Shown: positions 1 to 64,000 of the stretch, one piece after another
Layout of the letters: each line of letters opens with the position of its first letter
Numbering within the stretch: the first letter of the stretch is position 1
Source: Mytilus galloprovincialis
Lineage: Eukaryota > Mollusca > Bivalvia > Mytilida > Mytilidae
DNA length: 64,000 nt
NCBI RefSeq assembly: GCF_965363235.1
Contig: NC_134839.1
Span: 80,253,410-80,317,409 of the forward strand
Direction of reading: 5' to 3'
Notes under the pieces: generated by a model
Database searches by the model: none
Told to the model about the DNA's origin: nothing
Seen by the model: only the letters and a program-made list of their open reading frames with translations
Made by a program: the position numbers and the translations under genes

Positions 1-412
1 AATGTAATTAAACATGCATTGATTAACTTCTACCAATCATTATGTTTCCGAATGATTAAAAAAAACCAGAATAAAAGATGAACAAAACACTTTAGCTAAT
101 GAATAAAACAACCATGCAATGTTTTGAACTTTACCAAAACATTTGACAAATTGGATACGTGCGTAAGCTTAATTAGTGGGATAATACATAATGATCAATT
201 CCAATGACATATGGGAGTACATTCACCAATTTCACTGTGTATAATTCTGAAAATGATGTCGAAGTGATTGCATTTAAAATATAATAATTATGTGCAAAAC
301 TCAAAACTAGTATCCAATCTTCCACACAGATGTTAAAAAGGTTCACAAAAATAGCATTTAGAGATGGACCAAACTGATAATCACAATATTTTTTCTGATT
401 ACCATGATTTAC

Positions 413-3400
413 CTGATTTCCGCCTCCTCCATGACAAGGCTGTCCTTGGACTTCTATTGTAGTACTGTGTCCACCACCCATGGAATCCATACAAACAGAA
501 GGTGCTAGAAAACTCTTCAGCTGTAAATTGATGTACGTTATTATTGAATTTTGAAGGAAGATCCACATCTTCCTTTTTTAAATCTCTCTTTGTAATCTTT
601 ACGAGTATTTTCAACATAAAAAAAAATAACATGTAATACTTCTACTCTTTAAATCGTTACTGATAATTATATAGTGAGACTGCTCGGGGATTATAAATCA
701 TTAGTTCTTTACGGTTGTTGTTTGTAGTATCTGCTACATCTATATTTATTCCTGTTCTGTGAGATGTCAGTAAAAAAATATTTTCTTAATGCAATTATGA
801 ACAACGGTCTTTCTACTGAATTTTAGATATTACCTCCCCTACAAAAAGAGCTCTCTTTGGCAGTTTTATTGTAGGATAAACGTTCTTCACATACCAATCA
901 AAACTGTGACAGTTCAATTTCTTTCGTAATTCTTTTCTTGAGGATATGTCACCGAAGTTACCCTGTATGGAAAAGCAAGCTATTTTAAATTCCCCTTTTA
1001 TTATTGAAAGCACAAATAGATAAATTTGAAACGAAATTAATATGATATGTTGTTAAAAAGATCTAAAATATTTTGTCATATTCGTTTGCATGTGCCTTTG
1101 CTGTTCTGTCTTACGTCGTGGTGAAATAGTGTATGTAAAAAGTAAAATCACAAAAATACTGAACTCAGAGGAAAATCAATTCGGAAAGTCTATAAACACA
1201 TGGCAAAATCAAATAACTAAATGACACAGCATCAAATGAAATCTAGAAAATCCTCTTTACTTAAAATTGTTTTAAAATGTGAATTTCAAGAGTTTATCTT
1301 GAATATTTTTGTTTTATTTTGATTATCTGTTATAATTAACTCACCAAATTGAAGTTGAGAGTTCCATAGTAATAGTCTTTATAATCATCCATCCACACCT
1401 CCGCAACACGAACAGAATTATGACGTAAGGTCTCAAAAATTGGCGTCGAACCCCATTTGTAAGGACTAACTGCTCTAAATATATGAGCTACAGCCGAACA
1501 AGGATGGATTTCTAGGCTACCACCACACATCCAAACCTTGAAAGCAAAATTTATTTTTGTATGATTATTCTAATTGAATGTGTACTGGTTGAATGTAAAT
1601 TGACGTTACACTAAACTCTGTTAAATATAAAGAAACTTAAATTTAAACAGCAAGATTAGAGGCCGATTGTTTTTCTTATTAACATTGTAGTTTGCTAATA
1701 TGGCAAATCATTTGAGAAGTTATAAATACAAACAATTGCGCACGTTTTGTAGGATTTTGAATTATTTGTTTCTGAAACATCAACTTGTTGATCAAGGTAT
1801 GTACATGCGAATATACCTTATCTAGAAAATGTGGTCTGATGGTGTGAAAAAGTATCGGTTTCAAAAACTTGATGTATTAATGACAACATAACCTCAAACC
1901 TTAAAGACTTATTCGATCTTACATTTAAAGAATACTATTCTTAACCAAAAGTATTTTTGAGGCAAACCTATGGTATTGTTTTTCATAAACAATCAATTCA
2001 TATAAGTAAAAGACTTTGTGTGATTAAAAAAACCAACATGTTAAATAAGCAAGTTGTTGACAGATTTTGCACTACACGAAATACATTCGATTTCCAATGC
2101 CCTACTTGTGTGTATGTAAACTGTTTTAACTCCACCATGTTGTGTCTGTTCCAAGGTAGGCTATACGGATCATGTTTTGTTCGGGTTTGTTTATCTGTCT
2201 AGGGATATTTTTTTTCTATCTCGGAGGAGTTCAATATTGTTTGTTCATGTGACCAGTATTTTTAGTTGATTTCTGTTACCTTTTCCGGTATGAATGACCA
2301 TAGAAGAAGTAAGTTTTACATACCCGGAATGATATTTCTAAATTTTCTCCTCCCCAAATATTCATGCCTTCATCGTATGTTCCTATTTTTGTAAAGAAAT
2401 CTCTGGAGATAGTAAATAAACCGCCTGCCATTGTTGGTGATCTGAAATTAACAAAAAGTCAAATAACAACAGTACCGAACACCAAGTAAAATCCAAAACG
2501 TAAAGTCTCTAATCAAATGGTAAAATCAAAACGTAAAGTCTCTAATCAAATGGTAAAATCAAAAGCTCAAATACATCAAACGAATTGATAAAATTTTCAT
2601 ATTCCTGTCTTGGAACAGGCATTTTCTGATGTAAATTCTCTAATCAAATGGTAAAATCATAAGCTCAAACACATCAAACGAATTGATAAAATTTTCATAT
2701 TCCTGTCTTGGAACAGGCATTTTCTGATGTAAAGTCTCTAATCAAATGGTTAATTCAAAAGCTCAAACACATCAAACGAATTGATAAAACTTTCATATTC
2801 CTGGCTTGGAACAGGCATTTTCTGATGTTGAAAATGGTGGATTTAACCTGGTTTTATAGCTAGCTAAACCTCTCAATTTCATTATGTTGAGGACAATGTA
2901 TGATCAAAACAAAAAGATATAACAGGTAAAAATGTCAAAAATAATTTGAGTGAATGAACTTTAAATATTTAGATTTTAAGAATGAATATTTTGATCTTAT
3001 AAATGAATATCTTAATTTTCTGAATGCATATTTTGATTTTTTGAATGATTATTTTGATTTTATGAATGAATATTTTGATTCAATGAATGAATATTTTGAT
3101 TACATGAATGAATACTTTTATTTTTTGAATGAATAATTTGATTTAATGAATGAATATTTTGATTATATGAATGAATATTTTGATTTAATGAATGCATATT
3201 TTGATTTAATGAATGAATATTTAGATTTTTTGAATGAATAATTTGATTTAATGAATGCATATTTTGATTATATGAATGAATATTTTGATTTAATAAATGA
3301 ATATTTTTAATTTTATGAATTAATATTTTGATTAAATGAATAAATATTTTGATTTTTTTAAATAAATCTTTTGGTTTGATGAAAGAATATTGGGATTTTA

Positions 3401-6400
3401 TGAATAAACATTTTAATTTTATGAATTTAATGATTGAATATTTTGATTATATGAATGAATATTTTGATTATATGAATGAATATTCTGATTTAATGAATGA
3501 ATAGTTTGATGCTAAGAATGAATATTTTGATTTTATAAATGGATATATTTATTTATGAATGAATATTTTGATTTTATGAATAAATATTTTGATTTTAAAT
3601 GAATATTTTGATTTAATGAATGAATATTTTGATTTTATGAATGAATATTTTGATATTTTGAATGAATATTTTGTTTTCATGAATACATATTTAATTGTTA
3701 TATTGCAGATTGGTAAATGCCATTAACTATGTAAACAATCGGTAAAGTAAATTTTCTGACCACGAAACTTTCCTGAATGTTAAATTGAATTAAAACATGT
3801 TTTCGTGACAAATTATAGACAATATTAAAATAAGGAGATATGGTTTGATTGACAATGAGACAAATATCCACCAAAGACTGATCGATACAAATAATACAGA
3901 CATTGAAAAATTTATAAAGTACAAAGCAAAATATTCAAATCAAAGTAAGATCAATAGTTTTATTGCTGCAATAGTGTGATTCTACGTGTGACAGCCACCG
4001 CATTGTTTATATAAGTACAAAGATGATTGGGTAATGGTTAAGACAATCGGAACGTAACTGTCGTCCTCTGTGAAACAAATACTAATTTTCTACAACAGTC
4101 AACCAACTCGTCTGTATAATTTTCGAAGGAACAATTCAAACTTTAAAAAGAAGATGTGGTATGATTGCCAATGAGACAACTGTCCCCAAGAGACCACAAT
4201 GACACAGACATTAACAACTATAGGTCACCGTACGGCCTTCAACAATAAGCAAAGCCTATACCGCATAGTCAGCTATAAATCGCCCCGATATGACAATGTA
4301 AAACAATTCAAACGAGAAAACTAACAGCCTTATTTCTATAAAAAAAAAATGAACGAAAAACAAAAAACAAAAAACAAATATTTTACACATAAACAAACGA
4401 CAACCTCTGAAATATAGGTTCCTGACTTGGGACAGGCACATACATAAATAATGTGGCGGGGTTAAACATGTTAGCGGGATCCCAACCTTTCCCTAACCTG
4501 GGACAGTGGTATAACAGCACAACATAAGAAAACACCACTTGCAAATCTTGGTTTAATAGCGTCTTTGTATGCAGCAACCGACTATCAAGATAATCAAGAC
4601 ATTAAATGCAACCGACTGGAATGTTGCTATATAGAAATGGAAAAATCACAAACTGTTGTTCTCAAAGGACCCTTTTCTAAATTTCTAAATGTATATGGAT
4701 ATTATAAGGCAGACTTAACTGTACCTGTCGTATCTTTTATTTTGAGTTCAATGGGATAGATGCATTCGAGATAGTCCACGCGTGACAAACATCTTGAGCA
4801 AATGATATCTACAGAAAAAGTAGTAACATCTTTTTTACACAATTTGCATACATTAAACTCATTGTTAAAATATGAACAGTTGGCAATAGATGTTAGAAAA
4901 GTGAACATTCACTTAGAAAAAATATTAACCACTGACCAAATACTCACTTCTGTGGATCAGCCGCGTTTTGTCGCTGTTGCCTTTGTGTTCGGGGTATATT
5001 ATTCCAATTAAATGTCATTTTTTCAATATCAAACCCCCCTACTGCAACGAGAGAAGCCACCGATTTTTGACTGCTGAAGCTATCACTGCTAATGATAGGA
5101 ATAAGAGGAGCTACTGCAACAGTAGGGTCAGTATGTACTCTGTCTAACAATGGTTCTAACCAACCTGTAAAATGCCACATAATTTAATAAAGTTATACGA
5201 TGTGTCTTTGTCCAAACTAACTAAGGACAGTTTTTACCACATGTAAGATTGTGGTTTGTCATTACGTCATCTTATATTACCGAACGTGACTTATTCCCGA
5301 TTTTGACTGTTTTACTGAGTGTGCATTCGCATTGCTATAAGGCGTGTTACGGTACTTTTCTATTCAAAATTCATGTTTTTAGTTTTGATGGTATATATGT
5401 AATTTTCATCGGATTTTGTCAAATGTCTTGATGTCTTTTCTGTTATATGCATGTGTTATGATAAAGAAAATTAATCACCGCCTTCATTTATAAGTTTTGA
5501 TTTGGTTCAACGTAATTTATACGATGTAGTACGTTTGCAGTTTGATTAAGAATAACCAGACATAGAATATAGTTAATTGTATAATTGTTACCTCAGTTTG
5601 ATATTAATAAGTATTGCAATTTTCATTGTTATTTAATGTAATATCAGTTTTTAGTACAAAAATAATCTTAAATCAATCCTAATTCTATCTTATTGTTGAC
5701 AAATAGTTTTAGTCATTCAAATGTGACGTCATTTTTTGTGTCCTGTTTTAAAAATTCAAATGTGACGTCATTTTTTGTGTCCTGTTTTAAAAATTCAAAT
5801 GTGACGTCATTTTTTGCTTTGATGCCTTGAATAATTCGGGTGTGTCTATTTTCTGGGTTGGATTATGTTGGTTTATGTAATGTATCCGGTTTGTTTTTCT
5901 GTAATTAGTTAATACTTCAGTTTTATCATGAATATCTTTTATATAGATCTAGTCATTTTATAATATTTACTGTTTGCAAAAAAGTATAAATTATTCTAAA
6001 TAAAAAGGATGTTTTATACCAAGCAGAAAACCCTAGCCGTATTTGGCACAATTTTCAGTGCTGTTCAACTTTGTACTTGTCTTGGCTTTCGAACTTTTGT
6101 ATCTGGGCGTCACTAGTAAGTCTTGTGTGGACGAAAAGCACTTCTGGTGTATTAAATTATAAACCTGGTGCCTTTTTGTTAACTATTATTCGTGTGTTTC
6201 TTTGTCCAATATGTGCTCCTATTTATTTGTATTGTAGCCCTGTAATGTTGTGTTGTCATTTTAATGTTATATTTAACATTGCCATTAAGCGGGAGGTTTG
6301 GCATGCCACAAAACCAGGTTCAATCCACCATTTTTTTCTTTAAAAAATGTCCTGTACCAAGTCAGGCATATGGCGATTGTTGTATTATAGTTCGTTTCTG

Positions 6401-9400
6401 TGTGTGTTACATTTCAACGTTGTGTTTCTTTTGTATCGTTTGTTTCCTCTTATATTTGAGTGTGAATTCACATTAATATAAGACGTGTCACGGTACTTTT
6501 CTATCCCAAATCCCATATTTAGTTTTGATGTTATGTTTGTTATTCTCATCGGATTTTGTCTAATGTTTAGTTCGTTTCTGAGTGTGTTACATTTTTATGT
6601 TGTGTCGTTGTTCTCCTCTTATATTTAATGCATTTCCCTCAGTTTTAGTTTGTAACCCGGATTTGTTTTTTTTTTTCTATCGATTTATGAGTTTTGAACA
6701 GCGGTATATTACTGTTGGCTTTTTTTTATATATTAGAAACTTAATCTTTTTACTGATTTATATGTGCATGCTTTTTATTCCCATTTCCAAGCTAGAATAT
6801 AGGGGCACACTGTTGGGTACTGCCACTTATTAAGGTGGCTTAATGTATACGAATTAACATTTCTGTTATGTTAACACAGCTTGTGTACTAAATTGGTGGT
6901 ATAAGTGATAAATTACAAATCTTTTACATTGTTTTTAATGTAAAAATATTAAATGATATAAAAATATATATTTTGGAGACTACTTTTAAAAACTATTTTA
7001 AATAATATACACCGTCCTCGTCCGCGAGTATCGACTGTCATATATAGGTACTAGTATATTCAAGTGCAGAATCTCTTTTGTACCTTTTGTTATCGAAAAC
7101 AAATATTTTTAAACAGTGATATTCTTAAAGCAGATTGAAAAAAGTAACACAGAAATGTTCACAATTTCAGTATTTACACATTTTGTTAGTAATGGGTGTA
7201 AATAAAGTCCGGTTCAATTAAATCAATCTCTCGAATAACACATTCTGATGTTTGATCGTTTAACTGAAATAACAGATTAATCTACAAATATACGCAATAA
7301 ACATGTTGCATTTTCTAGACGGAGAATGTAAGAGATACATTTCCTTGGTCGATTAATATTTTTAGGGAAAGCTTATAGATTTCATTAAAATTAAACTTAA
7401 ATACTTGTTTGAATTTTGAAACATTGGAAACTTACCTGGAAAGCACTCAACATGAGAATCAAGAAATGTGAGAGTATCTCCTGTAGTAATAGAATACCCT
7501 AGTAGTCTGGCTCGCACCAATCCTTCTCGTTTTTTCGTGTGTAATACTTTTACTTTTTTCAGTGTTGCCATATAATCGTCTAATGGTTTCTTCAAATGTG
7601 CTGCAATAAAAAATATCGATTAACGGGTGTATCTTTTATGTTTTGTCCCCTTATTGGCGGTGTTTTGCATTTGCGCCGATCTACATTTCATTTGTGTCGA
7701 TTTTTTTACAGGTAAACTACAGGTAATGTTATTTTCCACTTATCATCATAGACCTCTTCCGTCAGCCAGTTGTACAAATGTTATGAATTGTCAATCAATT
7801 AATATTGGGATAGCCATTTACCAATGTCACTTAATTTGTCTATATACTCTGTGCTCAGCCCAACAAATTTATTTTTTCCTCCACCAGTTCTAAGCCAGAT
7901 GAAAACGACAGCAATCTATTCTACATTGTGGATAAGCATCCAAAATTACGTTAAGCATTGCTTGTTCAAAGCCAGTAAGCATAACCTCGACCCAAAGAAA
8001 AGTTGGTTTTGAGTGCAGATATCGTAAATTATTTTCCTTATCACTTCATAGCACTGTTCATCTTTCGCTGGTAAGTGGGCGTAACTTACAGGTACGTAGT
8101 TTACGTATTTACATCCGTGTAAAGTATATAACTGATAAAAGTATTTCGGACAGCACTTAAAAGTTCCATATATGAATATTGCAGATATATATCACTGCAA
8201 AGACATTCAAGATTGAGGTGTGTAGAAAAAATTAATTTACCTTTCTTGCGATCATTTGTACTGACCTTTCGAGGCCAGTATTTATTCACCTATGTTGAAC
8301 AGTAAATTCAATTATAGGAACAAATATAAAATCGCCGCAAATGAAAAAAAAAAAAATGAAATCTGCGCAAATGAAAGAATGAGCATTTTAAAAATCGGCG
8401 CAAATGTCATACGCCCCTTCTTGGTCAGTTTATGTCTCTTTGACACCTTCCCCATTTGGCCGTTTCCATTCGCAAAACTATTGGCATCAGATTTGTTTAA
8501 ATTACTCAAGATTAATTAAAATACAAAATATGGTATTCTTGGTTGTAAAAATATAACGACCCGAATAAAACCACCATTAAATTTGTAATTAACGGCGTCA
8601 GAATTCAACGTCAACGAACATTTTTGAATTTGAATGTTACTATGCTTTTTAATATACTTTTTGAAATACGCTGATGTTGAAGACAGTGTGTAAAAACATG
8701 CCCTTTTTATAGATTCATTAAGAAATATCCAGATCCAGATCAAGTAATGTTTATCTTAAAGTAGGTGAATCAATTGATGCCTCTTAGACACATTCCCCGT
8801 TTCAATTCTCAATTTTATCATTTCAAACATTATTTTGAATTGGTAAAAATCCTTTTTTTAATTACCTTTGACTAAGTTTTGAGCGTTAAAACAAGTAGGA
8901 CATGGCCATGATTCTTTTATAGGTATTAAATAAGCGGTAACAAAGATGTTCTCTGAATGTTTGTTTTACCCCTTAATTTCCTTTTCGCTCAAAGACAGTG
9001 CAAAATTATGTTTTCAGTTCTAGGCGTTGCTACTTTTCAATTCTAATTGAATTTCTGTTGATAAAATATATCTAATGTAAATGCAACCTGTGTTCTCTTA
9101 TTGAAAAATTATAGAGGAAAATGTATGTCGACATTTTTTTTTATTTCAGTAAGTTTTCATCATAGTTCAATTAAGTCATTGTAGTACACGAATGATTCAA
9201 TAACAAGTACTTGATGTTTTTAGTCATTTTATGTAGTATTTGGTTAGTTTAACAATAATAGTGTCAATAAAAGGACATCTTGTAGTATTTCACACAAAGA
9301 ACAGTATTACATTCATTTAGCCTGGAGTGTTTTTGCATGTATGTGTAATCATTGTCAATATGACTCAATATGCATGTCACACTGTCGAGACATAAATGTT

Positions 9401-11972
9401 TTTATGTTTTTAGAACGTTTAATGCACATTCTTATGGTGAAATGGATGTAAATACGGTTACTAAGTACCTACCTAAATCTGAAAAGTCGTCTACCAGAAT
9501 TATTTCATGTATCAGATTTGGTGGCGACCGGTTCAAAATACTGTGGACAGTACGCAGTAAAACCGACCAAGCCTCATTATGGAGACAAATTATTACACTT
9601 GTATTAGGAAGATCTTTTGGATAAAGTTTTGCTTTACATCTAAAATGGATTAGTTTAAAACAAATGTCTTTAAATTTGTTCCTCTTTCATTGCTGTTAAT
9701 GTTAACGCATATATCTACAAATCATTGCAAGTGTCTGAATTGTAATTGTCATTATTAACATTATGATCCATGTAAGTCTCTCCATTGTCATTGCTGGAAG
9801 TGTATAAATTGTCATTGATATAAGTGTTTGATTGTAAAATTATATAGTGTTACTGACATACTGCGAGTTTTGATCTGTATGTTTACGTTTATATTATTAC
9901 AAGTGTCTGAAATGAAATTGTAATTTGTGCAAGTCTCTACATTATCATTGATGTAACTGATTTTAGTAATTTACAGTGTAATTATGAAATTTAAAGTTTC
10001 TACACAATTGTTGTTGGTAGTGTCGTCATTATTATCAAAGTTCTTATATAAGATATACTTATCATACGTTTTAAATATCCATACTGTATTTTCCTAGCTA
10101 TAAGCGTAATATTTTCTTTACTAAAAGTGCAATTAAATAATTGAAAGGTAGCCGTGAGTTTCTACTTCATCATTTAGCAACATCTATATTTTGAACATCA
10201 TTAAGTTTTTGAACTGTCATTATGGTAATGAATTTATCATGAATATCTTATACAAATATTAAATTTTCTATTATCTATTAGTCCTTTTTGTTATAAAGGT
10301 ATTTTACACAACCTTCTAGACGTGGACGTAAAAGATGTTCAGCAAATCCTTCTAGACGTAGACGGAATTTCTTTTTTTTCAACTTTAAACAATGCTTTTG
10401 ACAAAGCATATTGGATTTGAAACTTACTGTGGATTTCTTATATCTGCCAGCCTTGTGTGATACGATACCATATCACTTACATAATCTTGGATTTAAAACT
10501 TACAGCTATGGATTTCTAATATCTACCAGTTGTCTGTAATACGATATCATATCACTTACATAATCTTGGATTTAAAACTTACTGTGGATTTCTAATATCT
10601 GCCAGTCTTCTGTGATACGATATCATATCACTTACATACTGATTAAATCCATTTAGTTTGTACAATCTATCATACTGTGACCTCTCATCTGGAGCTAGTT
10701 TAGTGACATTAACTCTTACAGCATTACCCATCTCACCTTAAAGGATTACAAATAAATAATAAATAATAATGTGAATAAGAAACGAAGATTATAAGAAAAT
10801 TAATTGAAGTCTGAATTTGAATTTTTGAAACATTTTGCCTGTTCTCCTTTAATACTTAAAATTGGAGGTGCTGTCAAAATTGTTTAATTTTAAATTAGTT
10901 AATATATATACACAAAAGTATGCTTATCATTAACAAACCAAAAAAACAAGCAAAACCGTTAATTTTTGTTGTTGAACTGTTTTACATTTGTCAACTCGTA
11001 TCCTTTTATAGGTGATTATACGGTATGGGCTTTGTTCATTGCTGAATAGAGTACGATGACCTATAGTAGTTAATTTCTGTGTCATTTGGTCTTTTGTGGA
11101 GAGTTGTCTCATTGGCAATCATACCACATCTTCTTTTTTTTATATTATATGTTGCAAGTACGGTACTATAATATTTCGATTACAGAATGTTAGCCATTAA
11201 AACAGATTTAACACACCATTTGTTCTCAAAATGGCCTATACCAAGTCAGGAATAAGGCAGTTGTTATCAAATAGTTCGTTTCTATGTATGTTGAGTTGGC
11301 GTTTGTTTTTGTTTCGCTTTAGTGTCTGTTGTTCCATTGTGTTTTTTACCTCTTATAGTTGATGTGTTTCCCTCGGTTTTAGTTTATAATCTGAATTTGT
11401 TTTCTCTAAATCGATTGATGACATTTGATCAGCGGTATACTACGTTTGCCTTTATCTAACTTACCTGGTGCATCCATCGAAGCAATGACGTCTAAATGTT
11501 GTAATCTTTTCCATTCACTATCTGGGATTACATAAACATTTGGGTTCTCATTAACATTGTTTTTCTTTAATTTTGTCTCTGTAAATTTCAAGCCGGCATC
11601 CACATGCTCCTTTACTGAAGATTTATTGCTTAATCGGCGGCTTTCAAATTTTTGTTTTGGGGGTTGAAGTTGTTGATGTAGAAATCGAGAAGGAACTTTA
11701 TTCTTTGGTGGTGACTTCATTTTGGGTGTTTTCAATAACGGTCTCCTTACTTCAGGACTTACAAATGCATCAACTTTTAGAGGTTGTTTGTTATGAACTA
11801 GTTTGAAATGGTCCCTTGATTCTAGTGATTCTTGAATTTTTAAATTATCTCTTAAATATTGTCTGTGAATATGATCTTCATGAAACATTAGTATCATTAA
11901 GGTGATTGAAAACCATATCAATGAGACAACAAAAATGGTAAGAAAAAAAGATGATTTAGTGATCTTAGTCAT
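413..11972 (-). CDS. Polypeptide N-acetylgalactosaminyltransferase (GALNT family), 3' end off the window
   Basis: Type II Golgi enzyme that moves GalNAc from UDP-GalNAc to Ser/Thr of proteins, starting mucin-type O-glycans. Exons read on the minus strand: 11465-11972, 10583-10736, 9473-9639, 7436-7600, 4948-5164, 2324-2441, 1345-1536, 834-962, 413-520; all have GT/AG borders and frames join, giving 586 residues. Residues 1-9 are cytosolic, about 10-31 a membrane segment, 32-168 a basic stem. The catalytic domain starts with [20 protein letters not shown] and contains [17 protein letters not shown], the metal-binding DxH as DSH at 324-326, then the Gal/GalNAc-T part with SPTMAGGLF and [11 protein letters not shown] near 433-443, [14 protein letters not shown] and [10 protein letters not shown]. 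The last visible exon begins the ricin-type lectin domain ([17 protein letters not shown]); about 80-90 residues are missing to the left. The start is the first Met of exon 1 and precedes the membrane segment. Paralogue number cannot be assigned. Introns hold short repeats and nothing else I recognise. Confidence 0.95.
1138..1290 (+). repeat. Family B interspersed repeat, 5' part
   Basis: Begins AAGTAAAATCACAAAAATAC and continues with the sequence found at 2455, 14440, 14950, 32230, 35388 and 60005. A diverged, truncated copy in a GALNT intron. The class of family B is unknown; no coding potential or terminal repeats are visible. Confidence 0.75.
2455..2950 (+). repeat. Family B repeat with an internal triplication
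   Basis: A family B copy in the intron between GALNT exons 5 and 6. A segment of about 100 bp, from GTCTCTAATCAAATGG to CAGGCATTTTCTGATG, occurs three times in tandem (around 2540, 2635 and 2735) with few differences. The remainder, from AAAATGGTGGATTTAACC to GTAAAAATGTCAAAA, is single copy as in the other family members. Confidence 0.8.
2948..3705 (+). repeat. AT-rich 21-bp minisatellite
   Basis: About 36 imperfect copies of a 21-bp unit close to GAATGAATATTTTGATTTTAT. Because the unit is a multiple of three, short open frames appear on both strands (NEYFDFM heptads on the plus strand). Interruptions and the intronic position argue against coding. Confidence 0.9.
4147..4350 (-). repeat. Family A short interspersed repeat
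   Basis: About 190-bp repeat whose minus-strand form runs from a segment like GTTTTCTCGTTTGAATTGTT to ATTGGCAATCATACCACATC and a T-rich end. Other copies lie at 10953-11145, 12580-12777, 18870-19055, 34218-34396 and (divergent) 36480-36700, with fragments near 3835, 24085 and 54075. No ORF and no clear tRNA promoter boxes were seen; it could be a SINE or a MITE. Confidence 0.8.
5716..5830 (+). repeat. Three 39-bp tandem units, each with a CRE palindrome
   Basis: Three nearly identical units of TTCAAATGTGACGTCATTTT followed by a GTGTCCTG stretch. Each contains the cAMP-response-element palindrome TGACGTCA, at 5724-5731, 5763-5770 and 5802-5809. It lies in the GALNT intron between exons 4 and 5. 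Regulatory use is only a possibility. Confidence 0.8.
10421..10660 (-). repeat. Triplicated 3' end of GALNT exon 2 with splice donor
   Basis: The end of exon 2 ([19 protein letters not shown] plus its GT donor at 10582) is followed in the intron by two further copies of about 76-79 bp, with donors at 10503 and 10427. The nearer copy reads [18 protein letters not shown] then a stop, and the farther copy [18 protein letters not shown]. Reading past the first donor meets an in-frame TAA, so only the first copy can serve the normal mRNA. Confidence 0.85.
10953..11145 (+). repeat. Family A short interspersed repeat
   Basis: A copy of family A, ending in GGCAATCATACCACATCTTC and a T run, in intron 1 of the GALNT gene. 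The orientation is opposite to the gene. Confidence 0.8.
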
Positions 11973-12385
11973 TGTGTATAAAAATATGTCATCATTTGTA
12001 TTATATTTTAAGTACTGGTCGGTGGTGACTATTTTAATGTTAATGTAAACACTTGCTTAGTTATTAAGATTAAGTACAATTCCGTAGATTTAAAATGTGG
12101 TCATTATTACTAGCATTTTGGCTAAAAAATATCGAAGAAATGTAAGTATTTTAAAACAAATTATTCAAGACAATTGCAGATGTAAGATATGCTTTAACGT
12201 ATAAGGTAGTCTGGACGTAAACACTAATCTCCCTTTCATAAATGCAAACACACATTCAAATATCAAGAAACCTTTTTTTTTTTGGATTTTATGTTAAAAT
12301 TGAAATTATTTTATAGTTTGCAGTGCGAGTTTTTATTGACACTATTGCACCCTTAATTAGCACTGTATGAAAATATCAGATGTTA

Positions 12386-12845
12386 GAATAGACTGTCCTT
12401 ATCCGAGTCAGACTTTATCTTTTTCTCAGTCAAGGCCGTCTAGGCTGAAACATGTATATATATTCTGAAAAAAAAGAAGTTAACTGATAACTATTTAGAC
12501 CACTAAGAAATAGACTGTCCTTATCCGAGTCAGACCTATTTTTCTTTTATCTTTTTCTCAGTCAAGGTTCATTTTTTTTATATAGATAAGGCCGTTAGTT
12601 TTCTCGTTTGAATTGTTTTACATTGTCTTATCGGGGCCATTTATAGCTCACTATGCGTTATGGGCTTTGCTTATTGTTGAAGGCAGTACGGTGACTTATA
12701 GTTGTTAATGTCTGTGTCATTTTGGTCTTTTGTGGATAGTTGTCTCATTGGCAATCATACCACATCTTCTTTTTTTTAAAGGCTGAAACCTGTATATATA
12801 TTCTGAAAAAAGAAGTTAACTGGTAACTATTTAGACCACTCAGAC
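12386..12845 (+). repeat. 120-bp tandem duplication, second copy split by a family A repeat
   Basis: A unit starting AATAGACTGTCCTTATCCGA and ending TAACTATTTAGACCACTMAG is present twice. The second copy, from about 12506, is interrupted near 12568 by a family A copy (to about 12780) and then resumes with GGCTGAAACCTGTATATATA. A short AAGG is present on both sides of the insert and may be its target duplication. Confidence 0.8.
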
Positions 12846-14439
12846 AAAGTAATATTGATAATAGCTTAAACACTTTTTAATCCGCACGTTACGACGTATA
12901 TCAATCATCGAATTAAACATATTATAAAAGTTTACAAAATAGACAAGCACTATCAAGAAATCCATTGTTGAAATAAGCTATCACATATACAAATCTGGAC
13001 AATATAAATGTTAAGAGATTATAATTCTTAATGTTCAAAAATTGCCGAAACAGAATAAAATAGTATAAAAGCTAAATATCTTATAATATTTCTGATAATG
13101 TCTGTCCCTTTATATTATTTTAAAATGATTTCGAAGTTACCAATGACTATGTTCCTTTTCCCAGTTGAGCTTTATGTCAGATTGAAATCACATATAAATG
13201 TGTACCTAAATTGTTTTATTTTCTCCCAGAATTGTATTTCTACTAAATGTTTAAACGTGCGCAATGAATACTTGTTTCCGGAATAAGCTTACAAAACGTT
13301 TCAGTACAATCATCCATAAACATTGTCACTTAAAATTATAATTGTACCCTTAGTTGTTTCCTGGGCGGGTTAACATCGATAACTGACAGTCCACCTTAAA
13401 AATTGCAGACCCAGCAGTTATAACAACACTATATAAAGACTTAATGTGTTTTGGAACACTTTTCATTAATATCGCTATTCGTAGAATACTTTCGTTTGAA
13501 AACCAAAAAAAAAACATTAACAGAATCATAAGCCGAAATCTTTTAAGACAATCATTGCTTGAGGGAATAACAACTTAAGTTTTAGCAGACATATGTGATC
13601 CATATACTGACAATTCATAATATAAATTATGAAACTCATGGGCGTGCAGTATTCACGAGGGCCATATTTGCATATTAATAAATGGAAAACTTAGAAATTT
13701 AACGCTCCACAGAAAATAAATGCAAAAAGACATGCACAAGACTTTCTGTACAAAAAGTTGTTAGATATTAATAGCGTTTTATGATCAACATACCTTATCA
13801 AGTTTTAGATATATCCTTAGTTTATAGATGACACGTGTTTTGCTTATTGATTACATCAAGATGTTGCATGCCGGAGTCATGTTTATTCATTTATTTTGTT
13901 CATTGATTTCCTTTTAACTTCAATATTCGGTAATATCATTTCCTTTTTTCATTTTCAGTGTATCTAATATTAATGAGTAAGACAACGTTGAAAATAAGTT
14001 TAGTTTTATGTTTAAGTAACAACGAAACATTAAAGGTAGAAATAATGAAATAGATAGTTGTCAGGATAATCACATTTGACATGCAAGTGCATAAGTATTT
14101 TTCATTTTCAAAAGTAGGTAAAAAGGAAAATGTATTGGTTAATTTGTAGATTTTTTGTCAAATACAGATGCACAATTACATCTTAAACATATTTTAATCA
14201 CGAGTCTGCTATGAAGTATACTCTACGCATATCCCATAATAATCTTTAGAATGAAACAAGCACCGACCAATTATTGATACAAATACATATACAAATATAA
14301 GATAAAAGTTATAGGTTTATACAAATTTTGTCTTTTATTTAGCTTATCCTTTAATTCGTAACATGATTCAATATTTATGTAGAATCATATCTATGTGAAA
14401 ATATTTATTAGTTTCCTCAAAAGTAGAATTAGAAAGAAG

Positions 14440-14575
14440 TAAAATCACAAAAATACTGAAATTAGATGAAAATCTAATCGGAAAGTCCATAATCAAATAA
14501 CAAAACACATCAAAAACGAATAGACAAGAACTGTCATATTCCTGATTTCGATAGAGGACAATGCTTCATGTCAGT
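14440..14575 (+). repeat. Family B repeat, partial
   Basis: Matches the family B start (AGTAAAATCACAAAAATACT) through AACTGTCATATTCCTGA and is then replaced by other repeat sequence. Confidence 0.75.
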
Positions 14576-14621
14576 CTGCAGTATATTTTGCCATAAAAAA
14601 ACATGTGTTTATCCTGATGAA

Positions 14622-14840
14622 AGTAAACGGGTGTCCCAATTATAAAAGAAACCAGAGGGACAGTCAAACTCATAGATAAAAAATAAATCGACAACGCCAT
14701 GGCAAAAAAACAAAAAGACAAACAGACAAATAAAAGTACACAACACACAACATAGAAAACTAAAAACTAAGCAACCCGAACCCTACCAAAACTGGGGGTG
14801 ATCTAAGATGCTACGGAAGGGTAAGCAGATCTTGACAACC
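14622..14840 (-). mobile_element. Detached retroelement 3' tail (family H), fossil
   Basis: On the minus strand it matches the sequence that follows the reverse-transcriptase fragment at 20459-20720 (shared CCATGGCGTTGTC, GAGTTTGACTGTCCCTCTGG). It is a 5'-truncated, non-coding fossil of that element. Similar tails lie at 19440-19625 and 20745-20985. Confidence 0.7.
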
Positions 14841-14949
14841 TGTTCATAAAGTCTGTACAAATTATAATTTGAACAAAATCACAAAATTACAAAACGCACA
14901 TATATCATAAATATGAAACGACCGTTAATTACTTGTTTGAAATTACATG

Positions 14950-15245
14950 TAATATGAAAAAAGTAAAATGACAAACAATATCGAGGACCAAAACGGAAAG
15001 TCCCTAAATAAATGGCAAAATAAAAAGATCAAAACTCACCAAACGAATGAACAACAACTGTCATATTCCTGACTTCGGACAGTTATTTTCCTAAGTTGAA
15101 AATGGTGAATTAAATCTAGTTGTATATCCATCCAAACCCCTCACTTGTATGACAGTCGCATAAAATTTTATTATATTGACAACAACAAAACAAACAGACA
15201 TAAAAGGTAAACATGTCAAAATAGGAACAACAGTCAACATTGTGT
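14950..15245 (+). repeat. Family B repeat, nearly full length
   Basis: Runs from AAAAAGTAAAATGACAAACA through CATATTCCTGACTTCGGACA, CTCACTTGTATGACAGTCGC and GTAAACATGTCAAAATA. It is the best guide here to family B length, about 300 bp. Confidence 0.8.
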
Positions 15246-15865
15246 TATACTCTTAATAACTTTAAAAAGAAACAAATATGTAACAAACAAACACACTAAG
15301 GCATAAAGACAAATCACAAAACACACAACTTTTTAAAGAACTTCCAAGTGTCGAAAACAACATTATACAGAGTTTAACTTTTTTAACTTTTTTATTTTAT
15401 GGATATTTTATGAGTTATGGATTCAATAAAATCGAAATATTCATTTGCAAGTGAATAATTCATCATCAATATTTTTAGCTTTATTTGACAAAATTGAACC
15501 ATACTGGCTGCTAAAAGCGAGTTATCATTTCACTATATCTATTTCATTAATGATTGAAAAAAACAAAATCACACTTTAAAGTTTTAGATATCGTAGCTAG
15601 TGGTCCTTTAATTTAAAATGAATAGGATTTTCTTTTAGTTTTGACTCATAAGATAAGTTACAAGCAATGTTGTACGTACTCTTTTTAAAATAATATCGAA
15701 TGGATATAGAATATATAAATTAATACTTTGCGGTAAAAATAATAACATAAAATTTCTATTATTAGAAAACATCTGAGTAAGAAATAACAATAGCAAATAA
15801 AATATCAATATTTGAAGTTATATTTGTGATTGATCTGAAAGATTCTGATAGAATATTCAGTGTCT

Positions 15866-18800
15866 TTATACTGGAGACAAGCAATGTCGTCCTCCATCCA
15901 CAAACAAAAGTTGTCCAGTAACAAATGAGGAGTCATCACTCAATAAAAATTTAATAGTTTTAGCAACTTCTATTGGCTCAGCTGCACCTCCAAGTGGTTG
16001 AAGTTCTTTTTGCCTCTCTAAATACTGTAAAAATCAAACGAAAATCATTAGGAGATATTCAGTTAGCTTTTGCATTAAACATTTAAAAAATTCTGCGGTC
16101 CGATTTAGCTTCAACTTGATTTTGCCTCCAATCTATCTGCTAAGACAAAAGCATGTCACGCGCACTGAAATTGTTATCATATAACAAACAAATCTAGTTT
16201 TTTTCTGACTGAAAATAAAGACAGTATATGCATCCAAATTTCTGTTGTATTCGTCATAACACCTTATATAAGTATCCTCCGTTTTGATTGGTTGATAGCC
16301 AGAGAATATTTCGTGTATTTTTTTAAAGATAAATATTGTTAATACTTCACCATCACCATACACAATGGAATTATTTGCCAAAACGTATATGCCTATTTCC
16401 CCATCATGGAGGCGTTTGCAAATTTTTATGATTTGTTAACAGCTTGTTTTCGCTAATGCTGTGTGAAGCGAAAGCATATGGTGCAATGAAACAAATTTTA
16501 TGCTCAGGAAGGATGTTTACGGAAAATAACTCTCTTAAAAAATCATTCCCCGTCAATCGGATGAAGAAATAATACCTTCTGTAGACTTTTTTCTTCTCGC
16601 AAGTACACCTCTTAAACATAGTAAATTAACAGTTGTAAAATTTGGGGGTTTTCAAGTGATTTTCTGAATATACCTTCATCAGAAACCCCCGAACCTTAAC
16701 ATTTTGAACCGGGGATTCATAGATACGTTAGAATTGTTTAAACATATTAATTTATAGTGGATTAGGAAAAACAAGTTTTGCAACTTATATTAATCCCTTT
16801 CTACTTTGCGGGTGGGAGTGCTGCCTAGTAGCGCCATTAGCCTGCTCTTTTTCGAAATCTACAAGGGTTTCTTTTACGTGCAAGAAATATGGATCTCTCT
16901 TAACACGGGTCATCCATTTTTCGTCCCATTCCGACGGGCTATCATCGTGGATGATAGCCAGTCTCTGAAATTTTCCTCCCGGAACGGGAATCGAACCAAG
17001 AACCTTTGTGTTATTAAACCGATTTGACAAACCATGTTAAGAAAGCAAATGTCGTTAATCTAATATAAGTATAATTTTCAACAGACAGCCAACTTTAATG
17101 ATTATGTCTTTAGACAGCATATAATTAATATCGTTAGGCATACTTTTCTATTCATCAATGAGAAGACTTTGATATTAATACAACTTACTTTTGCATAATT
17201 TTCCTCTGACATACCAGCACGTCTCTGAAAATCCGTAATTATAACACCTGGACTGCAAAAAAAGGGATATATTTAATACATTTAACAGATTATACATACA
17301 TACAGTTGACTACCATGGATTTATATTTAGGCATTCATTGAATGGAAAAAAATTCCAAGTAGGAAAAATGTCATATATTATACCAACAAACAATCAAACC
17401 CAAAGTCGAAAGGAAACAAACAGCATCAATGCCATAAGATAAATAATGAAAAGACAAAAAAATAAATATAGAAGACAATTTTAAATACCTAATTACTAGT
17501 AGTCCTTTCGAAGTAATGATACCTTTTCATGCTGAATATAGCCCCTTCTGTGTAGACTATGGGACAGTCATTATGTTAATTCAACTCATTGTGTAAACAT
17601 TAAAGACCTGTTGGTGACCTTTTGCTGTTGTTTGTTCAATACAAAATACAAAAATACTGCATGATATATAATACAGTTTCACATTTTAAAACATATCGTC
17701 GACCAATATCTAGAATGGACAAAGCCAATGGAACAGATAATTTATATTTTACTTGTAAACTAATTAATAATTTACTTTTTATCAGTTCATATTAGAAAAT
17801 ATCACACTTAAGATAAATTATCTTCACATTTATATTATTTCATATTTGACTGTGTTATACATGTTTTAATTACAGTGCCAATGGCCATATTGAATTGACA
17901 CAGTGATATCCTTAACTATAAATAATATATCTAAAATAAGGATGATTTGGGTTCTTTAATTAAACAGCGTCAGATTTAACGAAAATGTTTATAATAGACA
18001 GACAACAGGCGCCAGTTGATGACATAAAAAAATGATATCACAAACTAATAAGCCCTTTTGGCCATGTGAGCTAAAGTTAACGGATATTGTTACTTTTAAA
18101 ATATTGGTAAAAGTTAAAGTCGTTGAACACAACATTAAAAAGACACACTGAAGAAAACCTAAACTGAAAAAAATTCAATCATAGTAATCGTCTAATCCAT
18201 GTATAACTAAATATGGGTCTGCATGAAACGTTTACTGATCATAAACATAATAATAAGTATATAGGGATTTTACGGCATTTGATCAAGTCACAAATACGTG
18301 TCTTTATTATTTGGTCCTCGTGGTCTTTATTGTAGAGTTTTCTAGTTCATCAAATGTTGTTGTTCAACGAATAATAGTTATAAACGGATAATCCGTCGAT
18401 TTTTTCCTGGTATTCAGGGGATTGATGTTTCATACTTTTTTCTTCTCAAATTCTTTAGCTACAGTAAAGGTAACACGACTGGAAACTAAAATCAAAAGAA
18501 ACTTTTATGTGTGCGTTTCTGTCTAAAGCCAGGAGTCCGTAATTTAGTGATTATCGTTTGTTGTTTCGTAATTTGTTATCAAAAGTACCAGGCGTATAGT
18601 TTGATACGCCAAACGCCCAGATCAAATAGTTAGAAAGTCAAACAAATATAAAGTTGAGGAGCATTGAGGACCCAAAATTCCAAAAAGGTGGTGTCAAATA
18701 CGACAAAGGCAATATAGGCCTGGGATAAGGAAATCCTTAGTATTTCGAATAATTCATACTTTTGTAAACCGTTAATTTATAAAAATTACCATATGCATGT

Positions 18801-21384
18801 CAACATCGAAGTGCCAACTACTGGGCTGATGATTCATATTTGTTATTCGTTCATTATTTTGTACATAAATTAGGCAGTTGGTTTTCTCGTTTGAATTGTT
18901 TTACATTTGTCATTTCGGGGACTTTCATAGCTGATTATGCGGTATGGGCTTTGTTTATAGTTGTAGTTCGTAAGAAGACCTATAGTTGTTAATTTCTGTG
19001 TTATTTGGTCTCTTGTGGAGAGTTGTCTCATTGGCAATCATACCACTTTTCTTTTTTATATTTTCGTCTTTTCCATTTGACTAAAATATTCTCTCTGTTT
19101 TGTTGAACCTGTGGTTTATGATTGTCCAATTGGTATCTTCTTATTGAAGACATTTCATTTTTAATGGAGTAATACTAAAGTAAATACAAAATATATTTTT
19201 GGTTTGGATAATCTTAAGGAAATCATCCATCCACCAAAATAATTGCCATTCATGCATAAAACATTTATTCGAAACATAATGCATACAATCTTCAAATAAT
19301 TTTGTCATTATCAAAATTTCTATACACCGATCAGTCAATTCGTCCTTACCTGGGCATTGTGGTTGAGTTCAATGAACTTAATGCAATCAGTACAAAATTT
19401 TATTGAATCGGTAAAAGTTTTCTAGAAATAAATTAAAACATGCCAATGAGAGGCAAATGATACCAAAGGGACATTCGAACCCATAAGTCGAAAACAAACT
19501 GACAATACCATGACAAAAGAATGAAACACAAAGAAAAGACAACCAACCGTACACATTACACAACATAGAAAACAGAACAATGAGCAACAAAACTCGAACC
19601 CAAAATGTGGGGTCGATCTCAGTTGATATTCGTTCAATAGCTTCCTTGTAAGCAGCAGCCCTGGTGTCTATCAAGAAAATAATGATAGGAAATGCAAGCT
19701 CTGAACGATCGTATCAACTGATAGATATATAATCTATATATGGAGTCGCTAATGGAATGTTCCTACATAAAAATGGAAACTTCAAAATTGGAAGATGAAA
19801 TCTTCTCTTTTGTCGTAAAGGTCTGGTCTTAACTGACCTTCGTTTATCAATTTCTAGATATAAGTTAAGTTATGAGGTACCAGGATTATAATTTAATACG
19901 CCTGACGCGCGTTTCGTCTACATAAGACTCATAAGTGAAGCTCAGATCAAAATAGTTAAAAAGCCAAACAAGTACAAAGTTGAAGAGCATGGAGGACCCA
20001 ACATTCCGAAAAAGTTGTGTCAAGTACGGCTATGTTAATCTATTCCTGGACTGTACTTTCTGTGTCTGTTTTATACTTTATTTCAAGTGCAATTGGCTAG
20101 ATGCGTTCAACATAGTTACAAACTTTGAATTATTTAGTTAGAAAATTTGATCTATAAGTTTATCACCAACTTCAAGATAATGATAGCTTCTTTTCATTAT
20201 TCCTAAGAAGCTTATGCATAGAGTCATCCTAATATGAATAAGTCACACGAGTCAACAAAACGAGCTATAAATTATCAAGAATGCAAGCGTCTTGATGGTG
20301 TCAATTTCAGTGATTTATTTTGTTTAAATCAAATTGATTGTTTAGGAAGTACGAGTTATCCCTCCCTAATACAAGATACTTGTATAAGCCGATCACTTAA
20401 TGTATCGAATGAAATGTGCATGCATATCAGATATCCCGTAAACAAGAACGCATTATAGAAATTGACAATGAGGGTCGGTTGAAAACAAAACTATACGACA
20501 AAAGAGAAGAGTTCAGCTTTCCAATTGTGAACTCTCCATTTCTAAGTACCAACATTCCAGCAGCACCTGCATACGGAGTATATATCTCCCAATTGATACG
20601 ATATTCCCGTGCTTGCATTTCCTATCATGATTTTCTTAATAGAGGGCTAAGGATATGTTCCTTACGTCGTAGCTACAATCTCCTTCCCCTTCATGAATGT
20701 GATCTACTAAATTAAACTATTTACCGGATTTGTAATCACATAAGCAACACGACGGGTGCAAAATGTGGAGCAGGATCTGCTTACCCTTCCGGAACACCTG
20801 AGATCACCCCTAGTTTTTGGTGGGGTGCGTGTTGTTTATTCTTTAGTTTTCTATGTTGTGTCTTGTGTACTATTGTTTGTCTGTTTGTCTTTTTCATTTT
20901 TAGCCATGGCGTTGTCTGTTTATTTTTGATTTATGAGTTTGACTGTCCCTCTGGTATCTTTCGTCCCTCTTTTATACTTAACATGATAGAAGTTGGTGTA
21001 CTTACTTCACTGAATTAACTCTAACTTTGTGAGGTGCAAGATCTAAAAACAATAAGTCAAATATAAATAATAATTGAAAATATCAATATGTCAACATCTT
21101 AGATTTTGATTCAAAATAAAGGAGCATAAAACATGGAAAGATTATGACATGGGGTTTTCTATAACAGCGCCGATATTAAATCGAGACACCCATTTAAAGT
21201 ACAAGAACTTTTGTTAGCAGGATACCAAGGACGATATTAAAATTGACATATATTAATGTTGTCACCATATCTTCTATCTATCGTAATTTTCAGCTAGAGA
21301 TTATGTTAATTATTATAATTGTCTTTTCTACTCTGGTTGTAACCACAAGATTTTGTTCTTATCCGCTTATCATTATTATGTCAG

Positions 21385-21481
<97 letters not shown>

Positions 21482-24400
21482 CTCAGTGTGTTTAAAGTGG
21501 CACAGCATCATTTCCCGACCCATTGGCATAATGATTGCCTTTTTAGAAATATAATAACTTTCTAGCACTTCCCAAATTTCTACATCCACAGTAAACCTGA
21601 ATTACTTTCATTATAATTTTCAAAAATTTATTTAAAATGTGTGATGACCGTTTACTGTTTGTGCTATCTTGATAAACCTAAGGCATTTAGTTCTTTTACG
21701 TCTTTTATTATGGAGTAAATACAAAATTTTAAAAGATTCTCAAAAACCGTTTTCATCTGTATGTAAAATTATTTCATTATTATCTACACCTGTTTGGTGA
21801 AGTATCTTTAGTAGATAATGAATTTTTGTCCAATCAAACTGTTCAGATACACTGACTTAAGAAGGTACACAAAAGAACAACCTAAATTCCTGAATGGAAA
21901 TACAACAATTACTGTGCTACCTTTAACTAATTAGACTGAACTGCAAATTGAAGGAAATCAACTCCGGTCCTATAGGTCCGTAACATTGTTAGAAAACGAC
22001 ATATAAAATATATACACACTAATGTGTCAAGTGTAAGTGGTATGATAGTATGTTTATGAAGTGCTAGTAGATTTGAAATTTCAAATTCACAGGTAAATTT
22101 CTGTTAGGTTCAAAATTTCAAATACTTTGTTTCTTAGCAGCATTGATGAAACATAATTTGCCGTTATGTGCATTCAGTGGAAAGACATCTGTACTGTTAT
22201 ATTTTGCTAAGACAGAATGAATGTCTTAGAAAATACTATGCAATTCATAAAAAAAATAGTTTAGAAAGGAAAAATACGACACGAAACGGATAGCCAAATC
22301 CGTATAATATTCAGTTAGTTCTGACGATATGTCCTTGTTTAACAGAAACGTTTGGAATGTGATGAATACATAACAAATTTCTGAAACATAAAATTCAAGC
22401 AAGAAAGGTTAAAATGTCATTGTCTGAACAAGGTATAATTACGTTGTTTATGACCTCAATAACCAATAAAGACTGGCAAATATATGAAAAGCATTGTAAA
22501 AGAAAAGAAAAGCTACACAGATGATATCTATTAAAACAAACCTAAGGCTAAACACTTAGTAAACATGTCCAGCGCTGCTTTTGACATACAGTAAGCTGGA
22601 CAAACTCCAATCTACAATAAGCAAAACAAAATGATTGCAGAAAGCGTTAAATCATAATCCTTGTTTTTAATTCATTAATAAATAATGAGATATGGTATGA
22701 TATATGTATGCATTTATTGTTAATCATAAAGTGAGATAAGAAGAACGCAAAATCAAACGGCTAGAAAACCGACAAAAGATAGTTTTATAAAGATATCAAA
22801 GTAAAACTGAGGTAAAGTCACATACATAAACACAATTGTAAAACATAAAAGGAAATCTTACTATTTACAAAATAGTAATTGTTATTCTCAAAAATAACAA
22901 AAGTATCTATTATTATAGTTCTCGTTGTGTGAAGTGTGAAGCTCATTTTCAAATTACTCTTTATATATCAAGTTCTAAAACTCACCGGTCTTTGTCCAGA
23001 TATACTAGATACATTAACTATGCTACCTGTTAAATGAGAAAGTCATATCTAAAATAATATTAATCTTGAATAAGTAAGAATAATAATGTCGTTTAAGCAT
23101 CTTTGTACTTTTCAAAAATGATTTTTTTTTAATGGACTTCTAATTTCTGCTTTGGTGGGAACAACTTATAAAGTGTTAATATTATTTCGACCTTTATTTT
23201 GTTCCCATATATGATCGTAATCATCTTTCTTCTTGATATCATGTTTTGATTGGGTTTTTTAACATACCTCATTCATATCAAAAACCCTAAAAACATTGTT
23301 TTCATTTATTTTGACTCGACATGCAGTATGAGCCAACCGTATTGATTAGTTAACTTAATCTTACCTTGTGTCTTAATAAGATGAGGTGCACATCTTTGGG
23401 ACAGGTTAAATGGTGCTTTAACATTAATATCTAGAATACTCTCTAATATTTCTGGCGTTGTTTCCATCATCTTTTTATAATTGCCACTGCCAGCATTATT
23501 CACCTACATACCAAAAATGAAGAGACAATCTAAAAAAAGATTCATTACTAGTACATCTTTTGTGACTTAATGTGATATCAACGCATAGTTCACCAGGGTA
23601 ATGATAACTGAAATTTAAAAAGTTCGTAAATTGTTCTCAATACCCGTTTTGATAATCTTAATGCGGTTGGAGAAGCTAACTTTAATTCAAATTAGTGATA
23701 AGTTGTTTACATGATATAGATGTGCAATTGTGACTTTTTTGTAGAATTTGTGATCGTTGAGAGTCACTGACCTTTTGATAAAGGATTTAAAATAACCTGC
23801 CCGACGTGACCGTCGAAACAAGGAGAAGATACGGAGAGGGATAAAGTAGATTTTTGACATATAAATTGAATATTTGTACAAGATGTCACTTGACATGTTT
23901 AAGTTCGGAAAGACTAAAATAAATTAAGATTTGTGACAGGCGAAGTCACAATTATACATACATGACATATAATAGGATAGAAAAACAACTCTGTATGTGC
24001 TTGTCCAAATAAGAAGCATGTAATTCAGTGGTTGTCTTTAACGCTGTCTTTTATATCTGCTTTTTTTATTGTTTTGTCGCTAATCAAGCCGTTGGTTTTG
24101 CATTTTGAATTGTTTATTCTTTTGTCATGTCGGGGCCTTTTTTAGCTGATTTTGTTGAGAATACCGCAGGAGTTACGACTGTAACGTTTTACCATTTGTA
24201 TCTAGGGTTGACGTTAGTGCGGGCTAAGCATTGAGAATATTATGAAGTAAATGTTAAGCAGTATGGTTATGTACTTTCTATATTATATAGTTGATTTAGC
24301 CCGGACAATCATACAGCATGAAATTTGCTAATTTTTGTAGGCCGTCCGGTGTCCTATAACTGGTTGAATTTACGTTTTTTTTTCACTCTGTTTATCATCT

Positions 24401-27400
24401 CCGTTTGTCATATCGTTAAGAGATATTATGAAATTGAACTCATCACTTCGAATTTTAGTATTCATTCAATGCCATCTAACAATTATATACAAATAAATTA
24501 AAACACCAGCTCAGTTTTGTCAAATATCTAAATTATTCTTACCAAAGCATCAATCTGTCCAAAAGTAGATAGCGTTAATTGTATCAGATTATCTAAATCG
24601 TCTGGTTTAACAACATCGCATCTAACAACTAGAACCTAAAAATGATGCAAACAAGGGAAGGTTTACTTTCAATATATGCTCGTAAGACTTCAACGTTCTA
24701 AAAGACAGATGTAATTGTCCTGCAGAAAAACCGTCCAACAATTTTAACAAACTTTTCGTAATTTGTGCGTTGATGCATGTTTTTCAAGAAACTAAGGTTT
24801 CAACTGCCTCAGGTTCGTTTGGTCATACAGATCTCCATTTTGCGTCTAATACATCCTAAGCTTTCAGAATCTGGGTTTGAGACTTCCTTGTGAAGGTTAA
24901 CCCAGAAAAGGTCTTTTGATGCTCGAAATAGATAAAGTGTTATTTTCATTACTAGCACTTGATCGATACCATTGCTTGGAAGACTTTTAGTGCGCGTGGG
25001 TAGCTGTAACTCAGTAGTCAGTAATCCTATACTGACATGATTCATATCACACTTTTCGTTGATGATTTAATTATCAAACAATTAAGTTGCAACTCCCTCA
25101 GGAAAAGTTGACCTAAGAAGAATTTGACTATATTTTATGTCCTACTGCTCTTCTAGTGCATTAGTCCTATACAACTTTTTCTGTCTTTTAAATGCTTTGG
25201 TTTGATGGAGGTACATCAAGAAAATCGTCGGACACACGAAATTAATAAAGGGTTATTTGTATCTAATGTCAAAGTAGAATCAGCTCATTTTTTTAAAAAT
25301 TGGCTCATTTAAATTTTACCATTTTGTTGTACTTAAACAAAAAATTCAGTATGTTTTAAAAAATAAAACATAAACATAAATATTATTTGAATATAATATC
25401 AAATGTAAAAATTATCATTCTTGGGTCAGAGTCATGGCATGTTTCCTTACGTTTATTCACTGTTCTATTATTTATTTTGTTCACACATTGTTGTCGATAT
25501 GATTTAGGTTTGTGCGACTGTCATACAAGTGAGAGGTTAAGCTATCTATGAAACCAGCTTTAAAACACTATTTTCTATAAAAGAAAATTTCTGTATGAAT
25601 ATGATAGATTTTTTTCCATTTGATTAATGTGTTTGAGCTTTTGGTTTTCCTGGTTTTTTTTTTTTTATCTTTTATTTGTTTTTCAATAGTCAGGATTTTA
25701 CAATATCCCTACAATCACCACCTGACTATGGTTTTTGGGGTAAATATTGAAAGTTATATACAAGACTATGGTTTTTGGGGTAAATATTGAAAGTTATATA
25801 CAAGACTATCCATTTTTTTTAATTTTTTTTTTAAATTTATCTTTCATAATACAAGAATATAGTTATTTAAGAAAAAAAAAGAATATAGCTGCTCACACTC
25901 ACACTTTCTCTCACTACTTACACACAGTCACTGCAATCTTACCATTAGTATGCATGCATGTCTATACATAAAGTAAAAATTCAAAATACCACTGCTCACT
26001 ATAGTATAATTTAAAGTATAAATGATAATAAATCATGAAAAAATTGTATGTAGTGGGGACCAGAATCTTTCATAAGATGCTGCTCTATTATTTTTGTTTG
26101 CAATATAAAACTCATTAGATTGGTATTGTTTTATTCTGAATTTAAGTCCTATAAAACTAGGAGCTATATTTCTTAACTTACATCTAAAGATGTAGTTTTT
26201 AGCTATAATTATTAACAAATTTATAAACAAACTCTTAGTAATAAATCCCAATAAAATTTCCGTCTTACTAATGCTGAAATGCTCATCAAATAATTTAATT
26301 TTCTGTAAAAATGACAACCAAAAATTGTATGTAACATTACAATCATAAAATAAATGTTCTATTGTTTCCTCTTCCTCATTACAGAAGGTACATAGACTTG
26401 TTTCTTTTTGCTTAATTCTATATAAAAATGTATTAGTAGGTATAATTCTATGTAATATTTTATATTGAAAATTCTTTAAATATGTATCCCTACAACATCT
26501 TTTCAAAAGAGAAAAATATTTAGACCATTCTGAGATTTCAGAATTTGTTACATCCTCCCATTTTAAAAATTTCTCATATGGGAGTATGCATATTTTATCT
26601 ACAAGATCTCTGTATACAAATTTTAACTTCTTATTTTCCAAGATCCTTTTAGAAAATGCATCAAAAGGAACAAAATTTTCTAAGTTCAAATCACAATAAT
26701 CTTTGATGTATTTTTTGATATATTTTGGAATGTTAGATAATAAACTATAGTATCTCAAAAAAAAATCCAAATTAAGTTTTTGTCTTACTTGTTGGAATGT
26801 TAGTAGTGATTTACTTTGACTATCTACAATGTCCCTTATAAACTGTATACCATATAACTTCCATTTCATATAAACAGGATATTCAGATATTGGTATAAAG
26901 TTTAAAATATCCAATGACAAAATTTCTGGAACACATAACTTTGTATAAGGCTTTGCCATGTGTAGACATTCAAATATGTCTTTCCAAAATGGATTTTTTA
27001 AGCAATTTGAAATTTCTTTAATCTTATCCTTTTGTAATGTAAAGACTCTGTCACCACCTAACTGTTTCAGTTCTGCTAGTAATAAATTTTGCCAAGTACC
27101 ATCTGAATTTGATAAAAATCTCTTTACCCAAGATAATTTAAGATATGAACAGAAAGACTGCAAATGCACCATATTTAATCCTCCCTGTGAAAAATCTGCA
27201 ATAACAGTACTACGCTTTACTCTATCAGTCTTTCCATTCCAAATGAAATTAAAAAACATAGCACTCAGCTCATTTAATTGTGAGTGAGGTAAATTTGGCA
27301 GGGCAGTCAACAAATGAATCAGTCTCGGCAATGCCAGAGTCTTAATTACAGTAATTTTACCTAGTAATGTTAATTTTCTATGTTGCCAGCTTTTAAGTAT

Positions 27401-30400
27401 AGCTGAAACCTCTTTGATCTTTTTTCTAAAATTAATATCAAGAATACTTTTTAAATTAAGCGAAAAATCTATTCCTAAAAGTCTAAAGTTTGTGTGTGAC
27501 CACATAAGATTGTAATTAGGACACAATATTTGATCAGAATATTTTTTGTTACCAATCCAAACAGCTCTTGTCTTTGATTTGTTCATTTTCAATCCGGATA
27601 ACATATAAAAAGAATCAAAACAATTGAGGCTTTCTTGTAGTGATGTCTCACTACCATCTAAAGTTAGAAAAGTATCATCTGCATACTGACTTAAAAGTGT
27701 TTGTTTTTCATTAATGAGGATACCGTGAATTTTGGGGCTTGACTTGAGTTTCAACGATAATAACTCTACACCAATAACAAACAAATAAGGGGAGAGCGGG
27801 TCACCTTGCCATTGTTGATTACACAACTTTTAGCACTTTTGTAGAGAGTCTCGAACCATCTGCACATCGAAGGACCAAAATTAAAACTTTTTAATGCTTT
27901 TTGTAAAAATACCAGTCAACAGAGTCAAATGCCTTTTCAAAATCAACTAATAAAAGTAAGGCACTCATGTTGTGATATTCAAGATAATGCATCAAATCAT
28001 ACAATAATCTAGTATTATCCCCAATGAATCTCCCCTTGATAAATCCCTTTTGAGTGTCACTAATAATAAATGGTAATACAGACTTAATTCTGTTTGCTAT
28101 AGCTGCAGAAGCTATCTTAATGTCTGTATTTAATAGGCTGATAGGTCGCCAATTACCAATATATCGCCTATCTTTTCCTTCTTTTGGTATACAAGTTATG
28201 ACACTTTGATATTGAAAATCTGAAAAAAGTCCAGATTCATATCCATAGAATAATGATCGATAAACAAATGGTCCAAGATCTTTCCAAAAGAATTTGTAAA
28301 AATCGACAGTAAATCCATCGCTTCCTGGGGATTTCCCATTTTTCATCTTACTCAATGCTATATGTCAAGTTACCCTCACACAGGTCATGTTGTTCCTGTG
28401 TGAGGACAGCATCATGAGAAAAAAAGCTTTCACTTGAATAATCAATTTTTCTCTTTGAATACAATTTTTACAACAATTATGTTGTTCTGAGAGAATCGTG
28501 GATTGGTCAGATATATGATTACCCTGATCACCAATCATTTCAACCATTGTCTTCTTTATAAAATTTCTCTTTTCTAATTTTAAAAAGTATTGGGAACATT
28601 TTTCACCATTTTCATGCCAGTTTGCCCGGGACCGTAATAGTAAACCCTCTATCTTCTGTTCTCTAATGGATTCTAACTCCACTTTTTTATCATTTAAATT
28701 GGTCTGTACAGCTTCAGTAGGGGCTGTATTCATAATAATATCTAAATTTTGTATATCTTCTTCAAGTTTCAGAGTAGTTCTTTTTTTTTCTTCTTTTGAT
28801 TTAGATATACTGTGTGTAATGGACAAGGATCGGATTTTCATCTTCAGTACTTCAAGAAAAGTTGATCGTTACAAGAAAATTGTACATGAAATAGGTCATC
28901 TCTACTGTCTGAAAGATAGAACTCAGAAACAGTATCCTTAATACACATCTTTACCTTTTCAACATATACAGTATCTCTCAACAACTGTGAATTAAACTTC
29001 CAATATCCCTTACCCCTTTTATCAAGACTGGCAGAAAATGTGAAAACAATGGCTGAGTGATCGGTTTTGTATCCAGGTATAATTTTTGCATTTTTCATAA
29101 GTGAAAATAAGTTTTCACTCACTAAAAAATAATCTAATCGACTCTGCTTGATAGGGGAGGTTTGACGCCAAGTAAATTTTTTGTCATCTGGATGACAGGT
29201 TCTCCATGGATCTAAAAGTTCAAAAGTTTGTGAAATTTCCTCAATCTTATTACGAGAGTTCAAATTTCTATTGTGCAGAATATTATAAGTGTCCATATGA
29301 AAATCTTGTACAACATTCCAGTCACCACACATTAAGATGCTAGTATTAGTATAGCAAGAGATGTTGTGTAAAATATCACTAAACAATGATGGTTCATCAG
29401 TATTAAATCCATAAACAGTGACAAGGGTTAGCCTTTGTTCATATAATGATAAGTCTAAAACAATAAAACGACCTTTCTGGTCTATCTTAGAATCATGAAT
29501 CTTAAAATCTAGACCCTTGTTAAACATCACACTAACACCAGCACTTTTATTGTTGCAGTGACTGAAAATGCATGTATTACCCCATTCATCTTGCCAAAGT
29601 TTCTCGATATCCTCATTACTGTGAGTCTCTTGAAAACAAACAATAGATGCATGTTTACCTTTTACCCAATCAAAAATATCTAATCTTTTTTCTTGCTCGA
29701 AAATATGCCCCTTACATTCATAGATAAAACTGTAATATTATTATCAATACTCATTAAGTAATATGTTCAATCAGACAATAGAAAAGCAAAGCAGTACAAT
29801 ATTTAAAATAAAAATGCATACCCATACTAACTTCACATTTATACATCACAAATATACACAAAAGATGGCGCTTGAAACAATATTTAATATACATCAGATA
29901 CTTTTTACAGATTGGCTTCATATGATAAATAACATATTTTTTTTATTCTGATTTGGTGTTAAATGCTTTATTATTTTTTTAAATTAACAGAAATGAGAAC
30001 CTAGTATAATATTTTCTTTTTTCAATATTTATATAAATTTTAAGTGTGTTGAGAACGATTTTATGATAAAAATAAAAATAAAGTTTTTGAAAATGGAGAA
30101 TTAGTACAATTATATAGTTAAAATGTTTTATTCAACTCTAAGCAAATCTTTGAACATATTTTCTTTAGAAAGTTGTGAGTGAAAATTTCTTATAGTATAT
30201 ATAATATATAATAAAACATTCTAGTAATATAGAGTTACCTCCCATTAATAAAGAAAGCTTTTCCACTATTGATAATTAGAGTTACCTCCCAATTATGAAC
30301 AAACAAACAAGCAAAAAATTACCACAGTTAATAAGATAGGAAATATTTACATACTTGAAAGTTTACATGCTTGAAAGTTTTTTTTAATTTTTTCATCTAT

Positions 30401-33400
30401 ATTGTAATAAAGATCAAATTTGATTCTGTACTCACTATCCTTCAATTTACCATATACACTACAGTTGTAGAACCAGGCATTATTTAGCACCACATTTGTA
30501 TTTAGTCTAGCTAATAGTCCAAGATGTCTTTGGGTTATATCGTCATGGAATTTAATGTCATTCTTCAACCCCTTCTTATTTCTCATTATCTTGATTTTAA
30601 TTTCTGTGTTACGGACCTTTGCTATCACAGGTTTGATGTTACCTTCTTTTCCTGGGATTCGATGTATTGCTATGACATCTGATGGTTCTATCTCAACATT
30701 TTAGTCTTTCTTCACCATTTTTACGAAAACATCTCGTAAGTTCTCATTTCTCTTTTCTGGAAAATTCACCATTCTTATATTATGTTTCCTGGAGTACTGT
30801 TCATTATAGTTTACAGATTTAAGTGCATCTATGGACCTATGGTTGCAATCTTCCACTTTTTCCTGAAGTTCTTTTATTTGCCTATCTTTTGTTCTAAGTC
30901 TCTCTTTGCAGTTCTCATTGTCTATATTAAGAGCATCTATCTCATCTTTCAACTTTCCAGTTCTTTCCCTCAGTTTGGTGTTAAATTCCTCAGTGATTGA
31001 CTCCTTCAGTGTAGACAAAAGCTTACTTACTATAGTTGTCACAAGATCTTTTAAGTCATTTTGTTTGACAAGATTATCCAGGTCAGATTTTTTAACAGTA
31101 TCTTGAAGGCTTTTTTTGATGTCCTTCAAATCTGAATGAATACTCATTAAATCAATACCCTCTAGGCTCTCCTCTGACACATCTGAGAAAGTTCTTTTGT
31201 CACGCTTGGGTGGTGGATTTCCTTGATTAGCTATTTGTTGATCTTTCTTTGGTGCTAATAAAGACTGAACTGTTTTATTTCCATCTTTGTTCTTAATTTC
31301 CTTATTGTCCTTGGTGTTTATCTTATTGGCCAGAGGTGGTGGCATGTTTAGGTTTTCACTTTCAATACACTGAATAGTAATCACTCAAAAATGTTTTCAC
31401 TAAAAAAAAAAGTTTCTACAAACTGTATCTTTCACAAATTGAAATTATGTCCATAAATAAGCACAAATCCAGGTTGTATTCCAAAAGTTGATCACTCTGG
31501 TATAAATTTTATCTCATGAAAATATCAAAAATCACTATAAAAACTGCCAAAACTGCAGAGCTAGTTTAGCTCACAACTACACTGGCGGCCATCTTGTTCC
31601 TCTCCTTTTGGTTTTCCTATTTGATAAGGGAATTTCCGGTTTGATTTTTCTTTTTGAGTTCGTTATTTTTCTAGTTAACATTACATTTATACCTGTCGCA
31701 TAATGTTGTATTGTCAGCTCTTATTGTTGCGATTAATATGCTTAAATGTATAACCTACTGAATAGAAAAAATGTATGTCTCCAATTGATTACAGACTTTC
31801 CGTTTCGAATTTTCCTCAGAGCTCAGTATTTTTGTGATTTTAATTTTTGTAATCACTTAGACATTACAATAATTAATGTAGAATTCATAAAATATTGATG
31901 CAAATTAGACAATGGTAAGTGTGCATCAAATTTGGTATCGATGATGTATATTGAAAGTGTTCTATAAATATGTGTATTGTTGTGTTTTATATCGGAATTG
32001 TTTCCCCTTGACTATGGTTGTTATTTAATATGTAATTCTAGCTCACATGTCCAGTTTGACCCTAACATAGGGGTCATGGTAATGTTGTTTTATTGAAAGA
32101 GAAACATGTGATAAAGGGAGATAGTCAGCGTTATCATTAACTTTTCCTCAGTATTCATGCAATTTATACCACTGTAACGATGACTATAATAAAGTTGATA
32201 ACTATTATATATTAATAAAAGTAGCATAAAGTAAAATCACAAAAATACTGAACACAGAGTAAAGTTCAAAACGGAAGGTCCATAATCAAATGGCAAAATC
32301 AAAAGCCAAAACACATCAAACGATGTTTAACGTATTCTGTCGTTCTGAGTGTTTTTGCGTTTATTTGTACTGTATTACTTTCACCTAATGTTGTCTTTCA
32401 ATGTTTAACATTTTGATATAAGTGGAAGGTTTGGCTAGCCATAAAACCTGTTTCAACCCACCATTTTTCTTAAAAGGTCCTGTACCTATTTTAGGCGGTT
32501 TTTTATGTTGCAGTTCAGTGTTTCTGTTCTTCAGTTGTTTTCCTCTTTTTTGGTTTGTGAGACATATTTTTTTCTCGCTAACTACTAATAGGTTTTATGT
32601 CTAATGAACAGTGGAAAACTAGTTGCTTTTCTTTGTTTTGATAATGTAGAAATATCAAAAATACCACTAGAATGGCAAGACAATGTGACATCAATACGGT
32701 ATAAACAAGCGAAAAAAAAATTCAGCACAAAGATAAACATTAATAAACAATATGATAGTACATTACAACATGAATTTGCTACAGCACACGAAGACACCAC
32801 AAATGAAAGATAAATTGCGCGTCACACAAAAGAACCAATGTCACATAACAGGTATAACCTTACTAAAGCTTTAAACGTCCCATCGAAGAAAGTAATCTAC
32901 CCATTAAATTTATTCGTTTACCGACTATTCACAAAAGAGAGTGAAACAATACCTTTTCAGCAGATAATCCTTTGGTCTGACATTCCTTTGGAACAGCATT
33001 CAATCTTTCTGCATTTCTTGCCGCTAAAATCAATTTTACATCGAAAGTTGCCAACAACAATGCTGTTGCCTCGCCAATTCCAGAACTAGCTCCTGAATAT
33101 GAATTAGATTTAAATAGTTATCAATGTTCAAAATGAAAAGAAAGGATCAACGATTAATGTATTCTAAAAAAAGAGGCAAATGTAATCAAATGATTTTCAA
33201 AACTTTAATCTGTTTTGAATATATAAAAACAAAGAGAACTCCAACATTAGCATTATCTTGCTATGTATACGTCAACCGTCATCAGACTTAGTCAACACTT
33301 TGAGGACAGATACTAATACCAAGACCACTGGCATATATGAGATGAAGGAATCGCTGAAATGTAAACTAATTAGTAACTTGGCTGTATATATTTATGTCTT

Positions 33401-35080
33401 CTGACATCAGACTCGGACATCTCTTGGACTGAATTTTAATTTGCGTATTGTTATGCGTTTACTTTTCTACATTGGCTAGAGGTATAAGGGGAGGGTTGAG
33501 ATCTCACAAACATGTTTAACCCCGCCGTATTTTTGCGCCTGTCCCAAGTCAGGAGCCTCTGGCCTTTGTTAGTCTTGTATTATTTTAATTTTAGTTTCTT
33601 GTGTACAATTTGGAAATTAGTATGGCGTTCATTATCACTGAACTAGTATATATTTGTTTAGGGGCCAGCTGAAGGACGCTTCCGGGTGCGGGAATTTCTC
33701 GCTACATTGAAGACCTGTTGGTGACCTTCTGCTGTTGTTTTTTTCTATGGTCGGGTTGTTGTCTCTTTGGCACATTCCCCATTTCCATTCTCAATTTTAT
33801 ATATATATATGTTTGAACGCGAAGTCATAGCACTTGGCAAGATGATTTTTTATTGTTTTTAAAACGGTTTTGTATGATTTTCTGCTGTATGAAAATGAAA
33901 TAATGTCGTCCAACAGTACCCATTGGAATGACGGCTGCTAGTTGTAACATCAATCCCCTTAACACAACAAATATATTGTCGATCAAAAGTCATCTTCCAA
34001 GAGCAATAACTCCTATGAAGGATCACTTGATACATTCTGTCAATTCAATTATTAATTTTTTAGGGCTTCTATTAATGAACAAATTTGTTAAACAAGACGA
34101 AGGCAATATTATATTATTATAATGGTTTAATTTCGGTTATATTGACTTATTTGTAGGTCTTAATTGGCTATAGATAAGCATTTTCGCTATTCAAAGTTAC
34201 TGTCTATCTGTCATATAAAAATGAAGATAGGGTGTGATTGTCAACATGGTCAATGAGAAAAGAGACCAAATGACACAGAAATAAACAATTACGGGTCACT
34301 GATTAGCAAAGTGCATATCACATAGTTAGATATAAAAGGCCCCGAATGACAAATGCAAAACAATTCAAATGAAAAAACTAACGGCTTAATTTATGTAAAG
34401 AAGAAGAAGAAGAAGAAGAAGAAGAAGAAGAAGAAGAAGAAGAAGAAGAAGAAGAAGAAGAAGAAGGGCAATACTCTTATAAGGGATCTTATAAGGGATC
34501 AATCCGTGAAAACTTCGGTGTTCGACTTTTAAGTAGGTTTTGCAATACTTAACTCCAAACCATGTGTTGTCCAATTTTCTAGCACATATCGTTTAACCTT
34601 TTTATTATATGTACCCATTCAGGTTGATCTAAGACGAAGTGCTGTTTAAATTTGGAGATATAAGTAAATAAAAACTGAATGTTATCCCTTTGTTCTATAT
34701 TTAGCTTTGCAGAAATCTTGATAAATCACAAAGCGAAACTTCATACAAGATCGCATAAAGATCATTCGCCACAAATAGGTTTAAAATTAGTTCTTGCGTA
34801 TCAGATGAGAAGATCTTTTGAAAAGTTTATGTGACAACGAATAATTTTTTTAAATTGCGATTCATATCGTTTTATAATAACCGGAAATACACACTTTACT
34901 ATTATCTGACACAGCTCGCCTTTACAGTATAATTAATTTAAGAGTGGTGTAATACTTATAATTTATCGAAGTATCTGTCATATCTATGACATAAGAGTGA
35001 TTGTAAACACAGCATTTTTTATGTACAATACATGATGTCTTACCTGTAATAATTACAACTTTATCCTTCATTGAAGTCAT
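15866..35080 (-). CDS. Classical short-chain dehydrogenase/reductase (FabG-like SDR), complete
   Basis: NAD(P)-dependent oxidoreductase of the classical SDR family; the substrate cannot be read from sequence. Nine exons on the minus strand: 35044-35080, 32953-33092, 24543-24635, 23365-23503, 22986-23026, 22542-22611, 21006-21042, 17189-17252, 15866-16024. All borders are GT/AG, frames join, and the total is 780 nt (259 residues plus stop), the usual size. The start [13 protein letters not shown] puts the Rossmann motif TGASSGIG at 12-19. Then follow CDV at 65-67, NNAG at 92-95, catalytic Ser144 in NVSSISG, Tyr157 and Lys161 in YCMSK, PGVIIT near 187-192, and the C-terminal [12 protein letters not shown]. 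An upstream ATG is out of frame. Two exons are only 37 bp and one is 41 bp. Introns total about 18.4 kb. Intron 2 carries a 5.95-kb LINE, and others carry SINE, retroelement and simple repeats. No signal peptide or peroxisomal SKL ending is present. Confidence 0.93.
16785..17045 (-). mobile_element. tRNA-derived SINE
   Basis: On the minus strand a tRNA-like head includes the polymerase III B box GGTTCGATTCC, followed by GACTGGCTATCATCCACGAT, AGAGATCCATATTTCTTGCA and a tail ending in CTTGTTTTTCC. The head resembles a decayed tRNA. An 81-codon open frame spans it but is not a gene. It could belong to a bivalve SINE family such as RUDI, which I cannot verify. Confidence 0.75.
18001..18076 (+). 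repeat. Relic 3' end of a family C element
   Basis: GGCGCCAGTTGATGACATAA and CCCTTTTGGCCATGTGAGCT mirror the terminal GGACGCCAAGTGATGGCATA and GGCCACGTGAGCTAAAAA of family C at 44190-44238. Decayed and truncated. Confidence 0.6.
18588..18725 (-). repeat. Second copy of the hammerhead-bearing repeat, ribozyme core missing
   Basis: Shares the body of the 19875-20050 repeat (CAGATCAAATAGTTAGAAAG, GAGCATTGAGGACCCAAAAT, TGTCAAATACGACAA) and begins with TACCAGGCGTATAG, but most of the ribozyme core seen in the other copy is absent. Confidence 0.65.
18870..19055 (+). repeat. Family A short interspersed repeat
   Basis: Runs from AATTAGGCAGTTGGTTTTCT to GGCAATCATACCACTTTTCT with a T run. It lies in intron 7 of the dehydrogenase, antisense to the gene. 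Confidence 0.8.
19440..19625 (-). mobile_element. Detached retroelement 3' tail (family H), fossil
   Basis: Minus-strand match to the tail after the reverse-transcriptase fragment at 20.5 kb (shared GGTATCATTTGCCTCTCATT region and TGTCAGTTTGTTTTCGACTT). Non-coding, truncated. Confidence 0.65.
19875..20050 (-). ncRNA. Hammerhead-ribozyme-like motif in a short retrozyme-like repeat
   Basis: On the minus strand the repeat reads box 1 CTTATGAG (19936-19929), stem II GTCT/AGAC with loop TATGT, box 2 GAAA (19915-19912), a short self-complementary stem III ACGCGCGT, then the cleavage-type GTC (19906-19904). It is flanked by GCTTCA and AGGCGT, which would form stem I. This is the order of a type I hammerhead (CUGAUGA, stem II, GAAA, stem III, NUH). 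The core departs from consensus at one position and stem I is imperfect, so this copy is probably inactive. Hammerheads are known in Penelope-like elements and in short animal retrozymes. The roughly 170-bp unit and a second copy at 18588 fit the retrozyme idea. Confidence 0.6.
20234..20985 (+). mobile_element. Reverse-transcriptase fragment with 3' tail, Penelope-like fossil
   Basis: The part near 20459-20680 encodes [17 protein letters not shown] and [15 protein letters not shown], closely similar to the larger fragment at 40325-41104. It is followed by a non-coding tail (to about 20985) that also occurs alone at 14622 and 19440. Broken and 5'-truncated. The Penelope-like assignment is inference from the shape of the reverse transcriptase. 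Confidence 0.65.
21386..21478. repeat. (TA)n microsatellite, about 46 units
   Basis: Uninterrupted TA dinucleotide run in intron 6 of the dehydrogenase, just before exon 7 on the plus map. It yields artefactual Ile-Tyr frames on both strands. Confidence 0.97.
24815..25040 (+). repeat. Family J repeat
   Basis: Shares with 45118-45345 the order TGAAGGTTAACCCAGAAAAG, a region like AAAGTGTTATTTTCATTACT, then CACTTGATCGATACC. Here the copy is single, without the minisatellite expansion seen at 45.3 kb. Confidence 0.6.
25440..25651 (-). repeat. Family B repeat, half interrupted by the LINE
   Basis: Minus-strand match to family B (TATGACAGTCGC, CTCAAACACATTAATCAAAT). It stops at CTTTTGGTTTTCCT, where the LINE begins. 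The rest of this copy resumes after the LINE at 31605 and runs to about 31855. Confidence 0.75.
26033..29755 (-). pseudogene. LINE ORF2: endonuclease, reverse transcriptase, zinc knuckle (broken)
   Basis: Read from high to low: the start [16 protein letters not shown] (29755) and an APE-type endonuclease to about 28850, with [25 protein letters not shown] and TDHSAIVF. Next comes a linker with [17 protein letters not shown], then reverse transcriptase with [20 protein letters not shown] (28.3 kb), [22 protein letters not shown] and YADD (27.67 kb). The C-terminus has [19 protein letters not shown]. The frame changes near 29690, 28845, 28420-28360 and 27880-27830, so four or more breaks; key catalytic motifs remain. 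The motifs and gap lengths fit the L1/Tx1 group. Confidence 0.88.
30347..31384 (-). pseudogene. LINE ORF1: coiled coil and nucleic-acid-binding domain (broken)
   Basis: The first 228 codons from 31384 hold a basic, proline-rich leader ([15 protein letters not shown]), a long coiled coil (residues about 75-190) and the start of an RRM-like part ([16 protein letters not shown]), as in L1-type ORF1 proteins. A frame change near 30700 moves the rest to a second frame (30628-30347: [22 protein letters not shown]). Confidence 0.82.
31605..31855 (-). repeat. Family B repeat, second half beyond the LINE
   Basis: Continues the copy that ends at 25651: reverse-strand forms of family B such as GACTTTCCGTTTCGAATTTT and CAGTATTTTTGTGATTTTA. 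Some extra sequence at 31660-31780 does not match other copies. Confidence 0.65.
32230..32340 (+). repeat. Family B repeat, partial
   Basis: AAAGTAAAATCACAAAAATA through ATCAAAAGCCAAAACACATC; a short copy in intron 2 of the dehydrogenase. Confidence 0.75.
33394..33800 (+). mobile_element. Detached Penelope-like 3' tail, fossil
   Basis: Matches, in opposite orientation, the 3' tail downstream of the reverse-transcriptase fragment at 40.3-41.1 kb (shared GGCTAGAGGTATA, CCTCTGGCCTTTGTTAGTCT, GGTGCGGGAATTTCTCGCTA). It ends CCATTCTCAATTTTAT. A 5'-truncated non-coding copy in intron 1 of the dehydrogenase. Confidence 0.75.
34122..34215 (+). repeat. Relic of family C core sequence
   Basis: TATATTGACTTATTTGTAGG and the following 50 bases echo the family C core (GTTGACTTATTTGTAAATCT, then CAGTTTATCTC). 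Decayed, with no ends visible. Confidence 0.5.
34218..34396 (-). repeat. Family A short interspersed repeat
   Basis: Minus-strand family A copy from ATGAAGATAGGGTGTGATTG to AAACTAACGGCTTAATTTAT, directly followed by the GAA run at 34398. Confidence 0.8.
34398..34467. repeat. (GAA)n microsatellite, about 23 units
   Basis: Uninterrupted GAA/TTC triplet run in intron 1 of the dehydrogenase, attached to the A-rich end of a family A copy from which it may have grown. Long GAA tracts can form triplex DNA. The poly-Leu frame on the minus strand is an artefact. Confidence 0.95.
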
Positions 35081-35387
35081 TCTGTCTCGACATAAACAAA
35101 CACAGTATTGAACATGTCAATCGAGATCTCGCTTCGTTTAAACCCACTTGGGATATATTGGCATAGGCTAAATTGCATTTTACCATTATTCAAATACAAT
35201 GTTTAACATTTTGTGTCGTGAATTCGTTTTCGAAAATATATAATTCATCAGTATCTTGGTTTATGAACCCTACAGAGTGAGAGTGACGACGCTGTACTGC
35301 ACTGTAGTATTTTGGCAATTTTCACATAAAATTATAAATTATTTGTGACAAGGATTATATATTGAATACTAGTAACCAGTCATGTAC

Positions 35388-35745
35388 CTAAAAAGTAAGA
35401 TAGCAAAAATACTGAACTTCAAACCTTCATAGGAAATTTCCTTACGGAAAGTCCCTTTAACAATTAGAAGGCAAAATCAAATGCTAAAACACATTAAACG
35501 AATCAATGCGAAACAACGGTTACATTTTTTTTTTATATTGTACAGAAATTGACTTATGTGGAGAATGCGCGATTAAACCTGGTTTCATACCTATCTAAAC
35601 CTTTTACGTGTATGACAGTCGATTCAAATTTGCCAAAACGCCGTCTTAAAATGATCTCTCATACAACATTTCTCATCGACTATTTAGGGCTTAGTCAGTT
35701 GTATCCTCAATATCAAGTTCACTGGGATATATTATAGATGCATGT
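35388..35745 (+). repeat. Family B repeat, diverged
   Basis: Starts AAAGTAAGATAGCAAAAATA, with matches to the later B segments (AAACCTGGTTTCATACCTAT, GTGTATGACAGTCG). Diverged but long. Confidence 0.7.
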
Positions 35746-36479
35746 CTAAACAAATTTGAAAAATACCGGTAATAAGAGCCGATCATTCAAATTCTTCAAA
35801 AGGTTCCTGAAAATATGAAATAGTAACAAACTATAGAATCGCAGCTTCTCAAATAAACGTTATTTTCCCAATTTGTTAGTTTGGGCATACATCTATCATA
35901 CCTGTGTGAAATTTATATTAAGGATACAACCCTAAACTATGCCTGTTTCATATGTCTTGATCTTTTAGTAAATATTGTCACTCACTAGACATGTTTTCTC
36001 GATTTTAGATTTTGAGATACAAGAAGTGTCACCTGATATGTAATTAAACATTAACTTCAAGATTTACCTGTATTTTTTTTAAACCGGTTTTTTTCTAAAG
36101 TGAATATTTTCGAAGGGTTAAATATTTCGCAGTGGTGTCTTGCCATAGCTTTGTTTGGACTTGCTTGTTTGCTTTTTGGCCTTGAATGTTTGTCCCTAAT
36201 ATTTCATTAACTGTGCGTTTGCATTTAGATATCGCAGATCAAATTTATTCGTTCATAGTGTATTAATGTACGTTTTTTGATTGAGTTAAGCCTGCCAATT
36301 GATATTTTATCGTGTGTTTTTCTATGTTGTGATGTTATGCTATTATTTCAGAAAAAGGGAGAAGGTTTGGATCCATTAAAACGTTTAATCCCGCTGCAAA
36401 TGTTTGCACCTGTCCTAAGTCAGGAATCTGATGTACAGTAGTTGTCGTTTGTTTATGTAATTTATACGTGTTTCTCCTT

Positions 36480-36700
36480 TTTTTGGTTTTTTTTATATAG
36501 ATTAGACCGTTGGTTTTCCCCTTTGAATGGTTTTACACTAGTAATTTTGGGGCCCTTTATAGCCTGTTGTTCGGTGTGAGCCAAGGCTCCGTGTTGAAGG
36601 CCTCACATTGACCTATAATGGTTTACTTTTTTAAAATTGTTATTTGGATGGAGAGTTGTCTCATTGGCACTCACACCACATCTTCCTATATCTATATGTC
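36480..36700 (+). repeat. Family A repeat, divergent subfamily with longer 5' flank
   Basis: GTTGGTTTTCCCCTTTGAAT, GCCCTTTATAGCCTG and GTCTCATTGGCACTCACACC place it in family A, but the middle (GGTGTGAGCCAAGGCTCC) differs from the other copies. A fragment of the same subfamily is at 37270-37350. Confidence 0.7.
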
Positions 36701-37491
36701 CTATGGCGGTTGATAAATGCATAACAGTATACGGTTATTCTAACAACACACTCATGATGCTTCTGTTCATGCGGTTCCCTCAATTTTGGTTTTAACTTTG
36801 TGCATATCTTCTTAATTGATTTACGATATTTGAACATCAGTTGACTATTTTTGCATTGAATTATTTCCTGTTAAATAAATCCAACCCATGTGAATAAAGA
36901 ATCAAAGCACCAAAGGCGCTGTAGGCAGTTAAGTAAAAAAAGCAGAGGCAAACTTGGCAGAAGTTAAGACGAATATTGTTGAAAAATTGGTGAAAATATT
37001 ATCTCGGCTATTTCTCAAGTATTGAATAATGTTTGTAGTCTAAAATTTTCACTATACAATCCCGCCACTTTCAAAAGTTTTGTCCAATTATTTATTTTAA
37101 TATTTTTATTAGTTTTTATTGTTTTACATTTGTAATTCCTGGTCTTTTAAAGCTTACTAAGTAGTATACATGTAGGTTTTGCTAATAGTTACAAGCTGCA
37201 TGGAGGAATAAACAACTGCTTACCAAATACCATTGACTTTTCATAAGTTGTCCTTTTTGAACAAACCTTTGGTTTTCTAGTTTGAATGGTTTTACACTAG
37301 TAATTTCTGGGCCCTTTATAGCTTCTTGTTCGGTGTGAGCCAAGAAATTAAAAGTGACAAATTTCATCCAACTGCACACCAAATATCATTGACCATTCAC
37401 TTGTGGTTCCTCAATAACTGACCTAATCAAAAACTAATACATATTAGTCAATAGACCATTACAAAGGGGGTGGGCTAAATATTCTGGTAAT

Positions 37492-37645
37492 CAGTGGCGG
37501 ATCCAGGATTTTTCATAAGTGGGGGCCCACTGACTGATCTAAGAGGGGACCCGCTCCAGTCACGCTTCAGTGATTCCCTATATAAGCAACCAAATTTTTT
37601 TCCAAAAAGGGGGGGCCCGCCCCCCCCCCCCTAAATCCGCCTCTG
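37492..37645. mobile_element. MITE with 16-bp inverted ends and 5-bp target repeat
   Basis: Ends CAGTGGCGGATCCAGG and (inverted) CAGAGGCGGATTTAGG, 154 bp apart, flanked by GTAAT at 37487-37491 and 37646-37650. No coding potential; the inside is G- and C-run rich. The terminal CAGTGGCGGATCCAG resembles common hAT-like MITE ends, but 5 bp is shorter than the usual 8-bp hAT duplication. Confidence 0.75.
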
Positions 37646-37704
37646 GTAATGAGATATACCTACATTATTTATGTATGTTCCTGTCCCAAGTCAGGAGCCT
37701 GTAA

Positions 37705-37995
37705 GGCAGCAACCATTTGATTTTCTGGGGGGGCTATGGTTTTTTTTGGAAAAAAAAGTTTGTTTCCAGTTTTTGGAGAAAAAAATAATTTGTTTTTGAT
37801 TCTGAGAAAAAAAAATTGTTTGTTTCACCCTCAGCTGCCACTATATGTAATGCTAAAATTAAAAGAAAAAAATTGTTTTCGACTTGTCGCGAAAAAAATA
37901 GATTGTTTTTCGCCGCAGGCGGAAAAAAAAATTTGTCCAGAAAAAAAAACCATAGCCCCCCCCCCCCCCCCCCAGAAAATCAAATGGTTGCTGCC
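37705..37995. mobile_element. MITE with about 40-bp inverted ends and TAA target repeat
   Basis: Ends GGCAGCAACCATTTGATTTT and its inverse, 291 bp apart, bordered by TAA (37702-37704 and 37996-37998). The flanks CCTG-TAA and TAA-TTCAGTAG join into the uninterrupted repeat sequence seen elsewhere. A 3-bp TAA/TTA duplication is typical of PIF/Harbinger elements. The arms carry matching G and C runs. Confidence 0.8.
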
Positions 37996-39682
37996 TAATT
38001 CAGTAGCTGTCGTTTGTTTATGTGTTACAAACAGTTGAAAGGGGTGTATAGTCCGCGGTTTTTTACCCTAGGAATGAAATTGATGGAAGGGGTGCGGACT
38101 ATGCAGTACTATAGAATTTCATGACATTTTTTTTTCCAGAGTGGGGATACGATGTTGAACGAGGTTTGACCAAGTAAACAGAAACATCATGTGTTGTCAA
38201 TGTTATAATGTATTCTTGACAACTCTTTGTATTATTTAGAAATAAAAGTATTCTTGACTACTCTTTGTTATTATTTTTAAATAAAATAAACAATCTAACA
38301 GTGTTGACTTAGTAATTTGCATAAAAATCAGCCTTTGATCGAATGTCCGCTTTGTTTCGGATTTGGTAAAATTTGTGTCATTGCATCTTTGACAGTGTAC
38401 ATGAATCCTGAATATCAATAAAAGATGAACCCTTGAATGGTAAAACCATTATAGTCAAGATAAAACCTAGTGAAATCTTCCCAAGATCGATTTCGTTTAA
38501 TGTTATTCACGTGTGTACAGTACATGTAGACCACGATGCGCCATTTTGAAAATGTGTGATTAAAGTATCAAAATTTTCGTATTCCGACTTTTTGTGTTTA
38601 ACTCTTAACTTATCGACTTAAATAAATCAAGACCTAACATTTTTTAATTGTAAATTGTAACCATTAATACTGAAAGTGTAAACCTGAAAGAAGTGGAATT
38701 TTGTATACGAAACTATATTTCCAGGTGAAAGGTCACATTGTACAGGTGTATCGTCTTACATGAATGAGTTTACAGGTTTGTGTGTAAAGCAATTAATTAA
38801 CCATGTCAACTTTAGATTTCGTCTAAGTTCAGTAATTTTGTGATTTTACTTTTAACTAAAACACGATAAAGGAAACCATCTTGAAATGACCTTAATTGAC
38901 ATCGACAAAATCTATAAATACGTATTCAAATGAGGTCCCGATTGACATTGATTGATTGGCCCTGATCTAGTATAATGTTTGGGGGTTTACACGATACATA
39001 GCAAGTACGGAAAGACACGATGACAAATAATAACATCAGCTTGCATTAAATAGTTAAATAAAATTCATACAATGTAGAAATAAAATAATCAAGTATTCTT
39101 ACAAATTCAAGACTTACACAGAGAGGAAGTAGGACAATGCTTTTAAATATTTACCTTTACGGTAGGATGGAATCCACCAAATTCATCGGCGTAATAGCCG
39201 CAAAATAATATCCATGCGCCATTCATGCCATTTGGCAAATTTTAATGCCTTCATTACAAACATTTTCGGCGATGAAATTATTCTTACATTAGTTCACTTA
39301 CATCTTCATCAAAAGCACAGACGATAAAAAGCTATGCTTAACTTTTTAATTAGCACTTTTTCAAATGGGGAACATCAATTGTTTTGGGAAAATCGACGAT
39401 CATTTAAGGTAATCTTCCTTATATTTATTGTTTTTTATAACAAAAAGTGTGAAAAAAATGTCTAATTAGTTATAAAGAATCTACCAGACCTGCCAGATCA
39501 GAGCAATGGCACTTTTTCAAAAATTCCCAGAGGGGAACCCAAATCCAGGGTGCTCGCATAAGGCAGCTTAACTGCCTAAAAATCCTGTTTGTTTTGAATA
39601 GTAATTTATTGTCTCTGTTAGATATTGTTATCTGTCGACTGTAGGCATGCATTTCGGCTGTTATCTGTCGACTGTATGCATA

Positions 39683-41620
39683 AAATTGAGAATGGAAATG
39701 GGGAATGTGCCAAAGAGACAACAAACCGACCATAGAAAGAAAAAAAAACAACAACAGAAGGTCACCAACAGGTCTTCAATGTAGCGAGAAATTCCCGCAC
39801 CCGGAGGCGTCCTTCAGCTGGCCCCTAAACAAATATATACCAGTTCAGTAATAATGAACGCCATACTAATTTCCAAATTGTACACAAGAAACTAAAATTA
39901 AAATAATACAAGACTAACAAAGGCCAGAGGCTCTTGACTTGGGACAGGCGCAAAAATGCGGCGGGGTTAAACATGTTTGTGATATCTCAACCCTCCCCCT
40001 ATACCTCTAGCCAATGTAGAAAAGTAAACGTATAACAATACGTACATTAAAATTCAGTCCAAGAAATGTCCGAGTCTGATGTTAGAACATGTAACCAAAG
40101 AAAATAAACAAAATGACAATAATACATAAATAACAACAGACTACTAGCAGTTAACTGACATGCCAGCTCCAGACTTCAATTAAACTGACTGAAAGATTAT
40201 GATTTCATCATCTGAACATCAGGCACAATCCTTCCCGTTAGGGGTTTAGTATCATACCATCATAACATATATGAGAAGAACATAACCCGTGTCATGCCAA
40301 CAACTGGTTTTTGAATAAATGTGTTTAGTTCCGATGCAAAGACCCTATAAGTGAATCAATATTAACGCCAAAATATGCAATCTTTAATGACCTGACAATT
40401 GTATCGTAACTATATCCCTTCTTAATAAGTCTATTCAAAGGTTTTGTTAGTTTTTGAGGTGAATACTGACACCTTTGTGCTTTATAAAGAATATTTCCAT
40501 AAAAAATTGGATGTGAAATACCTGAACGTATAAGAAGTCTGCATGTTGAGCTATATTTACGAATGATGTCCTTATACCGATGATAAAATTTAGTAAATGT
40601 TTTGACTAGTTTGTGATATCGAAAACCCTGGTGTAATAATTTTTCAGTAATACATAAATTTCTCTCGTTAAAATCTAAAACATTGTTACATACACGAGCG
40701 AATCGTACAAGTTGAGATATATAAACACCGTAAGATGGTGACAAGGGAACGTCACCATCTAAAAATGGATAATTAACGATAGGAAATGAAAAATCATCTC
40801 TTTTATCATAAATTTTAGTATTCAGCTTTCCGTTAGTGATATAGATATCAAGATCGAGGAAAGGACAGTGGTCATTGTTAGTATTAGCTTTATTTAAAGT
40901 AAGTTCAGCAGGATAAATTTCTTCAATATACATACTGAAGTCGTCATTATTGAGAGCCAAAATATCATCCAAATATCTAAAAGTATTATTAAATTTGTTT
41001 ATCAGATGTTGTTTCGATGGGTCTTTGCTTATTTTTGTCATAAATTGTAACTCATAGCAATACAAAAACAGGTCCGCAATAAGTGGTGCACAGTTAGTCC
41101 CCATTGGAATTCCGATAATCTGACGATATACGGAATTCCCAAAGCGAACAAAAATGTTATCTAGTAAAAATTCAAGGGCATATATAGTATCAAAGCATGT
41201 CCAATTGACATAGTTTTTTTGTTTATTGCTACTAAAAAATGACCTAAAAGAGTTTGAACATATATATTCACATTCTGACTTTTTAAATGCCCATTTAATT
41301 AGGTGTGTGAATTTTTTCTAAATGAGAGTGTGAGGCAATGTGGTATACAGGGTAGAAAAATCAAAACTTTGAACAGATTCAAAATCACCAATATAAGCAT
41401 GCAATTTATCAAGTACTTCAAACGAGTTCTTGACACTCCAAAAGTAATTAATTCCACTATTTTAGAAGGCCTTATTTGAACAATTTATTATCAGATTTTT
41501 AATTGTTCCAAGTGTGCTGGTAAGAAGAATAGACAATTTAGTAGTGGAACAATGGCTTGAAGACGAAATAAATCTATATTTGTAAGGTGTTTGCATTTCT
41601 TCTCAGCAAAGACACAAACT
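39683..41620 (-). mobile_element. Penelope-like retroelement, 5'-truncated fossil
   Basis: The minus strand at 41104-40325 encodes a reverse-transcriptase segment with MGTNCAPLIADLFLYCYE, FRYLDDIL, CPFLDLDIYI, YDKRDDFSFPIVNYPFL and [14 protein letters not shown]. More decayed sequence of the same domain continues to about 41620. A non-coding 3' tail of about 640 bp runs to 39683 and also occurs alone at 33394-33800. The RT is certain; the Penelope-like label rests on motif order (YLDD followed by FLDL) and no endonuclease is seen. Broken, not a host gene. Confidence 0.75.
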
Positions 41621-42093
41621 GTTATCATTTTTGACAGCTTAAATTCAGTCATAAAAATTCAATAAGTTGAAACGGAAATTTATGAGGTTATAGTTCATAA
41701 GAAAATATTGAAACTGCATTATTATTGTCTTTTCTTAAATATCTTCAAAGTAATCATTTATGTATTGATAAAAGTTGTACACGATATTTGAAAGGGACGT
41801 TTATTGGTGAAAGGTATACATAATGGTGATGTCTACTGTTCATATGAATTATTCAATATGCTAAAGAAAAGCTAGTCCCTAAAAAATGAGAATTAATAAA
41901 ATTTTCTGGATGTGTCCTCTTCATGAAAGATTAATTCTAAAAATTTGAAGAAAGTATTTCAAAATGTAAGAAGCTATATGGCACAAAAAGGAAACAACCA
42001 TAATAGCAAAATTAATCGGGAAAAAAAATTGCAGAAAGGATTTGTAACATTAGATTTTTTTATTCATTTCTAAATTTATCAACAGAAAATTAA

Positions 42094-42852
42094 ACAAGAG
42101 GCTCTCAAGAGCCTGAATCGCTCATCTGGTAAACAATGCCTTCGGCCATGTTTTTTGACGAAATAGAAAATAAAACACAAACTTTTATTTTATACACCCT
42201 AGTGATCATTCAAATGAAGTTTGGTTGAATTTGGTTGAGTAGTTTTAGAGGAGAAGATTTTTTAACGTTAGCAAATATGATGAACAAATTGTGAAAAATT
42301 GTCATTAAAGGACAATAACCCCTTAAGGGGTCAATTGACAATTTTGGTCATATTAACTTATTTGTAGATCTTACTTTGCTGATCATTTTTGCTGTTTACA
42401 GTTTATCTTTATCTATAATAATATTCAAGATAATGACCAAAAACTGCAAAATTTCCTTAAAATTACCAATTAAGTGGCAGCAACCCAACAATGGGTTGTT
42501 TGATTCATCTGAAAATTTCAGGACTGATAGATCTTGACCTAATGAATATTTTTACCCCTTGTCAGATTTGCTTTAAATGCTTTAGTTTTTGAGATATAAG
42601 CCAAAAACTGCATTTGACCCCTATGTTCTATTTTAAGTAACGGCGGCCATCTTTTTTTGACGGATCAAAAATCGAAGCACAAACTTTGTGCAGGATAATC
42701 TAAGGAACAATCATGCTAAGTTTCATCCAAATCCATTCAGTAGTTTCAGAGGAGAAGATGTTTGAAAAATTGTTAACGACGACAGACGACGACGACGGAC
42801 GCCAAGTGATGAGAAAAGCTCACTTTTCCTTTTAGGAAAGGTGAGCTTAAAA
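42094..42852 (+). mobile_element. Family C hairpin-ended repeat, copy C1
   Basis: 5' end ACAAGAGGCTCTCAAGAGCC (hairpin AGGCTC/GAGCCT), then one core unit with PyNNPy-free, non-coding text, a GACGACGACGGACGCC stretch, and a 3' hairpin at 42817-42847 (AGCTCACTTTTCCT, loop TTT, AGGAAAGGTGAGCT) followed by TAAAA. No ORF of note. Confidence 0.8.
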
Positions 42853-44238
42853 CTGCAAAATTTCCTTAAAATTACCAATTCAGGGGCAACAACCTAGCAA
42901 CGTGTCGTCCGATCCATCTGAATATTTCAGGGCAGATAGATTTTGACCTGATAAACAATTCAACCACAGTCAGATTTGATCTTAATGCTTTGGTTTTTGA
43001 CATTTTACCCTTATGTTCTACTTTTAGCCGTGGCAGCCATCTTGTTTGGATGGCCGGGTCACCCGACACATTTTTTAAACTATATACCCAAAACATGATT
43101 GTGGCCAAGTTTGGATTAATTTGGCCCAGTAGTTTCAGAGGAGAAGATTTTTGTAAAAGATTACTAAGATTTACGAAAAATGGTTAAAAATTGACTATAA
43201 AGGGCAATAACTCCTAAAGGGGTCAACTGACCATTTCGGTCATGTTGACTTATTTGTAAATCTAACTTTGCTGAACATTATTGCTGTTTACAGTTTATCT
43301 CTATCTATAATAATATTCAAGATAATGACCAAAAACTGCAAAATTTCCTTAAAATTACCAATTCAGGGGCAGCAACCCAACAATGGGTTGTCCAATTCAT
43401 CTGAAAATTTCAGGGCAGATAGATCTTGACCTGATAAACAATTTAACACCTGTCAGATTTGCTCTAAATGCTTTGGTTTTTGAGTTATAAGCCAAAAACT
43501 GCATTTGACCCCTATGTTCTATTTTTAGCCATGGCGGCCATTTTGGTTAGTTGGCCAGGTCACCGGACACAATTTTCAAACTAGATACCCTAATGATGGT
43601 TGTGGCCAAGTTTAGTTCAATTTGGCCCAGTAGTTTCAGAGGAGAAGATTTTTGTAAAAGATAACTAAGATTTATGAAAAATGGTTAAAAATTGACTATA
43701 AAGGGCAATAACTCCTAAAGGGGTCAACTGACCATTTCAGTCATGTTGACTTATTTTTAGGTCTTACTTTGCTGAACATTTTTGCTGTTTACAGTTTATC
43801 TCTACCTATAATAATATTCATGATAATAACCAAAAACGGCAAAATTTCCTTAAAATTTCCAATTCAGGGGCAGCAACCCAACAATGGGTTGTCCGATTCA
43901 TCTGAAAATTTCAGGGCAGATAGATCTTGACCTGATAATCAATTTTACCCCGTCAGATTTGCTCTAAATGCTTCGGTTTTTGAGTTATAAGCCAAAAACT
44001 GCATTTGACCCCTATGTTCTATTTTTAGCAATGGCAACCATGTTTGTTGATAGATCAAAACTTCGGATACAATTTATAAACTACATACCCTAAGGAACAT
44101 TCAGTTAAAGTTTGGAAGTATTTGGCCTAGTAGTTTCAGAGAAGAAGATTCTTGAAATAGTTTACGACGACGGACGACGACGGACGCCAAGTGATGGCAT
44201 AAGCTCCCTTTGGCCCCTCGGGCCACGTGAGCTAAAAA
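42853..44238 (+). mobile_element. Family C repeat, copy C2, 5'-truncated and joined to C1
   Basis: Begins inside the family C core (AAACTGCAAAATTTCCTTAA) immediately after the C1 3' end and holds about two and a half core units of roughly 500 bp (marker GGCCCAGTAGTTTCAGAGGA at about 43125, 43625 and 44125). It ends with GACGACGGACGACGACGGAC and a 3' hairpin around GGCCC/GGGCC, then GTGAGCTAAAAA. Confidence 0.8.
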
Positions 44239-45117
44239 CGTAGAATATAGTTCATGTCAGTAAATAAGCTATGACATATAAGTTGATGATACCCATAGGG
44301 ACTAAAAGTTGTTTGCCAGCATTGGTATCGTCTCCCTGTCTTTAAAAATAATCAAAGCGCTTGTAAGAACCGCTGTGTTAATATCAGTTGGAAGTCAAAT
44401 TAATATTGCATTGTATCAAGCATTTATTTGTAAATCAACTATTCCTGACATAGGAAGATAACTTCAACACTTTAACATATTTTTAGAACAGATATTAGAT
44501 CCAAGCACCTTGCATAAATTATGTAATTTTCTTGACAAGTATAACATAGTTTTTTATTTGAATATCTGAGCATATATTTCATATACAAATTTCTATAAAT
44601 GTGAATGGATACCATGTATCAATGCACTATATGTTGTGTATCTCAAAGGTAGTAATCAACCTTGGAAGATTTAGATATCAAGTCAGGATTGAATTGCATG
44701 CAGTCTTTACCCAAAATAATGCTTCATGATTTGTGTATGTATAGCGCTGTTCTGGATTTTCCTTCACTTACACCAAAAAGTAAAGTATGTATATTTACTT
44801 GAATATGTGAAGAGCTAAAATTGCATATAACCAAAGGGATACAAAATGATTAACAAAACCAATCTAAGGTCAAATTTGCCTGACGAAATTGGAAACTTTG
44901 TTCTCCGTCTTAATTTATCAATTGAGAATTTCCAAAAGGCAAATTTGGAAAATTTCTTTATGAACATTTGAAAAACCTTAAAGGTTTTTGGTTGAAAAAA
45001 TATAACAAGGGGTTACTGCAAATAAGTTAAAAGATTTCATGGAGTATGTTTCTGAAAGTTTACTGAATTTAACCAATTTCAAAACCTGTCAAAAGTATCT
45101 TATGGCAGACTAGTTAC
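44239..45117. other. No recognised feature
   Basis: AT-rich DNA between family C and the family J repeat. I see no ORF, tandem repeat or known repeat in it. Confidence 0.5.
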
Positions 45118-45340
45118 ATTAACGTCTAGAAAATAAGGTTTTATCTTCCTCAGGCAAAGCAGGCCCTACATGGATTCAGCTTTTTGACGGTCCATATTGG
45201 TTTATAGCTCTTCAACATTTCTGTCATTATACATCATTGGCTTTCAAATATTCGGCATAAAGTGATCCTGATGAAAGTAAATCCAGAAAAGATCTTCGGA
45301 TGTATGGAATTTATAAGGTGTTGTTTACATTTTTACAGCA
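45118..45340 (+). repeat. Family J repeat leading into the minisatellite
   Basis: Contains TCCTGATGAAAGTAAATCCA, GAAAAGATCTTCGGATGTAT and AAGGTGTTGTTTACATTTTT, then CACTGATCCGATACCTCTAC. The last part is the first unit of the 48-bp array, so the array looks like an internal expansion of family J. Confidence 0.65.
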
Positions 45341-46297
45341 CTGATCCGATACCTCTACTGGTGGACTATCAGTCCCCGGTGGTAAAAACTGATCCGATAC
45401 CTCTACTGGTGGACTATCAGTCCCCGGTGGTAAAAACTGATCCGATACCTCTTCTGGTGGACTATCAGTCCCCGGCCGAAAAAACTGATCCGATACCTCT
45501 ACTGGTCGACTATCAGTCCCTGGTGGTAAAAACTGATCCGATACCTCTACTGGTGGACTATCAGTCCCCGGTGGTAAAAACTGATCCGATACCTCTGCTG
45601 GTGGACTATCAGTCCCCGGCCGAAAAAACTGATCCGATACCTCTGCTGGTGGACTATCAGTCCCCGGCCGTAAAAACTGATCCGATACCTCTGCTGGTGG
45701 ACTATCAGTCCCCGGCCGTAAAAACTGATCCGATACCTCTACTGGTGGACTATCAGTCCCCGGCCGTAAAAACTGATCCGATACCTCTACTGGTGGACTA
45801 TCAGTCCCCGGTGGTAAAAACTGATCCGATACCTCTACTGGTGGACTATCAGTCCCCCGTGGTAAAAACTGATCCGATACCTCTACTGGTCGACTATCAT
45901 TCCCCGATGGTAAAAACTGATCCGATACCTCTACTGGTGGACTATCAGTCCCCGGTGGTAAAATCTGATCTGATACCTCTGCTGGTGGACTATCAGTCCC
46001 CCGTGGTAAAAACTGATCCGATACCTCTACTGGTCGACTATCAGTCCCCGGTGGTAAAAACTGATCCGATACCTCTACTGGTGGACTATCAGTCCCCGGT
46101 GGTAAAATCTGATCTGATACCTCTGCTGGTGGACTATCAGTCCCCGGTGGTAAAAACTGATCCGATACCTCTACTGGTGGACTATCAGTCCCCGGTGGTA
46201 AAAACTGATCCGATACCTCTACTGATGCACTATCAGTCCCCAGTGGTAAAAACTGATCCGATACCTCTACTGGTGGACTATCAGTCCCTGGTGGTAA
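45341..46297. repeat. 48-bp minisatellite, left part (about 20 units)
   Basis: Units of 48 bp: ACTGATCCGATACCTCTACT, GGTGGACTATCAGTCCCC, GGTGGTAAAA. Few variants occur (GGCCG versus GGTGG). As 48 is a multiple of 3 and the unit lacks stops, both strands are open: DPIPLLVDYQSPVVKT on plus, PPGTDSPPVEVSDQFL on minus. Each unit has a GGACTATCAGTCC near-palindrome. Confidence 0.95.
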
Positions 46298-47387
46298 CAA
46301 GAGTGCACACGCTGAAATGTCTCGCCTTCTATACTAATCATTGATATTATGTTGATAGTCCTAAGTAAAAAGCTAAGCTTTATAACAACTGTACCATAAA
46401 CTTAACATTAACCAAGATAACTAAACAAAGACCAATGAACCTTGAAAATGAGGTCAATGTCAGATGAACCATGCCAGGCAGACATGTACAGCTAACAATG
46501 CTTCTATACAACATATATAGTTGACCTATTACTTATAGTTTAAGAAAAATAGACCAAAACACAAAAACTTAACACTGTGCAATGAACCGTGAAAATGAGG
46601 TCACGGTCAAATAAAACCTGCGCGACTGACATAAAGATCATTAAATATTTCCATACACCAAATATAGTTGACCTATGGCATATAGTATTAGATAAAAAGA
46701 CCAAAACTCAAAAACTTAACTTTGACCACTGAACCATGAAAAAGAGGTCAAGGTCACATGACATCTGCCCGCTAGACATGTACACCTTACAATTATTCCA
46801 TACAACAAATATAGTAGACCTATTGCATATAGTATGAGAACAACAGACCAAAACACAAAAACTTAACTATAACCACTGAACCATGAAAATGAGGTCAAGG
46901 TCAGATGACACCTGCCAGTTGGACATGTACACCTTACAGTCCTTCCATACACCGAATATACTAGCCCTATTGCTTATAGTATCTGAGATATGGACTTGAC
47001 CACCAAAACTTAACCTTGTTCACTGATCCATGAAATGAGGTCGAGGTCAAGTGAAAACTGTCTGACAGACATTAGGACCTTGCAAGGTACGCACATATCA
47101 AATATAGTTATCCTATTACTTATAATAAGAGAGAATTCAACATTACAAAAAATTTGAACTTTTTTTTCAAGTGGTCACTGAACCATGAAAATGAGGTCAA
47201 GGACATTGGACATGTGACTGACGGAAACTTCGTAACATGAGGCATCTATATACAAAGTATGAAGCATCCAGGTCTTCCACCTTCTAAAATATAAAGCTTT
47301 TAAGAAGTTAGCTAACGCCGCCGCCGCCGCCGGATCACTATCCCTATGTCGAGCTTTCTGCAACAAAAGTTGCAGGCTCGACAAAAA
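46298..47387 (+). mobile_element. Family D hairpin-ended repeat inserted in the minisatellite
   Basis: 5' end CAAGAGTGCACACGCTGAAA, about six tandem subunits of 147-150 bp (marker ACCATGAAAATGAGGTCAAG), then GCCGCCGCCGCCGCCGGATC and a 3' hairpin 47349-47382 (GTCGAGC, TTT bulge, CTGCAAC, loop AAAA, GTTGCAG, GCTCGAC) followed by AAAAAC. The 48-bp array stops at GGTGGTAA on the left and resumes with AAACTGATCTG on the right. Confidence 0.85.
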
Positions 47388-47960
47388 CTGATCTGATACC
47401 TCTGCTGGTGGACTATCAGTCCCTGGTGGTAAAAACTGATCTGATACCTCTGCTGGTGGACTATCAGTCCCGGTGGTAAAAACTGATCCGATACCTCTGC
47501 TGGTGGACTATCAGTCCCCGGTGGTAAAAACTGATCCGATACCTCTACTGGTGGACTATCAGTCCCCGGTGGTAAAAACTGATCCGATACCTCTACTGGT
47601 GGACTATCAGTCCCCGGTGGTAAAAACTGATCCGATACCTCTACTGGTGGACTATCAGTCCCCGATGGTAAAAACTGATCCGATACCTCTGCTGGTGGAC
47701 TATCAGTCCCTGGTGGTAAAAACTGATCTGATACCTCTACTGGTGGACTATCAGTCCCCGGTGGTAAAAACTGATCTGATACCTGTACTGGTGGACTATC
47801 AGTCCCCGGTGGTAAAAACTGATCCGATACCTCTGCTGGTGGACTATCAGTCCTGGTGGTAAAAACTGATCCGATACCTCTTCTGGTGGACTATAAGTCC
47901 CCAGTGGTAAAAACTGATCCAATACCTCTGCTGGTGGACTATTAGTCCCCGGTGGTAAAA
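47388..47960. repeat. 48-bp minisatellite, right part (about 12 units)
   Basis: The same unit as at 45341-46297 resumes after element D, with a higher share of CTGATCTG variants and a few small length changes near the right end. It ends in an A run at 47959-47969. Confidence 0.95.
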
Positions 47961-48113
47961 AAAAAAAGGTGATTAAGATAATCATTATCAAACACATTAT
48001 CAAATAATTCCTTTAGTCAAATTTCTTCCAAAATTCCTCTTCAAACCAGCATTTTCTATGATTGAGGTGAACTTACCAGTATTACAATACAGTAAATTAG
48101 CAAATATGTGTTT

Positions 48114-48119
48114 TTTATT
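48114..48119 (-). terminator. Poly(A) signal AATAAA for UBAC1
   Basis: The minus strand reads GATAATAAAAAACAC about 70 nt beyond the UBAC1 stop codon, a suitable position for the main polyadenylation signal. No transcript evidence. Confidence 0.55.
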
Positions 48120-48188
48120 ATCAATAAATAATTAAGGCACTTTAAATAACAGGTATCACAAATCAATATCACAGAAATAAACAATAAA

Positions 48189-51100
48189 TTATTTGATTTG
48201 TCCATCGTTGTCAGTTTCACTGGAATATTTCCAAGAATGATATATCCTTGTAATATGAACAATAAAAGGTCCAGTTTCTGGGTCACTCAGCCACTGGTGT
48301 AAGGTCAAAGGGCTTTCTAATAGTTGTATCATAGCTGAAATATAAATATTTATTTAGTAATTGTGTAATCTGATAAGCAAATAAATAATATGCGACTCAA
48401 TTGACTGGAATGTCAGATACTATTCATCAGTATGAAAATATTAAGATTCAAACATTATTTTGCAGGTTTTTTCTTTGAGGTCAACTTAAGTAAATTGATG
48501 AGATCCCAGGTCCTGTATGCAACTTTTGTCATTTTGATTAAGAACAAAAACTTTGTAAGAGTTCCACGGAACCCAGTGTCTCGCCTACTTTTGCTGTTAA
48601 TCGCAGACTCAACAAAAATGAGGAAAGACATCATGTGGAAATTTATTTTTACAAAATTTTCTTCTTGACACTATTTTATGATCATAAACAAGCTTCTGTC
48701 CAAGTTTGGTACAAATCAAGGATAGTTTATGAAAGTTATTAAAATTTTAAAAACTTTAACCACAGAGTGAATGTAATGTTTCCTCGCAGAAAAAGTAAGT
48801 CCATTTATAAGTAAAATACGGAAAAAATGGAATTTTTTTTTACAAAACTTACTTCTGGATACTTTCTTATGATCATAAACAAGCTTCTGTCTAAGTTTGG
48901 TAGAAATTCAATATAGTTTAAGAAAGTTATAAAAAATTTCAAAAACTTTAACCACAGAGTGAATATTTGTGGACGCCGCCGCCGACGACGACGCTGACGA
49001 CGGAATGTAGGATCGCTTAGTCTCGCTTTTTCGACTTAAGTCGAAGGCTCGACAAAAACTATAATAGATTAAAACTTTGTTTTCTCATTTGATATGTTTC
49101 ATAATATGTTAATATCAATTCAGAAAGTTTTGCTTGCTATGTATTTGTGATAATCAGGGGTTTCATTATCTTTCATGTTGACTGGTACTTTCCACCTTTC
49201 TAGGTGGTACTTTTCAATTTATTCCATGAATATCTTATATAAAAATTCCTACATTTAGGCGGTACTTGTCAATGGCATAGGAGGGTAAAAGTACCAGGTA
49301 CCGCCTCCTAATGAATGGCCTGGATAAAAGAAACAAATTCAAACAATTAAAAAAATATTTGCATTAAACTTGTTTGCTTTTGTTATAGATTGAATATCTA
49401 ATCATTGATGCTTTGAGAGGCACATATTCTAGTTATTAGTTAAAATCTGAAGAAAAACAGTACACTAACTTTATCTATCAATTCTAAAGATTACATCAAA
49501 CTGTTACTGACATCTTACCTAATAAACATCTTGGATTATTTAAGCCCAGCTGAACATTTGGATTTGATACTAAAGCTTTGTACATTTGACTAGATGAATC
49601 CAAACCTTCTGGTTCACTTTCCTCAATTCTTGTTTTTCTGTCTCCTAGCAACCACTCACACTGAAAATATTAAAACAAAAATCTTTAGTAATAGTCATTT
49701 TTTGTTGAATACATTACACTTCCTTTTCAATTATAAAATCATAATTATGAAAAGTTGAAGTTGAACTTGACAGTTGTGCAAGTAATTTTATTTAAACCTG
49801 CTTTTCCTCTTCAACATAAACAGATCTAGATTTTTTATAATTTAAATAAAACATGTGTTCACAGGTTGAATATCTGTTGTTTATGTCTACATATTACTGC
49901 AAAACACTTCAAATGATTGTGACTCAGACATGTCCTTTACCATGTTTACAATAAATTAAAATACTTTATTTTTAAAGATGGTCCACTGTTCATTTTTTCA
50001 CCCTGTTCATAAATCAGAAGTTCTGCACTGTAATAAGATTAAAAGTTGTACAGACAAATGTATAATAGGAAGATTTACTACTATTATTGTACTGGCACAC
50101 AAAAAAATTACATACTAAAAGAGAGTTCTGATGGCTCAGAAATATCTCAAATCTAATTTATAGCAAGAATGCGTCCAAAGCACTATAAGTTTCAATGTTC
50201 AATGGACCGTGAAATTGGGTAAAAAATAATTTGGCATTAAAATTAGAAAGATCATACCATAGTGAACATGTGTACTAAGTTTCAAGTTGATTGAACTTCA
50301 ACTTCATCAAAAACTACATTGACCAAAAACTTTAGCCTGAAGCGGGACAGACGAACGAACGGACGGAGGAACGGACGCACAGACCAGAAAACATAATGCT
50401 CCTCTACTATCATAGGTGGGGCATAAAAAGAATTCAAATAAGTTCTTCACTAGCTCTCTCCCTTTTTCATCACTGTCAGTAGAAGTTTGACAGACTAAAC
50501 TTAATTTGATATGGCCTTTAATGATATAAGCTTCTGTTATATGTGGTACAATAACATCACAACTTAAGGGTTGCCTATGCCATATTCATATTCAGACACA
50601 TCCATAACTTACAGCACCATTCTGTTCATTCCTGGAAACCTTTAAAGCTTCAATAACTTCTGCCTCATCAAATCCCATCTCTACAAGATTTAACAAGGCC
50701 TGTGGATTAGGTTTGAATTCTTTCTTCCCCAGAGCTCGTAGAGACTGAAGATTACTTTGATCTGTATCTTCCTTTATGGTTTCTGGTAAAGTTATTCCTG
50801 TGGCACCTTCTACCTGTAAAGTAAAACAAACAGTTGCTATAATTAGTTTGTATGAATGCCTTTTTACTTGTATAATAAGATAGTATGAATGACTTTACCT
50901 TGCTATAATTAGATTGTATGAATGCCTTCCTTTTTTCTATAATAAGATTGTATGAATGTCTTTTTCCCTTGCTATAATTAGAAAGTATGAATGCCTTTTT
51001 GTCTTGCTATAATTAGATAGTATGAATGACTTTTTCTCTTGCTATAATTAGATTGTATGAATGCCTTCCTTTTTCTCTTGCTATAATTAGATTGTATCAA

Positions 51101-54100
51101 TGTCTTTTCCCTTGCTATAATTAGATAGTATGAATGCCTTTTTCTCTTGCTATAATTAGATAGTATGAATGCCTTTTTCTCTTGCTATAATTAGATAGTA
51201 TGAATGCCTTTTTCTCTTGCTATAATTAGATAGTATGAATGCCTTTTTCTCTTGCTATAATTAGATAGTATGAATGCCTTTTTCTCTTGCTATAATTAGA
51301 TAGTATGAATGCCTTTTTCTCTTGCTTTAATTAGATTGTATGAATGCCTTTTTCTCTTGCTATAATTAGATTGTATGAATGACTTTTCCTTGCTATAATT
51401 AGATTGTATGAATGACTTTTCCCTTGCTATAATTAGATTGTATGAATGACTTTTCCCTTGCTATAATTAGATTGTATGAATGACTTTTCCCTTGCTATCA
51501 TTATATTGTATGAATGCCTTTTTCCTATCTCTAAAACAAAATTCTAACCCTTTTGGTCCATGTTATATGTGAGAAATATGTTTTTGGAGTTTAGGATGAT
51601 GTTCATTTTCACTGAATTGGTACACATTTTTATTTAGGGGCAAGCTGACATGGCTGAGGACCACCTCCCAGTGCTGAATTGGAGAAAATCTTGCATGACA
51701 TATTTTTAATCATATTAACAGCAGTAATATATGAGCTGTTACGGAAAGAAATAGACCTTATGCAAGTGAACATATTATAGTCGCCGTCACGTAAAATTGG
51801 CACCATGTTTTTTGTCAAAATTTTCTTAAATATCGACCGCGTTTACTAAAGATCATGTTTTTCAATTAGCGGAATCAAATATCATTCCAAAAAACAACTA
51901 CTGTCCTACCTTTTATTGTGTTTACACTGTATAATCCTGACCTTCACATAATCCAAGATTAATTTGTATGGTGGAATCCGACATTGTTATTACCGGAAGT
52001 GTTGCCGTGGAGTTCCACGTGCTCTCAATTTTCTTGTGTCTCTCGGAGCTTTTCGTCATCTTTACGTAAAAAGCGCGGGAAATTGTATCATCAATGACAA
52101 TGATATTACCGGAGAGTAACGAATGTTATGGAATAAGGGACCTTCATAGAAACCAAGATGGCGGTTATACAATGTAAATAATCTTGAAAAATGTGAAGGT
52201 CAGGATTATACAGTGCAAACACAATAAAAGGTAGGACAGTAGTGGATATTTGGACAGGATTTTACTTCCGCTAAAAGAAAAACATCATCTTGAGTAAACG
52301 CGGCTGATATTTAAAATTTTTTTAACAAAAAACATGGTGCCAATTTTACATGACGGCGACTATAGTATGAAATTCAAAACAGTTAGCTGTGGCCATTGAT
52401 TGACACATTAAAATCATTCATTGACTGGGACAATTTAGGTGAACGTTTGTATGTAACGACCAATGCTCACTATGTACTTTTTAAAGACACTTAAACTATG
52501 GGGTCACCAAAGGTTCTCAACACCTAAATAAAGTAATTCGAAAAATTAATCAGAAATAACACGATATTTTGATTTATATCAATTATATAAATCAAAACAC
52601 AAAGGTTATTCCTGATTAATTTTTCGAATTATTTTATAATTAAAGGCGTTAAGAAACCTTTGTTGGCCCCACAGTTTAAATGTCTATCGTAGGTACGTCA
52701 TGAACAGTGGTTGTTACAGACAAACGTTCACGTAAATTGTCCCAGTCAATGGATGATTTTGATGGGTCAATCAATGGCCACAGCTACACTGTTTTGAATT
52801 TCATACTATACATATGCATGTATAGGACTTTGACTGATTCTGCAACATTTAAATACAAAATAAACTAGAGGCTCTAAAGAGCCTGTGTCGCTCACCTTGG
52901 TCTATGTGACTATTAAACAAAGGAAGCAGATGGATTCATGACAAAATTGTATTTTGGTGATGGTGATGTGTTTGTACATCTTACTTTACTGAACATCCTT
53001 GCTGCTTACAATTATCTCTATCTATAATGAACTTGGCCCAGTAGTTTCAGTGGAAAATGTTAGTAAAAATTTACAAATTTTATAAAAATTGTTGAAAATT
53101 GACTATAAAGGACAATAACTCCTTAGGGGGTCAATTGACCATTTCGGTCATGTTGACTTATTTGTAAATCTTACTTTGCTGAACATTATTGCTGTTTACA
53201 GTTTATCTCTATCTATAATAATATTCAAGACAATAACCAAAAACAGCAAAATTTCCTTAAAATTACCAATTCAGGGGCAGCAACCCAACAACGGGTTGTC
53301 CGATTTATCTGAAAATTTCAGGGCAGATAGATCTTGACCTGATAAACAATCTAACCCCCATGTCAGATTTGCTCTAAACGCTTTGGTTTTTGAGTTATAA
53401 GCCAAAAACTGCATTTTACCCCTATGTTCTATTTTTAGCCATGGTGGCCATCTTGGTTGGATGGCCAGGTCATCGGACACATTTTTTAAACTAGATACCC
53501 CAAAGATGATTGTGGATAAGTTTGGATTAATTTGGCCCAGTAGTTTCAGAGGAGAAGATTTTTGTAAAAGATTACTAAGATTTACGAAAAATGGTTAAAA
53601 ATTGACTATAAAGGGCAATAACTCCTAAAGGGGTCAACTGACCATTTCGGTCATGTTGACTTATCTGTAAATCTGACTTTGCTGAACATAATGGCTGTTT
53701 ACAGTTTATCTCTATCTATAATAATATACAAGATAATAACCAAAATTTGGCCCAGTAGTTTCAGAGGAGAAGATTTTTGTAAAAGTTAACGATGCCGGAC
53801 GACGCCGGACGACGCCGGACGCCAAGTGATGAGAAAAGCTCACTTGGCCCTTTGGGCCAGGTGAGCTAAAAATGAATTTCAATCTGTTCTATAGAGTTCT
53901 TATTTCAACTTAAGGCTTCATATTGTGTCAAGCAGCTGGTATTTTACAATATCAATATGATGAATTTTGGGATTGTATTTAAGTGTTTTTCTTTATTTCA
54001 CCAGCAAACAGAAAGATGAATTGATAAGTTCAGGTCAATGTGATAGTTTTGTCTTGCAATGGGCCACCTATATAAATATAAGGAAATGTGATTTCAAATG

Positions 54101-57100
54101 AGACAACCATCTAAAGACCATAAAACAAAGCTGTGAACAATCACAGGTCCCCTCAAGAGTTGGTGCGCATGGAATTGGGTTAAAATGGATTAAACCTTTT
54201 ATACAATAGTTTTTAACAGGAAATAACTGTAGTCAACTCTTGAAGTCAGCCAGACCAGAGTAATATTTCCAGATACCTGTAGTTCGACTTAAACAAATAC
54301 CAGAAGGTTGACAGACCAAGGGACATTACTCTTGCTTATCTTAGTAAAGCTAAATCCAGAAGAATATGGTTAGGGAATCTATATTCTGGTCTGAGATAAA
54401 AGTATTTGTTTTTAAAGTTCATTCTCATATACAAGAGAGTTAAGAAAATTTTGATTGAAATGTATAATAAAGGGTTAAAGGCCTTATTTAAACTAAAAAA
54501 ATGTTTCTCAGGTCATAAACCAAAAATAAAAACTCTCATTCATGTTTTTGACCATACAGTTAAATCCGTCTTAATGTATGGCAGTGAAATATGGGGTGAC
54601 ATTAACTTTCACAAACTAAACACTCAAGGGGATAACTATTTCAAAAAACTATGTGGAGACCTGGCAGTAGAGAAGGCTCATTTAAGCTTTTGTAAATTTA
54701 TACTTGGAGTAAGTAAAAAAGCAACAAATATTGCAGTTATGGGTGAACTGGGCAGATATCCTCTATTTTTGGAGGTTTTGTTAAATATGTTTAAATATTA
54801 TATACGTTTAAAAAAATCTGATGACTTATTATTAAAAGAGGCTTTCAACCTCTCAAAATCTCTACATGATGAGCAGAAAAAGAGCTAGTATACCAGTATT
54901 CAAACTTTATTTAAATACTTTAGCATCAATGAAAATTATGCACTTAATTTAAAGACGAAGTTAAAAAACTATTTATGCAAAAAGATGCAATCAAAATATG
55001 ATTTAATATGGCAAACTGAGCTTAATAATGATTTCAGAGGCAATAAACTATATGGTAACAAGCTCAGAACTTATAGACTTTTTAAAAGCAGATTTTGCTT
55101 AGAAAATTACCTTTTGCAGGAAAATTTTAGATATAGACATTATTTAACAAAATTCCGTATCAGTGCTCACGATTTAGAGATTGAGAGGGGAAGGTACAAA
55201 AATCTGACAGTGTCAAAACGTATCTGTAAATTGTGCGGTACTGAGGTTGAGGATGAAATTCATTTTCTTCTTCAGTGCCACAAACTTTCAAATATTCGTT
55301 TCAACTTTTTAAATGAAATAAAACAACGGTTTAAAAATTTTAGTGGTTTAGATATTAAATCACAATTTATTTGGCTAATGTCGTCTGAAGATACTTTCAT
55401 ACTCCAGAAACTCGGAGAATTATTGGAAAATTTATCCTCATATAGGAAAGTTTCCTTAAAAGATATATAGATATAGAAATGCCCAGTGACCCCCCTTATA
55501 TTATTAAACACTGTGCTTGTTGTATTCTTGTACTTGTCTTAATAAATATTTTTTGGTTTGGTTGTTTTTTTGTTGTTTTTTTTTATAACATTGTGTCTTA
55601 ATCATATTGAATCACTTGTAATCATTTGTATGTAATTAATGTTGATTGTTCTGCTCCTTGTGGGCGCTTTGATTAGCAATAAAATATATTTGAATTTGAA
55701 TTTGAATTTGATTTCTTTGCACTTTCTTTTATTTCAAATTTTTTCTGCAAGAGAAAATACATGAAGATAACAAGAATGTGTCCAAAGTACATGGATGCCC
55801 ATCTCGCACTAACATTTTCTATGTTCAGTGGACCTTGAAATTGGGATAAACACTCCAATTTGGCATTAAAATTAGAAATATCATATCATAAGGAACATTT
55901 GTACTAAGTTTCAAGCTATTTGGACTTCAACATCATCAAAAACTACCTTGACCAAAAACTTTAACCTGAAGGGGGACAGACGGACAGACAGAAGGACAAA
56001 CAAATGGACGCACAAACTAGAAAACATAATGCCCCTATACTATTGCAGATGGGGCATAAAAAGATGCAGATTGAGTAGTTTTTATCTAATCATTAAGTCT
56101 TAATGGTAGTAAATAGTTTTTAAATTATTTTTCATAAAATGTAACACTAAATATCTATTGTTGTGATCAAAAATAATCATAGGTGAACACTCGATAAAAA
56201 AGATATCATAAATCAATCCAGTGGTCAGTCACCAGAAATTTGATTACATGAAGAACCTTTAAACCATTTAAATACCATAGGTAATGTTTTGACATATTTG
56301 TTTTTATATTTAGAGACAAATAATGCAGTCTGAATGTTTATGTTAACCTTGAATTCGAAAATATGGTTTGAGCAAACTGAAATTTCAGCTCATCCTATTT
56401 GACTCATTAGGAGTTGAAATACATAAATTTATATGGGACAAAGCTAGGGACCATGGGAAAACTTTAACTCATCAGAAAGGAGTAGGTCCAGTAAGACCCC
56501 TTTTTGGCCCCAAAATATAGCAGTTTTACAAAGTTGTTAAAATGTAAACTTTTAGTTATTTATTGGACAGTAGAATGCTTCTGCTCCATAAATATGGGCT
56601 GTTTTTGACATAACAATGCACATATATCGGGTACTAGCACCATAAAGTCATGCTAAATTACTGAAATCTTCACAATTCTAGCATTTTAGTTAAATTTTAG
56701 ACGGTTTTCATGTAAAACGAAAGTGGCCGCATTCGTGTTCATCCTTAATATTGAAATATAAGTTGTATTTTATGATAATACATAATATATATAAAGGTTG
56801 AGGATGAACAAATTGAACACGAATGCGGCCACTTTCATTTTTGACAAAAACCATCTGCAAAGTGACATTTTTCGGCATATTTGGTAGATTTTTCATATTT
56901 GAGCTTGAATCGGATTGTTTTTAATGACTAAATCAGTTAAAATCTTTCACATAAACTAACAGATTCAAATGAAATAGACACTTAAGTGTTTAAAAAGTGG
57001 TCAAAATCCTTCGTCAGATGAACCTGAAATTTGAGGCCAAAATCGGTCCTTACCGGACCTTCTCCTTTCTAGTCAACCGAGTTTGAGACAATGAGGGTTT

Positions 57101-60100
57101 GATTGTATGACAGATATTGTGATGATTGTCTACCTGATCCTCCTGTGTATTTTCTGGTTCAGGGTCTAATGCATGTTGTAATAGCCATTCCATTGCTGAA
57201 TTAAAAGAGTTTCTACAACAGAGACAATACTTTTAACCAAAAATATAAATAAACCAGATGCTCCGCAGGGCGCAGCTTTATACGACCGCAGAAGTTGAAC
57301 CCTGAACGGTTGGGGCAAGTATGGACACAACATTCAAGCTGGATTCAGCTCTAAATTTGGATTGTGATTAAATAGTTGACACTGCATAGGTTTCTGACAC
57401 AGAATGAATGTGGTCTAATGAGACTTAAAATATCTTTTTTGCCTTTCACTATGCTGTTGAATATTAATCCTCTCAAAAAAATGTTTGAAAAAATTTTCTT
57501 TTTATTTATGAAATCTGAAATGAGAAAAATTTACCCCCCCCCCCCCCATTTTTTTTCACATCCCCCTTTCCCTTTTTCCAAAACTGATCTCAATTCAAAT
57601 TTCTAATGGAGTTTGCAACAATAACTACTCATTTAAATACATCATAAAATATTAAAATGTAAAATAAAGAGCTTGTTATCACTGAATGGTAAAGATTGTT
57701 TTAATTTATCAGTAGGTAGTAAAAGTGAATATACATTGTATATTGTGTAAAATAATGATTTAAGTTGATTCAACTACTATTCTGGACAAAGAAAGATAAC
57801 TCCAATTCAATGAAAATTTCTTGCTATTGCACAATATTGTGCAATTAGATATTTCTTGCTATTGCGCAATACTGTGCAATTGAAAATATTTGCTATTGCA
57901 CAATACTGTGCAATTGAAGATTTCTTGCTATTGCGCAATACTGTGCAATTAAAAATTTCTTGCTATTGCACAATAATGTGCAATTGAAGATTTTGCTATT
58001 GCTGAATACTGTGCAATTGAAAATTTCTTGCTATTGCACAATACTTAATATAATAATTTTGGATCCTGAATTGAACCAACTTGAAAACTGGGCCCATAAT
58101 CAAAAATCTAAGTACATGTTTAAATTCAGCATATCAAAAAAGCCCAAGAATTCAATTTTTGTTAAAATCAAACTTAGTTTAATTTTGGACCCTTTGGACT
58201 TTAATGTAGAACAATTTGAAAACGGGACCAAAAATTAAGAATCTACATACACAGTTAGATTTGGCATATCAAAGAACCCCAATTATTCAATTTTTGATGA
58301 AACCAAACAAAGTTTAATTTTGGACCCCGATTTGGACCAACTTGAAAACTGGGCCAATAATCAAAAATCTAAGTACATTTTTAGATTCAGCATATCAAAT
58401 TAAAGAACCCCAAGGATTCAATTTTTGTTAAAATCAAACTAAGTTTAATTTTGGACCCTTTGGACCTTAATGTAGACCAATTTGAAACCGGGACCAAAAA
58501 TTAAGAATCTACATACACAGTTAGATTCGGCATATCAAAGAACCCCAATTATTCAATTTTTGATGAAATCAAACAAAGTTCAATTTTGGACCCTTTGGGC
58601 CCCTTATTCCTAAACTGCTGGGACCAAAACTCCCAAAATCAAACCCAACCTTCCTTTTATGGTCATAAACCTTGTGTTTAAATTTCATAGATTTCTATTT
58701 ACTTATATTAAAGTTATGGTGCGAAAACCAAGAATAATGCTTATTTGGGCCCCTTTTTGGCCCCTAATTCCTAAACTGTTGGGACCTCAACTCCAAAAAT
58801 CAATCCCAACCTTCCTTTTGTGGTCATAAACCTTGTGTCAAAATTTCATAGATTTCTATTTTCTTATACTAAAGTTATTGTGCGAAAACCAAGAATAATG
58901 CTTATTTGGGCCGTTTTTTGGCCCCTAATTCCTGAACTGTTGGAACCTCAACTCCAAAAATCAATCCCAACCTTCCTTTTATGGTCATAAACCTTGTGTC
59001 AAAATTTCATAGATTTTTATTTACTTAAACTAAAGTTATAGTGCGAAAACCAAGAAAATGCTTATTTGGGCCCTTTTAGGCCCCTTATTCCTAAAATGTT
59101 GGGACCAAAACTCCCAAAATCAATCCCAACCTTCCTTTTGTGGTCATAAACCTTGTGTTAAAATTTCATAGATTTCTATTCACTTTTACTAAAGTTAGAG
59201 TGCGAAAACTAAAAGTATTCGGACGACGACGACAACGCAGACGACGACGCCAACGTGATACCAATATACGACCAAAATTTTTTTAATTTTTGCGGTCATA
59301 TAAAAATCATTCAATTATAATAATGCTAGATTTTTGCTAAAACCACATAAAGAATTGCAGTTATACATATTTTTTTATAAAGTTCTTATCACTAATTGAA
59401 AAAATTAAACAAAACATTATCTAAATAAACAATTCTATACTTTTTTGTCATTTGAATAACTCTGTATTGATTTCTAATCTTTGATAGCTAATTATAAATT
59501 TAATCTGAACTTTAATAGAATCTGGCTGATTTAGAGCTCAACAAAGTTCTATAAAAGCACCTGTTTATTGTTGAAGACTTCATTTTCTTACATTTAGTTG
59601 CTATCACATTGGTGTATCTTCATATTTCCTTTTATTCCTTTTAAAATCTCAACATAAAGTGGGTTTTTTTTTTTCTTTGAGAGAAATATATTTCAACTGT
59701 ATAAAGAATATAGCAGCGTAACATATAATAAGACTAGATGATTTTTATTGATTCCAAAATCAAATACTCGTGGAGGATTTTATTTCGTTTATTTCGTGGA
59801 AAGAATATATCCACGAAATTAAAACCCCCACGAAAATTTAACCTCCATATAATACCACTTACATTTAAGGAAACCACAAAATTAAATCCCCATGAAAATT
59901 AATGTTTCTACAGTATTACATATATTGTATGGGATTGCAACCTTAATTTGATATATGGTCACATACAAAGAGACAAGATCCCTTTTGATTTCAATGTCAT
60001 TATGTACAAAGAAAAATCACAAAAATACTGAACACTGAGGAAAATTCAAAAAGAGAAGTCCCTAATCAAATGGCAAAATCAAAAGCTCAAATGTTAACAC

Positions 60101-63100
60101 ATAAAAAAAATGGATAGCAACTGTAATATTCCTGACTTGGTACAGACATTTTCTGATGTAGAAAATGGTGGATTTTACATGTTTACAAAACCGACTGCAA
60201 TTTACACATCAATGTGGTTTTAGGATACTGAGTTAAGAACAAGTCAACATATTGGAAAACAACTTGACTTAGATGTCACATCACACGTAAAGAGAAGAAA
60301 ATCTTAACTGATATTGAAGAAACTTTGTTTAAGGTAAAGGTCATGGTTAACCCTTCTGTAGGTTGTTCCTTACTTTGTTTGTTCTAAAGCTTTGGTTACT
60401 TTGGACTCAGAGAAACCCATGTCTGTTAGTTGTTTTACTAAATCTTTATCAGCCATTACTTCTGTCTCATTTGATAAACCTGCTAATTAAATCAAAATCA
60501 ATCAATCAATAAATATATCCTAGAAAAATATTTTCCCTATAACTTAGATTGAAACAAACTAATAAGCAAAAGATTTAGAAAATAGAAAATGAACTACACG
60601 ATTATTTTTCAATGTTTTGAAATACCTAGCATTCTCTATTGTCTAATTGAGATGAAAGACCTTTTAACAATGTTTTGGGTATATAACTATGCTTTAACTA
60701 TTGGCTTACCAATTGCAAATTCATTTTTTCTTCAAATATTCCATGGTAATCGAAGTATGTGTGACATCCTGAACTGACAATTTAACTATTAACAAATAAG
60801 TCATTAAATTTTAAAATGAAAGACGTGTTTATATCAAAGTTATTTTTAATACATGTTATTGTACTAGTGTTCCTAATAACATATTTGAACCACATGGTAA
60901 TACTATTTGCATTGACAGCATTGCACTGTACATGCTTTTAATATAACATCAAACTTTGACATGCATTTGGCGGAAATTTCCACAAGTTGATTCATCTGAA
61001 AAAAGAATTAAAACTGCAACTAGAGAACTCTTGTGGCTGACTTGTCTTGTAGTTTGAAAAATCAAAGCCGCTTGTATATATGTACAAAATGTATGTATAA
61101 AAAAAGGCCTCACAAAAGACTTACCTTCAGCCCCTTTGAACAATTTAGATACATCTGGATTCATACATAGCAATTTCTGTGATAACTCCACCAAAGCTAC
61201 CAAAATCTTTTGCAACTCTGAATGAAACTAAATAAAAATACAAATAAACTGGGAGTTAGTCTAAAAATGTTTCCCCCCCCTAAACAAGTTCCTTTTTCAG
61301 GAACTGTAAGAAATAATTCAAGATATTAAGCTTATCTCTGAACTGACCTGAAGCAAAGAAGTCTTTATCATTCACTTTTGAGAATGCAAATGTTATAACA
61401 ATGTCTTATGTAATTCATAAGGTAAAAATCTGATTTTGTTTGATTTTTTTTAGGGCAGACTTGCAGTCCCTCTATGTTCATGTACAAAGATTGATGTAAT
61501 CCAATATATAGAAAGAGAATTTTGTGTTTCTTATATTTTAAGAAAACATATAAAATAAAGAATTATTTTTACATATTGAAAATGATCATTTGAAAATTTA
61601 GCACCCTACATGAAGAGCGTATTTAACTAAGTGACAAACATACATCATCATTAGAGACTTCAGGCTGAGGTCCTCTTTTAGTAGCTGACAGTTCTCCTGT
61701 TATTTCTTTAATTTCTTCAGCTGTTGGTCCTTTCCTGCTCTCGTCTTTCTTTTCAGATAAATAATATAAACACATCAATTTACAGTCTTTAAAAGTTTAA
61801 TATTGTCTAATTATAAATTATTCAAGTTATAAATTTTACAGATATGCATGTACATTCAACAAAGACAATTTGAATGAAAAACTAAATATTTATTTGTGCA
61901 AGCAAGAAATTAAAGAAATACCATATTTACATTTGTAGGTGCATTTGCAAATTTCCAGTCACTAATGTTATTTTATTAGTACTAATTAGTGTCTAAAAGA
62001 ATCAGTTTCTTTGTAGCAGTTTCTGTTTTATGAAGGGTTATTTTTTAGGAAACGGAAGACGTTTAGGGAGATGAGGACAGTACATTATTCAGTCTGTTGA
62101 CAATGCCATTTTAAAAAAGCGAAAATCAAAACTGAATTTCAGTCTATTGATTAATATATGTAATATACAGTATATAATTATAGTAAGTGTATTCATAGGA
62201 TAATTATCTCGTCCAATCTTACATTTACCAGGCCATCTTTACTCTCTAAAGGTGAGGGTGTCAATCTTTTCTTCAGCAACAACAGTTCATCTGAAAAATA
62301 TAAAATATTTATTGTCTAATCCATACTTTACTACAAATAAAAATCGGATTCAAATCATTTTAAAAATCTGCATTTTTTTCTCCATTGCAGTAGCAATGGA
62401 AGTTTTTTATATAAACTTTTTGTTCAGTATGTACATTTTACATGTAATGTACATGGTATAGGGAGCCAGTATACATGTAGGTTAAAATGGTAAAAAAATA
62501 TTTTGACAATAAGGAAACAACAAAGTGTTCTCAGTTATTGAAATCAAGCTGAAGTACTTGCTATGCCAATGCTTTGCATAGTCTTTATTCTTATTGATAC
62601 AGCTATTCAAAAACACATGTACATTGTACAGTACAAGACAGGATGTACTAGTATATTTCATTATTTGAAAGCAATACATGTAAATGTACTTAGTAACCAT
62701 GAAATTCTTAATGACTAAATTTGAAACAAACAGAAATTACCACAATATGACATAGGATGAGACAACAAAAGCTGACCATGGACATATACATGTAGTAAGA
62801 GGTACACGACTTAAAAATGTTTTGAAAGTCGAATACTTTTGCCATTTGTATTTAGCAGAGGTGATTTATTCTTATCACACATTACCATTTTCTTTGACTC
62901 CTTCTTCTGATATCGTTTTCTCTTCAGATAACACCTGACCAGTTCTTACGAGTAAAACCTTGTGGTACAACGAAGTTTTAATGCTTTCTGCTGGGTCATT
63001 AAAGTGACTTAAAGACATTATTTTTAGTTCGTCAATCTTTATATTCGAGTTCAGGTCGATCACATAGTTACGTCCATCCATATGGCAAATCCTTATTCTC

Positions 63101-63141
63101 ATTCCCTTTGAAGGGAATATATTAGAATCTGAGACATACAT
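48189..63141 (-). CDS. UBAC1: UBAC1 (KPC2), UBA domain-containing protein 1, complete
   Basis: Adaptor subunit of the Kip1 ubiquitination-promoting complex in mammals, where it helps deliver ubiquitinated substrates to the proteasome; that role here is by homology. Exons on the minus strand: 62886-63141, 62229-62290, 61644-61748, 61125-61227, 60374-60479, 57134-57212, 50613-50813, 49519-49660, 48189-48334. All have GT/AG and matching phases, 1200 nt, 399 residues (the human protein is about 405). Residues 1-95 are the ubiquitin-like part (MYVSDSNIF, HKVLLVRTGQVLSEEKTI, DELLLLKKRLTPSPL). Next are LQKILVALVELSQKLL near 147-162, UBA1 about 187-231 (LVKQLTDMGFSESKVTKAL, AMEWLLQHA), UBA2 about 272-312 (LLNLVEMGFDEAEVIEAL, CEWLLGDRK), and the STI1-like C-terminus (NPNVQLGLNNPRCLL, HQWLSDPETGPF). 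The start Met has A at -3. Exon 3 has a weak acceptor tract. Introns 5-8 are loaded with the repeats listed separately. Confidence 0.95.
48555..49058 (+). mobile_element. Family E hairpin-ended repeat
   Basis: 5' GTAAGAGTTCCACGGAACCC (hairpin GTTCC/GGAAC), two tandem subunits of about 200 bp (marker ATGATCATAAACAAGCTTCT), GCCGCCGACGACGACGCTGA, and the palindrome TTCGACTTAAGTCGAA at 49030-49045 followed by GGCTCGACAAAAAC. The final GGCTCGACAAAAAC is identical to family D. It lies in UBAC1 intron 8. Confidence 0.8.
50164..50429 (+). mobile_element. Family F hairpin-ended repeat, copy F1
   Basis: 5' CAAGAATGCGTCCAAAGCAC, body with GGCATTAAAATTAGAAAGAT, a GACAGACGAACGAACGGACG stretch, and an end of ATGCTCCT...AGGTGGGGCAT followed by AAAAAG. 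A second copy is at 55770-56062. UBAC1 intron 7. Confidence 0.78.
50832..51535. repeat. 35-bp minisatellite, about 20 units
   Basis: Units TATAATTAGATTGTATGAAT followed by GCCTTTTTCTCTTGC in UBAC1 intron 6. The middle units (51120-51330) are nearly identical and use ATAGTATG; the outer ones vary. No unique spacers, so not a CRISPR array. Confidence 0.93.
51555..51690 (+). repeat. Relic of the Penelope-like 3' tail
   Basis: GATGTTCATTTTCACTGAAT and TTTATTTAGGGGCAAGCTGA echo the tail segment at 33620-33680 (CGTTCATTATCACTGAACTA, TTTAGGGGCCAGCTGAAGG). A short decayed non-coding fossil. Confidence 0.45.
51777..52364. mobile_element. Foldback element IR1
   Basis: Arms of about 171 bp: 51777-51947 (TAGTCGCCGTCACGTAAAAT, TTTTTTGTCAAAATTTTCTT, GTCCTACCTTTTATTGTG, TATAATCCTGACCTTCAC) and the inverse at 52193-52364, with a 245-bp centre that includes AACCAAGATGGCGGTTATAC. 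TA on each side fits a TA target as used by Tc1/mariner-type MITEs. No ORF. Confidence 0.85.
52361..52809. mobile_element. Foldback element IR2, near-perfect palindrome
   Basis: About 450 bp with arms of roughly 215 bp and a tiny centre near 52585. TATAGTATGAAATTCAAAAC opens it and the inverse closes it at 52809. The paired segments include GCTGTGGCCATTGATTGACA and GAACGTTTGT. It shares its left TA with the right TA of IR1, so the two abut exactly. Confidence 0.85.
52862..53872 (+). mobile_element. Family C hairpin-ended repeat, copy C3
   Basis: 5' AACTAGAGGCTCTAAAGAGC (hairpin AGGCTC/GAGCCT), about two core units, GGACGACGCCGGACGACGCC, and a 3' hairpin 53837-53867: AGCTCACTTGGCCC, loop TTT, GGGCCAGGTGAGCT, then AAAAA. 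UBAC1 intron 6. Confidence 0.85.
54350..55705 (+). mobile_element. 5'-truncated LINE, 3' part only
   Basis: Two open stretches (54406-54888 and 54985-55470) encode the region after a LINE reverse transcriptase: VLMYGSEIWGDIN, HLSFCKFILGVSKKATN, AVMGELGRYPLFLEV, then the zinc knuckle CKLCGTEVEDEIHFLLQC. A stop and frame change separate them near 54888-54985. It ends with an AATAAAATATA segment and a (TTTGAA)n tail near 55690-55712. Clade not assigned; the sequence is unlike the LINE at 26-31 kb. UBAC1 intron 6, antisense. Confidence 0.82.
55770..56062 (+). mobile_element. Family F hairpin-ended repeat, copy F2
   Basis: 5' CAAGAATGTGTCCAAAGTAC, then CCATCTCGCACTAACATT, GGACAGACGGACAGACAGAA, and the end ATGCCCCT...GATGGGGCAT followed by AAAAAG. 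Closely similar to F1. Confidence 0.8.
56474..57070. mobile_element. Inverted-repeat element with nested inner foldback
   Basis: Terminal inverted repeats of about 38 bp: AGAAAGGAGTAGGTCCAGTA on the left, and on the right the inverse of AGAAAGGAGAAGGTCCGGTA. A second inverted pair lies inside (56701-56748 and 56798-56852, shared GAAAGTGGCCGCATTCGTGT). No ORF; non-autonomous. UBAC1 intron 6, close to exon 6. Confidence 0.8.
57252..59306 (+). mobile_element. Family G hairpin-ended repeat, about 2 kb
   Basis: 5' AACCAGATGCTCCGCAGGGC, then GCAGCTTTATACGACCGCAG. Inside are a hairpin minisatellite (57815-58045), a unit of about 260 bp repeated with drift (marker AATCTACATACACAGTTAGA), and a unit of about 160 bp four times (marker ATCAATCCCAACCTTCCTTT). 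Then comes GGACGACGACGACAACGCAG, and a 3' end TATACGACC...GCGGTCATATA followed by AAAA. It fills most of UBAC1 intron 5. Confidence 0.8.
57815..58045. repeat. Tandem hairpin minisatellite inside family G
   Basis: About six and a half units of roughly 35 bp, each with the inverted pair ATTGCACA/TGTGCAAT around a short AATAC-like loop, joined by GAAAATTTCTTGCT. Some units carry GCGCAAT in place of GCACAAT. Confidence 0.85.
60005..60205 (+). repeat. Family B repeat, partial
   Basis: From AAAAATCACAAAAATACTGA through AATATTCCTGACTTGGTACA to AAAATGGTGGATTTTACATG. UBAC1 intron 5. Confidence 0.78.
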
Positions 63142-64000
63142 GGTAATTAAAGTATCATGAATGAAATAAATATCTTGATTATTTTTGTTTATAGCGGAAA
63201 TAGCTCAACGAAAGAAGTTAGAAATCAATGCTGGATAAGAACTGTTTCTTATCCGCGTTTTCTCTGAATCAGACTTCAGTTTTTAAGAAAGACAGTTGTG
63301 AAAAAGGATGAATGCCATGATGGCAGTGCTAGTAGTTATATTGTGTGTGTTTGGTTTGATTAAAATTAACGTCTTTGGATCATATGATTAAGTAAATAAA
63401 ATACATCGATATTTGAAATTTGATATTTTTTTCTACAGCCCAAGGACGGTATAACTAACATACGTCCTTGTGCAGCCATAGAAAGGTGAAAAATCCTTTA
63501 AGTCATAGCTATACACCCCCCCCCCCCCCCCCCAAATACAACGACACCACGAGGCCCATAGATGCATGTAATACCTACATCTATGATGAGCATTATACAG
63601 TTCTACTAACGAGGCCGTCTGATTCACTGAAAGTCATTTTTGTGTTTAAAAGATATAGATATTTCGTTCACTTTTTGCTGTAATAAAAGGATCATCTGGA
63701 TCGAATACGAAGTGCAGCATGCCATTAGGTATTGGAGATTTTATTGATATTTGTTAACTAGTTTATGATATTTTTTAGATTTATGACACTAGTGACTACA
63801 CAAATCAATTCATATCCAACATTCAGTCAGTATAGATCGAGAAAATGACTGAGTATCTTTGTTGCTTCTCAGTGTTGTGTCATCATTTTATTTGCTCATT
63901 AGGGTACGACCATTTGATTATCGGAGCGAGCGGTGCCCGTGGGTGGGTGGGTTTTTTTTTGGGGGGGGGGGGTGGTCTTCAAATTGACTGAATACTTTCT
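63142..64000. other. Upstream of UBAC1: promoter side and G/C runs
   Basis: No gene seen. It should contain the UBAC1 5' UTR and promoter, but no clear TATA box is placed. There is a C run at 63517-63533 and a T run followed by a G run at 63952-63971. The text CGACCATTTGATTATCGG before the G run recalls the end of the 37705 MITE (CAACCATTTGATTTTCTG), so a related element may start at the right edge. Confidence 0.45.

Follow-up and report, generated by a model that had tools for sequence, protein, structure and literature searches.

Five hairpin-capped repeat families at a Mytilus galloprovincialis locus are very probably non-autonomous Helentrons

A stretch of 64,000 nucleotides from Mytilus galloprovincialis (the window; contig NC_134839.1, positions 80,253,410 to 80,317,409 of the forward strand) contains five repeat families, C, D, E, F and G, and raises the question of what kind of mobile element they are. 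An earlier note on this DNA had described hairpin-capped repeats with a 3' hairpin ending in AAAAA, and had suggested that they may form an undescribed superfamily. We found that the families had been read on the wrong strand, with 5' and 3' swapped, and that the AAAAA corresponds to the T5 at the 5' end. All C-G elements between 42095 and 59306 share a single orientation, and the plan of every family, read on the minus strand, is T5, a 5' subTIR, its inverted partner (forming a hairpin), a GTC/GGC/GTCC microsatellite, tandem units, a 3' subTIR, a short palindrome and T. Once reverse-complemented, this order of parts is the published one, matching both the HINE definition (PMC4067079) and the oyster Cg_HINE (PMC7492417) in the parts of those papers covered here, and an undescribed superfamily is therefore not supported. 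We conclude that families C to G are very probably HINEs, non-autonomous Helentrons mobilised in trans by Helentrons of the same genome through their Rep/helicase/endonuclease proteins. The note had also likened the families to non-autonomous Helentrons (HINEs, Pearl), and this comparison holds when the ends, the empty sites and the structure of the copies are tested and when Helentron genes are sought in the genome. The five are new HINE families of an already known kind and no new superfamily; Cg_HINE and MgE are known to us by description, a literature search found no paper on families C-G, and names may exist in Repbase.

In the window, every C-G element lies on the minus strand. Family C is represented by a composite element with two 5' ends and one 3' end (42095..44238), whose outer ends recur at other loci and whose inner 5' end forms a hairpin at 42816..42848, and by a copy with fewer tandem units and both ends present (C3, 52865..53872), in which a GTC/GTCC/GGC microsatellite adjoins the 5' end (53789..53823). 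The ends of C3 are TTTTTAGCTCACCTGGCCCAAAGGGCCAAGTGAGCT on the 5' side and AGGTGAGCGACACAGGCTCTTTAGAGCCTCTAG followed by TTT on the 3' side. Family D (46298..47387) sits within a 48-bp tandem array identified with TRF (45340..47961), which provides an empty site inside the window; the D 5' subTIR and IR hairpin occupy 47346..47382 and the imperfect 3' subTIR 46318..46329 (TGTCTCGCCTTC against TGTCGAGCCTGC at the 5' end). The copy of family E (48551..49058) is internally shortened, and four other copies that we read span 858-1051 bp between the same ends. Family F occurs as an old copy that has lost its 3' subTIR signal (F1, 50164..50429, an 83% match to F2) and as F2 (55771..56062), placed by its best relatives and its ends. 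The G element (57254..59306) has ends that both recur in four long copies, with TTTTTATACGACCGCA at the 5' end in several copies and TGCGGTCGTATAAAGCTGCGCCCTGCGGAGCATCTGG followed by TTT at the 3' end.

The tandem units measure about 501 bp in C, about 191 bp in E, 147 bp in D, and 161 and 135/266 bp in G. Such units had been noted before in these four families, correctly; F also occurs with them, a copy outside the window (L082) carrying units of about 169 bp. The bodies of the five families had likewise been called unrelated apart from a last sequence shared by D and E; that sharing is confirmed (GGCTCGACAAAAAC), and the two families have end modules in common. In keeping with the statement that none encodes a protein, the window copies contain no stop-to-stop open reading frame of at least 110 aa lying wholly within an element.

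We compared each majority 5' end (18 nt) with the reverse complement of each 3' end (60 nt), the majority ends being built from several copies (for H, from one 5' end and four 3' ends). The own-end subTIR scores were 8 for C, 6 for D, 6 for E, 9 for F, 13 for G and 11 for H, and their sum of 53 was reached by 2 of 720 pairings, namely the identity and the pairing in which D and E are swapped; without H, the own-end sum was reached by 2 of 120. The 5' and 3' subTIRs of HINEs are present in these majority ends, imperfectly in D and E, whose own-end scores are no better than those with some other families' ends. When single window copies were set against 1000 shuffles, C3 (21 shuffles), F2 (20) and G (0) stood out, and C1, D, E and F1 failed this single-copy test. 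Folded as single-stranded DNA, the hairpin on the T-run side beat dinucleotide shuffles in five of six stretches (z of -5.4 for C3, -3.4 for C1, -6.7 for D, -2.5 for F2 and -3.0 for G), with the E hairpin no better than its shuffles (z -0.6). The IR next to the 5' subTIR, or palindromic subTIR, that belongs to HINEs is accordingly found by folding in C, D, F and G and fails in E.

On the opposite (3') side the palindrome of C3 alone stood out on folding (z -2.3), with no excess over shuffles for C1 (-0.9), G (-0.8), F2 (-0.3), E (+0.7) or D (+1.5). By eye, this palindrome is visible in C, G and other E copies, where it has the cleaner form GGGTTCC/GGAACCC. It is weak in D and F. Scanning the window for GTC/GGC-type microsatellites returned seven clusters, every one of them on the minus strand and immediately inside an element's 5' end or the inner C end; F1 is too degenerate for the pattern used, and the hairpin picked by script for G was another hairpin. 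The combination of a microsatellite with central tandem repeats is thus also that of a HINE. The hairpin-capped plan with inner tandem units given in the earlier note is therefore sound as a description, its named features being present in the sequence more than by chance.

The genome searched comprises 1.385 Gb in 331 contigs, and as only the best 40 candidates were scored the candidate counts are not copy numbers. For family D the best 40 of 3,157 candidates are 98-100% identical to the window copy over nearly the full length, and because of this D appears recently active. Composite C is matched at 94-100% by the best 40 of 5,981 candidates. The other 39 best of 5,783 candidates for C3 match from about position 124-148 on, and several of these relatives carry positions 1-128 further upstream. 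For E the other 39 best of 2,927 candidates are 95-97% identical across roughly the first 423 nt (it is the window copy that is shortened), and for F the other 39 best of 4,338 are 84-88% identical over nearly the full length. The best 40 of 7,349 candidates for G comprise seven end-to-end matches (window copy included) and 33 partial ones. We considered a short form of G, but it is at least partly an alignment break, as all five partial matches read, out of the 33, continue into the rest of G. Closely spaced copies were also considered as rolling-circle concatemers and rejected: three C copies on contig C13 (2,888 bp spacing) look like a segmental duplication that includes the flanks (one spacer read), the D pair on contig C1 has 0.1 kb of other sequence between the copies, and the F pair on contig C3 has its flank repeated along with the pair.

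Why composite C should have two 5' ends is a second question. We read eight C loci, which include the window copy and, as best matches, are biased toward the composite form. All eight have an inner 5' end with its hairpin 746-753 nt upstream of the 3' end, always at one position within a tandem unit, where GCAGTTTTT meets AGCTCACC (one base is changed in the window copy). Seven have an outer 5' end 1.65-2.16 kb before the 3' end, which in L007 is an inner-type hairpin; for the eighth, L002, we found no outer 5' end in 2.3 kb upstream nor in a further stretch (L113). Among the best 40 composite-C matches (window copy included), 39 extend beyond query position 759, where the inner 5' end lies; such copies are favoured by the query. 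One match (contig C4:63795956-63796712) begins at the inner end, with different flanks and a T5 of its own, so that the inner 5' end serves there as a real 5' end and this copy too has moved. Both C starts have thus been used with one 3' end, although one in 40 gives no frequency. At two further C loci, on contig C5, the match rows give three inner-end stretches at intervals of about 0.9 kb and a single stretch of positions 1-123, which comprise the 3' end. Family E has a comparable locus (contig C5:29040600-29043000), with 5' ends at 29040769, 29041269 and 29041957 and one 3' end near 29042976.

It is reasonably likely that these C and E loci record Helentron copying, in which transfer would start at an outer or an inner 5' end and continue to a 3' end; the skipped starts would persist in the unit that spreads, and the inner start would still work. 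The loci fit, and support, a 5'-to-3' rolling-circle transfer. Its rivals are deletion after nested insertion and unequal crossing-over, which we regard as unlikely, if deserving of some weight. A one-off deletion plus crossing-over would produce the same structures, and the junctions of the two inner E ends, which lie inside the E unit 688 bp apart, are identical over the 45 nt compared, as a local duplication would leave them. However, the pattern is present in two families, and the C composite afterwards spread as a unit. The reading by several starts is strengthened, and deletion weakened, by the E locus together with a precedent in Helitrons: in tandem Helitrons the inner copies are often truncated at the 3' end, as in C and E (PMC7492417, Introduction). 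There the several-starts pattern is reported for Helitrons, with no HINE case in the text covered.

What do the ends and targets say about how the elements insert? Sixteen D copies, counting that of the window, have the termini GTCGAGCCTGCAAC and GCGTGTGCACTCTTGT in common; six of them were read as loci and ten through paired end stretches. Their left T-run has five Ts in ten copies, six in five and two in one (L046). The last of these copies is without a piece of its target. Over the families the left run is exactly five in 6/8 copies of C, 12/18 of D, 6/6 of E and 7/8 of F; for G, judged by eye in six copies, it is T5 in four, with the others T4-like and T8.

The empty sites that we used are paralogous, lying in related repeats rather than being allelic, and they cover families C, D and E. 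Removal of D from its array restores the 48-bp spacing if two Ts are assigned to the element. In the array units a run of five Ts is present in 13 of 15 units on the left and in all nine on the right that were caught by the pattern, and here T5 became T5+T2. D in a 38-bp array (L060) and C in a D unit (L006) likewise went from T5 to T5+T2, whereas D in a G copy (L056) went from T4 to T5+T1 and D in an F copy (L062) from T5 to T6+T1. All five C and D empty sites (four of D, one of C) therefore gain exactly two Ts, and simple duplication is absent. On its left side L062 has six Ts, where both window copies of F have five, and this speaks against a simple duplication of TT. A T-rich target without target duplication, as in HINEs, is thus found for C and D at five paralogous sites. 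At the sole empty site of E, in a C copy, five Ts are gained with T5 on both sides, which fits either Ts of the element or a duplication. A long target duplication is absent at all six sites. Judged from these sequences the target would be a T-run, entered at about TTT|T by an element that starts with TT, or equally by one that starts with T5 and overlaps three Ts of the target.

A search of the genome for the Helitron Rep domain (PF14214) gave 138 matches, some of them within one locus. A single open frame, 2,997 aa long between stops and scanned in two parts, contains OTU, DUF6570, Helitron_like_N, PIF1 and Exo_endo_phos domains, which, DUF6570 excepted, is the set of the Helentrons described in the portion of PMC4067079 covered. 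About 0.9 kb past this frame there is a HINE-type 3' end, GGAAAGACTTTCAATTGTTCTCTGAACAATTGG followed by TTTTT, and a second copy agrees. A protein-free element in L042 has the matching 5' hairpin (AGGTCTTTCCAC..GTGGAAAGACCT); the 5' end of the 2,997-aa Helentron itself was not found by motif scan. One Rep lineage has two copies whose upstream sequences differ. The scan for C-G end motifs took in 34 loci at or close to Rep matches and six new stretches, L085-L087, and eight stretches (three of them new). Ends of C, F and G in L109, L082 and L080 were considered as ends of Rep elements, but they appear to be separate HINE copies. Beside the nine Rep loci whose downstream stretches were read, no autonomous element carried these ends, which counts against the HINE reading, as do the low own-end scores of D and E, the failed single-copy tests, the weak 3' palindromes of D and F, the five-T gain of E and the paralogous nature of the empty sites.

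It is very unlikely that the five families form an undescribed superfamily with hairpin-capped ends, moved by an enzyme of another, unknown kind. In its favour, reading downstream of nine Rep loci turned up no Rep element bearing C-G ends, and the 5' T-run is almost always five long, a tighter range than the variable Ts in the published account. However, the parts and their sequence in C-G are those of HINEs, insertion is into a T-run without simple duplication, and Helentron genes are present in the same genome.

With the families taken as HINEs, a likely course of transposition can be drawn. The enzyme would initiate at the 5' end, at the T-run, subTIR and inverted partner, and a single strand would be displaced 5' to 3' through the microsatellite and then the tandem units. 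Displacement would stop at the 3' subTIR and palindrome, and the displaced strand would be joined to a T-run target without target duplication. The sequences show the ends, the order of parts, the families of copies, the empty sites, the loci with several 5' ends and one 3' end, and the Helentron genes; we infer the single-strand rolling-circle transfer from work on Helitrons and Helentrons, and any pairing of a family with the Helentron that serves it would be inferred as well.

Retroposed elements, SINE-like or LINE-derived, with A5 as a short poly-A tail, are a still less probable identity. Read on the plus strand the copies do present a hairpin and then a terminal AAAAA, but the A/T run is near-fixed at five, both element ends are constant, and the six empty sites are without a long duplication. 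The tRNA and Rfam scans of the window gave no match, and the 40 best D copies have no 5' truncation, in best-hit lists that favour full copies. Of the hallmarks of a SINE (pol III head, A-tail, long target duplication), these scans gave no sign of the first and the empty sites none of the last. Least probable of all are cut-and-paste MITEs with imperfect inverted ends, as Pearl and similar elements were first classed (PMC7492417 and PMC4067079, as far as covered), since symmetric TIRs and a fixed target duplication are wanting: the inverted repeats are asymmetric, terminal on one side and set in on the other, where the inner edge is 30-38 nt from the end, and the five C and D empty sites show no fixed duplication.

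The remark that classic Helitron ends are not clearly present was right, and follows from HINEs being without such ends. C-G lack the 5' TC, the 3' CTRR and the insertion between A and T of canonical Helitron1; they begin TTGTC.. or TTAGC.., end in CTTG or CTGG before T, and insert into T-runs. A claimed new superfamily falls away, and in its place stand five HINE families, from young to old, whose ends are exactly defined, with empty sites inside arrays and with Helentron genes in the same genome. A T-run that is nearly always T5, a gain of two Ts in C and D, and loci with several starts allow the direction and the stop rule of Helentron transfer to be tested.

Comparisons with known systems rest on the covered text of three papers. 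Cg_HINE of Crassostrea gigas, compared by description, is alike in its 5' subTIR, IR, GTC-type microsatellite, satellite-like tandem units, 3' subTIR and palindrome, and also in its T-rich target, lack of duplication and fixed array orientation; its units are 138-181 bp, against 147 to about 501 bp in C-G (PMC7492417). The same paper gives MgE of Mytilus galloprovincialis as comparable, and MgE and Pearl (oyster, ark) are, by its description, HINE-type with central repeats like C-G. DINE-1/HINE-Mo and Helentrons share the end plan, the unmodified TT target and Ts that are part of the element, and Helentrons also the Rep/helicase/endonuclease protein, OTU included (PMC4067079). In these elements, however, the number of Ts varies, whereas the left run in C-G is mostly exactly five, and the 3' subTIR lies 38-60 nt from the 3' end, against an inner edge at 30-38 nt here (PMC4067079). 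Helitron2/FoHeli has asymmetric inverted repeats and, in some elements, hairpins at both ends, and Helitron2 inserts between TTTT and T or C; no endonuclease domain was found there in fungal proteins (PMC5148889), whereas the Helentron found here has one.

All seven of the HINE (non-autonomous Helentron) insertions found between positions 42095 and 59306 of the window (C1, D, E, F1, F2, C3 and G) share one orientation, which is also that of a minus-strand gene containing a UBA-domain exon (50615-50813, minus strand) and which we take to be UBAC1-like. The seven co-oriented insertions raise the possibility of an orientation bias of HINEs within introns.

Related protein-free sequence follows each of two Helentron copies at different loci of the same genome (positions 10616 and 11728 in the reverse complement of L039/L040, and 4783-8030 in L042). 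In L039 this trailing sequence lacks the 5' hairpin, which gives the impression of read-through past the 3' end. At a further locus, L046, a G copy is the host of a D insertion, and a piece of the target, estimated by eye at ~100 bp, is gone between two T-runs; the left end of this insertion has just two Ts. Three C elements on contig C13 (G000:C13:39185727-39192385) are spaced by exactly 2,888 bp; the arrangement looks like a segmental duplication in tandem that took in the flanks.

Also in the window, inverted repeats of 0.4 kb, 95% identical and ~6 kb apart (33399-33800 and 39680-40087), adjoin an ORF of 330 aa (40325-41317, minus strand), for which no Pfam match was found and which presumably resembles a Penelope-type reverse transcriptase. 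Broken pieces of a non-LTR retrotransposon, with endonuclease and reverse transcriptase domains, lie at 26033-29737 (minus strand). Three fold-back elements were also observed, at 51771-52369, 52361-52810 and 56699-56856, with inverted arms of ~80-225 bp.
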